49,773 nt of DNA from a virus. A program made the translations under genes and the position numbers. Shown piece by piece: positions 1 through 49,773 of this stretch; position 1 is the first letter of the stretch, and the number at the start of each line of letters is the position of its first letter. Location: IMG/VR virus record IMGVR_UViG_3300025598_000053, positions 1-49,773 of that record. One strand, given 5' to 3'. The notes under the pieces are model-generated. The model was not told where the DNA came from and ran no database searches. It worked only from the letters and a program-made list of their open reading frames with translations.

Positions 1-193
1 ATCGTCTAGGTCTGCCATCAGATGGGTCACGATACGGTATCACAATCTCTTCACTTGCCCAAGATACTACGGCATCGGTCTCATCGAGCCATTTCATATA
101 TCGGTATTCCCAAGTAGAACGCCATCTAATGTTTTTGTGGTCGCCACGATACTTTTGTGGGTTTCGTGGGACAAATTTTCCGCTATAAGCCAT
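1..193 (-). CDS. 4: Head completion protein, gp4-like (5' part, cut by window edge)
   Basis: Reading the minus strand from ATG at 193-191 gives 64 residues beginning MAYSGKFVPRNPQKYRGD, followed by IRWRSTWEYRYMKWLDE and WASEEIVIPY. The K/RPRNPxKYxGD opening, the YRSxWE-like helix and the SEEIVIPY strand are the hallmarks of the T4 gp4 family of head completion proteins, which act on DNA-filled heads before tail joining. The fold is nuclease-like in its N-terminal part. The C-terminal part lies outside the window. It is the only minus-strand gene supported here, and it is divergent from the tail genes. Its -10-like box CATAAATA (228-221) lies 27 nt from the ATG. Family call is from remembered family motifs, not a search. 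Confidence 0.8.
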   Translation of the reverse strand, partial: MAYSGKFVPRNPQKYRGDHKNIRWRSTWEYRYMKWLDETDAVVSWASEEIVIPYRDPSDGRPRR

Positions 194-220
194 ATTATTA
201 CCAATTATTGAATGTCCCGT

Positions 221-228
221 TATTTATG
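221..228 (-). promoter_or_regulatory. T4-type late promoter box for the gp4-like gene
   Basis: On the minus strand the sequence is CATAAATA, one base from the T4 late -10 TATAAATA. There are 27 nt between the box and the ATG at 193, the same spacing class as the plus-strand late promoters here. It is separated by one base from the opposing box at 230-237. Confidence 0.65.
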
Positions 229-229
229 A

Positions 230-237
230 TATAAATA
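230..237 (+). promoter_or_regulatory. T4-type late promoter for gp48 and the baseplate operon
   Basis: Exact TATAAATA, the T4 late -10 consensus, lies 25 nt upstream of the ATG at 263. It is the only promoter-like element before the long co-directional baseplate gene run. Confidence 0.75.
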
Positions 238-262
238 CTTGTTACAACTCTTTTCTAGGCAT

Positions 263-1624
263 ATGTCATTTCTCACAAATCCATCAATTGCAGGTATACA
301 GTTACCATTTAATCAACTGGCAGGACCTTTAAAAAGCCTTTTTCAACCAGAAGGTAAAGGCAATTTTGTATATCCATCAGATTTAACTACAAACCCGGCA
401 TTATGTCATGCGGTACAATTCAATTTTTTTGATTGGGATACACAATTTCAACAAAGTGTTCAAAGTACTGTTAATCAAATTGATTCTTTAGTGAACTCTG
501 AAGCAGACACTTTAAAAAATACAAATTCACAACTTGCAACAGCAAAAGAACAACTGGCAAGTGTGGCTCAAGAAAAACTGACATATCTTAAAAACTTAGA
601 GAATGTGAATAATCTTCAAGCTCAAGCAGAAAAAAGTGCTGTCAAATTATATAACTTGTTTGAAAAAACATTCACGCCAGGTACTTATGCACCTAGAAAA
701 CAAACATTACTTTCAACAGTATCTTTGTATATGCCGGATACTTTAACTGCTAGTTTTGAGTCTCAATATAATACGTTAAGTATGACTCATGCACTTGGCA
801 CAGGAGGTTTTTTAGCAAGCGCATCAGAATCCATAAAACAAAAAATTAACTTTTCCGGTGGTGCAAATCAAGATTATGCGAATATACTTTCCGACCCATC
901 AGTAAAAGATTTTATTTCTCGTGAATTGAATTCATTTGCTGGTAAATTAGGCATTCAAGATAATATTGAACAATTATTAAATCAGTCTTTAGGTCAATTT
1001 GTTAACCCGCAGATGCAATTGATTTATCAAGGTAGAGATTTCAGAGATTTTTCAATGTCTTTTATTTTTACACCAAAAACTTCTGCTGAAGCCGAAACAG
1101 TTAAAAATATTATAGATACATTCACATTCTATTCTTCACCAGGTGTTGCAGGCATCGGTACAAATCAACCAGGTAGATACTTGACACCGCCACAATTAGT
1201 TAATGTTAAAATGGTATTTACAGGCGGTTCGAACGGTATTGCTGGTGCAGTTATCAATCAGTTTCAGAGTGCATTAAACAATGTTGGTTTAGGTTTTTTA
1301 GGTAAAAATCAAAGCATCACTAGCACAGTAAATTCTGGTAAACCCGCAAAAGTTTTTAATATTAAAGAGTGCGTTATTACAAATGTGTCAGTTGATTATG
1401 CACCTAACGGTTGGGCCGCTTTCAATGATGGTCATCCTGTACAAACAACGATGACAGTAAATCTAAGAGAAACACAAATCTTCACAAAAGAAGATGTTAA
1501 GAATTCAGTTGTTGCATCAAATTACAATGATTTTGAAAATCAACAAAAATATGAAGCAAAGATATCTAGCTTAGAACGAGAAGCCGCTATCAATGCGGCA
1601 TATGGTGATGGCTACGGAGCATAA
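263..1624 (+). CDS. 48: Baseplate tail tube cap, gp48/gp54 family
   Basis: 453 aa from ATG 263. An in-frame TTG at 239 is rejected because it sits on the promoter and would start at or before the transcript. The C-terminal half carries the tube-like fold signature of the gp48/gp54 tube caps: YQGRDFRDFSMSFIFTPKTS (T4 gp48 has a comparable FxWDLTPRS strand), a FNIKECVITNVSVDYAPNG strand and TTMTVNLRETQIFTKEDV near the end. gp48/gp54 cap the hub and start tube polymerisation. Residues ~55-120 are strongly helical and Gln/Lys/Glu rich and look like an extra coiled-coil insertion. Only one tube-cap paralogue is in the window, so gp48 versus gp54 is not decided. The gene is followed after 2 nt by gp53. 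Confidence 0.7.
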   Translation: MSFLTNPSIAGIQLPFNQLAGPLKSLFQPEGKGNFVYPSDLTTNPALCHAVQFNFFDWDTQFQQSVQSTVNQIDSLVNSEADTLKNTNSQLATAKEQLASVAQEKLTYLKNLENVNNLQAQAEKSAVKLYNLFEKTFTPGTYAPRKQTLLSTVSLYMPDTLTASFESQYNTLSMTHALGTGGFLASASESIKQKINFSGGANQDYANILSDPSVKDFISRELNSFAGKLGIQDNIEQLLNQSLGQFVNPQMQLIYQGRDFRDFSMSFIFTPKTSAEAETVKNIIDTFTFYSSPGVAGIGTNQPGRYLTPPQLVNVKMVFTGGSNGIAGAVINQFQSALNNVGLGFLGKNQSITSTVNSGKPAKVFNIKECVITNVSVDYAPNGWAAFNDGHPVQTTMTVNLRETQIFTKEDVKNSVVASNYNDFENQQKYEAKISSLEREAAINAAYGDGYGA

Positions 1625-1626
1625 CA

Positions 1627-2259
1627 ATGTTATATTTTAACGCATTACCCAAAACAGCAGTCATTGACCCAAACACTAAAAGCGCACAGGTTGGTATCGA
1701 TTTAACTGCTAGAGCAGAATTACTACCGCAATTATCTTTAAATGATTTGCTATTTTATAAGTATGCAATTCAAGACCAAGATACTCCTGAAAATATTGCC
1801 TATAAGTATTATTCAGACCAATATAGATATTGGATGATATTCTATGCTAATAATATTATGGACCCAAAAGGTGATTGGCCTTTATCAAGTATAGATTTTC
1901 AAGCATACTTGAACGATAAGTATAACGCTCTAGCCACGGCAAATAATCAAACTGTTACTGCATACTGTCAATCTACGATACATTCATATCAAAAAGTGAT
2001 TACTACATATGATAGTCTTTCAATGCAGACTTCTATTAAAACGGTAGATATTGATGCGGCAACATATGCAAATACAATACCATCTACTTCAACGGCAACT
2101 TTCCCAAGTTCAAAAGTAACATATACTGTATCAAAAAATATTCTTTATGTGATTGATTATGAAAATCAGCTAAATGAAGCTAAAAGAAATATTAATATCA
2201 TTAAGAAAAATTATACTACAGATATCGAAAGTAAATTTGTTTCATTGATGAGTTCATAA
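1627..2259 (+). CDS. 53: Baseplate wedge protein gp53, LysM-type core
   Basis: 210 aa. Residues ~35-95 contain LLFYKYAIQDQDTPENIAYK, then the Tyr-Arg-Tyr-Trp segment YYSDQYRYWMIFYANNIMDP and GDWPLSS. This is the LysM-like module typical of T4 gp53, which binds wedge proteins and helps join the six wedges around the hub. The C-terminal ~110 residues are less conserved and end in a charged helix (NEAKRNINIIKKN). It starts 2 nt after the gp48 stop; a GGAG within the gp48 tail may serve as the ribosome binding site. The size is close to T4 gp53. Confidence 0.85.
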   Translation: MLYFNALPKTAVIDPNTKSAQVGIDLTARAELLPQLSLNDLLFYKYAIQDQDTPENIAYKYYSDQYRYWMIFYANNIMDPKGDWPLSSIDFQAYLNDKYNALATANNQTVTAYCQSTIHSYQKVITTYDSLSMQTSIKTVDIDAATYANTIPSTSTATFPSSKVTYTVSKNILYVIDYENQLNEAKRNINIIKKNYTTDIESKFVSLMSS

Positions 2260-2260
2260 T

Positions 2261-3706
2261 ATGGCAGATAGAATAACGCCGGTTAAATATGCATCGGACT
2301 ACGAATTAGTTTTTGTTAATATATTGACTGGTGCATTGAGTTACCCAATCACTCTTAAGGATCATTTAAGAGAATTAAATTATTATGAAGACATTTATAG
2401 CAGTACAATCTATGGTGAATTAGTGTTGTATGATGCTACAAATATTATTTCAAATTTAAGATTGAATGGTACTGAATTTGTTGAATTCATGTTGAGAAAA
2501 ACAAGAGAAGACAATGATCCGATACAAAGAACATTTCGTGTATACAAGATTGGTAATCGTGTAATTGATTCAACAAAAAACTCAGAAGCATTTGTATTAT
2601 ACTTTTGTTCTGAAGAATTGATGCTATCAGAAAAATATAGAATTTCAAAGGCTTATCAGAATACACAAATAAGTCAAATCGTAGAAGATATTTTAGTAAA
2701 TTATTTGAAGTTGACCCCAAATAGTGATACTAAAACAAAACAAAGAACTAAAAAATATGACATTGAGCCAACAACAGGGCTCTATGATTTTATTTTACCA
2801 AATAAAAAGATATTAGAAACGATACATTGGCTTTCAATGTATTCAAGACCTATTAAGAATCCTGGCGCTGATTTTGTTTTCTTTGAGAATAGCAATGGCT
2901 ATCACTTTAATTCATTGCAAACATTGTTCACAAAGCAAAAACCGTTTAAAACTTATTATTTTAACCCACATAATATTTCGGTAGAGATGCAAGACCAGAT
3001 GATAAAGGTCGCTGGTTTTGAAGTAATTAAGTTCTTTGATACATTAGCGGCAATTTCTGATGGTACTTTTCACAATCGTTTGCTTTCGATTGACCCTTTG
3101 ACACGAGCTAGTGTTTCAAGCACACCATATAATATAACAGATTTTGTTTATAGAGATTACTTGTTAGGCGGCAAACTATTAAACAATGCTCCTGTCACAA
3201 CAGCGTTAAAAAATCGTTGGGGTGATTCAATCTATGATGCGCCGTCAGATAAAAGGTTAGAATCTGGTGCACTACGATTGGCCTCAGGTAATGCACTTGA
3301 AAAGAAATTAGTCATGGATCCTGCATCCGTTGCAAATGATATTAAGATTGAAGACTTTGTGCCAAATAGAGTTGCTCAATTAGGTTTAGTGAACTATATG
3401 AAAATTAAAATTACTGTACCTGGTGACAGTCAAATTGTTGTAGGTTCTTTATTAGGATTTAATGCATACGATTTAAAGCCAACTTCGTATTCAAATGCAG
3501 ACGGACAAGGTTCAAAAGCACCAGATTTATTCTATTCAGGTAATTATTTGGTAACTGCTGTAAGACATATTGTCAACAATACTGACATGAGAACGGTAAT
3601 TGAAATGGTAAAAGATAGTTTCGGTACAGACGACTCAGCATATTTACCTACTGTACCAAGCAATTTAAATAATGGTTTTAAAAATGCAATTAATGGAATT
3701 CAATAA
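2261..3706 (+). CDS. 27: Baseplate central hub protein, gp27-like
   Basis: 481 aa, longer than T4 gp27 (about 390). N-terminal segment IYSSTIYGELVLYDATNIIS followed by RLNGTEFVEF matches the gp27 strand pattern (SLYGxxxGxLxFYDxxNI...MxGxEIIxI). The C-terminal FYSGNYLVTAVRHIVNNTD matches the gp27 closing strands. gp27 forms the trimeric ring that joins the threefold gp5 spike to the sixfold tail tube. Context agrees: the OB-fold partner follows immediately with a TAATG overlap (the final A of the stop is the first base of the next ATG). The assignment rests on remembered T4 motif alignment plus gene order. Confidence 0.7.
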   Translation: MADRITPVKYASDYELVFVNILTGALSYPITLKDHLRELNYYEDIYSSTIYGELVLYDATNIISNLRLNGTEFVEFMLRKTREDNDPIQRTFRVYKIGNRVIDSTKNSEAFVLYFCSEELMLSEKYRISKAYQNTQISQIVEDILVNYLKLTPNSDTKTKQRTKKYDIEPTTGLYDFILPNKKILETIHWLSMYSRPIKNPGADFVFFENSNGYHFNSLQTLFTKQKPFKTYYFNPHNISVEMQDQMIKVAGFEVIKFFDTLAAISDGTFHNRLLSIDPLTRASVSSTPYNITDFVYRDYLLGGKLLNNAPVTTALKNRWGDSIYDAPSDKRLESGALRLASGNALEKKLVMDPASVANDIKIEDFVPNRVAQLGLVNYMKIKITVPGDSQIVVGSLLGFNAYDLKPTSYSNADGQGSKAPDLFYSGNYLVTAVRHIVNNTDMRTVIEMVKDSFGTDDSAYLPTVPSNLNNGFKNAINGIQ

Positions 3707-4023
3707 TGTCAAATCGTAATAACTTTTTTGGATTGAGTGGTTTTGTATGGTGGGTAGGTGTTGTTACAAGAAATGATGACCCCAATATTGCCCACCGTGT
3801 TCAAGTTAGAATTTTTGGTTGGCATACAGATAACAAGGAAATGTTACCTGATGAACAACTACCTTGGGCGCATCCGTTACTACCTATAAATAACTCAAAA
3901 TCGGTTGAGGTACCTGATGTAGGTGAATGGGTATTAGGTTTCTTTATGGATGGTGAGTCAGGTCAATTTCCAATTGTAATGGGTGTTTTACCTAAAACTG
4001 ATACAACAATTACGGCAAAATAA
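3706..4023 (+). CDS. 5: Hub OB-fold protein, gp5 N-terminal domain only
   Basis: 105 aa. GFVWWVGVVTRNDDPNIAHR and VQVRIFGWHT, then LPWAHPLLPI, DVGEWVLGFFMDG and FPIVMGVLP form the classic gp5/VgrG OB fold, which docks the spike to the gp27 ring. In T4, gp5 continues with a lysozyme and a beta-helix; here the protein stops right after the OB domain. It overlaps gp27 by one base and is followed one base later by the 233-aa gene. The beta-helix is a separate gene at 4735. No lysozyme motif is present. Confidence 0.8.
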   Translation: MSNRNNFFGLSGFVWWVGVVTRNDDPNIAHRVQVRIFGWHTDNKEMLPDEQLPWAHPLLPINNSKSVEVPDVGEWVLGFFMDGESGQFPIVMGVLPKTDTTITAK

Positions 4024-4024
4024 T

Positions 4025-4726
4025 ATGGCAGATTTAAATATAAACACAGCACAAACTATCGGTACTATACCGGTAGCAGGACAAGCAGATTTTGTTTTAG
4101 CAAATGACAATACAGCAACGCCTTTATCGGCAGTTGCTAATGTAGATTTAACACCTGTATTAGAGGCGTTAAATATTGCTGGTAATGCTATTCCCTCAAC
4201 AACACCAGATATTGCAACATCTTCTGCACCAAATAATACTAACCCAAATATAACACAAAAAACAGATGCATCGGCAACTATACCATTAACTGCTCAAGGT
4301 GTGACAGCAGGTACAGGTATATCAAATGCAAATAGCGGTACAGTTCATGTGTGTGATGTTTGCGGTCCTATCGGTGTAACTATTGCACAAGCAAGAATGG
4401 CAATAATGAAAGCACTTAAAGAACTAAGAAAACAAATTTTAGAAGCCCTTGGTCTTGGTGATGTAGAAGCACAAGCAAAAGCACTTAAAGCACAAGTTGA
4501 TATGTTTAAGAAAGCAATTAAAGCAGTTCAAGATTTTATACAAACGATAGAAAATTATTTAAAAATGCTTGAAACTTTAATAAAAGTGTTAGAAAACTAT
4601 ATCACAGGTCTAATTAAAGCTGGTCTCAAAGAACTTGTTGACCAGTTTTCAAAATGTCTTGCAGACGCCAAAGCGAGCTATGCGGCAGGTGTTCAACAGC
4701 AACAAGCCGCTCAATCTTCACAATAA
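4025..4726 (+). CDS. Unknown helical hub-region protein with CxxC motif
   Basis: 233 aa from ATG 4025; an in-frame GTG at 3983 would overlap the OB gene by 41 bases and is disfavoured. Residues ~1-105 are Ala/Thr/Asn/Pro rich and low complexity. A short VHVCDVCGPIG segment near 110 carries a CxxC pair. Residues ~120-220 form long amphipathic helices (ALKELRKQILEALGLGD, FKKAIKAVQDFIQTIENYLK, LIKVLENYITGLIKAG). It ends Gln rich. I do not recognise the family. Its place between the OB and spike genes is exactly where T4 gp5 has its lysozyme domain, but no lysozyme residues are visible. A role as linker, plug or chaperone of the hub is only an inference from position. Confidence 0.7.
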   Translation: MADLNINTAQTIGTIPVAGQADFVLANDNTATPLSAVANVDLTPVLEALNIAGNAIPSTTPDIATSSAPNNTNPNITQKTDASATIPLTAQGVTAGTGISNANSGTVHVCDVCGPIGVTIAQARMAIMKALKELRKQILEALGLGDVEAQAKALKAQVDMFKKAIKAVQDFIQTIENYLKMLETLIKVLENYITGLIKAGLKELVDQFSKCLADAKASYAAGVQQQQAAQSSQ

Positions 4727-4734
4727 GGTAAATT

Positions 4735-5508
4735 ATGTCAATCCCTGATAGTTCATGGACAGAACCGTTTTCAACAGCAAAACCTCAGTATCCATACAAT
4801 AACGCAAGACAAACTAGAAGTGGTCATCTATTTGAATTAGATGATACCCCTGGTGCAGAACGAGTTCGTTTACAACACGGAACTTCAAATAACTTTATTG
4901 AAATGCAATCTGATGGTACTGGTATTTTTAAAGTTTTTGGTAATAATTATCAAATTACAATGGAAAATAACAATGTCTACATAGGTGGTCAATGTAATAT
5001 TACAATTGTAGGACCTTCAGTTTTGCACGTAAAAGGTGATTCATATATACAAGTTGACGGGAATGTTAATCAAACTGTTTCTGGTGATATGATAAGTCAC
5101 GTTACAGGGAATGCTGAAATTATTAGTGAGAGTGATGTAGATATTTCTGCACAAGGAACACTAACATTATCTGCAACAGGTGTTAATTTAAATTCCGATT
5201 TGATAGTAAACGGTAGTGTTTCTGCTCTTGGTGGGGTTACCGCACTCAGTTCAATCACTTCAACTACAGGCAGTATTCTAGCCCCACTTGGTGCGGTTGC
5301 CGCCGGTCCTATGGCAGTAACACCTGTTGGTTTAGTACCAGGTCAAATATATGACACAGGCATACCAGCAGGACCAACAGGAACTTTGGGTGCTTTGAGG
5401 TCAGCATACGATGTCTTTGTATCTACAATATACGATACTCACACACACGTTGCAACAGGTTTAGGCGCCCCAACAGCACCACCAATACCGCTAGGAACAC
5501 CAGTATAA
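4735..5508 (+). CDS. Tail spike (needle), gp5 C-terminal beta-helix type
   Basis: 257 aa. Residues ~25-60 (GHLFELDDTPGAERVRLQHG, then NFIEMQSDGTGIFKV) match the start of VgrG/gp5-type spikes. The next ~100 residues are short beta-repeats (NNVYIGGQCNITIVG, YIQVDGNVNQTVSG, AEIISESDVDISAQG) of an intertwined trimeric beta-helix. The last ~30 residues contain DTHTHVATG with His236 and His238, an HxH pair like those that bind iron at the tip of P2 gpV and phi92 gp138. It therefore looks like a complete membrane-piercing needle encoded apart from the OB domain. The stop codon is embedded in a TATAAATA box. Confidence 0.8.
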   Translation: MSIPDSSWTEPFSTAKPQYPYNNARQTRSGHLFELDDTPGAERVRLQHGTSNNFIEMQSDGTGIFKVFGNNYQITMENNNVYIGGQCNITIVGPSVLHVKGDSYIQVDGNVNQTVSGDMISHVTGNAEIISESDVDISAQGTLTLSATGVNLNSDLIVNGSVSALGGVTALSSITSTTGSILAPLGAVAAGPMAVTPVGLVPGQIYDTGIPAGPTGTLGALRSAYDVFVSTIYDTHTHVATGLGAPTAPPIPLGTPV

Positions 5509-5511
5509 ATA
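5504..5511 (+). promoter_or_regulatory. Late promoter-like TATAAATA at the spike/gp25 junction
   Basis: Exact T4 late -10 box containing the TAA stop of the spike gene. Only 4 nt separate it from the gp25 ATG (5516), so a T4-like start site would give a transcript beginning at or just beyond the AUG. It may make a leaderless gp25 message, serve the downstream gp6 gene, or be coincidental. Confidence 0.45.
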
Positions 5512-5515
5512 GAAA

Positions 5516-5905
5516 ATGGCAAGTACAATATTTTACTCAGATTTAGATTTACGTTTCCTTCCCAATCCGGTGACGGGTGACGTATCTATGAGTTATAATG
5601 AGCAAGCAGTTATTCGTTCGATTCAAAATCTTTTATATACAAGGCCTTACGAAAGATTATTCGACCCAACAATCGGTAGTGGTCTACCAGCATTGTTATT
5701 TGAACCCATTTCACCCTTAACCGCTAGTAGTATTGAAGATGAGATTAAAAGGCTTATTAGTAACTATGAGCCAAGAGCATCAATTTATCAACTTAATGTA
5801 ACTGCACAAGCAGACAAAGATAGTTTTCAAGTCAGTCTTTATGTTTTTATTGGCAATAATACAACACCGACTGCTATCAATCTAACACTTCAAAGGACTA
5901 GATAA
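5516..5905 (+). CDS. 25: Baseplate wedge protein gp25
   Basis: 129 aa, the usual size for gp25. It has the gpW/gp25 family pattern: DLDLRFLPNPVTGDVSMSYN, EQAVIRSIQNLLYTRPYERL, then FDPTIGSGLPALLFEP and a Pro-Arg turn YEPRASIY before the final strands. gp25 is the wedge core protein that nucleates the contractile sheath and binds gp6 and gp53, and it is related to GpW of other contractile systems. It is joined to gp6 by a TAATG overlap. Immediately upstream is TAAATAGAAAATGG, leaving almost no leader if the promoter is real. Confidence 0.9.
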   Translation: MASTIFYSDLDLRFLPNPVTGDVSMSYNEQAVIRSIQNLLYTRPYERLFDPTIGSGLPALLFEPISPLTASSIEDEIKRLISNYEPRASIYQLNVTAQADKDSFQVSLYVFIGNNTTPTAINLTLQRTR

Positions 5906-7977
5906 TGGCTGGAGCCAATTCTAATATTCAACTGTCTTCACTTGATTTTAATTTAATCAAGCAAAACTTTAAGACATACTTACAAGGTCAAACACAGTTT
6001 CAAGATTATAATTTTGAAGGTTCTGCTATTGATACCTTACTTGATGTGTTTGCATATAACACACAATATAATTCTTTCTACCTTAATATGGTAGCTAATG
6101 AAATGTTTTTAGATTCTGCTGTACAAAGACGTTCAGTTATATCTCATGCTAAACTATTAGACTATACACCACATTCTGCAATATGTCCTGTTGCATATGT
6201 AAACGTCAAATTTACTGGTGTTTCAGCACCTACAGTTACCATACCTGCATATTCAACATTTTTATCTGAACAAATTAATGGTGTTAACTATGTGTTTACA
6301 AATATTAACCCATATACAGCAACAACAAATTTGATTACAAATGTTTGTAATTTTGCGAATGTTGCAATATATCAAGGTGTAGTTGCATCAACATCATTTA
6401 CAGTTAATCAAGCAACTAATCCTACATACACATTTGAATTGCCCGATTCTACAATCGATACAACTACAATTCAAGTTATTGTTCAGCAATCAACATCAAA
6501 TTCATCAATTCAAATTTTTAAACCTGCCGCCAATAGTCTGTACTTAGACGGCACATCTCAAGTATATTTTATTAATGAAGCACTTAATGGTAATTATAAT
6601 ATATCTTTTGGTGACGGTATACTTGGTAAAAAACTAACAGATGGTAATATAGTTCAAGTAACTTACTTGTCAACTGAAGGTGTTTCTGCATCTGGTGCTA
6701 ATAGTTTTTCATTAATGACTTCAGTTGGTGGATATAATAATACAATAACAGGTTATTTGCCGGCAACAACAGGTTCAAATAAAGAAACGATAACGTCAAT
6801 TAAGTTTCAAGCACCTAAAGCATATGCCGCCCAAGGTCGTGCAGTAACTAAAGACGATTATATTTCAGCAATTCAACAAAATACTTTGTTTGGTTTTGAT
6901 GCTGTAAATGTTTGGGGCGGGCAAGAAAATGATCCGCCAGTATACGGTCAAGTATTTGTTTGTTTAAAACCTAAAGGTTCTTACAAATTAACTCAAACAC
7001 AAAAACAAACTATCATAGACCAAGTATTAAAACCTATTTCTTTAATGACTGTAGTACCAACGATAGTAGACCCGGACTATAATTTCGTAAAGATTACGGC
7101 AAACGTTATTTACAATTCAACACAAACTACATTTGCGGCATCACAAATGTCGAGAAGTGTGTTTAATTCAATTACGAATTTTGCCACATCAACATTAAAT
7201 AATTTTAATTCTACATTCTCTAGTTCAGAGTTGATTGTACAAATTCAAAACACAAATCAAGCTATTATTGCAAATGAAATTTCAATTCAATTACAGAAGA
7301 AATTTTATCCTAGTCTAACAGGTTCTCAATCTTATACATTTAAATTTGGCATTCCTTTGGCTAGAGGTGTGCTATTGAGCGGTGTTTCAAGTTATCCTGC
7401 AATTCAATATGTAGACCCAACAAACGCATCGAATATAATTGACGGTGTTTACATTGACGAAATGCCAGAAGTAACATCGGGTATTCAATCAATCTCTATT
7501 ATTAACCCAGGCTATTCATATCAATATGTGCCTAAAGTTACAATTTATGGTGACGGTACCGGTGCAACAGCAGAAGCAGTTCTTGTTAATGGTTCTTTAA
7601 GTGCTATCAATGTAACTAATGCAGGTTCAGGTTATACTGCCGCATTAATTGTAATCACACCAGCCGCTAATGATACTTCAGGAACTAACGGTGCGGCAGT
7701 TGCAACACTACAAGGTCAATACGGTACATTAAGATTATATTATTATAATGCAAACAATGTAAAAACAATATTAAATTCAAATATTGGTACAATTGATTAT
7801 ACAAACGGTATAGTTACATTAAACGCATTTAATCCGGTAAATATTGATAATGCTCTTGCACAATTATCAATTACAGTTAACCCACAATCATCAATCTTCT
7901 CATCAACATTTAATAGAATTATTACAGTTGATCCTAATGATGCAACAGCCATCACAGTCAATGCTACCGCTCAATAA
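5905..7977 (+). CDS. 6: Baseplate wedge protein gp6 (gpJ family) with a GxGY beta insert
   Basis: 690 aa, close to T4 gp6. The N-terminal half has the hallmark FKTYLQGQTQFQDYNFEGSA, IDTLLDVFAYNTQYNSFYLN and ANEMFLDSAVQRRSVISHAK. The middle has GFDAVNVWGGQENDPPVYGQ and VFVCLKPKG, as in gp6/gpJ proteins that form the inner wedge ring. Residues ~525-590 carry two copies of a beta module (INPGYSYQYVPKVTIYGDGT and NAGSGYTAALIVITPA) that also decorates gp7, gp8 and the 726-aa protein. TAATG overlaps link it to gp25 and gp7. Confidence 0.9.
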   Translation: MAGANSNIQLSSLDFNLIKQNFKTYLQGQTQFQDYNFEGSAIDTLLDVFAYNTQYNSFYLNMVANEMFLDSAVQRRSVISHAKLLDYTPHSAICPVAYVNVKFTGVSAPTVTIPAYSTFLSEQINGVNYVFTNINPYTATTNLITNVCNFANVAIYQGVVASTSFTVNQATNPTYTFELPDSTIDTTTIQVIVQQSTSNSSIQIFKPAANSLYLDGTSQVYFINEALNGNYNISFGDGILGKKLTDGNIVQVTYLSTEGVSASGANSFSLMTSVGGYNNTITGYLPATTGSNKETITSIKFQAPKAYAAQGRAVTKDDYISAIQQNTLFGFDAVNVWGGQENDPPVYGQVFVCLKPKGSYKLTQTQKQTIIDQVLKPISLMTVVPTIVDPDYNFVKITANVIYNSTQTTFAASQMSRSVFNSITNFATSTLNNFNSTFSSSELIVQIQNTNQAIIANEISIQLQKKFYPSLTGSQSYTFKFGIPLARGVLLSGVSSYPAIQYVDPTNASNIIDGVYIDEMPEVTSGIQSISIINPGYSYQYVPKVTIYGDGTGATAEAVLVNGSLSAINVTNAGSGYTAALIVITPAANDTSGTNGAAVATLQGQYGTLRLYYYNANNVKTILNSNIGTIDYTNGIVTLNAFNPVNIDNALAQLSITVNPQSSIFSSTFNRIITVDPNDATAITVNATAQ

Positions 7978-10900
7978 TGATACAAAGCAATCAAAAAACA
8001 TCATTATTCATACCATCTCAGTTACCTGAGTATCTATTAGATACTTCGGTATATGGTAATAATTTCGTATCGTTTTTACAAGCGTATTATGAATGGATGG
8101 AACTCGCCAATACTGCAAACGCTAATACAGCAACAGCAGATACTAATGGTACCCAAGGTGCTTTATATGCATCAAAGAGTTTATGGGACTACACAGATAT
8201 CGACAATACTCTTGAAGGTTTTCAACAGTATTTCATTAATGATTTTTTACAATATTTCCCAGCAGAATCTTTAATATCACCTACAACTGCTGTAAAAATT
8301 GCAAGACAATTATATCATGCTAAAGGTACACCTGCATCTTATCAATTTTTGTTTAGAATTCTTTTTAATTCTGACTTTGATTATTTTTACACAAAAGATG
8401 CTGTACTTGCCGCTTCTTCTGGTAAATGGTATGTGCCTAAGAGTATTCTACTACAAACATCAGACTTAAACTTTCTAGCGGCAACTAACTATAGAGTATT
8501 CGGTTTAGTGTCAAAATCGTTTGCAACAATTGAAAACGCTATAATTGCCGGTAAAAACATTGAAGTGTTTATTTCGGATATCGAACGATTATTTCAATCT
8601 GGCGAACAAGTTACAGTAGTTGATACAAACAATCAACCAGTTTATTTTTTAAACGGTGCAGTTGTGCCCAAAGGAACAGCGGGTGCTGAAACTTTAACTG
8701 CTGTTATTCTAGGTCAAATTAGTCAGATTAATATTAATCCAACGGCAAGAGGTCTTGGGTATAATGTAGCAGACCCTGTTATTGTTTATGGTGGTTTAAA
8801 TGCAAACATTACTAACCCAATTGGTGCTGTTGCAGAAATTGCATCAGTAACACAAGGTTCAATTCAAAATATTAATGTTGTAAATGGTGGCTATGGTTAT
8901 GCGGTATTTCCTTCTAGCGGCACTTCATTGTATCCAGGAAATGCTTTTTCTGCAATTGCTATTTCGGGTCAACAAACTTCAGGTGCAAATGCAACAGTAT
9001 TCTCTGTAGCGGCAGGTAACACAGTTACAATTTCAATACCCATCGATTCTATTGCAGTTGCTAATGGTTTTCAAATTGGTAACACATTAAGTTTTTTGTC
9101 TGCAAATACCTCGGCAACAGCAAATGCATCATTAGCAAATGCATTGACATTTACATCAATTCAAACTAACCCAATTGCATCTGTTGTATTGAATAATGGT
9201 GGTGGCGGTATTAATTATGTGCCTACTGCAACTGCTTTATCACAGTATGTTTCAAATGATACAACAAATAGCATTTTTGGTAGTATTAGTTCTTTAGGTA
9301 TTCTTGCCCCTATTCAAATCGCAAATACCGGAACAGGTTATAGCAATAACGATACAATCGTATTTACTGGTGGTTATGGTTATGGTGCAAACGCAAAAAT
9401 TCGTGTCGATGCTAACGGTAATGTTATCAATGTTATGTATCAGACTAGCCCAGGTTATACACAAGGTGGTCTAGGTTATGTCGGTGGCGTTCTACCTACC
9501 GTGACAGTCAATACAGCAACAGGTTCTGGTGCAAGTTTATATGTTCCAGGTACTTTAGGTAATGGCGCAACTTTCTCTTTAGTATTGAATCAAATTGGTT
9601 CGGTTTCTCTAATTAATGTTATTGATGCAGGTCAAGATTATATTTCAACACCTAATGTTTCTTTAATTGTTCAAGATATTGCAGTAACTAATTTAGCATC
9701 TTCGTTATTACCGGTTTATGGCCAAATTTTATATCAAGGTTCATCTCTTAACACAGCAACATATGTAGCAACAGTCAATTCTATTTCATTGTTACAGAAA
9801 AATTCTGTAGATATAAATTCGATTTATAATATTAGGGTCTTTAATTATTCATCACAGCCAAATCCTAGTCAACAATTATTGATTAGCAATTCTCGTATTC
9901 ATATGACAATGGTGAATACTGCTTATGGCGGTACACAATATACACAATCAGTATATAATCAATATGGTGTAAGAAACTACGGCGATGGTAATGCACAAGC
10001 ATCAACAAAATATTTAAACGGTCTTGTGATTGGTCAAGGTCAATATCTGACATCATCAGGACAATTAAGTTCATATGATGTTTTACAGAGCAAAGACTAT
10101 AATAACTTCACATATCAGATTACAGTCGAAAAAGCAATTTCAGATTACAGAAATACATTACTAAATCTATTACACCCATCAGGTATCAATCTGATTGGTA
10201 GATATGCATTAAAGTCTAATACAGTTGTTGATTATGGTATTATGGATACCCTAGCAACACAAGAATATCTAAACAAAATTGTCGGCACAAATAATGTGCA
10301 AGGTACTATGAATGTTGCAGATAATCAGTATGTGGCATCTGCAAACACATATTATCATGGTTATAACTACAGCGTAGGTGATGTTTTAACAGTTTCTGGT
10401 GGTACAAGTGTATATCCTGCAAAAATTACTGTTACAAGCGTATATGGTACTGCTAATGATATCGGTTCATTTGCAATAAGCAATGTTGGTAACTATACTA
10501 TTTTCCCAACTAATCCAGTTTCGGTAACTGGTGGTACAGGAGCGACTGCACAGTTTAATTTAGTACCAGACTATTTGTACTATTCTGCAAATACAATTGC
10601 AATTTCATATTTACCAACTGGTAACTATATAAACTATTCTACATTCGTCACAATGTCAACCGCCAATAACTTTAATGTTGTTTCGGGTCTTGCTAATGTA
10701 AACTTTGCCGCTAATACAGTTACATTAACTGATAGTGTTTGGGTACGATTTGCGAATGTTGCTTACGGTACCGGTAACTCTACATCAAACGTAATAAATA
10801 TAGCAAACGTATATACAAGTGTATATAACATTATAAATGATGGTATTTACTCTAATACTTTATATCCAATCGTTGATATTATTCAAACGAATGATGTATT

Positions 10901-11144
10901 AAGTAGCAACGGTTACTTTGTTGGTACTGTTAAGTATGTTGATTATGCAAACAGCATTGTTCGACTGGCCACAAATTCAGCACTAACGTTTACGTCAAAT
11001 ATTGCAGTCAAGAAAATTCCTGTAGCCAATGCAAATCAGATTCTACTCACAGGACCTGTAGGAATTCAATATACACCATTCATCGACACAGAAGATGGAA
11101 GGGATTTAATAACAGAAGATGGAAGTAATATTCTTTTAGGATAA
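7977..11144 (+). CDS. 7: Baseplate wedge protein gp7-like, with repeated GxGY beta modules
   Basis: 1055 aa. The first ~140 residues contain QLPEYLLDTSVYGNNFVSFL, YYEWMELAN and ARQLYHAKGTPASYQFLFRI with LFNSDFDYFY. This matches the conserved part of T4 gp7 (PDSYLL...FxAFCEAY...STKGIEASYKFLFKVLYNEE), which in T4 lies near the C-terminus. The rest is largely beta, with several GxGY modules (ARGLGYNVADPVIVYGG, NTGTGYSNNDTIVFTGG, DAGQDYISTPNVSLIV), and ends DTEDGRDLITEDGSNILLG. gp7 is a peripheral wedge protein that binds gp8 and gp10. It lacks the large N-terminal region of T4 gp7, so domain order differs. Position between gp6 and gp8 supports the call. Confidence 0.7.
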   Translation: MIQSNQKTSLFIPSQLPEYLLDTSVYGNNFVSFLQAYYEWMELANTANANTATADTNGTQGALYASKSLWDYTDIDNTLEGFQQYFINDFLQYFPAESLISPTTAVKIARQLYHAKGTPASYQFLFRILFNSDFDYFYTKDAVLAASSGKWYVPKSILLQTSDLNFLAATNYRVFGLVSKSFATIENAIIAGKNIEVFISDIERLFQSGEQVTVVDTNNQPVYFLNGAVVPKGTAGAETLTAVILGQISQININPTARGLGYNVADPVIVYGGLNANITNPIGAVAEIASVTQGSIQNINVVNGGYGYAVFPSSGTSLYPGNAFSAIAISGQQTSGANATVFSVAAGNTVTISIPIDSIAVANGFQIGNTLSFLSANTSATANASLANALTFTSIQTNPIASVVLNNGGGGINYVPTATALSQYVSNDTTNSIFGSISSLGILAPIQIANTGTGYSNNDTIVFTGGYGYGANAKIRVDANGNVINVMYQTSPGYTQGGLGYVGGVLPTVTVNTATGSGASLYVPGTLGNGATFSLVLNQIGSVSLINVIDAGQDYISTPNVSLIVQDIAVTNLASSLLPVYGQILYQGSSLNTATYVATVNSISLLQKNSVDINSIYNIRVFNYSSQPNPSQQLLISNSRIHMTMVNTAYGGTQYTQSVYNQYGVRNYGDGNAQASTKYLNGLVIGQGQYLTSSGQLSSYDVLQSKDYNNFTYQITVEKAISDYRNTLLNLLHPSGINLIGRYALKSNTVVDYGIMDTLATQEYLNKIVGTNNVQGTMNVADNQYVASANTYYHGYNYSVGDVLTVSGGTSVYPAKITVTSVYGTANDIGSFAISNVGNYTIFPTNPVSVTGGTGATAQFNLVPDYLYYSANTIAISYLPTGNYINYSTFVTMSTANNFNVVSGLANVNFAANTVTLTDSVWVRFANVAYGTGNSTSNVINIANVYTSVYNIINDGIYSNTLYPIVDIIQTNDVLSSNGYFVGTVKYVDYANSIVRLATNSALTFTSNIAVKKIPVANANQILLTGPVGIQYTPFIDTEDGRDLITEDGSNILLG

Positions 11145-11147
11145 TAA

Positions 11148-12410
11148 ATGTCAACAGTAAAAATTTCAGCATTACCAACTCTAACAGCGTTTGCAGGTGC
11201 CAATACTGGCAATGCCACATTTGTAGGTGTTGATGCATCACAAGGAAAAACAGTTCAGTTTACTGGAACAACTCTCGCTCAACAGTTGTATTTGAATAAT
11301 TCTTTAGTTGTTGGTAATAATACTATTCAATTATTAAATACTATTGCACAGTTCTCAGGTAATTCAAACAGTTATTTGCAAATTAATGCACAAAACTTTA
11401 ACCCTAACGGTTCAATTGACGTTGTTTTAACTGCTGATGACGGTACTGATTCGGGTGGTTATATTGATTTAGGTTTGAATAACTCACTATGGAACGCAAA
11501 TGCCGCTGGTCAAACATCACAGTTTCCGCATGACGGTTATTTAATTGTTGATGGTCCTGGCGCAAATTCTACAGGTAATCTTGTAATAGGTACTGCAAAC
11601 CCAGGTACTAACGTTGTATTTGCTGTTGCCGGTTATCAATCAAACAATATTGTTGCAGTTATTACTGCTAATGGTCTTGTTATGAATACTAACACTTATA
11701 TTACTTTTGCTGATGGCACAGTTCTTTCAAGTGCTAAGTCTAGTGCATATACGAATGCCGCATATGCTCAAGCAAACTCTGCCGCTTCTTTTGCTAATGC
11801 CGCTTTTACAGAAGCAAACTCAGCATCTGCTTGGGCAAACGGCATCAATGCAACACAGAATACTAATATAACTGCCGCTTATACCCAAGCAAACGTTGCA
11901 AACTCAATTGCAAATACAGCAGTTCAGAATACGGCAACTATTCAAATAAACAATTTAAATGTATCAGGTAACGTAGTTTCATCAGGAAATATTACTGGTG
12001 CTTACATGTTTGGTAATCAAAGTTCCATGACAGGTTCTGTTACTGCAACTACTATTATTGCAAACTCGTATACATACAGTTCAAATACAACAGCAACTGC
12101 AATTCAAACTGGTAGTAGAACAACTTTAGTGTATGCAAACGGAACTTCTGGTGTCATTGTAGGTTACAATGCAAGTGCATTACAACATCAAACAGGTTAT
12201 GTATTTACTGTGTATAACAGCTCAGTTTTACATCCTTCTGATATTGTTATTGTTTCTGTTCAGAGTACAAACTGCCCAGTACTTCAAGTTTCTACAGCAA
12301 ATACTAGAGCAGGAAGTTTTGATGTTGCAGTTTACAATGCTTCAAGTGCCGGTAACGATGCCGCATACACAATGAATCTTAACTTTGGTATTATTAGGGT
12401 CGGATCTTAA
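11148..12410 (+). CDS. Fibre-like structural protein inserted between gp7 and gp8
   Basis: 420 aa. The N-terminus VKISALPTLTAFAGANTGN resembles attachment modules of small phage fibres. Residues ~95-165 carry a DGTDSGGYIDLGLN...DGYLIVDG...LVIGTANPG module also recognisable in the 533-aa and 936-aa fibres. Residues ~205-250 are Ala/Asn heptads (AYAQANSAASFANAAFTEAN), and the end is a beta domain. No T4 counterpart is known between genes 7 and 8, so this looks like a fibre gene placed within the conserved wedge operon. It might be a short decoration anchored on the wedge; function is not established. It starts 3 nt after gp7. Confidence 0.65.
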   Translation: MSTVKISALPTLTAFAGANTGNATFVGVDASQGKTVQFTGTTLAQQLYLNNSLVVGNNTIQLLNTIAQFSGNSNSYLQINAQNFNPNGSIDVVLTADDGTDSGGYIDLGLNNSLWNANAAGQTSQFPHDGYLIVDGPGANSTGNLVIGTANPGTNVVFAVAGYQSNNIVAVITANGLVMNTNTYITFADGTVLSSAKSSAYTNAAYAQANSAASFANAAFTEANSASAWANGINATQNTNITAAYTQANVANSIANTAVQNTATIQINNLNVSGNVVSSGNITGAYMFGNQSSMTGSVTATTIIANSYTYSSNTTATAIQTGSRTTLVYANGTSGVIVGYNASALQHQTGYVFTVYNSSVLHPSDIVIVSVQSTNCPVLQVSTANTRAGSFDVAVYNASSAGNDAAYTMNLNFGIIRVGS

Positions 12411-12411
12411 A

Positions 12412-12419
12412 GATAAATA
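12412..12419 (+). promoter_or_regulatory. Late promoter-like GATAAATA before gp8
   Basis: GATAAATA lies 1 nt after the stop of the 420-aa gene and 4 nt before the gp8 ATG (12424). The arrangement ATAAATAGAATATGG is nearly the same as at gp25. It would give a leaderless transcript if used as a T4 late -10. Confidence 0.4.
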
Positions 12420-12423
12420 GAAT

Positions 12424-13812
12424 ATGGCAAATCAAAATTTACTCACATACGCCGCTAGAATTGCATCAATCAATCAGGACTACTATAGTCCTGTTGCGGT
12501 TTTACCACCAGCGCATACAATACCATTACAATCAACTTATGCTTTCTTAGCAAACGTTGACCCATGGACAGACGATAACAATCCTCCGGCACCTACACAA
12601 GACCAGCAATCTATTAAGAAGGTCTTTAATAATATATTTGCCGTTAAAAAGGTAACTTCTGGTGATATTTGCCCTGTCGTTCAACGTATAGATTGGTCTG
12701 CAAACACAGTTTATAACTACTATCAAGATAATATTGATATGTTTGCCGTTGATTCTAATGGGTTTTTGCTGAATAATTTCTATGTGAGAAACAGTTACGA
12801 CCAAGTCTTTAAGTGCCTGAGTAACAATAGCGTAGGTTCGACATCTACTGCGATGCCTTATTTTCAGCCAGGCCAATACAACACCTTCAATGTTTTTGAA
12901 GGCGCTGACGGCTATAAGTGGAAATATTTATACACAATTAATACTGGACTTAAGACAACCTTCATGGACGCATCATGGATGCCGGTACCATTAGGTTACA
13001 ATACACCAAACCCAACACTATCTCAATCATCTTATGGTGTTGGCGGTATAGATGCTCTTGTCATTACAAATGGTGGTTTCGGCTATAATCCTACGACTAA
13101 TCCAATAACGGTAACAATCACGGGTGACGGTACTGGTGCAACAGCAACAGTAAACGCACTTCAAGTTAACAATGTTGGCGCTATTACAGATATCACAATC
13201 ACAAATCCTGGCTACAATTACACATACGCTAATGTGACAATCACATCTGGCTTGGGTACTTCTGCAACTGCTATTGCACCTGTTTCACCTGTCGGTGGCC
13301 ATGGTTTCGATCCTGTTTCTGATTTGGGTGCGACTAATGTAATGTACTCTGTAGCATTTAACTCTGATGAAAGCGGTAATATTCCAACAAATATATCATA
13401 TCATCAGATAGGTTTGATGGTTAACCCAACAACATACACGTTATCACCCAATCCTGCAACTGGTAGCATATATAATACAACAACATCAATTGTTGTAGCA
13501 CCAGGACCTGGAACATTTGTAACAGACGAAATCATACAACAAATAGATTCATTCGGAAAAGTATTATTTTCTGCTAAGGTTGTTAGCTATAACGTTACAA
13601 CCAATGTATTAAGTGTGATAAATACAAATGGTAATTACGTAACAAATCAAACAGTTCAAGGACTGACTTCAAAAGCAGTTAGAGTTTTGTTAACAGTTTC
13701 AAAACCAGATTTCGTTGCGTTCTCTGGTTACATCACATACATAGAAAATAGAAGTGCAGTACAACGTAGTGCTGACGGTATAGAACAATTCAAATTTGTA
13801 CTAGGGTACTAA
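12424..13812 (+). CDS. 8: Baseplate wedge protein gp8 with a GxGY insert
   Basis: 462 aa against about 334 for T4 gp8. Core gp8 features: STYAFLANVDPWTDDNNPPA near the start, NNIFAVKKVTSGDICPVVQR, NNFYVRNSYDQVFKCLSNN, EGADGYKWKYLYTI and the closing YIENRSAVQRSADGIEQFKF followed by VLGY. gp8 dimers bridge gp7 and gp10 in the wedge. Residues ~205-290 are an insertion built of GxGY units (NGGFGYNPTTNPITVTITGD, NPGYNYTYANVTIT), accounting for most of the extra length. It is followed by AAAGGAAAA, a good ribosome binding site for the next gene. Confidence 0.9.
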   Translation: MANQNLLTYAARIASINQDYYSPVAVLPPAHTIPLQSTYAFLANVDPWTDDNNPPAPTQDQQSIKKVFNNIFAVKKVTSGDICPVVQRIDWSANTVYNYYQDNIDMFAVDSNGFLLNNFYVRNSYDQVFKCLSNNSVGSTSTAMPYFQPGQYNTFNVFEGADGYKWKYLYTINTGLKTTFMDASWMPVPLGYNTPNPTLSQSSYGVGGIDALVITNGGFGYNPTTNPITVTITGDGTGATATVNALQVNNVGAITDITITNPGYNYTYANVTITSGLGTSATAIAPVSPVGGHGFDPVSDLGATNVMYSVAFNSDESGNIPTNISYHQIGLMVNPTTYTLSPNPATGSIYNTTTSIVVAPGPGTFVTDEIIQQIDSFGKVLFSAKVVSYNVTTNVLSVINTNGNYVTNQTVQGLTSKAVRVLLTVSKPDFVAFSGYITYIENRSAVQRSADGIEQFKFVLGY

Positions 13813-13821
13813 AGGAAAAAA

Positions 13822-16800
13822 ATGCTGAATTTTAATGTCTCTCCATACTATGATGATTTTGACCCATCAAAGAACTACCATCGCATTTTATTTAAACCTG
13901 GTTATGCAGTTCAAGCACGAGAAGTAACACAAGCACAAACAATTTTACAGAATCAAATTTCTGATTTTGCATCTGCAATCTACTCAACAAACACACCGGT
14001 TTCAGGTGGGCAAGTTACAACAAACTTGCAATGTTATTATATTAAATTGAACACAACATACGGTTCAACAACAATTAAAGCATCAGACTTTTTAGGTAAA
14101 GTTATTACCGGTAACGATGCAAATACGGCAACAATTCAAGCAAAAGTTATTGCAACAGCAGAGGCTACAGGTACTGGCGGTGCCGCAGGTGATCCACCAA
14201 CATTAGTTGTATCATACTTATCAGGACCACAGTTTGGTGATAATATGGTGTTGACAACAATTGACGGTTCAAATTTATTTGCGACTGTTCAAGCATCAAC
14301 ATCAACATCAATTTCAACAGGTCAGTCTTCTACAGCATCAGTTTCAAACGGTGTTTTCTATATCGTCAACGGCTATTCACAAGCGGCTGATGGAACAGAG
14401 TACTCAATCGGTAACTTTGTAAACGTTTCTCCACAAACAATCATTCTCGATAAGTATGATAATACACCATCTTATCGTGTCGGCCTTGAAATCACAGAAC
14501 AAATTATTGATTACATCACAGATCCAGCATTATTAGATCCTGCTGTAGGTGCATCAAACTATCAAGCACCAGGTGCAGATAGATATCAAATAACTTTAAC
14601 TCTAACAACATTACCATTGACTCTTGGTAGTGATAGTCAGTTCATTGAATTGTTAAGAATTGATAACGGTAGTGTCGTAAAACAGAATGATACTACTGTG
14701 TATTCAGCAATTGATGACTACTTCTCAAAACGAGATTTTGAAACAAATGGTGATTATGTTGTAGAAGATTTCAAACTTACACCGGTTGCAAATACAGTCA
14801 ATTCGGCAAAATATGACTTGGGTATTAGTAAAGGTGTTGCGTATGTTCAGGGCTATCGTGTCGAGAATCAATCACAATTAACATTGACTTCAGATAGAGC
14901 ATTAGCAACATCAAATATTGCTGGTAGCGAAACATTTATTGATTATGGTAATTATTTAAATGTGGCTGGTGTTAATGGCGACTTCAATGTAACAACATTG
15001 CCAAAAATCAATATTCATTGCGTTAATACGAATAATGTTGCTCAAGGACAAGGTAGCACAAAATACAACTCAACATTAGTTGGTACTGCTTTCTTAAGAA
15101 ACTTACAGTTTCAACAGGCTAATGGCGGCTCAAACACAGGCTCTTATGTTTTTAATGCATCAATATCAGATATATTAGTAAACACTTTAGGTGCTTATGG
15201 TAATTCTTCACTATGTACATCAAACACGATTGGTGTTTTTGATACGACAGGTGAATTCTCAGGTGTTGCTAATGCCTATTATGGTGTAACATTGTCTGTT
15301 AATTCTGGTTCAAGTGTTGGTGATGTCAGAACAATTACCAATTATACAGTAAGCGGTAATAACAAATATTTTACAGTCAATCAACCATTCTCTGTTTTAC
15401 CAGATGCATCATCAGCATTTACGTTGAATTTCAAGATTGGTGATGCCGATGCAATTGCTATTGCAAACGGTAGTTATTATCTAACTGCTGGTGCTAATGT
15501 TGATATTACCACCGGTAAAACTACCGGTCTATGGACAGGTCAAGCAATTCTTCAGAATCCTGGACAAACAGAGTTAATCTTTCCAATAGGTGCGCCATGG
15601 GTTCAAAACGTTTATAGTACTAGCTATACTACTACTAAGATTTTCCGCTCTGGCGTTCTTTCTGGTTCATCTGGTCAGTTAAATTTAAGTCTTGGAAGTA
15701 CACCTTATAAATTCATTCAAGGTTCTGGTGTAGGTTTTGTTGAAAACAATTTTAACATTGTCAATACTTCATCAGGGGCTTTATTAGATTTCACAACATC
15801 AGGCAACACAGTTGTTGTTAGTTCTGATGGTGTGACGGCAAACATTTCTTCGTCATATTATGCTGGTAATACTGTTGATGTTATTGCAACTGTAAATGTA
15901 TACAACGGTGACAGTACATCTATTACAAAAGTTAAAACGACTGTTACAGGTAATAATACAGGTGTTAGTTCAACCGGTGGTACTTCAGGTACTCAACTCA
16001 ATACAAATACGTATGTCGATTTAAATAACGGTCAAGTCTTTATTTCTAAAGCAGGCGTTACAAATTCAAATTGCTTGTATATTTCCGATATTAGAAATAT
16101 TGTTGCAATCTATGATACTAAAAACGTCAACTTAATTACACCTTCAGAAATAAATGCAGGAAATATAATTGGCAACCCTTTGTATGACGTTACAAATCAT
16201 TTTACATTAGACAATGGTCAACGTGATACGTTCTATGATTTTGGTTATGTCAATCTAATTCCTGGTGCTCCTGGTATTATCGGTAACTTGATTGTTGTTT
16301 TGAACTACTACTCACATACCGGTGGTGACGGATTCTTTACTGGTAATTCATACCCACAATCTGATTATACAATCATACCATCTTACACTTCAAAGTCTAG
16401 CGGTATCACATATCAACTAAGAGATTCAGTTGACTTCAGACCTACAAGAGTTAATGCACAGACTTCTTACACTTGGAACTATACATCTAGCCCAACAATA
16501 AGCCAAAGTTCTGCTGGTGTTGCTATACCTAGAAACGGTAGTTACTTTAATAATTCTTATAATTTCTATCTTGGTAGAAAAGATAAACTTGTTCTTACAA
16601 AAGATAACAGCTTTAAGATTGTTGAAGGTGTACCATCAATTAATCCAAGACCACCAACAGAGCCAACAGGTTCTCTAGTTCTTGCAAATCTAACTTTAGA
16701 TCCATATACTGCTATTGTTGGTAATCAAACTGTTAATGGTCAGTCAAATCTTTCAATACAGAAAGTTGTTCATAAACGTTGGGCTAAGAGTGATATCACG

Positions 16801-19032
16801 GACTTAGAAACAAGAATCAATAACTTAGAATATTATTCTGCACTAAGTCAACTTGAAGCAACTGCCGCCTCAACCCAAGTATCAGATAGTAATGGTATTT
16901 CAAGACCAAACTATGGTATTCTTGTTGATTCATTCACATCATTTGCTACAGCGGATACATACAATCCAGATTTTGCGGCAAACATCAATATTCGAACAAA
17001 TCGTTTGTCTCCTGCCGCATTAGTTGATAACTATCAATTACAAAATCCTACAGTAATGGCCTCATTAGGTACATTAGCAAACACTTATGATTTTGCAATC
17101 TCTAGTATCTCTGGTACTGGAACAAACATCTTTACATTACCATATACTACAGCAAATCTTATTGTTCAACCTCTTGCAAGTAGTGCAGTATCAGTTAATC
17201 CTTTCAACGTTATTGTTGACAAAGGTGTTGCATCGTTGACACCACCTATTGACAATTGGGTTGATAATCAACAAGTTGTGCCAGTAGTTACACAGACACA
17301 AGCCACAGCAGTTAATCAACAGGCTTTTGGTAAAACCTTGACTAACATGGGCGACTTTGCATCAATTCCTGGTACTTCAAGTGTAACAATTACATCATTG
17401 AATTCTACTGGAAATACTGCAACATATGCAAGTCAATTAAGTACAACAACGTCTTCAATTAGCACACCAGCCGCATTGAATACTGTTAACGGATACTTGG
17501 TTAACGACACAATTTTACCATATATTAGACCACAACAAATTATTGTTGAAGCAAAAGGTCTGTTAGCAAACCAAAACGTACATTGCTGGTTTGATGGTAT
17601 AAATGTTGACAAGTATATGATTGCCCCAAACACAATCGAATTGCAGAATGTACATGGTTCTTTCCAAGTAGATGACATTATAGGTTATTATCAATCTGGT
17701 TCACAATCATTCTATCCATCTGGTCGTGTTATGAACGTGTATAACTATCCAGGTACATCAAACACTAGATTGTATGTGTCAGACTTTATGAGACTTGCTA
17801 ATAGAGCAAATTTAGCATCACCTCAGTTGTATAATGGTATGTTTGATGCTAATGGTGATTATATTGCCAACAGTTGGACCGCATATGGTACACCAGTAAA
17901 TGCGTCCGTAATTTCTATGGCAACATCAGGTACAGTCTCTGGTGTTGGTGGTGCATACACGACAGCAGTAGGACCTACTTATAGCGGTAACTTATATAAA
18001 ATGAACTATGGTGCACAGAACTTCTCAGATTTCTTAAACACAAATGGTGTTTGGGATGTAAGTAATGCCACTGGTTCATTAACAACATTTAATGCCACTT
18101 TCCCAATTTTCTTCCCAATAGGAACTGGAAACACATATGTAATGACTGCACAATGTAATGGTACTGCAACGGTTAGTGTTAACAATGCAACAATCGTAAC
18201 ATTATCAGCAGGAACATATGGACAAAATCAACAAACTAAAGTCACATTTAACCCAACACAGAACGTATTAAGTAACATTAGTATTTCTGCTACATGTTCA
18301 GATGGTGTGCCAAGTATTGCAGTTGTTGTTACAGACCCAACTACAAATACCGTAATTTGGAACGCAACACAACCTCAAGGTATGACATATGCCGGTTCTG
18401 GTCAACAAATTGCAATGCCATATGGCGGTATATTATTTACCGGTGCAACAAAAGTTAAATTAGATCCTACAATATCAAGTACACTTGATTTCACGGGTTC
18501 ACAAATTAACTTCTTTACAAAAGAAGTTACTCAAACAGAGTCATTGACTACATGGACTCCTCCACCAGCCACACCATCTGGAAGTTCTGGTGGTTCAACA
18601 TCAATTGCAGGTGCACCAGGAAGTTGGTTCATACAATTAGATACTGCAATTTGGGGAGCAAATTCACCATGGACTAAAGTTGATTCGGCAATTGTACATG
18701 CCGGAACAGCAGTTCTTGGTGCTGTTAGCAACGTAGTAAATACTGTTTCCCATGATGTCACTAACATTGTAAACAAAGTTTCATCATGGTTCTCTGATAG
18801 ACGTTTGAAACGCTCTATTAAATATATCAAGACACTTGATAATGGAATTAAAATTTACAGTTTCAAATATTTGTGGAGTAATCAAACCTTTGTTGGTGTG
18901 ATGGCTCAAGATTTAATTGGTACTGAATTCGAATCTGCTATTAAAACACACATAGGTATCTACATAGTTGACTATAGTAAACTTGGTTTTAATATGATGA
19001 CTCTTGAAGAATATGAAGCAACAACCGTATAA
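13822..19032 (+). CDS. Giant DUF4815-type structural protein ending in an S74-like chaperone
   Basis: 1736 aa. The N-terminus FNVSPYYDDFDPSKNYHRIL, FKPGYAVQAREVTQAQTILQ is the opening of the DUF4815 family of very large baseplate/fibre proteins in T4-like marine phages. Near residue 1230, ILPYIRPQQIIVEAKGL and NVHCWFDGINVDKYM give the usual central PYxR...FxDGxNV element. The last ~80 residues hold SDRRLKRSI (Ser1658, Lys1663) and VGVMAQDL, resembling the S74 intramolecular chaperone, whose Ser/Lys dyad cuts the chaperone off after trimer folding. The chaperone is short and its end (LEEYEATTV) is unusual, so activity is unproven. Homologues normally continue into sequence found here in the next gene. 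Position suggests a peripheral baseplate adaptor. Confidence 0.75.
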   Translation: MLNFNVSPYYDDFDPSKNYHRILFKPGYAVQAREVTQAQTILQNQISDFASAIYSTNTPVSGGQVTTNLQCYYIKLNTTYGSTTIKASDFLGKVITGNDANTATIQAKVIATAEATGTGGAAGDPPTLVVSYLSGPQFGDNMVLTTIDGSNLFATVQASTSTSISTGQSSTASVSNGVFYIVNGYSQAADGTEYSIGNFVNVSPQTIILDKYDNTPSYRVGLEITEQIIDYITDPALLDPAVGASNYQAPGADRYQITLTLTTLPLTLGSDSQFIELLRIDNGSVVKQNDTTVYSAIDDYFSKRDFETNGDYVVEDFKLTPVANTVNSAKYDLGISKGVAYVQGYRVENQSQLTLTSDRALATSNIAGSETFIDYGNYLNVAGVNGDFNVTTLPKINIHCVNTNNVAQGQGSTKYNSTLVGTAFLRNLQFQQANGGSNTGSYVFNASISDILVNTLGAYGNSSLCTSNTIGVFDTTGEFSGVANAYYGVTLSVNSGSSVGDVRTITNYTVSGNNKYFTVNQPFSVLPDASSAFTLNFKIGDADAIAIANGSYYLTAGANVDITTGKTTGLWTGQAILQNPGQTELIFPIGAPWVQNVYSTSYTTTKIFRSGVLSGSSGQLNLSLGSTPYKFIQGSGVGFVENNFNIVNTSSGALLDFTTSGNTVVVSSDGVTANISSSYYAGNTVDVIATVNVYNGDSTSITKVKTTVTGNNTGVSSTGGTSGTQLNTNTYVDLNNGQVFISKAGVTNSNCLYISDIRNIVAIYDTKNVNLITPSEINAGNIIGNPLYDVTNHFTLDNGQRDTFYDFGYVNLIPGAPGIIGNLIVVLNYYSHTGGDGFFTGNSYPQSDYTIIPSYTSKSSGITYQLRDSVDFRPTRVNAQTSYTWNYTSSPTISQSSAGVAIPRNGSYFNNSYNFYLGRKDKLVLTKDNSFKIVEGVPSINPRPPTEPTGSLVLANLTLDPYTAIVGNQTVNGQSNLSIQKVVHKRWAKSDITDLETRINNLEYYSALSQLEATAASTQVSDSNGISRPNYGILVDSFTSFATADTYNPDFAANINIRTNRLSPAALVDNYQLQNPTVMASLGTLANTYDFAISSISGTGTNIFTLPYTTANLIVQPLASSAVSVNPFNVIVDKGVASLTPPIDNWVDNQQVVPVVTQTQATAVNQQAFGKTLTNMGDFASIPGTSSVTITSLNSTGNTATYASQLSTTTSSISTPAALNTVNGYLVNDTILPYIRPQQIIVEAKGLLANQNVHCWFDGINVDKYMIAPNTIELQNVHGSFQVDDIIGYYQSGSQSFYPSGRVMNVYNYPGTSNTRLYVSDFMRLANRANLASPQLYNGMFDANGDYIANSWTAYGTPVNASVISMATSGTVSGVGGAYTTAVGPTYSGNLYKMNYGAQNFSDFLNTNGVWDVSNATGSLTTFNATFPIFFPIGTGNTYVMTAQCNGTATVSVNNATIVTLSAGTYGQNQQTKVTFNPTQNVLSNISISATCSDGVPSIAVVVTDPTTNTVIWNATQPQGMTYAGSGQQIAMPYGGILFTGATKVKLDPTISSTLDFTGSQINFFTKEVTQTESLTTWTPPPATPSGSSGGSTSIAGAPGSWFIQLDTAIWGANSPWTKVDSAIVHAGTAVLGAVSNVVNTVSHDVTNIVNKVSSWFSDRRLKRSIKYIKTLDNGIKIYSFKYLWSNQTFVGVMAQDLIGTEFESAIKTHIGIYIVDYSKLGFNMMTLEEYEATTV

Positions 19033-19047
19033 CTTGGAAGAAAATAA

Positions 19048-21228
19048 ATGACATCAGCCGTAACAACGCAATCAACAGTAAATCAATCAGCAACGATTAC
19101 TGCATTTGATCCGACAACGAGAGTTGCAACACTTTCTCAGCCAGTAAATTTATCATTAGGATATAATCAAAATTTTGGTGATATCACAACGACATATAAT
19201 ATTGTTGGTACAAATTATAATATGTCTCATGCTTTAACAAATGGTGGATTGCCACAGTTGTCAACCGATGAGCAAGGTAATTTTAATGCTATCTTCAATG
19301 TACCATCAAACACATTTCAGATTGGTACTAGAGTTTTTCGAATTGATAATAGATTAAATGTTGGTGATACTGATGGTACTTCAGCAACAACTTATGCCGA
19401 AGCAACATTTACTGCATCTGGTCTTCAAATCAATGCAACTCAAGCAAATTTTGCGCCTTCTTTAGATTCTAGTGCATCAACATATGTACCGACAACTACT
19501 ATTAATAGTCAATCAGTTTTAGGTAATCAGACAGCGGCATTCTCACCTTTTGATCCTATTGCACAATCATTCATTGTTTCTAAAGATAATTACCCTAATG
19601 GTGTATTTTTAAGTTCTGTCAAGTTATTTTTCCAAAACAAACCAGCAACAAATATACCGATTACTGTTTCTCTTGTTGCAACTTTAAATGGTGTACCTAA
19701 CGGTCAAACGTTAGACTATTCCACAGTCACATTGTTCCCAAATCAAGTTAAAGTTTCACAAACACCACAGTATCTTGATGCTAATACAGCAACTACATTT
19801 ACATTTAATGCTCCGGTTTATGTACAACCTGGTGTATTGTATGCTATTTTAATTAATTCTAGAACATCAGATTATACTTTATGGTACGGTCAACAGAATT
19901 CTTCTGCATTACCTTCTACTGCAAAAGCAAAACCTTCAGACCCAAATCCATCAAACCCAACAAGAATCGGTGCCGCACCTTATGTTGGTGGTCTATTTGA
20001 ATCACAAAATGCTCTGCAATGGTCTGTTGACCAAACTAAAGATTTAATGTTTGTAATTGACCAATGCGTTTTCAATACTAATATTACAGGAATTATACCA
20101 TTCGATTTACCTTATGGTGCTCCTTATAGAAAACTTGGTATTAATGATGTTAGACATAAGAGCGATCCTGCTATAGTATCACAAGTTATGGGTAACTATT
20201 CACAAGTATCTGAAATTGACGAATTCAACGTCACTACTACAGAATTTGTACCGACACAAACTAAAACATCTTATACATATCAATCAATACTTGCTGATGG
20301 TACAAAGACCACTACAGCAACAGTTATACCTGGTAATTATGCAACACCGACATATCAAAATATTAAATTGAATGATGGTTTAGGTGCAAGATTTGTAAAT
20401 CCTAATTCTAATTCTTCATTCGTTATGACTGCAACATTGTCATCTAATGATCCTAATGTAAGTCCTATCATCTCCGATGACGGAATGACTCTGTATACGA
20501 TAACATATGCTATCAATAATATGGGTCTTTCAAACAATGTTATTCAAGTTTTAAATGCTGGTACAGGCTATTCAACAAATACATATGCAACAGTTTCAGC
20601 ACCTGACGTTGCCGGTGGTGTTCAATCCGCAGTCGGTGTAAACTTAGACACTAATGGTAATGTTACTTCTGTATATGTTCAAACTCAAGGTAGCGGTTAT
20701 ATTAAAACACCGACAATCACAATTATCGACCAAAACAATACACGTGGCGGTAACGCTAACGCATCTATCGTAGTTGGTGGTGAAACATCATCATCTGGTG
20801 GTAACAGTCGTGCAAAGTATTTTACTAAGCCAGTTATCCTACAACCAGGAAATGATTCTGGTGACTTAAGAGTTTATTGTACTGCTTATCAACCAGTAGG
20901 AACAGCAATCTATGTATACTATAAGATTCTAAGTTCACAAGATACATCAACATTTGCATCACAAAATTGGCAATTAATGACACCAACAACAAACGCCAAC
21001 AATTTTGCAAGCGTTCAGGATCAATTAATTGAATATGAATATGCTCCTGGTATTTTTGGTTCTGGTCAAGCAAACAACAGCATTTCTTATTTGAGTACAA
21101 ACGGTACGACATACAATAACTTCATTCAATTTGCAATCAAAGTTGTAATGGCTTCAAGCGATGCAACAAACGTACCTTATCTAAATGATATTCGTGCGAT
21201 TGCATTACCACCAGGTACGAGAATCTAA
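19048..21228 (+). CDS. Structural protein, C-terminal half of the DUF4815-type giant
   Basis: 726 aa. Residues ~70-130 (LSTDEQGNFNAIF, IGTRVFRIDNRLNVGDTDGT, TTYAEATFTASGLQ) and FDPIAQSFIVSKDNYPNGVF near 170 are segments that, in homologues remembered from cyanophages, follow the FxDGxNV element within one polypeptide. KLFFQNKPATNIPITVSLVA, AILINSRTSDYTLWYGQQ and FAIKVVMASSDATNVPYLND continue the family pattern. Residues ~495-580 are GxGY modules (NAGTGYSTNTYATVSAPDV, TQGSGYIKTPTITIIDQ). The gene begins 15 nt after the 1736-aa stop with a GGAAG ribosome binding site. The two products presumably assemble together at the baseplate rim; that is inference. Confidence 0.75.
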   Translation: MTSAVTTQSTVNQSATITAFDPTTRVATLSQPVNLSLGYNQNFGDITTTYNIVGTNYNMSHALTNGGLPQLSTDEQGNFNAIFNVPSNTFQIGTRVFRIDNRLNVGDTDGTSATTYAEATFTASGLQINATQANFAPSLDSSASTYVPTTTINSQSVLGNQTAAFSPFDPIAQSFIVSKDNYPNGVFLSSVKLFFQNKPATNIPITVSLVATLNGVPNGQTLDYSTVTLFPNQVKVSQTPQYLDANTATTFTFNAPVYVQPGVLYAILINSRTSDYTLWYGQQNSSALPSTAKAKPSDPNPSNPTRIGAAPYVGGLFESQNALQWSVDQTKDLMFVIDQCVFNTNITGIIPFDLPYGAPYRKLGINDVRHKSDPAIVSQVMGNYSQVSEIDEFNVTTTEFVPTQTKTSYTYQSILADGTKTTTATVIPGNYATPTYQNIKLNDGLGARFVNPNSNSSFVMTATLSSNDPNVSPIISDDGMTLYTITYAINNMGLSNNVIQVLNAGTGYSTNTYATVSAPDVAGGVQSAVGVNLDTNGNVTSVYVQTQGSGYIKTPTITIIDQNNTRGGNANASIVVGGETSSSGGNSRAKYFTKPVILQPGNDSGDLRVYCTAYQPVGTAIYVYYKILSSQDTSTFASQNWQLMTPTTNANNFASVQDQLIEYEYAPGIFGSGQANNSISYLSTNGTTYNNFIQFAIKVVMASSDATNVPYLNDIRAIALPPGTRI

Positions 21229-21229
21229 T

Positions 21230-21448
21230 ATGTTAGTAAAAGTAGAAGGAACTTCTTATGTGAGAGACATCAATACGATGGCTCTCATTAACACTAATGT
21301 CGCAGAAAAAAATGATTATCTTTCTAAAATCACAATGATGAAGACTCAAAAAGAAGAAATAAATACCGTGAAGAATGAAATAGATTCAATCAAAAATGAT
21401 ATGAAAGAGATTAAAGAATTACTTTTGGCTATGAATAATAACAAATAA
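21230..21448 (+). CDS. Small coiled-coil protein
   Basis: 72 aa from ATG 21230, one base after the preceding stop; an upstream in-frame start at 21185 is rejected as it lies inside the 726-aa gene. It opens LVKVEGTSYVRDINTMALIN and ends in a Lys/Glu heptad coiled coil (EEINTVKNEIDSIKNDMKEI). Similar small proteins accompany DUF4815-type genes in marine T4-like phages. The role is unknown; possibly a clamp or assembly factor. Confidence 0.75.
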   Translation: MLVKVEGTSYVRDINTMALINTNVAEKNDYLSKITMMKTQKEEINTVKNEIDSIKNDMKEIKELLLAMNNNK

Positions 21449-21456
21449 AGGTCCAA

Positions 21457-24393
21457 ATGGCTACGATTTTTACAGCAACAATTTTACCAACTCTAACATA
21501 TGCAAATACTTTTGTAGATTGGTTTACAACAACGAATACAATTGTTGTTGATTTTAATAACTTCTCTGCTAATGCATATGCAAAAAACACAGGTACTCTG
21601 TATCTTAATGAGGCTACTACTGCTTTAGTTGTAGGTAACGGTGTTGCACAATTCGGTAATCAAGTTCAGATTACTGGTACAGGTTCTTATCTAACAGTTG
21701 ATAATAATATTGTAATGAACTATGGACAGTTGGTAGTTTCAAATGCCAACTCAAGTATTATTGCTTCTGGTGTCGTACAAGTCGGTAATACAGTATATGC
21801 TAATGGTGCTAATACAGGTTTGTTTGTTGCTAACAATGCAACTTTAAATTCAAACGCATACATTACAGGTAACGCATATTTTGGTAAACAAATTTTTGTT
21901 ACCGGCCCTGTTACTCTTAACGCATTAACTGTTCAAGGTACCACATCAATACAAAACACTTTGACGATTAGCGGTACAACAAACGTTAATAATACTCTTA
22001 CTGCAACCGGTAACGTAAATGCTTTATGGTTCAATGCGACAAACGGACTTACTGGTACTCTTGCAAACATTAGCGGTTATGCTAACTCTGGTCGTTTAGC
22101 TACAACATTAACTGGTCAGATTGGTACTCAGTTGTATGTTGGTGATTCAATCTATACAACAAATAGCACATTCGCAAATATAAACTATTCTAATACAGTT
22201 GTTGCTAACACATCTGTAACGTCAAATGTCATCACAGCAAATACAATTCAAGGAAACTTGAATGTCAATACTGCAACTGTAACTGCATCTGTTGGTAATA
22301 TTGTTTCTTTAAATGCAACTACTATTACAACAGGTAGTTTGTATGCTAACAATATTACAGCATATCAAAATTTAAACGCTAACAATGAATATGCAAACGT
22401 AATCGTTGCTAATACATCTATTCTCACACCAGCATTAAATGTTTCGGTATCGTTGACAGCAAATACTGCTAATGCATACTTCAGTAATGTATTCGCAACA
22501 AACTTAACATTGAGTGGTAATCTTGCAATCAGTTACCCAATTGTTTCAACATCAAATTCATTTACATTAAACGCTAACAATACCACAGCAACACCTTTTG
22601 CACAGTTTGTTATCAATCGTGGTACAGGTTCTAATACTGCACAAATTCAATGGTATGAATCTGGTAAACAATGGCAGATTAATGATGTAACAACAAATCA
22701 GTTCTATTCAATTCTAACTTCTGAAGTTGCAAACAGTAGCCTAGTATTAAATAGTACATCTAATATTGCAACATCTCAAGCAGTCTATACTGCAAATCTA
22801 TTTGCTCAAGCCGCATTTAACGTTGCAAATGCCGCATATACATCTGCAAATAACGTTGCCCCACAGATTCAACCTGCATTTAATCAAGCAAACTCTGCTT
22901 CAAATATTGCCAATTCAGCATTTGCAGAAGCTAATATTGTATACACATTAGCAAACACAATAAGCAACACTACTAACTCAGCATACGCAAGAGCAAATGC
23001 ATCCGCTAATTTGTTTACTGCAAACGGTAATACAGCATCACCAAGCAACGGCGGTATATCTTTTGCAAGCCTTTACGGTGAGTCTATCAATGCCTCAGGC
23101 AATACAATTACGATTGGCACTTCACAAGATTTAAGGTCTTCTGCATCACCAACATTCAACACACTAACACTAACAGGCAACTTAGCAGTCGGACAAGGTG
23201 GTACAGGTTCTACAACAGCCGCTGGTGCTGTTCAAAATCTATTACCTGCAAACACTAATCAAATCGGTTTCTTCTTGCAGACAACAGGTCCTGGTAACTT
23301 TGGATGGATTTCTAATACTGCTAACAGTCTTGCTTATACAGTACCTACTGGTGTTGCGGCAACTAATAATAACGTTCAACTAGCATTGAATGATTTGTAT
23401 TTTAACAAAGCAAACTTAGCATCACCACAGTTTACTGGAACACCTAATTCAGTAACTCAAGCAACTACAACACAGAATACTACTATTGCAACTACTGGCT
23501 TTGTAGGTGCTCTCGCAAACTCTGGTTATTATTTCTCTCACAATATTACCGGTACTGCTCAGTACGCAAACAATTTATATCAAACAACATATAGTACAGC
23601 AGGTAGTGTTCCTTATCAATCCGCTCAAGGTACAACAGCATTTACTGCCGCTGGTGCAACATCTCAAGTTCTGATTGGTGGTACTTCACCATCATGGCTG
23701 AATATGAGTTCTATGACAGTCGGTGCCGCTACTCTTGCAAATGCAACATCTAATATTGCCGGTGGTGGTGCAGGTCAGATACCATATAACACAGCATATG
23801 GTGCGACATCATTTATTGGTGCCGGTACTGCTGGTCAAGTTTTAGTTTCTGCTGGTACAGGAACACCAGTGTGGTCAAGTTCCGTACAGCAAAGTTCAGT
23901 CACAGCATCTGGCGCTGGTATATTTTCAACTTTAACATCTAACAATGCAGTAAATGCAGTTAGCATTAATGCAACAACTTCAGCAAATATTGCAAACGTC
24001 ACAGCAAGTTTCATCACTAATACTGGTAACTATTATAGTGGCGGATTAATCAGCGTAGTCGGTAATATTATTGCTTACTCTGGTTCTGATAGAAAATGGA
24101 AAGAAAATATCAGAGACATTGAAGGTGCTCTTGATATTGTTGATGCTGTTGGTGGTAAATTATTTGATTGGACAGATGAATATATTGCACAGAATGGTGG
24201 TCTGAATGATTATTCAATGCAGAAATCTGATTTCGGTGTTGTTGCTCAAGACCTGAGAGAAGTTTTCCCAGTTGCAACAAGGGTAAGACCAGACGGCTCT
24301 CTTGCAGTTGACTATGAAAAATTATGTGCTGTAGCATTTGCCGCTATCAAAGATTTACGTGCAGAAGTTGAAGCATTAAAGCAATCAAAGTAA
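21457..24393 (+). CDS. Tail fibre with C-terminal S74 intramolecular chaperone
   Basis: 978 aa. The long Asn/Thr/Ala-rich beta region (residues ~30-440) is consistent with a trimeric beta-stalk. Ala/Asn heptads at ~445-525 (AQAAFNVANAAYTSAN) are followed by a GGTGS-type module near 580 (VGQGGTGSTTAAGAVQ). The C-terminal ~100 residues are a good S74 domain: GSDRKWKENIRDIEGALDIV with Ser877/Lys882, FGVVAQDLREVFP, LAVDYEKLCAV and a closing helix AIKDLRAEVEALKQ. S74 domains fold the trimer and then cleave themselves just before the serine, leaving a mature fibre. Preceded by AAAGG. The 44-nt gap after it holds a short hairpin and a late promoter box. Confidence 0.85.
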   Translation: MATIFTATILPTLTYANTFVDWFTTTNTIVVDFNNFSANAYAKNTGTLYLNEATTALVVGNGVAQFGNQVQITGTGSYLTVDNNIVMNYGQLVVSNANSSIIASGVVQVGNTVYANGANTGLFVANNATLNSNAYITGNAYFGKQIFVTGPVTLNALTVQGTTSIQNTLTISGTTNVNNTLTATGNVNALWFNATNGLTGTLANISGYANSGRLATTLTGQIGTQLYVGDSIYTTNSTFANINYSNTVVANTSVTSNVITANTIQGNLNVNTATVTASVGNIVSLNATTITTGSLYANNITAYQNLNANNEYANVIVANTSILTPALNVSVSLTANTANAYFSNVFATNLTLSGNLAISYPIVSTSNSFTLNANNTTATPFAQFVINRGTGSNTAQIQWYESGKQWQINDVTTNQFYSILTSEVANSSLVLNSTSNIATSQAVYTANLFAQAAFNVANAAYTSANNVAPQIQPAFNQANSASNIANSAFAEANIVYTLANTISNTTNSAYARANASANLFTANGNTASPSNGGISFASLYGESINASGNTITIGTSQDLRSSASPTFNTLTLTGNLAVGQGGTGSTTAAGAVQNLLPANTNQIGFFLQTTGPGNFGWISNTANSLAYTVPTGVAATNNNVQLALNDLYFNKANLASPQFTGTPNSVTQATTTQNTTIATTGFVGALANSGYYFSHNITGTAQYANNLYQTTYSTAGSVPYQSAQGTTAFTAAGATSQVLIGGTSPSWLNMSSMTVGAATLANATSNIAGGGAGQIPYNTAYGATSFIGAGTAGQVLVSAGTGTPVWSSSVQQSSVTASGAGIFSTLTSNNAVNAVSINATTSANIANVTASFITNTGNYYSGGLISVVGNIIAYSGSDRKWKENIRDIEGALDIVDAVGGKLFDWTDEYIAQNGGLNDYSMQKSDFGVVAQDLREVFPVATRVRPDGSLAVDYEKLCAVAFAAIKDLRAEVEALKQSK

Positions 24394-24398
24394 TCCTC

Positions 24399-24418
24399 TC
24401 TTACTAAATAGAGTAAGA
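24399..24418 (+). other. Short hairpin in the intergenic gap
   Basis: Inverted repeat TCTTACT / AGTAAGA, 7 bp with a 6-nt loop AAATAG. There is no T-run after it, so it is weak as an intrinsic terminator. It overlaps the late promoter box at 24403-24410, so it may only reflect that element. Confidence 0.35.
24403..24410 (+). promoter_or_regulatory. Late promoter box ACTAAATA before the 117-aa gene
   Basis: ACTAAATA lies 27 nt upstream of the ATG at 24438, within the 23-27 nt spacing shown by the other late boxes in this window. Confidence 0.55.
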
Positions 24419-24437
24419 ACAATTAGAATAAGAAAAC

Positions 24438-24791
24438 ATGGCCGCAGGATATCAAAATCTCTACCTAGAACAAGGTGCATCTTTTGCATTTACAATCACA
24501 TTAGATGATGTATATGGAGAGGCCTACTCTCTTTCTGGCGCCAATGTGTATAGTAAAATGAGGTATTCTTACTATACACCTAACGTAGCGGCAACTTTTG
24601 CCACAACAATTTCGGCAAATACAGGTCAAGTTACGTTTTCTTTAGACTCAGCCAATACGGCAAACATCACACCAGGTCGTTATGTATACGATGCTGTGCT
24701 TTCTTTCTACGCTGGTAGTGGTCAAGCGAACACAGTCATTAGAATCCTTGAAGGAATTGCAGAAGTTGCTCCTGGTGTAACATCGGGGTAA
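24438..24791 (+). CDS. Small beta-sandwich structural protein
   Basis: 117 aa. LYLEQGASFAFTITLDDVYG, YSLSGANVYSKMRYSYYT, TGQVTFSLDSANTANI, PGRYVYDAVLSF and IRILEGIAEVAPGVT form the EQGATF...GxY.YD.E...G...R...G...V.P pattern common in small structural proteins beside fibres in marine T4-like phages and resembling baseplate upper-protein folds. It probably forms an adaptor or joint between fibre and baseplate, but this is inferred from fold and context. First gene of a transcription unit with the 74-aa and 707-aa genes. Confidence 0.7.
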   Translation: MAAGYQNLYLEQGASFAFTITLDDVYGEAYSLSGANVYSKMRYSYYTPNVAATFATTISANTGQVTFSLDSANTANITPGRYVYDAVLSFYAGSGQANTVIRILEGIAEVAPGVTSG

Positions 24792-24794
24792 CAT

Positions 24795-25019
24795 ATGGCA
24801 ACTAATCCACCTTCATCAGTCAAAGTAACCATTGGTCAAAACACACCAAAAGTAACTGCGGTTTCTTATGGTGGTCTTCGTTCGCTTGCAGGTTCAACAG
24901 ATTTGAATCTTGCCGGTGCTCAAGACGGTGACGTTATTGTTTACTCGCAATCACAGAAATTGTTTTACGTTGAAAATATTGGCAACGCTATTACATCTAT
25001 TGATAACGGATACTTTTAA
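24795..25019 (+). CDS. Small structural protein with a DNGYF C-terminal tail
   Basis: 74 aa. VKVTIGQNTPKVTAVSYGG then a low-complexity turn and DGDVIVYSQSQKLFYVENI, ending SIDNGYF. Small proteins of this kind lie just before fibre genes in related phages. The extreme C-terminus resembles those of the 73-aa, 936-aa and 188-aa proteins (D-G/N-G-x-F). The stop overlaps the next ATG (TAATG), so it is translationally coupled to the 707-aa fibre. Confidence 0.75.
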   Translation: MATNPPSSVKVTIGQNTPKVTAVSYGGLRSLAGSTDLNLAGAQDGDVIVYSQSQKLFYVENIGNAITSIDNGYF

Positions 25020-27142
25020 TGTCATCAAATACAGTTAATGTACAGATACTAAGGTCCTATGGATCTTATCAACCAACAAACTTACTTGATGGGCAGTTAG
25101 CGTATTCCTTTCAATCTAATACACTATACATCGGTACAAATAGTAATGGTATTGTTACTATTGGTGGTGTCACACCTTTAGCTCGTATTCAAACTGCCTT
25201 CAATGCGGCAAATAGTTCAGGTGATTTTGCAAACTCTGCTTTCACACGTGCTAATCTTGCCTATGCGGCCGCTAATGCCGCTGGTTCATCAACAACAATA
25301 AACTTAGCATATCAAACTGCTAACTCGGCATTTAGTCAGGCTAATCTTGCCTATGCGGCCGCTAATGCCGCCGGTTCATCTACTACAACTAACAATGCTT
25401 ATGCAACTGCTAACTTAGCTTTTGCACAAGCGAATGCCGCTTTCAATGCGGCTAATAGTGGTGTAACTGCATCATATGCTTTTAATCAAGCTAACAGCGC
25501 ATACAATCAAGCCAACGTAGCATTTGCGGCGGCTAATGCGGCAGGTTCTTCTACGACTGTAAATGCGGCCTTCTTAACTGCTAACTCTGCTTTTACACAA
25601 TCAAATAACGCATATAACAAAGCAAACTCAGCAAACGTTCTAGCACAGTCTGCTTTTGGTGCCGCTAACGTAGGTAACACATTTGTTACTACTGGAGGTA
25701 CTGTAACAGGTAACGTAACAGTTTCAAACAATCTAACTGTATCTGGTAACTTATATGTACTAGGTAACTTAACTGCTATCAATACAACACAAGAAGAAAC
25801 AAACGCACCGTTAATCTTCTTAGCAAACAATAACACATCTTCTGATACAGTTGACATCGGTTTTGTTGGTAACTATAATGCAACAGGTAATGCGTTTACT
25901 GGTTTGTTTAGAAACCCAACCCTTAAAGAGTTTATATTCTTTCAGAACTATGCATCACCTATTGGCTCAAACAATCTAATTAATATTAGTGACCCTAGTT
26001 TTGCATATGCAAACGTGTACTCAAATTACTTCAAAGGTAATGTAATAAGTCACGGTGTAGATGTATTCTATTATTCTAACTCTGCTTTCTCAGTTGCAAA
26101 TACGGCATCATCAAATACTGTAGCACTTCAAGGTATTGAAAATGCACAGAATACAAACATTGCGTATTCATGGACAACTGCAAATGCCGCTTTTGCAAAT
26201 GCAAACTCTGCAATTCTATATCAAACGGCAATTAGTAATTCGGTAAACAGTATTGCTGTTGGTGGTGCACCTGTACAGAACGCTCAAGTATGGTCTACAC
26301 TAACTGTATCACAAGTCTTTGATGCAATTCTGTTCCCAACAATCGGTCCTACATATACAATACCTACAATATCTTTAAGCGGTACTGCTTCTGGTACTGT
26401 AGAAGTCGGTTCAACAATCACTCAGACAATGACTCTGACTGGTACTAAGAACGATGCTGGTGCATTCCTTGCATTGTATATTCAACGTAATAGTGCGAAC
26501 ATTGCTACGATTAGTAACCCATCAGGTACAGCAACAACTAATATTGCATCTCAGTATGGCTATAGCGATCCTAACAATCAAAACTATTACTATACATTAA
26601 GTAATACAGATACTGCTATTGCAACAACTGGTACATTCACATGGGCGGGTTACGGTAACTATAATGCTGGTGTTGCTAAGTTAACAAACAAAGGACAGAC
26701 AGATGCAAACGGTGCTCAACTTCGTTCAACTGTTTATCCTCAAGCCGCTGGTTCAGCGTTCGGTTCAGGTTCTTATTCAGTAACTGGTATCTATCCATAC
26801 TTTTGGGGTGTATCATCAACGCAACCGACAGCCGCAAGTATTGCATCAGCAATTCAAGCAGGCACAGCAAACAAAGTACTTGCAGTTGGTTCAGGAACAC
26901 TTACAATCACATTCAATGCAAGTTCTCAATACGTTTGGCTTGCAGTACAAAATAGCTATGCAACAAAGACAACATGGTATAATACTGCTCTAAATAACGG
27001 TAGTATTGGTGCAGGTCAATTTATATTGAGTCCTGTAACACAAGCAGTCACTTCACCAACATCTCTCTGGTCTGGCGTTAATTATAATATGTACATCTCT
27101 GGTTACTCAACGACAACTAGCGGCTCAATACAGTTCTCATAA
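25019..27142 (+). CDS. Tail fibre with Ala/Asn heptad stalk and distinct C-terminal domain
   Basis: 707 aa. N-terminus LLDGQLAYSFQSNTLYIG is an attachment-type module also seen in the 936-aa fibre. Residues ~60-215 are heptads of the form A-F/Y-x-x-A-N-x. Residues ~215-340 contain GNTFVTTGGTVTGNVTVSNN and the globular segment VDIGFVGNYNATGNAFTGLF, a module shared with the 1512- and 936-aa fibres. The C-terminal ~250 residues (from PTYTIPTISLSGTASGTVE; SVTGIYPYFWGVSS; QYVWLAVQNSYATKTTWYN) are a separate domain that probably forms the tip. There is no S74 domain, so folding may need another factor. The heptad part contains two GCGGCCGC sites. Confidence 0.8.
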   Translation: MSSNTVNVQILRSYGSYQPTNLLDGQLAYSFQSNTLYIGTNSNGIVTIGGVTPLARIQTAFNAANSSGDFANSAFTRANLAYAAANAAGSSTTINLAYQTANSAFSQANLAYAAANAAGSSTTTNNAYATANLAFAQANAAFNAANSGVTASYAFNQANSAYNQANVAFAAANAAGSSTTVNAAFLTANSAFTQSNNAYNKANSANVLAQSAFGAANVGNTFVTTGGTVTGNVTVSNNLTVSGNLYVLGNLTAINTTQEETNAPLIFLANNNTSSDTVDIGFVGNYNATGNAFTGLFRNPTLKEFIFFQNYASPIGSNNLINISDPSFAYANVYSNYFKGNVISHGVDVFYYSNSAFSVANTASSNTVALQGIENAQNTNIAYSWTTANAAFANANSAILYQTAISNSVNSIAVGGAPVQNAQVWSTLTVSQVFDAILFPTIGPTYTIPTISLSGTASGTVEVGSTITQTMTLTGTKNDAGAFLALYIQRNSANIATISNPSGTATTNIASQYGYSDPNNQNYYYTLSNTDTAIATTGTFTWAGYGNYNAGVAKLTNKGQTDANGAQLRSTVYPQAAGSAFGSGSYSVTGIYPYFWGVSSTQPTAASIASAIQAGTANKVLAVGSGTLTITFNASSQYVWLAVQNSYATKTTWYNTALNNGSIGAGQFILSPVTQAVTSPTSLWSGVNYNMYISGYSTTTSGSIQFS

Positions 27143-27145
27143 AAC

Positions 27146-30100
27146 ATGTCAATTATTCTAAACGACAATCTAAGTATACAGGCACCTAAGGGAGTTGATT
27201 CTCGTTTTGGCCCATATGTAAATACAACTATTGCTTTATCGAGTGTTGGGTCTGCGGTTCGTTATCAAGGTTTAACAATTGGCATCAATTCTGCAAATGC
27301 AAGTGCGAATGGTGGTAATACTGTTATTGAGTATTGGTTTCGTGACGGTATTGCAGATGGTGATTTAACTTACAAAGTTGACCCTACTGCTAACTTAGCA
27401 TATGCACAAGCTAATGCCGCCTTTAATGCGGCCAATAGTTCAGGTGGCGGTAGTTCAGCGGCCGCTTTCAATCAAGCGAATGCCGCCTTTGCACAAGCTA
27501 ATGCCGCCTTTGCACAAGCAAACACAGGCTCTAGTTCTGCACCAGCTTTTAATCAAGCTAATGCCGCTTTCAGTCAAGCAAACGTAGCCTTTAATACTGC
27601 TAACTTAGCATACACACAAGCAAACTCAAGTTATACTGCACAAAATACAACAGCATCTTTTGCTAACGGTGCTTTTGTTGTTGCAAACTCGGGAGCATTA
27701 TTTGCTAATAGTGCTTTTGCTACTGCAAATGCTTCCTATAATGCACAAAATATAACTGCTGGTTTCGCTAATGCCGCATATGCATATGCAAATACATTAG
27801 GAACAAATGAGGCATCTGCATTTAATACTGCTAATGCCGCTTATGCACAAGCAAATACTGCTTATGCTAATTCAAATACGTTCATAACGTTTATCACAGG
27901 CGTTGAAACAAGTCAGAACAATAATATTTCTTCCGCATTTACTCAAGCTAATAATGCGGCCATATTTGCTAATGGTGCTTTCACAGTTGCCAATGCCGCT
28001 GTAAGACGTGCCGGTGATACAATGACTGGTAACTTAGTGATTGCTGGTGCTAATTTAACAGTAGGTACTGCACTTGCCGCTTATGCAAATGGTAACGTTG
28101 TAATCTCTCAAGCAACAGGACAAATTGTCCTTGCAGGAAATACATATGCAGGACATATGTTACCTGCCGCTAATGCTGATGGTACTGGTGTAGGATATGA
28201 TTTAGGTTCCCCAACAAGTCGTTGGAGAAAAATCTACGTTACTGGTACAACGATTGATATTGGTGGCGCTTTAATTCAAGCACAAGGTAATGCGATTTCA
28301 CTAACCAGCGGAACAGGCGCTACGTTTGCCGTTTCTGGTACAGGTGCAAACTCTGTAGGTTCTTTTGCAAGTTTAACAGCAAATGCCGGTATTGATTCAA
28401 CTAATTCTGTTAGCGGTACAATTATCGTCACTGGTGGTGTTGGTATTTCTAATAATGCTTTCATCGGTGGTAATACAACTGTAGCATATCAATTAACTGC
28501 AAATCAACACACATTCGGTATTGATGGTACAAGTCAGTACACAGCGGCCGCACCTTATGCATATTCTAATGCATCATTCTTGACTGCTAATAGTGCTTAT
28601 ACTGCACAGAATATTACTGCTGGTTTTGCTAATGCCGCTTTCTTAGTCGCAAACAGTTCATTTGTTGCAGAAAACATTACTGCTTCGTTTGCCAACTCTG
28701 CTTATACACAAGCAAATGCGGCCTTTAATCAAGCAAATACGGCATCTTCTTTTGCTAATGGTTCGTTTACAACTGCAAATTCTGCATCTTCTAATACAGT
28801 AACATTGCAAGGTATTGAAAATGTACAGAACACCAATATTACAGCATCGTTTGCACAAGCAAATGCATCTTACAATGCTCAAAATACAACTGCATCATTT
28901 GCAAATAGTGCCTTCGTAACAGCAAACTCTTCTTATTCTGCTCAAAACATAACTGCTGGTTTTGCAAACGCATCATATACGGCACAAAATACTACGGCAG
29001 GATTTGCCAACGGTGCATTTGTTACTGCTAATGCATCTTATGCGGCACAAAATATAACTGCTTCGTTTGCTAACAGCGCATATTCTTTTGCAAATTCAAT
29101 TAATACTTATGCATATGCCGCCTTTTCTTATGCAAATACATTAAATGCAGTAAACGTAGCATCAGCATGGAACACATCTAATGCCGCTTTCATTCAAGCA
29201 AATAGTGCTTTCAATGCACAAAACATAACAGCAGGATTTGCAAATGCTTCTTACACGTTTGCTAATAGCATCAACATATATGCGTACTCTGCTTATGCGG
29301 CCGCTAATGTTGGTAATACATTCGTTTCAACTGGTGGTACAGTTGCTGGTTCTGTTGTTATCAGCACTGATTTACATGTCACTGGTAACTTGTATATTGC
29401 TGGTAATTCCACTTTTGTTAACGCAAATAATATATCAACAAACGATTCGATTATTTTAATTGGTACCAATAATACATCTAACGTTGTTGATTTGGGTATT
29501 GTCGGACACTTTACAAATAACGGATATCAAAGAACTGGTTTTGTTCGTAATCACAATACAGGCATTTGGGGACTGTTCAGCAATCTAACATCAGAACCTT
29601 CAACAACAATCAACTGGTCTGATGCCAATTTAATTTATGATAAGATTCAAACCGGTAACATTACGACTCCAGCAATATATGTTGCAGGTGTAGAACTTGG
29701 TGCTTATGCGAATACTGTTAATGCTTATTCTTATGCATCGTATGCATCTCAAAACATTACCGCATCGTTCGCTAACGGCGCTTTTGCTACTGCAAATGCA
29801 TCATATGCATCTCAAAACATTACCGCATCGTTCGCTAACGGCGCTTTTGCTACTGCAAATGCTTCCTATAATGCACAGAACACTACCGCATCATTCGCTA
29901 ATAGTGCCTTTGTAACAGCAAACGCATCATACAATTCGCAAAACACAACAGCATCTTTTGCTAACGGTGCATTTATAACTGCAAATGCATCATATAACTT
30001 TGCTAATAGTGTCAACACATATGCGTATGCCGCATTTGCAAAAGCAAATTCTCTCACAACTTCAGGCATTACAGTTGTTAATTTTACTGGTGACGGTGCA

Positions 30101-31684
30101 ACTACATCATTTGCATTAGGCGTTACACCGTATTCTATCAATGCAACGTCTGTTAACTATAACGGTATTACATTACTAAGAAATAGTTATACATTGTCTG
30201 GTGCAAATATTGTCTTCTCAAGCCCACCTGCTAATACAGCATTAATTGAAGTTACAGTATCAACTCAAACTGTTTCAACTAATACTTCAATAAGTTCAGG
30301 TAATAACGGCAACGTTCAATTTGCATTGGCAAATAATATAATTGGTTCTGATGCCAACTTTGTATATCTAACATCTAATACAACACTATTAGTACCAAAC
30401 GCATATTATACCGGTAACGTAAGTATTCAAGGTAACTTGTATGTTAACGGTACTGTAACAACATTCAATAATGTAACTGTTAACACGACAGAAACAATTA
30501 CAACAACACTAACTCTTAGTGGTTTGAATGTCTATCCTTATATTACTTCAAGTTATGGTTTTTCTAACACAGTCAACACTTATGCATATGCATCATATTC
30601 AGCACAAAACATAACTGCTGGTTTCGCTAATGCATCTTATACTGCACAAAATACAACAGCCTCATTCGCAAATAGTGCTTTTGGTCAAGCTAACTCTGCC
30701 GCTGTATTTGCAAACGGTGCATTTACATTTGCTAACAGCGTAAATACCTATGCATATTCAGCATATGCTTTTGCAAATTCTGTTAACGTATACGCACGTG
30801 CCGCATTTGCACAAGACAATTTAGTATTCTCAGTTGCAAATTCTGCTGGTCTGTTTGCTAATGGTGCTTTTGTAACAGCAAACGCTTCTTTTATACAAGC
30901 AAATAATTCACTTGCAAACGTTGGTTCTTTAATAACTGTGAACGGTGTTTCGCAATTTGCGATAACGAATTCTCAAGTATCAACTTCAATAACTACTGGT
31001 GCATTAACAGTTGCTGGTGGTGTGGGTATTACTGGTAATACTTATGTCGGTGGTGATGTATTTGCAAATAATGGTGTCTATTCTGGCAATACATTCCAAC
31101 CTGTGATAGGTTCATTCAATGACGGTATTGTTATGGACTACGTTCAAGGTACAAATGGTATCGGTAGAATTTCAGTCGGTCCAAATGATTACATAACATT
31201 CTATACTGGCGGTGTCGGTACTACTCCTGTTGCAAACGTGTACAGTAACGGTGCGTTTACAAGTACAAACGTAACAGCAAGTAACAATATTACAACTAAC
31301 ACGTTTACTGCTACTGGTCTTGTCACCATACAACAAACTACAGAAAATATTACGAACACTGGTAATCCTGGTTCTTCTGTGACTTATGATTTCAATGCTG
31401 GACCTACATACTATAATACCGGTATGACACAAAACTGGACAGCAAACTTTACAAATGTACCAACAACACAAAATAAATCAGTTCTAGTTACTTTGATTAA
31501 CAATCAAGGTAGCACAGCATATTATCCAAGTACTATTCAAGTTAACGGAACAGGTTATACACCAAAATGGTTAGGCGGAACTTCTTACACTGGTAATGCA
31601 AGTCAATGGGATTTCCTCACATTTGCCATCATAAATATTGGTGGTACTATAACTGTTCTTGGTTCATACGCAACATATTATTAA
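27146..31684 (+). CDS. Long tail fibre (1512 aa) dominated by Ala/Asn heptad repeats
   Basis: The start (SIILNDNLSIQAPKGVDSR) is followed by hundreds of residues in heptads such as AFNQANA, AFAQANA, SYNAQNI, TAGFANA, with Asn at each sixth position. This suggests a long trimeric helical stalk. Globular modules interrupt it: GGTVAGSVVIST...VDLGIVGHFTNNGYQRTGF (~730-830) and GDGATTSFALGVTPYSINAT (~980-1040). The C-terminal ~90 residues (TYDFNAGPTYYNTGMTQNW to the end) form a beta domain. A near-perfect 63-bp tandem duplication occurs at 29741-29866. The following glycine-rich gene recalls the fibre plus adhesin pair gp37/gp38 of T2- and S16-type phages. Confidence 0.8.
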   Translation: MSIILNDNLSIQAPKGVDSRFGPYVNTTIALSSVGSAVRYQGLTIGINSANASANGGNTVIEYWFRDGIADGDLTYKVDPTANLAYAQANAAFNAANSSGGGSSAAAFNQANAAFAQANAAFAQANTGSSSAPAFNQANAAFSQANVAFNTANLAYTQANSSYTAQNTTASFANGAFVVANSGALFANSAFATANASYNAQNITAGFANAAYAYANTLGTNEASAFNTANAAYAQANTAYANSNTFITFITGVETSQNNNISSAFTQANNAAIFANGAFTVANAAVRRAGDTMTGNLVIAGANLTVGTALAAYANGNVVISQATGQIVLAGNTYAGHMLPAANADGTGVGYDLGSPTSRWRKIYVTGTTIDIGGALIQAQGNAISLTSGTGATFAVSGTGANSVGSFASLTANAGIDSTNSVSGTIIVTGGVGISNNAFIGGNTTVAYQLTANQHTFGIDGTSQYTAAAPYAYSNASFLTANSAYTAQNITAGFANAAFLVANSSFVAENITASFANSAYTQANAAFNQANTASSFANGSFTTANSASSNTVTLQGIENVQNTNITASFAQANASYNAQNTTASFANSAFVTANSSYSAQNITAGFANASYTAQNTTAGFANGAFVTANASYAAQNITASFANSAYSFANSINTYAYAAFSYANTLNAVNVASAWNTSNAAFIQANSAFNAQNITAGFANASYTFANSINIYAYSAYAAANVGNTFVSTGGTVAGSVVISTDLHVTGNLYIAGNSTFVNANNISTNDSIILIGTNNTSNVVDLGIVGHFTNNGYQRTGFVRNHNTGIWGLFSNLTSEPSTTINWSDANLIYDKIQTGNITTPAIYVAGVELGAYANTVNAYSYASYASQNITASFANGAFATANASYASQNITASFANGAFATANASYNAQNTTASFANSAFVTANASYNSQNTTASFANGAFITANASYNFANSVNTYAYAAFAKANSLTTSGITVVNFTGDGATTSFALGVTPYSINATSVNYNGITLLRNSYTLSGANIVFSSPPANTALIEVTVSTQTVSTNTSISSGNNGNVQFALANNIIGSDANFVYLTSNTTLLVPNAYYTGNVSIQGNLYVNGTVTTFNNVTVNTTETITTTLTLSGLNVYPYITSSYGFSNTVNTYAYASYSAQNITAGFANASYTAQNTTASFANSAFGQANSAAVFANGAFTFANSVNTYAYSAYAFANSVNVYARAAFAQDNLVFSVANSAGLFANGAFVTANASFIQANNSLANVGSLITVNGVSQFAITNSQVSTSITTGALTVAGGVGITGNTYVGGDVFANNGVYSGNTFQPVIGSFNDGIVMDYVQGTNGIGRISVGPNDYITFYTGGVGTTPVANVYSNGAFTSTNVTASNNITTNTFTATGLVTIQQTTENITNTGNPGSSVTYDFNAGPTYYNTGMTQNWTANFTNVPTTQNKSVLVTLINNQGSTAYYPSTIQVNGTGYTPKWLGGTSYTGNASQWDFLTFAIINIGGTITVLGSYATYY
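29741..29866 (+). repeat. Tandem 63-bp repeat (2 copies) in the 1512-aa fibre
   Basis: Two adjacent 63-bp units begin at 29741 and 29804 with TATGCATCTCAAAACATTAC and appear identical except for the last few bases (GCATCA versus GCTTCC). Each encodes 21 residues, three heptads (YASQNITASFANGAFATANA plus S). Neighbouring heptad units use different synonymous codons, so this copy looks recent. Confidence 0.9.
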
Positions 31685-31686
31685 TT

Positions 31687-32721
31687 ATGAGTAGAATATC
31701 ATCGTCAAGTGGCTTTGGGTTTTCAGGTGTTGGAATGGCTACTGCCAACTTAAAACCGATTCCAGTAACTGTTAATTATGTTTTGGTTGCCGGTGGTGGG
31801 TCAGGTGGTACTTTTGGTGGCGGTGGTGCTGGTGGTGTATTGTCTGGTCAAGTTACTTTTCCTAAAAAAGGTTCGACTGTAACAGTAACTATTGGTGGTG
31901 GAGGTGTTGCCGCAAATAATGGAGGACCTTTAGTATATCCTGGTAATGCTGGAGGTTATTATGTGAGAGGTACTAGCGGTTCAGGTTCTACAATATCGAA
32001 TCCTTGCACATTAGGATCTGTAAGTTCAACAGGCGGTGGTGCCGGACGTGGTGGGTGGCCAGGTATGTGTTCAAGTTTTGGTGCATTAGGTGGAGGGTCT
32101 GGTGGTGGTGGTGCATCTGGCGGTAATCCTCAAAGTGCGCCCGGAGTACCAGGTCAAGGAAATCCTGGAGGTTCTGGAACCACCCCTTCAGGTATGTTTT
32201 TCGGTAGTGGTGGTGGAGCAGGAAGTGCAGGGACTTCAGGTGTAGGGGCAAATGGTGGTTCTGGACGAGTAATAACTATTATGGGTCCTAGTTCACCTGT
32301 AACAGTTGGTGGTGGAGGTGCGGCTGGCGGTTGCCAAGGGTGCAGACCAACATTTTATCCTAGTCCGTATTTTTTTTATACTGCAGGCGGTACAGGTGGC
32401 TCTGGTGGGGGCGGTAATGGTGGTAGTGGAGGTGTGCAAGGTGCATATGCGACTGGACGTACTGCTGGTACTGTAAATACTGGGGGTGGGGGTGGTGCTG
32501 GCGGATTTACAGGTTGGAACTTTATACAACCACCAACACATTCATGTTCTCCAAATGAGGAATGGTTTCCTGGTATGAATGGTGGTTCTGGTGTCGTCTT
32601 CATTTCAGCGAATACTGCAAAGAAAGGAACTGCCGGACCACCAACCGTTTTCACAACAGGAACTGACGGCCTAGGTAACACTTGGTTTAAATTCACTTCT
32701 TCTGGTACATATCGAGTATAA
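31687..32721 (+). CDS. Glycine-rich adhesin-like tip protein
   Basis: 344 aa from ATG 31687, two bases after the 1512-aa stop. Upstream in-frame codons from 31606 lie inside the fibre gene. After a short N-terminus (SRISSSSGFGFSGVG), VTVNYVLVAGGGSGGTFGG starts a Gly-rich domain with runs of GGGG, ending with GVVFISANTAK and TWFKFTSSGTYRV. This is the phage glycine-rich domain pattern (VxYLVVAGGGGGG...GG.G.VI...). Such domains can pack as polyglycine-II sandwiches, as in the gp38 adhesin of S16. Position straight after a long fibre suggests it caps that fibre and binds receptor. The family is recognised; the receptor is unknown. Confidence 0.75.
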   Translation: MSRISSSSGFGFSGVGMATANLKPIPVTVNYVLVAGGGSGGTFGGGGAGGVLSGQVTFPKKGSTVTVTIGGGGVAANNGGPLVYPGNAGGYYVRGTSGSGSTISNPCTLGSVSSTGGGAGRGGWPGMCSSFGALGGGSGGGGASGGNPQSAPGVPGQGNPGGSGTTPSGMFFGSGGGAGSAGTSGVGANGGSGRVITIMGPSSPVTVGGGGAAGGCQGCRPTFYPSPYFFYTAGGTGGSGGGGNGGSGGVQGAYATGRTAGTVNTGGGGGAGGFTGWNFIQPPTHSCSPNEEWFPGMNGGSGVVFISANTAKKGTAGPPTVFTTGTDGLGNTWFKFTSSGTYRV

Positions 32722-32723
32722 AA

Positions 32724-32945
32724 ATGTCACTAACTGTAATAGAACCCTTCAATTTAGATAATTCCGCAAGTTATATTGTTAGCAGTTTAAATGCTGGTAA
32801 CACTATAAATGTGGGAACCACACTTTATCTAAATAATATAGCGGTTAGTAACACTAATAACTCTCTGACGGTTAACTCTGCGATGACAATTTCTGGTAAT
32901 GTTTATGCGAATTTGGTAGGCTACGTTGACGGCGGCTTATTTTAA
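32724..32945 (+). CDS. Small structural protein with a VDGGLF C-terminal tail
   Basis: 73 aa. Thr/Asn/Ser-rich beta sequence (TVIEPFNLDNSASYIV, NNSLTVNSAMTISGNVYANL), ending GYVDGGLF. The C-terminus matches that of the 936-aa fibre that follows (AVDGGTF) and two other proteins in this window. No recognised family. Two bases after the glycine-rich gene. Confidence 0.65.
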   Translation: MSLTVIEPFNLDNSASYIVSSLNAGNTINVGTTLYLNNIAVSNTNNSLTVNSAMTISGNVYANLVGYVDGGLF

Positions 32946-32972
32946 CATAAAACAACATAAAAGGAACATCAC

Positions 32973-35783
32973 ATGTCTGGTGGAGTCTCAAATTCAAGTA
33001 TTCTAATTAAACGTTCCACGGCTACTGGTCGTCCTAGTTCGCTTAAATCCGGTGAGTTAGCTTACTCATATCTCTCAAACACAATCTTTATCGGTACATC
33101 CGATGGTACTAGCACACTAAACGTTGGCGGTCAGTACTACACATCACAACTTGATTCAGCAACACCGTTAAACGTTGCGAACACAATCGTTAGACGAGAT
33201 GCCGCAGGTAATTCGTATTTCGGTAACGTTGTTGTTTCTGGTTTCATTACCGGTACAATTCAAGGTACTTCTAATAACGCAACAGCACTTGCATCACCAC
33301 AGAACTTTGGTATTTCTGGTGGTGATATTACTGCTTCAAACATTGCTTTTAACGGTACTTCTGCTGTAATATTAAGCGCATCACTTAATAACGTTAGCGG
33401 TTTAAGTGGTGGTACAGTCGGTTCTAATACTTCTATTCCTGTTATCACTTACGGTGCAAACGGTAGAATTTTAAACGTTTCTTCTGTAACAGTAAGTGCA
33501 AACTATCAACCCGCATTTGATTGGGCAAACTCTGCATACAATGCGGCAAATAGTTCAAGTAATACAGCATTTAGTGCTTATGCAAGAGCAAATGCCGCCT
33601 ACAATCAAGCAAATAGCGCATATTCTTTAGCAACCACAGCAGAATCAGATGCTCAGACAGGTATTACAAATGCGGCACAAGCATATTCAGCCGCTTGTAC
33701 AGCACAACAACTTGCACAAAGTGCCTATACTGCACAAAATACAACAGCATCTTTTGCTAATAGCGCCTTTGGTCAAGCTAACTCTGCCGCTGTATTTGCT
33801 AACGGTGCGTTTGCATCAGCAAATGCTGTCCAGTTCACAATTACTGACGGCACACACTCTAATACATTCTATAGATCCGGTACATTAACAGTTACAGGAA
33901 CTACTGGTGTAACAGCAGTCGCTTCTGCAAACACATTAACATTTGGTACAGATAACACAGTATTACGTTCTAATACAACATCAGGTATCGGTGCTACACA
34001 AAATATTAATACTTCATTAAGTATAACAGGCAACTTGACAACAGGTAATATCATACCTTCGTCTGCTTACATGTCTATCGGTACATTTGCAAACCCTGTT
34101 CAAGAGTTGTATGTTTCTTCTAACTCATTGAATGTTGGTGGTATTTCTTTAAGCAATACAGGTAGTGTATTAACAATCGGTGGTGGTGTAACTGATTTAG
34201 CAGTAAGCACATCATTTGGACCATTGTCTAACATTGCATCAGTCGCAAATACTGGTTACAACTTTGTTAATACTGGCGGTACAGTTAATGGTAACGTTAA
34301 CATCGTTGGTAACTTAGTAGTTCGTGGTACAACAACACAAGTCGATACTACAACAGAAACAACAACAGCAGGTACAATTGGTCTAGCCGCTAATAATACT
34401 GGTGACGTTATTGATATCGGTCTATACGGAACATATGTTAACGGTACTACAAAACTTACCGGTTTGGTTAGAGGACCAGGAACAAGTAACTACTACTTGT
34501 TTAATAATATCAATGCTACTGAACTTTCTGGTAACAACATTCCATCCGCAGACTTTACTGCCGCAAACTCAGCAACATTGTATGCTAACGTTGTTTCTTA
34601 TCAAACATCATCTAGCGGCCAAGCAACATTCGGTTCTGTCGTATCAAATACTGCAATTGCTGTATCTTCTGGTGGTACTGGTGCCGCAACATTCTCTGCT
34701 GGTCAAATCTTAGTTGGTAACGGCACAGGTGCTCTACAAGTTCTTGCAAATACAGGTACTGCCGGTACATATGGTAATGCAAATACTATTGCAGTAACAA
34801 CTACAGATGCTTATGGTCGTGTTTCTGGCGTAACAAATACAGCAATATCCGGTCTAACAGTAACACAAGGTGGTACTGGTGCATCGTCATTCTCTGCTGG
34901 TCAGATTGTTATCGGAAACGGTTCTGGTGCATTACAAGTTCTTGCTAACACAGGAACTGCTGGTACATACGGTAATGCTAATACGATTGCAGTTACAACA
35001 ACAGATGCATACGGACGTGTTTCTGGTATAACAGCAACACCAATTGCTATCACATCTGGTCAAATTACAAATACGACAGGTAATACAGGTACTTCAGTTG
35101 TCTTATCAGCTTCACCAACATTAACTGGTACTACACAAGTTGCCACGATAGTTGCCGCAGTTGCTAATGCATCATCTGCTAATATTACAACAGCAAACGT
35201 TGGAACATTATACGCTAATACAGTCTCAGTCGGTGGTGGTTTAACATATACCGCTTCAGGATTGTTTGCTGGATTCTCTTCTAATGCTAACAACTATCAG
35301 CAAGTTGTAATTGAGAACGCAAATACAGGTACTCAAGCATCAGCAGACTTCATTGTTTCTAACGGCATTTCAACTGATGGAGCCTTCTACGGTGACTTCG
35401 GTATGAACGGTCAGAACTTCTCTGGTTCTGGTTCATTGAATACTGCTAATACTGTTTACTTGTATGCCGCTAACGTTGATTTAGCAATCGGTACTACAAC
35501 ATCAAATGCTATTCACTTTGTTGTTAATAACGGTACAACAGATGCCGCCACAATTGCATCTAACGGTATGTTCTCATTAGCGACTGCTCTTGGTACTGCA
35601 TACGGTGGTACTGGTGCTTCATCATTTACATCTGACGGTATTATCTACGGTAACGGTGGTGGTGCTCTACAAGCAACAGTAGCCGCTGGTACTTCAGACC
35701 AAGCATACACTAACCAAGTGTTGACAGTTACTAACTCTGGTGTTCCAGTTTGGTCATCTGCTGTTGATGGAGGCACGTTCTAA
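32973..35783 (+). CDS. Tail fibre with GGTGA beta repeats and VDGGTF C-terminus
   Basis: 936 aa, preceded by AAAAGGAA. N-terminal attachment module SLKSGELAYSYLSNTIFIG. Residues ~180-290 contain Ala/Asn heptads. The module YNFVNTGGTVNGNVNIVGN with VIDIGLYGTYVNGTTKLTGL (~430-520) is shared with the 707- and 1512-aa fibres. Two ~53-residue GGTGA repeats follow (34671-34829 and 34869-35027) and a partial third near 35607. A further module (ASADFIVSNGISTDGAFYGD; LAIGTTTSNAIHFVV) recalls the 420- and 533-aa proteins. It ends SAVDGGTF, with the stop codon embedded in a late promoter box. Confidence 0.8.
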   Translation: MSGGVSNSSILIKRSTATGRPSSLKSGELAYSYLSNTIFIGTSDGTSTLNVGGQYYTSQLDSATPLNVANTIVRRDAAGNSYFGNVVVSGFITGTIQGTSNNATALASPQNFGISGGDITASNIAFNGTSAVILSASLNNVSGLSGGTVGSNTSIPVITYGANGRILNVSSVTVSANYQPAFDWANSAYNAANSSSNTAFSAYARANAAYNQANSAYSLATTAESDAQTGITNAAQAYSAACTAQQLAQSAYTAQNTTASFANSAFGQANSAAVFANGAFASANAVQFTITDGTHSNTFYRSGTLTVTGTTGVTAVASANTLTFGTDNTVLRSNTTSGIGATQNINTSLSITGNLTTGNIIPSSAYMSIGTFANPVQELYVSSNSLNVGGISLSNTGSVLTIGGGVTDLAVSTSFGPLSNIASVANTGYNFVNTGGTVNGNVNIVGNLVVRGTTTQVDTTTETTTAGTIGLAANNTGDVIDIGLYGTYVNGTTKLTGLVRGPGTSNYYLFNNINATELSGNNIPSADFTAANSATLYANVVSYQTSSSGQATFGSVVSNTAIAVSSGGTGAATFSAGQILVGNGTGALQVLANTGTAGTYGNANTIAVTTTDAYGRVSGVTNTAISGLTVTQGGTGASSFSAGQIVIGNGSGALQVLANTGTAGTYGNANTIAVTTTDAYGRVSGITATPIAITSGQITNTTGNTGTSVVLSASPTLTGTTQVATIVAAVANASSANITTANVGTLYANTVSVGGGLTYTASGLFAGFSSNANNYQQVVIENANTGTQASADFIVSNGISTDGAFYGDFGMNGQNFSGSGSLNTANTVYLYAANVDLAIGTTTSNAIHFVVNNGTTDAATIASNGMFSLATALGTAYGGTGASSFTSDGIIYGNGGGALQATVAAGTSDQAYTNQVLTVTNSGVPVWSSAVDGGTF
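34671..35027 (+). repeat. Two direct GGTGA-type repeats within the 936-aa fibre
   Basis: Copies at 34671-34829 and 34869-35027 encode nearly identical 53-residue units (GGTGA, FSAGQI, GNGTGALQVLANTGTAGTYG, IAVTTTDAYGRVSG), but many codons differ synonymously, so the duplication is old and the protein sequence is conserved. A partial unit (GGTGASSFTSDGIIYGN) follows near 35607. Confidence 0.85.
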
Positions 35784-35786
35784 ATA
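35779..35786 (+). promoter_or_regulatory. Late promoter box TCTAAATA before cassette A
   Basis: TCTAAATA contains the TAA stop of the 936-aa gene and lies 26 nt before the ATG at 35813. A strong ribosome binding site, TAGGAG (35801-35806), lies between. Confidence 0.6.
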
Positions 35787-35812
35787 GATTATTAATATAT
35801 TAGGAGTTTGAA

Positions 35813-36379
35813 ATGGATAATGAAAAGTATTTGAGTGGTTATGTTGACATATTAAAAAATGCATCAAGTGAATTGCAAAATAATAATTTTACTTTACAAG
35901 CGAATTTGAAGTTTTTAGAGTCTGCTCTGAGAGAGCAAGGAGAGCAGACTCAAAAATACATGATGATGGTTGCCGATTATGAAAAAGAAAAAGCTGAAAA
36001 AAGTGACGATGAAAATGAAACATTAACACAATTAAAAGCTGACAATGAGAAATTGAAAAAAGAATTATCTGAAAAGAATGATTCTTTATCTCAAAGTCAA
36101 ACGAAACTGGATAATATTAAAATTGAATTGCGTGATGAAATTCAACGATTGAAAAATCAAGTTGAACATTTGAATCAAGTTAATGGTACACTAACGTCTG
36201 CACAAAATGAAAATGCTCAATTAAAAACTGAGAACAGCAGTCTTAAAGGTGAAATTGAAAATTTGAAACAGACTATTGCAACAACAATTGCCGCTAACCA
36301 AACTCCACAAAAAACGAAGTCGTTTGTTAAACAAAAGACTTTGCCGACACAATCAATAGAAGACGGTGGAAATTTCTAA
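35813..36379 (+). CDS. Coiled-coil structural protein with an EDGGNF C-terminal tail
   Basis: 188 aa. YLSGYVDILKNASSELQNNN begins a helical region. Residues ~60-155 are a classic Leu/Asn/Glu/Lys heptad coiled coil (LKADNEKLKKELSEKNDSL; NAQLKTENSSLKGEIENL). The tail is basic and Pro/Gln containing, ending SIEDGGNF. Similar small coiled-coil proteins lie in fibre regions of marine T4-like phages. It may be an assembly scaffold or fibre attachment protein, which is inference. It has a strong AGGAG ribosome binding site and is the first gene of a late transcription unit that continues into the 533-aa fibre. Confidence 0.75.
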   Translation: MDNEKYLSGYVDILKNASSELQNNNFTLQANLKFLESALREQGEQTQKYMMMVADYEKEKAEKSDDENETLTQLKADNEKLKKELSEKNDSLSQSQTKLDNIKIELRDEIQRLKNQVEHLNQVNGTLTSAQNENAQLKTENSSLKGEIENLKQTIATTIAANQTPQKTKSFVKQKTLPTQSIEDGGNF

Positions 36380-36383
36380 GTAA

Positions 36384-37985
36384 ATGGCAAATACAATAGT
36401 AAAAATTAAAAAATCAGGTGTAACTGGTAACGTACCAGGTTCACTAGCATTGGGTGAGTTAGCAATTAACTATACCGATGGATTATTGTATTTTGCTAAT
36501 GCTACAGGTGTCAGAGCATTTTCGGCTAACGACTCAATTCTCGCAAACGCCGCCTTTGCACAAGCTAATGCCGCTTTCAATGCGGCTAATAGCAGTTCAG
36601 GTACAGCGGCCGCTTATAATCAAGCCAATGCCGCTTTTGCTCAAGCAAATAATATTTCTAGTTATGCTAATGCACAGATAGCAATTACACAAGGTGTTGA
36701 TACAACTCAGAATACAAACATTAGTTCTGCTCAGTTGTTCGCTAACGGTGCATTTACTGCCGCTAATGCGGTTAATACTTACGCATATGCCGCTTATGCA
36801 TCTCAAAATATTACCGCTGGTTTTGCGAATGCCGCCTATACTTTAGCAAACACAGTAAATGTATACTCATATAGTGCATACGGTTTTGCAAATACAATTA
36901 ACGTTTATGCTTATAGTGCTTATAGCGCACAGAACATAACAGCAAGTTTTGCGAATGCCGCTTTCGCTCAAGCTAATGCGGCCTTTAATCAAGCCAATAC
37001 AGGTTCAAGTTCTGCACCCGCTTTTAATCAAGCGAATGCCGCATTTATACAAGCAAACAATGCATATAATAAAGCAAATAGTGCTTTAGCAAATACTGGT
37101 GGTACTTTAACTGGTTCTCTAGGTATTACAGGTTCGTCATCAAACATTGTTGTTTCTCAGAGTGCGACAGCAAGTGATGTAACAAACACATTCAATCATT
37201 TATATACTTTAGGTTTATTCTCTGGTAATACCGACCAGTCAATACAAGTTGGTGCACAGAACTTCGCCAACACAGCAAATTCATCTACCGATTTTGCGTT
37301 GTACAATAATATTGGTACCGATACTAATAACTATATTGATTTAGGTATCACAAGTAAAGCATATAATACAACACTAAACGGTTTCACAGCATCACAACCA
37401 GGTGACGGATATCTATATTCTAACGGTGTTAACTTATTACTAGGTACATATACACCTGGTACTAATATGAAAGTGTTTATTGGTGGCTATACATCAGCAA
37501 ACGTTTCTACAACATTTAATGCACCGAACACAGCATCAAGTTCAAATACTACAGGCACTCTGCTCGTTCAAGGTGGTGTAGGTGTAACTGGTAATGTATA
37601 CTCAGATAAGATTTATACAAACGGACTATATTATGCCGCTAACGGTAACCCAATATCAACTGGTGGAGGTGGTGGCACAAGTTTAGTCTATACAGCCGCT
37701 ACGACACCACCAGCATCAGGAAATAACAAAGGTGACCAGTGGTACAATACTGCAACTAATGTATTGTATGAATGGGCAACTGACGGTACAAGTTACTTCT
37801 GGTTAGACACAATATCACCAGTATATTCAAATACTGCAAACGTAAACATAATTACATCTGGTAATGTTAATACTAATGTGGTCTTTGCGAACTCGGTATA
37901 TATAGGAACTCAAAATGCAAATTCATATATACAATCATACATTCAACAAAACACGATACATCCACTAATGTTTGTGGGTCTATAG
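36384..37985 (+). CDS. Fibre protein, cassette A first gene, ending in TAG
   Basis: 533 aa. N-terminal attachment motif NVPGSLALGELAINYTDGLL. Heptads at ~55-240. A module STDFALYNNIGTDTNNYIDL, DGYLYSNGVNLLLGTYTPG shared with the 420-aa protein. The C-terminal ~100 residues (PPASGNNKGDQWYNTATNVL; YEWATDGTSYFWLDTISPVY; IGTQNANSYIQSYIQQN; MFVGL) are paralogous to the whole 110-aa and 183-aa proteins of cassettes B and C. The stop is TAG, three codons before and in frame with the next gene; the bases TAGGGG also act as its ribosome binding site. Confidence 0.8.
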   Translation: MANTIVKIKKSGVTGNVPGSLALGELAINYTDGLLYFANATGVRAFSANDSILANAAFAQANAAFNAANSSSGTAAAYNQANAAFAQANNISSYANAQIAITQGVDTTQNTNISSAQLFANGAFTAANAVNTYAYAAYASQNITAGFANAAYTLANTVNVYSYSAYGFANTINVYAYSAYSAQNITASFANAAFAQANAAFNQANTGSSSAPAFNQANAAFIQANNAYNKANSALANTGGTLTGSLGITGSSSNIVVSQSATASDVTNTFNHLYTLGLFSGNTDQSIQVGAQNFANTANSSTDFALYNNIGTDTNNYIDLGITSKAYNTTLNGFTASQPGDGYLYSNGVNLLLGTYTPGTNMKVFIGGYTSANVSTTFNAPNTASSSNTTGTLLVQGGVGVTGNVYSDKIYTNGLYYAANGNPISTGGGGGTSLVYTAATTPPASGNNKGDQWYNTATNVLYEWATDGTSYFWLDTISPVYSNTANVNIITSGNVNTNVVFANSVYIGTQNANSYIQSYIQQNTIHPLMFVGL

Positions 37986-37994
37986 GGGATATCA

Positions 37995-38324
37995 ATGGCA
38001 GTTAATTATAAAATTTTAGGACAATCTAATCCGGCCGCTAATACTACCACAACAGTATACACGGTTCCTGCGGCCACTCAAACTGTCGTTTCAACTATTC
38101 AAGTTTGCAATCTCTCACCAAACACATCAAGTTTTTCTATAGCGGCACAAAAAGCAGGTGCATCATTAGCAAACTCAATGTATCTTGCATATCAAACACC
38201 AATACCTGGTAACGATTCAATCAATTACACATTAGGTGTAACTCTTGGTAATACAGATGTAGTATCTGTTTCAGCAAACACAGGGAACATAACATTCTCT
38301 TTATTCGGATCTGAACTTTCATAA
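37995..38324 (+). CDS. Small beta protein, cassette A
   Basis: 109 aa. LGQSNPAANTTTTVYTVPAA, TQTVVSTIQVCNLSPNTSSF and VTLGNTDVVSVSANTGNITF, ending SLFGSELS. It is clearly paralogous to the 109-aa protein of cassette C (same length; AQSNPAANT, TQTVVSTFQVCN, LGNTDTVTVQANT, FGSEIT). The pattern resembles small beta-sandwich proteins beside tail fibres. It is coupled to the LamG gene by a TAATG overlap. The function is unknown; an adaptor between stalk and tip fits the position. Confidence 0.75.
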   Translation: MAVNYKILGQSNPAANTTTTVYTVPAATQTVVSTIQVCNLSPNTSSFSIAAQKAGASLANSMYLAYQTPIPGNDSINYTLGVTLGNTDVVSVSANTGNITFSLFGSELS

Positions 38325-41300
38325 TGGGAATTAGAAGAGCATCAATTGGTACGACAGCCGAAAGAACGGTTAGAAATCAGAGCATATTGCTACCGACTGG
38401 TGGTGCTGTTTCTACTGGTATAACAACTGTTGTTTATACTGACAGCAATTATAATACGCTAACTGCTAATGCGGCCGCTACAACATACGGTACGTTTAGA
38501 ATTTTAGGTACCGGTTTTTCACCAGGTGCAAATGTTTTGGTAGCTAACACAAGTTCAGGAACCATTGCAAACGTCACATCAAATACAACATATATAGGTG
38601 CAACTGAAATTCGTGCAAACGTAAGTGTGACTGCTGGTAACTACGCATTGTACGTTTTTAATCCTAACGGTTCAGCGGCAATCTATTATTCTGGTGTAAC
38701 ATTTCAACCATATCCTGTGTGGACAGCAACGAGTTATGCATCTGCCACTACAGTTTCTGTTCAACTTTTAACATCTTCTACTGCTGTCGAACAGCCTATT
38801 ACATATTCTTTAGTATCAGGTACGTTACCTACAGGTACAACATTGGCGGCTAACGGTTTAATTAGTGGTACTGCTACAGGTATTCCTAATGCTGGTCAAA
38901 CATTCACATTTACAGTTGCCGCAACAGACATCTATAATGAAACGACACAGGCATCAATCAGTTTAACAATTACGGTAGCTGATGCATATTTTGATTACAC
39001 TACATTGTTGTTGAATGGTGAGACTAATTCGAACACTTATATACAAGATGCCGGTGCAAATAATTTTACGCTAACCCCATATGGTTCTTCAACATCAAAT
39101 AGATTCAGCCCTATGTGGGGCGATGGTTATTATGGTAATTCTTTTGATGGTAGTTCTGGGTTTTTAATAACAGCGGCCAATTCTATTCTTGCACCTTCAG
39201 CAGATTTTACAGCAGAGGCTTGGGCATACACTACAATTAATAATAACTTTCAAGGTATAATGAGTACAAGAGATTCCGGTTCAACAACAGGTTGGGGAAT
39301 CACAATAAATTCATCAGGATACTTAGAATTTGTTTGTACTGGTGCAACAGCATATACAGGTACATTAGCACCTTTAAACAGATGGTTTCATGTTGCAATG
39401 TCAAAAGTCGGAAGTACTGTATACTGTTATTTGAATGGTGTTCAAGTTGGAACTTTACCAAGTTCGCCGGCAATTAGCTACAATAGTCTTGGGTTAAGTC
39501 TTGGTAGATACTATAGTAACGGTAGTAATCAATATTGGTTAAATGGTTATATTAGTAATGCACGTTATATAAATGGAACCGGCATATACACAGGAAGTAG
39601 TTTTACAGTTCCTACAACACCATTGACAGCGATTGCAAATACTGCTGTCCTAACTTGTCAATCAAATAGATTTATTGATAATGGTCCTAACGGATTGGCA
39701 ATAACACCGTCAGGTACAGTTAAAGTAGTACCTAATCAACCATTTGGTTCAATACCAACAACATCAACAGCAAATACAAACAATACTGGTTACTATAGTG
39801 CTCAGTTTGATGGTAGTACGGGGTATTTAAATCTAGGGGGTCAATCGACATTTGCATTTGGCTCTAATAGTTTTACTATTGAGGCTTGGATATACCCATT
39901 AACCGCTAGTCAAACATCTGTTATAACTGATTTTAGACCCTCAGGAGGTAGCGGAGTATATCAATTATTTTATTTAAATTCAGGTGCTTTAACTTATTGG
40001 GTAAACGGCACAGGTGTTATTGTAGGAAGCTCGCCAGTTGCTGGCGTATGGAGCCACGTTGCAGTAGTAAGGAACGGTACAAGTACAATTATGTATTTAA
40101 ATGGTGTTCAAACAGGTTCTACGTATTCAGATTCTAATAGTTATCTTAATGGCGCCAACGCTCCAGTAATTGGAGGTTTAGGCTATACGAGAGGCCAAAA
40201 CATTTTTAACGGCTATATTTCTAACTTTCGTATTGTTAATGGTACCGCAGTATATACTTCAAACTTCACCCCACCGACCACACCACTAACAGCAGTTACA
40301 AATACTTCTCTATTAACATTACAAAATTCTGTTATTGTTGATAACTCTGCAAATGCATTTACTTTGACACCGACTGGTTCAGTTATAGTATCTAAGAATC
40401 AACCATTTGCTTCACCGACAGTTACAAGTAATACTATAACACCAAGTGTTTATGGTAGCGTATTGCTTGATGGATCAACAGGATACATGCAAGTACAAGA
40501 ATCATCTAATCCTGCATTTGCACTTTCAGGTGATTTTACAATTGAATTGTGGTATTATCCAACAGGTACATCAGGTGGTTACATATACGCACAAACTGTA
40601 AGTGGTACAAATTGGTGTATTATTGGTGCAAGTACTACAACATTAACTGCCGCACAATTTACCGCAACAACGAGTGGTGCTGGCACCGCACAGAATAGTG
40701 CGGCAGTTGGAAATCCATATTCATGGAATCACTTAGCAGTTTGTAGAAAAAGTGGACAAGTAACTGTCTACTTAAATGGTGTTGGTGGTACATCAGTTAC
40801 AAATACAACATCAATACCATCAACATACTTACCAACCATTAGCGGTTATTCACATTCACAAACAGGTTTATTTGCTGGTTATATTTCAAACATTAGGGTA
40901 ATTAACGGTACCGCAGTTTATACGAATAACTTTATACCCCCAACTAGCCCACTAACAGCAGTTGCAAATACATCAGTATTATCATTGCAATATAAAAATT
41001 CAGCAAATAACAATGTGTATTATGATGACAGCCCAAATAATTTAGTAATTTCTAGAACAGGCATTCCAACACAAGGTACATTTAGCCCATTTAGTCCAAC
41101 AGGATGGAGTAATTACTTAGGTGGTTCTGGTTACTATATTGTTTCAAATTCAACCCCAATATCAACAACAACTTCAACATTCACTATTGAAGGTTGGATA
41201 AACATGTCGGCAACGCCAGGAGGTTCTGCAAATCCTGCTTTGATTGGTGACATGAACCCAACTGCGGGAACTTGTAATTGGAGTTTTGGACCTAATAACT

Positions 41301-42967
41301 CAAACGTTTTAGAATTATATGTTGTTGGTGGAACATCTTATACTATTACCGGAAACACAGTAATGTCTTTAGGTACTTGGTATCATGTTGCTGTTTCGGT
41401 AAACTCAAATTCAGTTTCAATGTATGTAAATGGTGTACAGCAAACATTAACTGGCGGCTCGACAATTGTAAATAGAAGCGGTTCTATAGGTTATTTGACT
41501 ATGGGACAATGGAATAGCGGTTCATTTAATTACGCCGGATATGTTAGTAATTTAAGAATATCGAATGTCGCATTATATTCTTCTTCATTCACACCAAGCA
41601 CAGCACCATTAACTGCAATATCTAGTACAGTATTTTTGACTGCCCAGAATAATGGTTTTGTTGATAACTCGACAAACGGGTATAGATTAACTGCAACACA
41701 AGCCTCTGTTCAAGCAGTTTCACCTTTTGCACCAGGCGTCATATACAATCCAGCAGTACATGGGGCAAGTTCATATCACTATAGCGGAAATTATATTTAT
41801 GGTAGTAATCAGATATTCAACGTAAGTAGTCCATCAATGCAATGGCAATTTGAGTGTTGGGTTTATCCAGTAAATCAATCATTCTTCTTTTGTATTGGTA
41901 ACGGTGGTGCGTATGGAAATTCATTCAATTGCGGATTTCAAGGTAATCAATTTACTTTTACTCAGGGTAATGGCAGTAATGGAACAGTAGCAACTCTTAA
42001 TTCAACAACAAATACTTATAATTATAATCAATGGTATCATTTTGCGATAACTAAAAACGCATCAGGTGTTATTACAATGTGGGTTAATGGTACTTCTCAA
42101 GGTACTGTAACTAATACATCAGGAACTGCCGCTTCAGGCACAACATTTATTATTTGTGGATTATATGATAATGGTGGATTAGGTTATAGTGGTTTCAGCG
42201 GTGGTTCATTTGTTAGTTATTTTAGTATTGCTAACCCGAGATTTATTGCCGGTGCTCCAATTTATACATCTGCATTTACACCACCTACTGCACCTGTAAC
42301 TGCTGTTGCGAATACAGCATTGCTATTGAATTTTACTAACACAGGTATTCAAGATGCTACAGGTAAAAATAATATTATAACTTATGGTTCTGCAAAGACT
42401 CAAGCAAACACAACTAAGTTTGGAACTGGTGCATTGTATTTTGATGGTTCAACTGGATATTGTTCATTCCCTAATGCATTTCCAACCAGCCCTTATTTAA
42501 ATCTTGGTTCAAATAATTTTACAATTGAGTTTTGGTTATATCCTATAACTTTTTCAAATGGTAGTGCATTTTTAACTAAAGGATGGACCGGAAGTTATGG
42601 TTCATTTTTGTTTTATTATTACAACAATACAACACCTCAAATTTATTTTTACGCAGGCTCAAATAATTCTGCATGGGATATTGTAAATGGTGTTTCGATA
42701 AATTCAAATTTAAGTTCAAATACTTGGACACATATTGCAGTAACTCGTTCAGGTAGTAACTTTTATTTGTTCTCAAATGGTGTTTTAACCAATACTGTAA
42801 CGTCATCGGCTTCAATATATAACAGTACTGCACCGGTAACAGTCGGTGGTGATAACTCTGGAGGTCATTTATCTAATTGTTATATTGACGATTTAAGAAT
42901 CACAAATGGTGTTGCACGATATACATCAACCTTTACCCCAACATCATTAGCTTTTTTAACACAATAA
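38324..42967 (+). CDS. Receptor-binding tip with IPT/TIG, Ig-like and six LamG domains
   Basis: 1547 aa. After a basic N-terminus (GIRRASIGTTAERTVRNQ), residues ~60-130 form an IPT/TIG-like domain (ILGTGFSPGANVLVANTS; LYVFNPNGSAAIYYSGV). Residues ~135-215 resemble a putative-Ig (He_PIG) domain (PITYSLVSGTLPTGTTLAAN; GLISGTATG). Six LamG/concanavalin-like units then start near residues 273, 494, 715, 930, 1149 and 1372, each with FDGSTGY, FTIExW, WxHxAxxRxG, YLNGV and YISNxRxxNGTAxYT elements. LamG folds bind glycans or proteins, so this is probably a multivalent receptor-binding tip. It is a full-length paralogue of the cassette B gene, with almost the same domain register. Confidence 0.8.
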   Translation: MGIRRASIGTTAERTVRNQSILLPTGGAVSTGITTVVYTDSNYNTLTANAAATTYGTFRILGTGFSPGANVLVANTSSGTIANVTSNTTYIGATEIRANVSVTAGNYALYVFNPNGSAAIYYSGVTFQPYPVWTATSYASATTVSVQLLTSSTAVEQPITYSLVSGTLPTGTTLAANGLISGTATGIPNAGQTFTFTVAATDIYNETTQASISLTITVADAYFDYTTLLLNGETNSNTYIQDAGANNFTLTPYGSSTSNRFSPMWGDGYYGNSFDGSSGFLITAANSILAPSADFTAEAWAYTTINNNFQGIMSTRDSGSTTGWGITINSSGYLEFVCTGATAYTGTLAPLNRWFHVAMSKVGSTVYCYLNGVQVGTLPSSPAISYNSLGLSLGRYYSNGSNQYWLNGYISNARYINGTGIYTGSSFTVPTTPLTAIANTAVLTCQSNRFIDNGPNGLAITPSGTVKVVPNQPFGSIPTTSTANTNNTGYYSAQFDGSTGYLNLGGQSTFAFGSNSFTIEAWIYPLTASQTSVITDFRPSGGSGVYQLFYLNSGALTYWVNGTGVIVGSSPVAGVWSHVAVVRNGTSTIMYLNGVQTGSTYSDSNSYLNGANAPVIGGLGYTRGQNIFNGYISNFRIVNGTAVYTSNFTPPTTPLTAVTNTSLLTLQNSVIVDNSANAFTLTPTGSVIVSKNQPFASPTVTSNTITPSVYGSVLLDGSTGYMQVQESSNPAFALSGDFTIELWYYPTGTSGGYIYAQTVSGTNWCIIGASTTTLTAAQFTATTSGAGTAQNSAAVGNPYSWNHLAVCRKSGQVTVYLNGVGGTSVTNTTSIPSTYLPTISGYSHSQTGLFAGYISNIRVINGTAVYTNNFIPPTSPLTAVANTSVLSLQYKNSANNNVYYDDSPNNLVISRTGIPTQGTFSPFSPTGWSNYLGGSGYYIVSNSTPISTTTSTFTIEGWINMSATPGGSANPALIGDMNPTAGTCNWSFGPNNSNVLELYVVGGTSYTITGNTVMSLGTWYHVAVSVNSNSVSMYVNGVQQTLTGGSTIVNRSGSIGYLTMGQWNSGSFNYAGYVSNLRISNVALYSSSFTPSTAPLTAISSTVFLTAQNNGFVDNSTNGYRLTATQASVQAVSPFAPGVIYNPAVHGASSYHYSGNYIYGSNQIFNVSSPSMQWQFECWVYPVNQSFFFCIGNGGAYGNSFNCGFQGNQFTFTQGNGSNGTVATLNSTTNTYNYNQWYHFAITKNASGVITMWVNGTSQGTVTNTSGTAASGTTFIICGLYDNGGLGYSGFSGGSFVSYFSIANPRFIAGAPIYTSAFTPPTAPVTAVANTALLLNFTNTGIQDATGKNNIITYGSAKTQANTTKFGTGALYFDGSTGYCSFPNAFPTSPYLNLGSNNFTIEFWLYPITFSNGSAFLTKGWTGSYGSFLFYYYNNTTPQIYFYAGSNNSAWDIVNGVSINSNLSSNTWTHIAVTRSGSNFYLFSNGVLTNTVTSSASIYNSTAPVTVGGDNSGGHLSNCYIDDLRITNGVARYTSTFTPTSLAFLTQ

Positions 42968-42970
42968 ATA
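42963..42970 (+). promoter_or_regulatory. Late promoter box AATAAATA before cassette B
   Basis: AATAAATA contains the TAA stop of the 1547-aa gene and lies 23 nt before the ATG at 42994, with AAAAGGAG (42977-42984) as ribosome binding site. Confidence 0.6.
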
Positions 42971-42993
42971 GAACATAAAAGGAGAAAATTGAG

Positions 42994-43389
42994 ATGAGTC
43001 ATTTTGCACAGATAGATGCTAACAACATTGTTACCAGAGTTCTTGTCATTGAACAAGACATGGTAAACACTGGTCTATTTGGAGAGCCTAATACCTTCAT
43101 TCAGACCTCATACAATACAAGAAACGGTATTCATTATGATCCTGTTACAGGTCAAGAAGACAGCGGTACTGCATTGAGATATAGATATGCTGGTATCGGT
43201 ATGGTTTATGACAGAGCAAATGACGTTTTCGCATTACCAAAACCAGAAGGTATGAACAGTTGGGTTTACTCAAGCAACACATGGGCTTGGAAACCTCCTG
43301 TTGACATGCCTACAGATGCAGTACCACCAAATTATTACAGATGGGAAGAGTCTAACACTTCTTGGATTCTAATAACAGTAACACAATAA
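42994..43389 (+). CDS. Small fibre-associated protein
   Basis: 131 aa. SHFAQIDANNIVTRVLVIEQ, NTFIQTSYNTRNGIHYDPVT, RYRYAGIGMVYDRANDVFAL, then a Trp/Pro-rich end (SWVYSSNTWAWKPPVDMP; YYRWEESNTSWIL). This is a widespread small protein of marine myoviruses (MxxFAxLDxNNxVxxVxVV...YAGIGYxYD...DVFxxPxP..SW), usually next to fibre genes. The biochemical role is not known. It has the clearest ribosome binding site in this part of the window and heads the cassette B transcription unit. Confidence 0.8.
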   Translation: MSHFAQIDANNIVTRVLVIEQDMVNTGLFGEPNTFIQTSYNTRNGIHYDPVTGQEDSGTALRYRYAGIGMVYDRANDVFALPKPEGMNSWVYSSNTWAWKPPVDMPTDAVPPNYYRWEESNTSWILITVTQ

Positions 43390-43390
43390 C

Positions 43391-43723
43391 ATGGCATTTC
43401 CAACCTCACCCACTAACGGTCAAACAGCAGTAGTAAATGGTATTTCATATACCTATAACTCTACGACTAATTCGTGGGGAAGAGTTGCTCAAAGTGTCCG
43501 AATCACATACACAGCGAGTCCTACACCACCTACAAATCCACTTCAAGGTGACCAGTGGTACAATAATACGACTGATGTGCTTTACGAATACACAAACGAT
43601 ACCGTTTCATCTTATTGGTTAGACATACAGACACCAGCATTTGTTGGTTCAAACGCAACAACAGTTACAGGAGTATCGACAGGTAAATCACTTGCTATGT
43701 CGGTATTATTCGGAGCACAATAA
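43391..43723 (+). CDS. Linker protein, cassette B
   Basis: 110 aa. AFPTSPTNGQTAVVNGISYT then YNSTTNSWGRV is the NGQTAxVNGIxYxYNSxxNxWxR module typical of phage fibre N-termini. GDQWYNNTTDVLYEYTNDTV, SSYWLDIQTPAF matches the C-terminal part of the 533-aa fibre and the middle of the 183-aa protein. It is the short version of the linker common to all three cassettes. The stop and next ATG overlap (TAATG). Confidence 0.75.
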   Translation: MAFPTSPTNGQTAVVNGISYTYNSTTNSWGRVAQSVRITYTASPTPPTNPLQGDQWYNNTTDVLYEYTNDTVSSYWLDIQTPAFVGSNATTVTGVSTGKSLAMSVLFGAQ

Positions 43724-44073
43724 TGACAACCCCTAATCTAGTTCAAATCAATTATCTAAACGGCAATACAGCAGTACAAAACGTTACGACAACTGCAACT
43801 GCTATTATTTCAAATGCAAATAATTCAAATCAATTGTTTAGAATTGACAGTTTAGTTGTTGCAAATTATTCTACGAACGTTCAATATATTACCGCAGACA
43901 TATACAGAAACAATGTACCTTATATTATTGTTTCAAATATTTCAATGCCGGCAAATACAACCTTCGGTGTCTTTGATAGAATCTTCTATGCAAATGAAGG
44001 TGATGCAATTCGTCTAACAGCAAGTAACAACGGCACACTTCAAGCAGTTGCAACATACGAGGTAATGGGTTAA
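43723..44073 (+). CDS. Small beta protein, cassette B
   Basis: 116 aa. LVQINYLNGNTAVQNVTTTA, FRIDSLVVANYSTNVQYITA, DIYRNNVPYIIVSNISM and FGVFDRIFYANEGDAIRLTA then ATYEVMG. It occupies the same slot and is about the same length as the 109-aa proteins of cassettes A and C but is not obviously homologous at sequence level, so it looks like a positional replacement. It is coupled to the following LamG gene by TAATG. Confidence 0.7.
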   Translation: MTTPNLVQINYLNGNTAVQNVTTTATAIISNANNSNQLFRIDSLVVANYSTNVQYITADIYRNNVPYIIVSNISMPANTTFGVFDRIFYANEGDAIRLTASNNGTLQAVATYEVMG

Positions 44074-46004
44074 TGTTTAATGGTGGATTTAAAGGTGTAA
44101 GAGCGGCTGATGGCGCCGGCTTTGTCTCGGCTAGAGATGTTGCCGTTCAGCAGAGTAGTCCACAACCTAAAATAACTTCTTGGGCATACACTAATGGTGC
44201 TTATGTGCCTTATCCCGATACTGCTATTGCTGGTGGTGAAACTATAGTTATTTACGGTTCAGGCTTTCAAAGTAACGCTAACGTAGTTATTGGTGGCACA
44301 ACAATAACAAGCACAAGACTAGATCCAAATAGAATTACATTTACTGCACCATCTTTGAGTGCTGGTTCTTATCCTCTTTATGTTGCGAATCCTGGTGGTG
44401 GTACAGCAGTTTATTTACCTGGAGTAGTATACAATAGTTATCCAGTTTTTAATTCAACGTCATATGCAAATACATTTGTATCAGCAACAACGTCTGTAGG
44501 TTTTAGTTTGAATGTCACTGGTTCTCCAAGTTTAACATTTAGTTTACAAAGCGGTTCGAGTTTACCAACAGGATTGACTTTAGCGGCTAACGGATACATT
44601 TCAGGTAGTACGACAGTATCAAATACAACAGTATACAATTTTACTGTTATTGCAACAGATTCATATGCACAAGCAACTCAGGCATCTATAACATATACAA
44701 TTACATATGTTATTTCTGATACATATTTTAATTCTACAACATTGTTATTAAACGGTGAGACTAATACAAATACATATATTCAAGATATAAGTACAAACAA
44801 TTTTGCGTTGACACCCATCGGTGCGGCAACACCAAATAGATTTAGCCCTCTATGGGGAAATGGATATTATGGTGTTGATTTTTTTTATGGTGGCTTTCAA
44901 ACACCTGCAAGTAGTTTAACAAATATTACTGGAAGTTTTACTTCAACCTCAACGTTTACAATTGAGACGTTTGTTAAAATGAACGCATTGCCGGCTTCAA
45001 CGGGCGTTAATCTTGTTGGTGATATGCAAGTTACATCAACATTAAATTATTGGTCATTTCAGATTAATACTTCAGGACAGTTACAACTATATTGGTACAA
45101 CGGTTCAGTACAAACAGCAGTTGGTAATACTGTAATGGTGCCTGGTTCTTGGTATCATGTAGCAGTTTCAATTTCATCCGGTGCTATTAAATTATTTGTG
45201 AATGGTGTTTTACAAACTATAACAGGAACAACTACGACATCAACACCAACAGGTTCAACTTCATATATTTCTGTTGGTGAATATAATTCTTATGGTTTTA
45301 ATGGTACTTTAAGTAATCTTAGAATTTCAAGTACGGCATTATATTCAACAACATTTACCGCACCAACATCACCATTAACATCACAAGCAAATACTACTTT
45401 CTTGTCATGCCTATCAAATCAATTTTCAGACATTGGTCCAAATAGTTATGCATTAACATTAAGTTCAACACCAAAAGTGGTTGCAAGTCAACCATTTGCG
45501 ACATTACCAACAACATCAACAGCAAATACAAACGGTCAAGGATATTATAGCGGTGCAATTCTTGGTGGTAGCAATTTACTAACTTATCCAACTTCATTAA
45601 ATTTAGGTACTGCACCATTTACAATTGAATTTTGGTTCTATATTTCGAATCTTGGTAATAGCGGCATTTATTTTTTGTATGATTATATCAATAACAGTTC
45701 AAGATGGACAGTACAATGGAACGGACCCGGATGGGCAATTGGGCATTATGATGGAGGTAGTTGGATATATACTGCAACTTCAACAAGTTCAGTAACACTA
45801 GGACAATGGACGCATTTAGCAATTACTAGAGATTCTAGTAGTACAATGAGAGTGTATGTGAATGGTGTTTTAGGTGCTACGACTGCAAACTTTACAAGAA
45901 ACTTTACAAATTCTGGTAGTTCAAAAACAATTCTAAATGACCCTACTGGTGATGGTACAGCAACTGGTTTCATGTCAAATCTACGTATCGTTAACGGTAC
46001 GTAG
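44073..46004 (+). CDS. LamG receptor-binding protein, N-terminal part up to an in-frame TAG
   Basis: 643 aa. IPT/TIG-like domain at ~45-115 (ETIVIYGSGFQSNANVVIGG; SLSAGSYPLYVANPGGGTAV), Ig-like domain at ~120-210 (SLQSGSSLPTGLTLAANGYI), then LamG units starting near 268 and 492. It ends FMSNLRIVNGT-stop, just where paralogous LamG repeats read NGTAVYT. The same frame continues without interruption as IYTGSSFTPSTTPLTAV into the 872-aa ORF. If the TAG were a sense codon the protein would be ~1537 aa with six LamG units at the same positions as its 1547-aa paralogue. Either a truncated or inactivated gene, a readthrough protein, or a local sequence error. Confidence 0.8.
   Translation: MFNGGFKGVRAADGAGFVSARDVAVQQSSPQPKITSWAYTNGAYVPYPDTAIAGGETIVIYGSGFQSNANVVIGGTTITSTRLDPNRITFTAPSLSAGSYPLYVANPGGGTAVYLPGVVYNSYPVFNSTSYANTFVSATTSVGFSLNVTGSPSLTFSLQSGSSLPTGLTLAANGYISGSTTVSNTTVYNFTVIATDSYAQATQASITYTITYVISDTYFNSTTLLLNGETNTNTYIQDISTNNFALTPIGAATPNRFSPLWGNGYYGVDFFYGGFQTPASSLTNITGSFTSTSTFTIETFVKMNALPASTGVNLVGDMQVTSTLNYWSFQINTSGQLQLYWYNGSVQTAVGNTVMVPGSWYHVAVSISSGAIKLFVNGVLQTITGTTTTSTPTGSTSYISVGEYNSYGFNGTLSNLRISSTALYSTTFTAPTSPLTSQANTTFLSCLSNQFSDIGPNSYALTLSSTPKVVASQPFATLPTTSTANTNGQGYYSGAILGGSNLLTYPTSLNLGTAPFTIEFWFYISNLGNSGIYFLYDYINNSSRWTVQWNGPGWAIGHYDGGSWIYTATSTSSVTLGQWTHLAITRDSSSTMRVYVNGVLGATTANFTRNFTNSGSSKTILNDPTGDGTATGFMSNLRIVNGT
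45981..46004 (+). other. 24-nt near-perfect palindrome ending exactly at the TAG
   Basis: The left half CTACGTATCGTT and right half AACGGTACGTAG are complementary at every position except 45988/45997, which form a T-G (G-U) pair. The centre is GTTAAC. The last three bases are the in-frame TAG. The paralogous site in the 1547-aa gene (near 40231) reads GGTACCGCA and lacks this symmetry. Confidence 0.9.
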
Positions 46005-46067
46005 ATTTATACCGGAAGCAGTTTTACACCAAGCACGACACCATTAACTGCTGTTGCCGGTACTACA

Positions 46068-48686
46068 ATGTTGACATTACAAAATTCAACATTCATTGAC
46101 AACTCAGCAAACAATAATGTATTTACTCCAACAGGTTTGCCTTATGTGTCTCAGAATCAACCGTTTGCATCACCAACAGTTACAAGTAATACTATAACAC
46201 CTAACATATACGGTTCTGGATATTTGGATGGTAGTACTGGATATCTAACAACACCAGCGGGAAGTTATGCTGATTTTGGTAGTAACGCATTTACTGTTGA
46301 GTGCTGGATATATACAACAGTAACTTCAACGCAACAAGTTATAGCGTTTCATGGTTGGTCTGGATCAGGAGGGTATAACAATGGTTGGAATTTGCAAATT
46401 AATACTAGCAACCAAATAGCTTTTTATGCTAACGGCACATTAGTAGCGTTTACTGATTTAGTAATATCACCAAATAACTGGACGCATATTGCAGTAGTTG
46501 GTTCAGGTGGAGTACTGTCAGCTTATAAAAATGGAATAAAAAGCACAGTTACAAACACTTACACTTCTATTGTAGCTAGAGCAACTGCGACTACTGTATT
46601 AGGCGGATGGAATAATACAAATGAAAATATTGCTGAAAGATATTGGTATGCAGGATACATTAGTAATTTTAGAATAGTCAATGGTACTGCACTATATACG
46701 AATACTTTTTTACCACCAAATCAACCAGTAACACCAATTTCTAATACGCAATTATTATCATTGCAATATAAAAATTCAGCAAATAATAATGTGTTCTACG
46801 ATGATTCTGTTAATAATTGGCCTTTAACTAGAACCGGTGCCGCAACACAAGGAACATTTACACCATTCACTCAAACAGGATGGAGTAATTATTTCGACCA
46901 AGGTATCGGTGGATTTATATCAACACCAGGTAACCCCACACAATTACAATTAGGTTCAAATAACTTTACAGTAGAATGTTGGTTCTTTATGACGGCCGCA
47001 CCGACTTGGTCCGTTGCAACTATTTTTAGTGTTGAAGCAAATGGTTTAGATGGAGTATTCATTGGTATAAATGGTACAAATACTCCTACTATGCAACCTG
47101 TGATGTATTTGTCAACTACCGGCGGTTCTTATACAGGTAATGCAAATCCTGGATTATTTTCAACAACATTGTCGTTGAATAAATGGACACACATTGCTTA
47201 TGTACGTAACGGTAATGTATTTTCTTGTTACATAAACGGTGTACAAGACCCAACAACATTTATATTACCAGGTGCTTTATCATACAATTCTAGTTGCAAT
47301 GCAACTGTCGGTGCAAGAGCGGCTAATGCTGGTAACTATTTCCCTGGTATTTTAAGTAATGTTAGAGTAATTAATGGTACGGCACTTTATACCAGTAATT
47401 TTACACCATCAACAACACCATTAACAGCAGTTGCAAATACTGCATTATTAACTTGTCAAAGTAATAGATTTATAGATAATTCAAACAATACTTTTACTCT
47501 AACTCAACCTAATGGTGGTGTGCAAGTTGAACCGTTTTCACCATTTCCACCAGGCGTAACGTACTCAACCGCAAACAATGGGGCGTCATTGTATTTTAGT
47601 AGTTCAAGTGACTCTGTTGTACAAGGTTCAACTACTGCTTGGGTATTTGCTGGTGATTTTACAATTGAAGGATGGTTCTTTTTCATGCCTTCAGGTGCAG
47701 GAACTTCTAGAGCGTTTGTTAATACCTCAGGCGGTAACATGTATTTGAATACCGATAATACATTACACTATGTGTTTCAAGGCGTTACAGATTTTGGTAG
47801 TTCTCAAACAGTAAATGCAGGACAATGGGTTCACCTAGTTGTATGTCGAAACGGAGGAACTTATAGATTCTTCGTAAACGGTAACATGACTACAGGTACA
47901 GGCAGTACAGCATCTATAGGTGCAACAGGAGGAATAAACGTAGGAACAGCGAGTGCGTTTTATGCTTACGGTGTTAAAATTTCAAATGGTGTTTCATTAT
48001 ATAATTCTTCTTTTACGATTCCAAACTCATTGACTACAGTTGCATCAAACAATTCTTTGGCACTATTAGGTACAAATTCAGGTATTCAAGATGTTACTGG
48101 TAAAAATGATATTATAACATATGGTTCTCTGAAAACACAAGCCAACACAGTTAAGTTTGGTAATAATTCAATGTATTTTGATGGTAGTACAGGTTATGCT
48201 TTAATACCAAACTCAGCATTTATGTTGGTCGGTTCTAGCAATTTTACAATCGAATATTGGTTATACCCAACAACATCAACGACTCAAAGTCCATTCATGT
48301 TAAATGGAAATGGATCTGGCTATGGTATACGAGCAGATATAGTTGGCACTTCAAATTACGTACAATTATTAGTTTCGACAAGTGGTAGTTCATGGGCTAT
48401 CAATTCGACAAGTAGTACAGCAGTATCACTTAACAGTTGGTCGCATATAGCGATAGTGAGAAACGGAACTGCTATGACGGTTTATCTCAATGGAAATAGC
48501 ATTATTAGTACCACGATATCCGGTTCTATTGTATTAGGAACTATTAATTATGTTGGTGCATCATATTATAGTAGTGCGCCAGTTTACTTTTTTAACGGTT
48601 ATATGGATGATTTTAGAATTACGAATGGTATTGCTAGATATACCGGTAACTTTACTCCACCAGCCTTTCAATTTTTAGGTCAATAA
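46068..48686 (+). CDS. LamG receptor-binding protein, C-terminal part after the TAG
   Basis: 872 aa counted from the first ATG (46068); the open frame actually continues directly from the TAG at 46004. It has four LamG units starting near 46217, 46890, 47583 and 48175 (SGYLDGSTGYLTTPAG; FGSNAFTVECWIY; NNWTHIAVVGSGG; AGYISNFRIVNGTALYT), and ends FNGYMDDFRITNGIARYTGN with FTPPAFQFLGQ, as in the paralogue. No ribosome binding site precedes ATG 46068, which lies inside a LamG linker, so independent translation is doubtful. The coding sequence is intact over 2.6 kb, with no other stop or frameshift, which argues that any inactivation is recent or that readthrough occurs. Confidence 0.75.
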   Translation: MLTLQNSTFIDNSANNNVFTPTGLPYVSQNQPFASPTVTSNTITPNIYGSGYLDGSTGYLTTPAGSYADFGSNAFTVECWIYTTVTSTQQVIAFHGWSGSGGYNNGWNLQINTSNQIAFYANGTLVAFTDLVISPNNWTHIAVVGSGGVLSAYKNGIKSTVTNTYTSIVARATATTVLGGWNNTNENIAERYWYAGYISNFRIVNGTALYTNTFLPPNQPVTPISNTQLLSLQYKNSANNNVFYDDSVNNWPLTRTGAATQGTFTPFTQTGWSNYFDQGIGGFISTPGNPTQLQLGSNNFTVECWFFMTAAPTWSVATIFSVEANGLDGVFIGINGTNTPTMQPVMYLSTTGGSYTGNANPGLFSTTLSLNKWTHIAYVRNGNVFSCYINGVQDPTTFILPGALSYNSSCNATVGARAANAGNYFPGILSNVRVINGTALYTSNFTPSTTPLTAVANTALLTCQSNRFIDNSNNTFTLTQPNGGVQVEPFSPFPPGVTYSTANNGASLYFSSSSDSVVQGSTTAWVFAGDFTIEGWFFFMPSGAGTSRAFVNTSGGNMYLNTDNTLHYVFQGVTDFGSSQTVNAGQWVHLVVCRNGGTYRFFVNGNMTTGTGSTASIGATGGINVGTASAFYAYGVKISNGVSLYNSSFTIPNSLTTVASNNSLALLGTNSGIQDVTGKNDIITYGSLKTQANTVKFGNNSMYFDGSTGYALIPNSAFMLVGSSNFTIEYWLYPTTSTTQSPFMLNGNGSGYGIRADIVGTSNYVQLLVSTSGSSWAINSTSSTAVSLNSWSHIAIVRNGTAMTVYLNGNSIISTTISGSIVLGTINYVGASYYSSAPVYFFNGYMDDFRITNGIARYTGNFTPPAFQFLGQ

Positions 48687-48689
48687 ATA
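48682..48689 (+). promoter_or_regulatory. Late promoter box AATAAATA before cassette C
   Basis: AATAAATA contains the TAA stop of the LamG frame and lies 23 nt before the ATG at 48713, the same arrangement as at 42963-42970. Confidence 0.55.
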
Positions 48690-48712
48690 GAAGATAACTC
48701 AACTAAGATATC

Positions 48713-49264
48713 ATGTCATTTCCAGTCGCAACATCAAACGGTCAAACAGCATTAGTTAACGGCATTACGTATGTCTGGAACTCTTCTATTGGCACTTGGA
48801 CTCGCCAACAGGCTTACCTTGGTCAAATAATTGTTTCTAATACTGCGCCGTCAATTAACGTTGTCGGTACTCAATGGTATTCTCAGACTGACGATGTTAT
48901 CTATGAGTGGACTACAAGCAACGGAAGTAACTTCTTCTGGTTAGATATCTCATCTTCTGCGGTAGTTTCAAACGTTGCGTTGACACCATTTCTAACAAGT
49001 ACTATTGCAAATAGCGCAAACACATTTGCCAATACAGCAAACGCATTAGTTCTTGCTCAAGAAACGCTTTCAACGGCAAACGTTTCAAATTACGCAAATA
49101 ATGTTGTCGCAAATTTAGCAAACGGTATATATGCATCGGCAACATTAAATGTTAATTCTGTTAATGCAAATACATTGAGTATCGGAACTCAAAATGCTAA
49201 TACATACATATTATCATACATGCAACAAAATTCTTTCAACCCATTCTTCTTAGCGGGAATGTAG
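48713..49264 (+). CDS. Linker/fibre protein, cassette C first gene, ending in TAG
   Basis: 183 aa. NGQTALVNGITYVWNSSIGT then WTRQ, GTQWYSQTDDVIYEWTTSN and NFFWLDISSSAV parallel the 110-aa cassette B protein. A short Ala/Asn-rich segment (ANTFANTANALVLAQ) and the C-terminus IGTQNANTYILSYMQQN, FFLAGM parallel the 533-aa protein of cassette A. It appears to be a compact version of that fibre without the heptad stalk. The stop is TAG, three codons before and in frame with the next gene, and forms part of its TAGAGG ribosome binding site. Confidence 0.75.
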   Translation: MSFPVATSNGQTALVNGITYVWNSSIGTWTRQQAYLGQIIVSNTAPSINVVGTQWYSQTDDVIYEWTTSNGSNFFWLDISSSAVVSNVALTPFLTSTIANSANTFANTANALVLAQETLSTANVSNYANNVVANLANGIYASATLNVNSVNANTLSIGTQNANTYILSYMQQNSFNPFFLAGM

Positions 49265-49273
49265 AGGTACATT

Positions 49274-49603
49274 ATGCCAATAAAATACAGAACATTAGCC
49301 CAATCAAATCCTGCCGCAAATACACCTACTGTAATCTATACAGTACCGGCAAATACACAGACTGTCGTTTCAACATTTCAAGTCTGTAATCAAAACGTAA
49401 ATGCGGCATCTTTCTTTATTTCAACGCAAGTTGCTGGTGCATCATTAGCAAACTCTCAGTATGTTGCTTTCAACACAACAGTACCAGGATACGACTCAAT
49501 TTCATTTACTATTGGTATGGCTTTAGGTAATACAGATACCGTAACAGTTCAAGCCAATACACCTAACGTTTCATTTGTAATGTTTGGATCGGAAATAACC
49601 TAA
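49274..49603 (+). CDS. Small beta protein, cassette C
   Basis: 109 aa, paralogue of the cassette A protein of identical length: TLAQSNPAANTPTVIYTVPA, NTQTVVSTFQVCNQNVNAAS, GMALGNTDTVTVQANTPNVS and a FGSEIT end. It sits between the linker gene and a new tip gene, with a TAATG overlap to the latter. The function is unknown; conservation between cassettes with different tips suggests an adaptor role. Confidence 0.75.
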   Translation: MPIKYRTLAQSNPAANTPTVIYTVPANTQTVVSTFQVCNQNVNAASFFISTQVAGASLANSQYVAFNTTVPGYDSISFTIGMALGNTDTVTVQANTPNVSFVMFGSEIT

Positions 49604-49773
49604 TGGCAGTTAAAAGAGATTCTCAAAACTCTGTTAAGAATAGAACAATCTCTGCTATCAATAGTGGTGGTGGAGGTGGTTCTACCACATCAACTACATA
49701 TCAAATTCGTTACTTAGCAGTAGCTGGTGGAGGTGGAGGTGGTTACGCACCAGGATCACCAAAAACTACAGTT
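49603..49773 (+). CDS. Glycine-rich tip protein, cassette C (3' end outside window)
   Basis: 57 codons visible from ATG 49603: AVKRDSQNSVKNRTISAINS, a Gly run, then YQIRYLAVAGGGGGGYAPGS. The basic N-terminus resembles that of the 1547-aa LamG protein (RRASIGTTAERTVRNQS), while the YLAVAGGGGGG start is the glycine-rich domain seen in the 344-aa adhesin-like protein. So cassette C carries the same kind of N-terminal plug but a different tip. It continues beyond the window. Confidence 0.75.
   Translation, partial: MAVKRDSQNSVKNRTISAINSGGGGGSTTSTTYQIRYLAVAGGGGGGYAPGSPKTTV

Follow-up and report, generated by a model that had tools for sequence, protein, structure and literature searches.

How does a gene whose frame is otherwise open across six LamG domains come to carry one in-frame TAG, embedded in a palindrome? 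The gene lies in the window, by which we mean the whole 49,773-nt stretch of IMG/VR virus record IMGVR_UViG_3300025598_000053 analysed here. The first-pass annotation, made from the letters alone, had proposed that a hairpin-templated replication error created the stop.

A single TAG interrupts a six-LamG gene

The gene, its parts and its intact paralogue are as follows.

44073..48686, + strand, six-LamG gene with one in-frame TAG; open in three near-identical contigs (ORFs, Pfam, contig comparison)
44073..46004, + strand, expected translated part, 643 aa, which stops near the close of the second LamG domain (ORF, Pfam)
46002..46004, + strand, in-frame TAG; alanine codon in three relatives (contig comparison)
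46068..48686, + strand, in-frame ORF 3' of the stop, 872 aa, LamG 3-6, with an internal ATG as its start (ORF list)
38324..42967, + strand, intact six-LamG paralogue, 1547 aa (ORF, Pfam)

The claim that a TAG breaks an otherwise open frame was borne out by an ORF and translation check, as the triplet at 46002-46004 is the sole stop within the + strand frame 44073-48686, which spans 1537 aa when TAG is counted as one residue. The claimed domain-for-domain likeness to the paralogue also held, with six Laminin_G_3 stretches assigned by Pfam to the read-through frame and six to the intact gene. The second LamG domain corresponds to Pfam stretch 498-642 (profile positions 2-143 of 151), and the TAG sits where it ends, directly after the strand motif S-N-L-R-I-V-N-G-T. 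When the strict form of this motif was sought in 52 sources (the window plus 51 loci, near-duplicates counted and other LamG repeats outside the count), the residue following it at 44 sites was Ala in 36, Gly in 5 and Cys in 2, and a stop was seen only in the window. The paralogues had initially been described as reading NGT-AVY, which is correct for two repeats of the gene at 38324 but not for a third, which reads NGT-GIY; within the interrupted gene, NGT-ALY is found in two other repeats.

Near-identical contigs carry a sense codon

The 51 loci were obtained by an IMG/VR protein search. Three of them (L006-L008), belonging to three contigs referred to as G001-G003, are 99.957% identical to the window over 11.7 kb. 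The other 48 are more distant, with a best-segment protein identity over the query of at most 54%. L006 has the gene uninterrupted, as one frame of 1537 aa, and over its length L007 and L008 do not differ from L006. Between the window and L006, the protein changes at two positions only: the stop, which is Ala in L006, and the residue directly after it (Ile for Leu). The first-pass annotation had left it to be checked whether relatives all carry the TAG; once run, this check favored its reading, as the three near-identical relatives all have a sense (alanine) codon. The TAG form was found in one contig only, the window, against three near-identical contigs without it. Furthermore, a search with a DNA pattern in which the seven positions were left free matched only the same three contigs, the window's own record perhaps being omitted.

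G001 (IMGVR_UViG_3300025357_000008), the longest of the three relatives, aligns without gaps from window position 11792 to the end. Over window 12026-49773 (37.7 kb), a SNP at 32938 and six differences at 46001-46007 are all that separate it from the window. G002 and G003 are the same as G001 at 32938 and at 46001-46007; in everything compared, the sites unlike G001 number two for G002, one of them at window 24821, and one for G003. The SNP at 32938 is the only other one right of 12025 that is common to all three relatives, and is located 35 nt upstream of an ORF starting at 32973. We found no publication naming the data sets of these relatives, which may stem from one lake or be re-assemblies of the same samples, so that they are perhaps not independent.

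Several features of the surroundings were observed along the way. Window 1-12025 shows 79-90% identity to G001/G003 where alignable, compared to about 100% beyond, and the last difference of this left part is at 12025; the sharp boundary falls inside the gene at 11148-12410 and is either a mosaic (recombination) boundary or an assembly join. Two paralogous modules, 37962-38324 and 49241-49603, each consist of a gene ending in G-T-Q-N...TAG, 9 nt, and the in-frame start of a 109-aa protein. The locus L009, with 85% DNA identity over window 42879-44883, shares both the stop and the spacing of the first module (37985). We considered the TAG junctions at 37985 and 49264 as a recoding-like pattern and set them aside, since a separate start 9 nt on and paralogous 109-aa proteins indicate that these are probably ordinary adjacent genes. 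In G001 there is a tmRNA gene with the tag ANDELFALAA, matched by beta_tmRNA (RF01850, 140.5 bits) and, in overlap, by permuted tmRNA (RF04321, 135 bits). Together with 24 tRNA genes, it is located at L070:8653-9001 and L072:6277-13273, and the set may hint at a betaproteobacterial host. Known phage records contained no near DNA match to the window, and at the protein level gave 18 matches, all below 60% identity (26-32% in the ten listed).

The rewritten tract mirrors the upstream arm

Around the TAG, the following elements were delimited.

45977..46008, no strand assigned, 32-nt palindrome, 15 of 16 pairs (palindrome search, shuffles)
45985..46000, no strand assigned, 16-nt quasipalindrome core, 7 of 8 pairs, present in the three relatives; presumed fold-back stem of 6 pairs including one G-T, with the loop TTAA (relatives, folding)
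45977..45984, + strand, upstream arm, presumably the template for the new bases (sequence comparison)
46001..46007, + strand, rewritten tract, 6 of 7 bases unlike the relatives; holds the TAG (sequence comparison)

The palindrome reported earlier, said to be 24 nt long with the TAG as its last triplet, is real, but its length is 32 nt and the TAG is not at its end. When one mismatch and up to 8 nt of spacer were allowed, 45977-46008 is the strongest palindrome in the window; its only mismatch is a T/G pair at 45988/45997, and a wider, weaker pair of arms was also detected around it. The best result in 200 dinucleotide shuffles was 14 pairs, reached in 3 of them, and none reached 15. By itself, the palindrome is only moderately improbable, and it is the comparison with the relatives that decides.

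This comparison revealed that window 46001-46008 is the reverse complement of 45977-45984, the complete exact mirror being 45998-46008 against 45977-45987. The axis of the new mirror is the axis of the 16-nt quasipalindrome already present in the relatives, the 3' edge of this core is where the change starts, and pairing rose from 7 of 8 in the relatives to 15 of 16 in the window. The proposed conversion of CTAC into GTAG was too narrow, as the copied tract comprises 7-8 new bases. A copy accounts for the difference in one direction only: an inverted copy fails to explain the relatives' tract as derived from that of the window. Inversion of a short segment was also rejected, since reverse-complementing the replaced bases does not yield the tract.

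Within 1 kb around the site (500 nt on each side), a single inverted source was found for the 7-base tract, and a direct source is absent. Over a 20-kb piece its matches number two inverted and two direct, no more than is usual at this length. The chance that the six changed letters match the existing axis is 0.0015, whereas a random 6-of-7 cluster finds an inverted source somewhere within 100 nt in 1.3% of trials (0.013), so that the copy match without the pre-existing axis makes a weaker case that is not overwhelming. A count over 60,040 nt of G001 pieces gave 37 sites with a 16-nt core of like quality, and the joint chance of axis match and core is roughly 2e-6.

As a control, we took from the 51 loci 23 pairs that are near-identical, totalling 153,456 aligned bases, in which 32 distinct clusters of at least 4 differences separated other near-identical LamG loci. 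An inverted copy within 60 nt explained none of the 24 clusters that were at least 7 nt long and 2 of the 32 in all, both of five bases and compatible with chance; the control is weak, as many of the clusters listed (40 of 57 rows) lay in diverged stretches near alignment ends and long clusters are harder to explain by a single exact copy. No second template-switch case was seen at the motif in the 52 sources.

A probable template switch at a pre-existing quasipalindrome

We conclude that the TAG is probably the product of a real and recent template-switch mutation at a quasipalindrome, which arose during replication of a T4-like phage. The exact inverted copy and the unmutated relatives thereby support the hairpin-templated error put forward in the first-pass annotation. 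During + strand synthesis, the nascent 3' end at 46000 would have folded back over the core 45985-46000 and been extended on its own upstream arm, 45984-45977 being copied as 46001-46008, before the nascent strand returned to the normal template in register. Such an event would have changed six bases at once, lengthened the palindrome from 16 to 32 nt and converted to TAG an alanine codon that lies late in LamG domain 2.

The sequence difference, the exact geometry of the copy and the fact that only one direction fits a copy are direct observations. That the six changes correspond to one event is suggested by their clustering, since all six lie within 7 nt and 37.7 kb contain a single further SNP, and the event itself would have taken place in the cell. 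Folding with DNA parameters predicted that the core on the + strand pairs into a stem of 6 pairs, one of them G-T, that closes a TTAA loop and ends exactly at 46000, while the same core on the - strand gave no fold. Therefore, we favor + strand synthesis with intrastrand priming, and suppose that fold-back was used rather than a switch to the other strand. The core hairpin of the relatives is weak, at -0.6 kcal/mol (DNA parameters) or -1.2 when 32 nt are folded, and another fold, at -3.7, is predicted for a 51-nt stretch of a relative, so that an intermolecular switch is a possible alternative to fold-back. Much greater stability is predicted for the completed palindrome, with -10.7 for 45970-46020.

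The baseplate genes of the phage include a tail tube cap (phrog_230) and a wedge (phrog_219), which we take to be T4-type parts, and it is on this assumption that we call the phage T4-like. Furthermore, G001 contains an open frame of 869 aa that aligns with positions 22-236 of the 453 in the family B DNA polymerase profile (DNA_pol_B), and this partial match makes the parallel with T4 reasonable.

Other origins of the TAG

The same bases could also result from fold-back copying in the test tube, during end repair, polymerase extension of single-stranded ends at the palindrome or whole-genome amplification, and have entered a low-coverage consensus. We regard such an artefact, a caveat already raised in the first-pass annotation, as unlikely, though with a real chance of being the cause. 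The confinement of the TAG form to one of four contigs would fit it, and so would the chimeric reads containing palindromes with mismatched bases that are described for enzymatic fragmentation in PMC10908179, where some short chimeric parts are said to be hard to recognize as soft-clipped. However, the artefact calls described there are of low frequency and coupled to soft-clipped reads, while the sequence of the window rejoins the normal template in register. An assembly consensus also normally follows the majority of reads, and the window is a distinct strain or a join, given its mosaic left end and its own SNP at 32938.

Gene conversion or recombination with a paralogue, or with another phage already carrying these bases, might be expected of a repetitive gene family in a window that is mosaic elsewhere (left of 12026), but we consider it extremely improbable. 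No donor was found in the window, in the 67 loci or in G001-G003: with up to 3 mismatches allowed, the 18-nt sequence of the TAG site matches nowhere else in the window, the 3 of the 67 loci that contain one of its 12-mers are all excerpts of the window itself, and another 12-mer occurs once in G001, once in G002 and not in G003, with unrelated flanks in G001, the only flanks inspected. Moreover, the tract is just 7 nt long and mirrors its own neighbor. Independent point mutations, or a functional stop in the form of a recoded or suppressed TAG, are very improbable as well. Six independent hits in 7 nt are implausible given one other SNP in 37.7 kb. TAG does end other ORFs of the window (37985 and 49264), but there as an ordinary stop; the sense codon in 3 of 3 near-identical relatives argues against suppression or recoding, and no CTA anticodon was found among the 24 tRNAs of the G001 pieces or in the window. 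Thus, a template switch remains our preferred explanation.

Predicted consequences for the protein

If the TAG acts as a stop, the expected product is 643 aa long and 894 residues with LamG 3-6 would be lost. The next in-frame ATG listed, at 46068, has no Shine-Dalgarno-like run in the preceding 30 nt, which makes re-initiation there appear unlikely, although some neighboring genes likewise lack such a run. Since re-initiation is unlikely and the G001 pieces encode no CTA anticodon, the gene likely yields a truncated adhesin-like virion protein that is probably defective. A putative role of this gene as an adhesin or tail fibre is suggested by its LamG domains and its location downstream of tail genes.

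A bolder view, to which we give little credence, is that a segregating nonsense allele of a phage adhesin was made in one step in the wild by the template switch, and that truncation might be advantageous through changed host binding. The codons of the last LamG strand (VNGT, with GTT-AAC central) can build quasipalindromes, so that template switches could offer a recurrent route to variation in these repeat proteins.

Comparison with known template-switch mutations

Template-switch mutations are usually studied by laboratory reporters or by comparison of lineages. Here, the unmutated state is available at 99.9% identity, and direction, tract, axis and likely priming stem can be read from it. 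This suggests that near-identical viral contigs could be scanned for template switches to estimate their rate in natural phages. For annotators, a stop inside a palindrome may represent a fresh mutation or a library artefact instead of recoding.

In the mechanism outlined in PMC7202029, a nascent strand at a quasipalindrome templates on itself and then returns, which increases complementarity. By the account given there, yeast CYC1 and phage T4 rIIB provided the first observations of the link to quasipalindromes (Ripley 1982), and cases that follow the Ripley model include E. coli thyA. PMC8604942 describes a template switch as needing two hops, intra- or intermolecular. As in the cases summarized in PMC7202029, an imperfect inverted repeat became a longer and better palindrome in the window, several adjacent bases changed in one apparent step and one arm served as the likely template. 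Unlike them, the window comes from an uncultivated phage, the site lies in a LamG-repeat gene, the unmutated sequence is found in near-identical relatives, and base substitutions alone occurred, with length unchanged.

Clustered substitutions that copy a nearby inverted sequence are also reported, as far as these sources describe them, in genome comparisons of great apes (PMC7954356), yeast coding genes (PMC8604942) and rRNA hairpins (PMC8794818). In contrast to these surveys across genomes or lineages, of which PMC8604942 states that gene sets with premature stops were excluded, the window presents one apparently very recent nonsense allele in a phage. A search of the open-access literature revealed no nearer published example from phages or metagenomes. 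The library-preparation artefacts described in PMC10908179 likewise involve pairing of inverted repeats followed by copying, but are reported there as low-frequency events found mostly in soft-clipped reads, whereas the window is an in-register assembled consensus. Three features by which template switches are recognized were found at this site, namely an imperfect inverted repeat in the unmutated sequence, an exact reverse complement about the same axis and increased pairing. Although the mechanism has long been known and the window does not represent a new system, it provides an unusually clean natural example.
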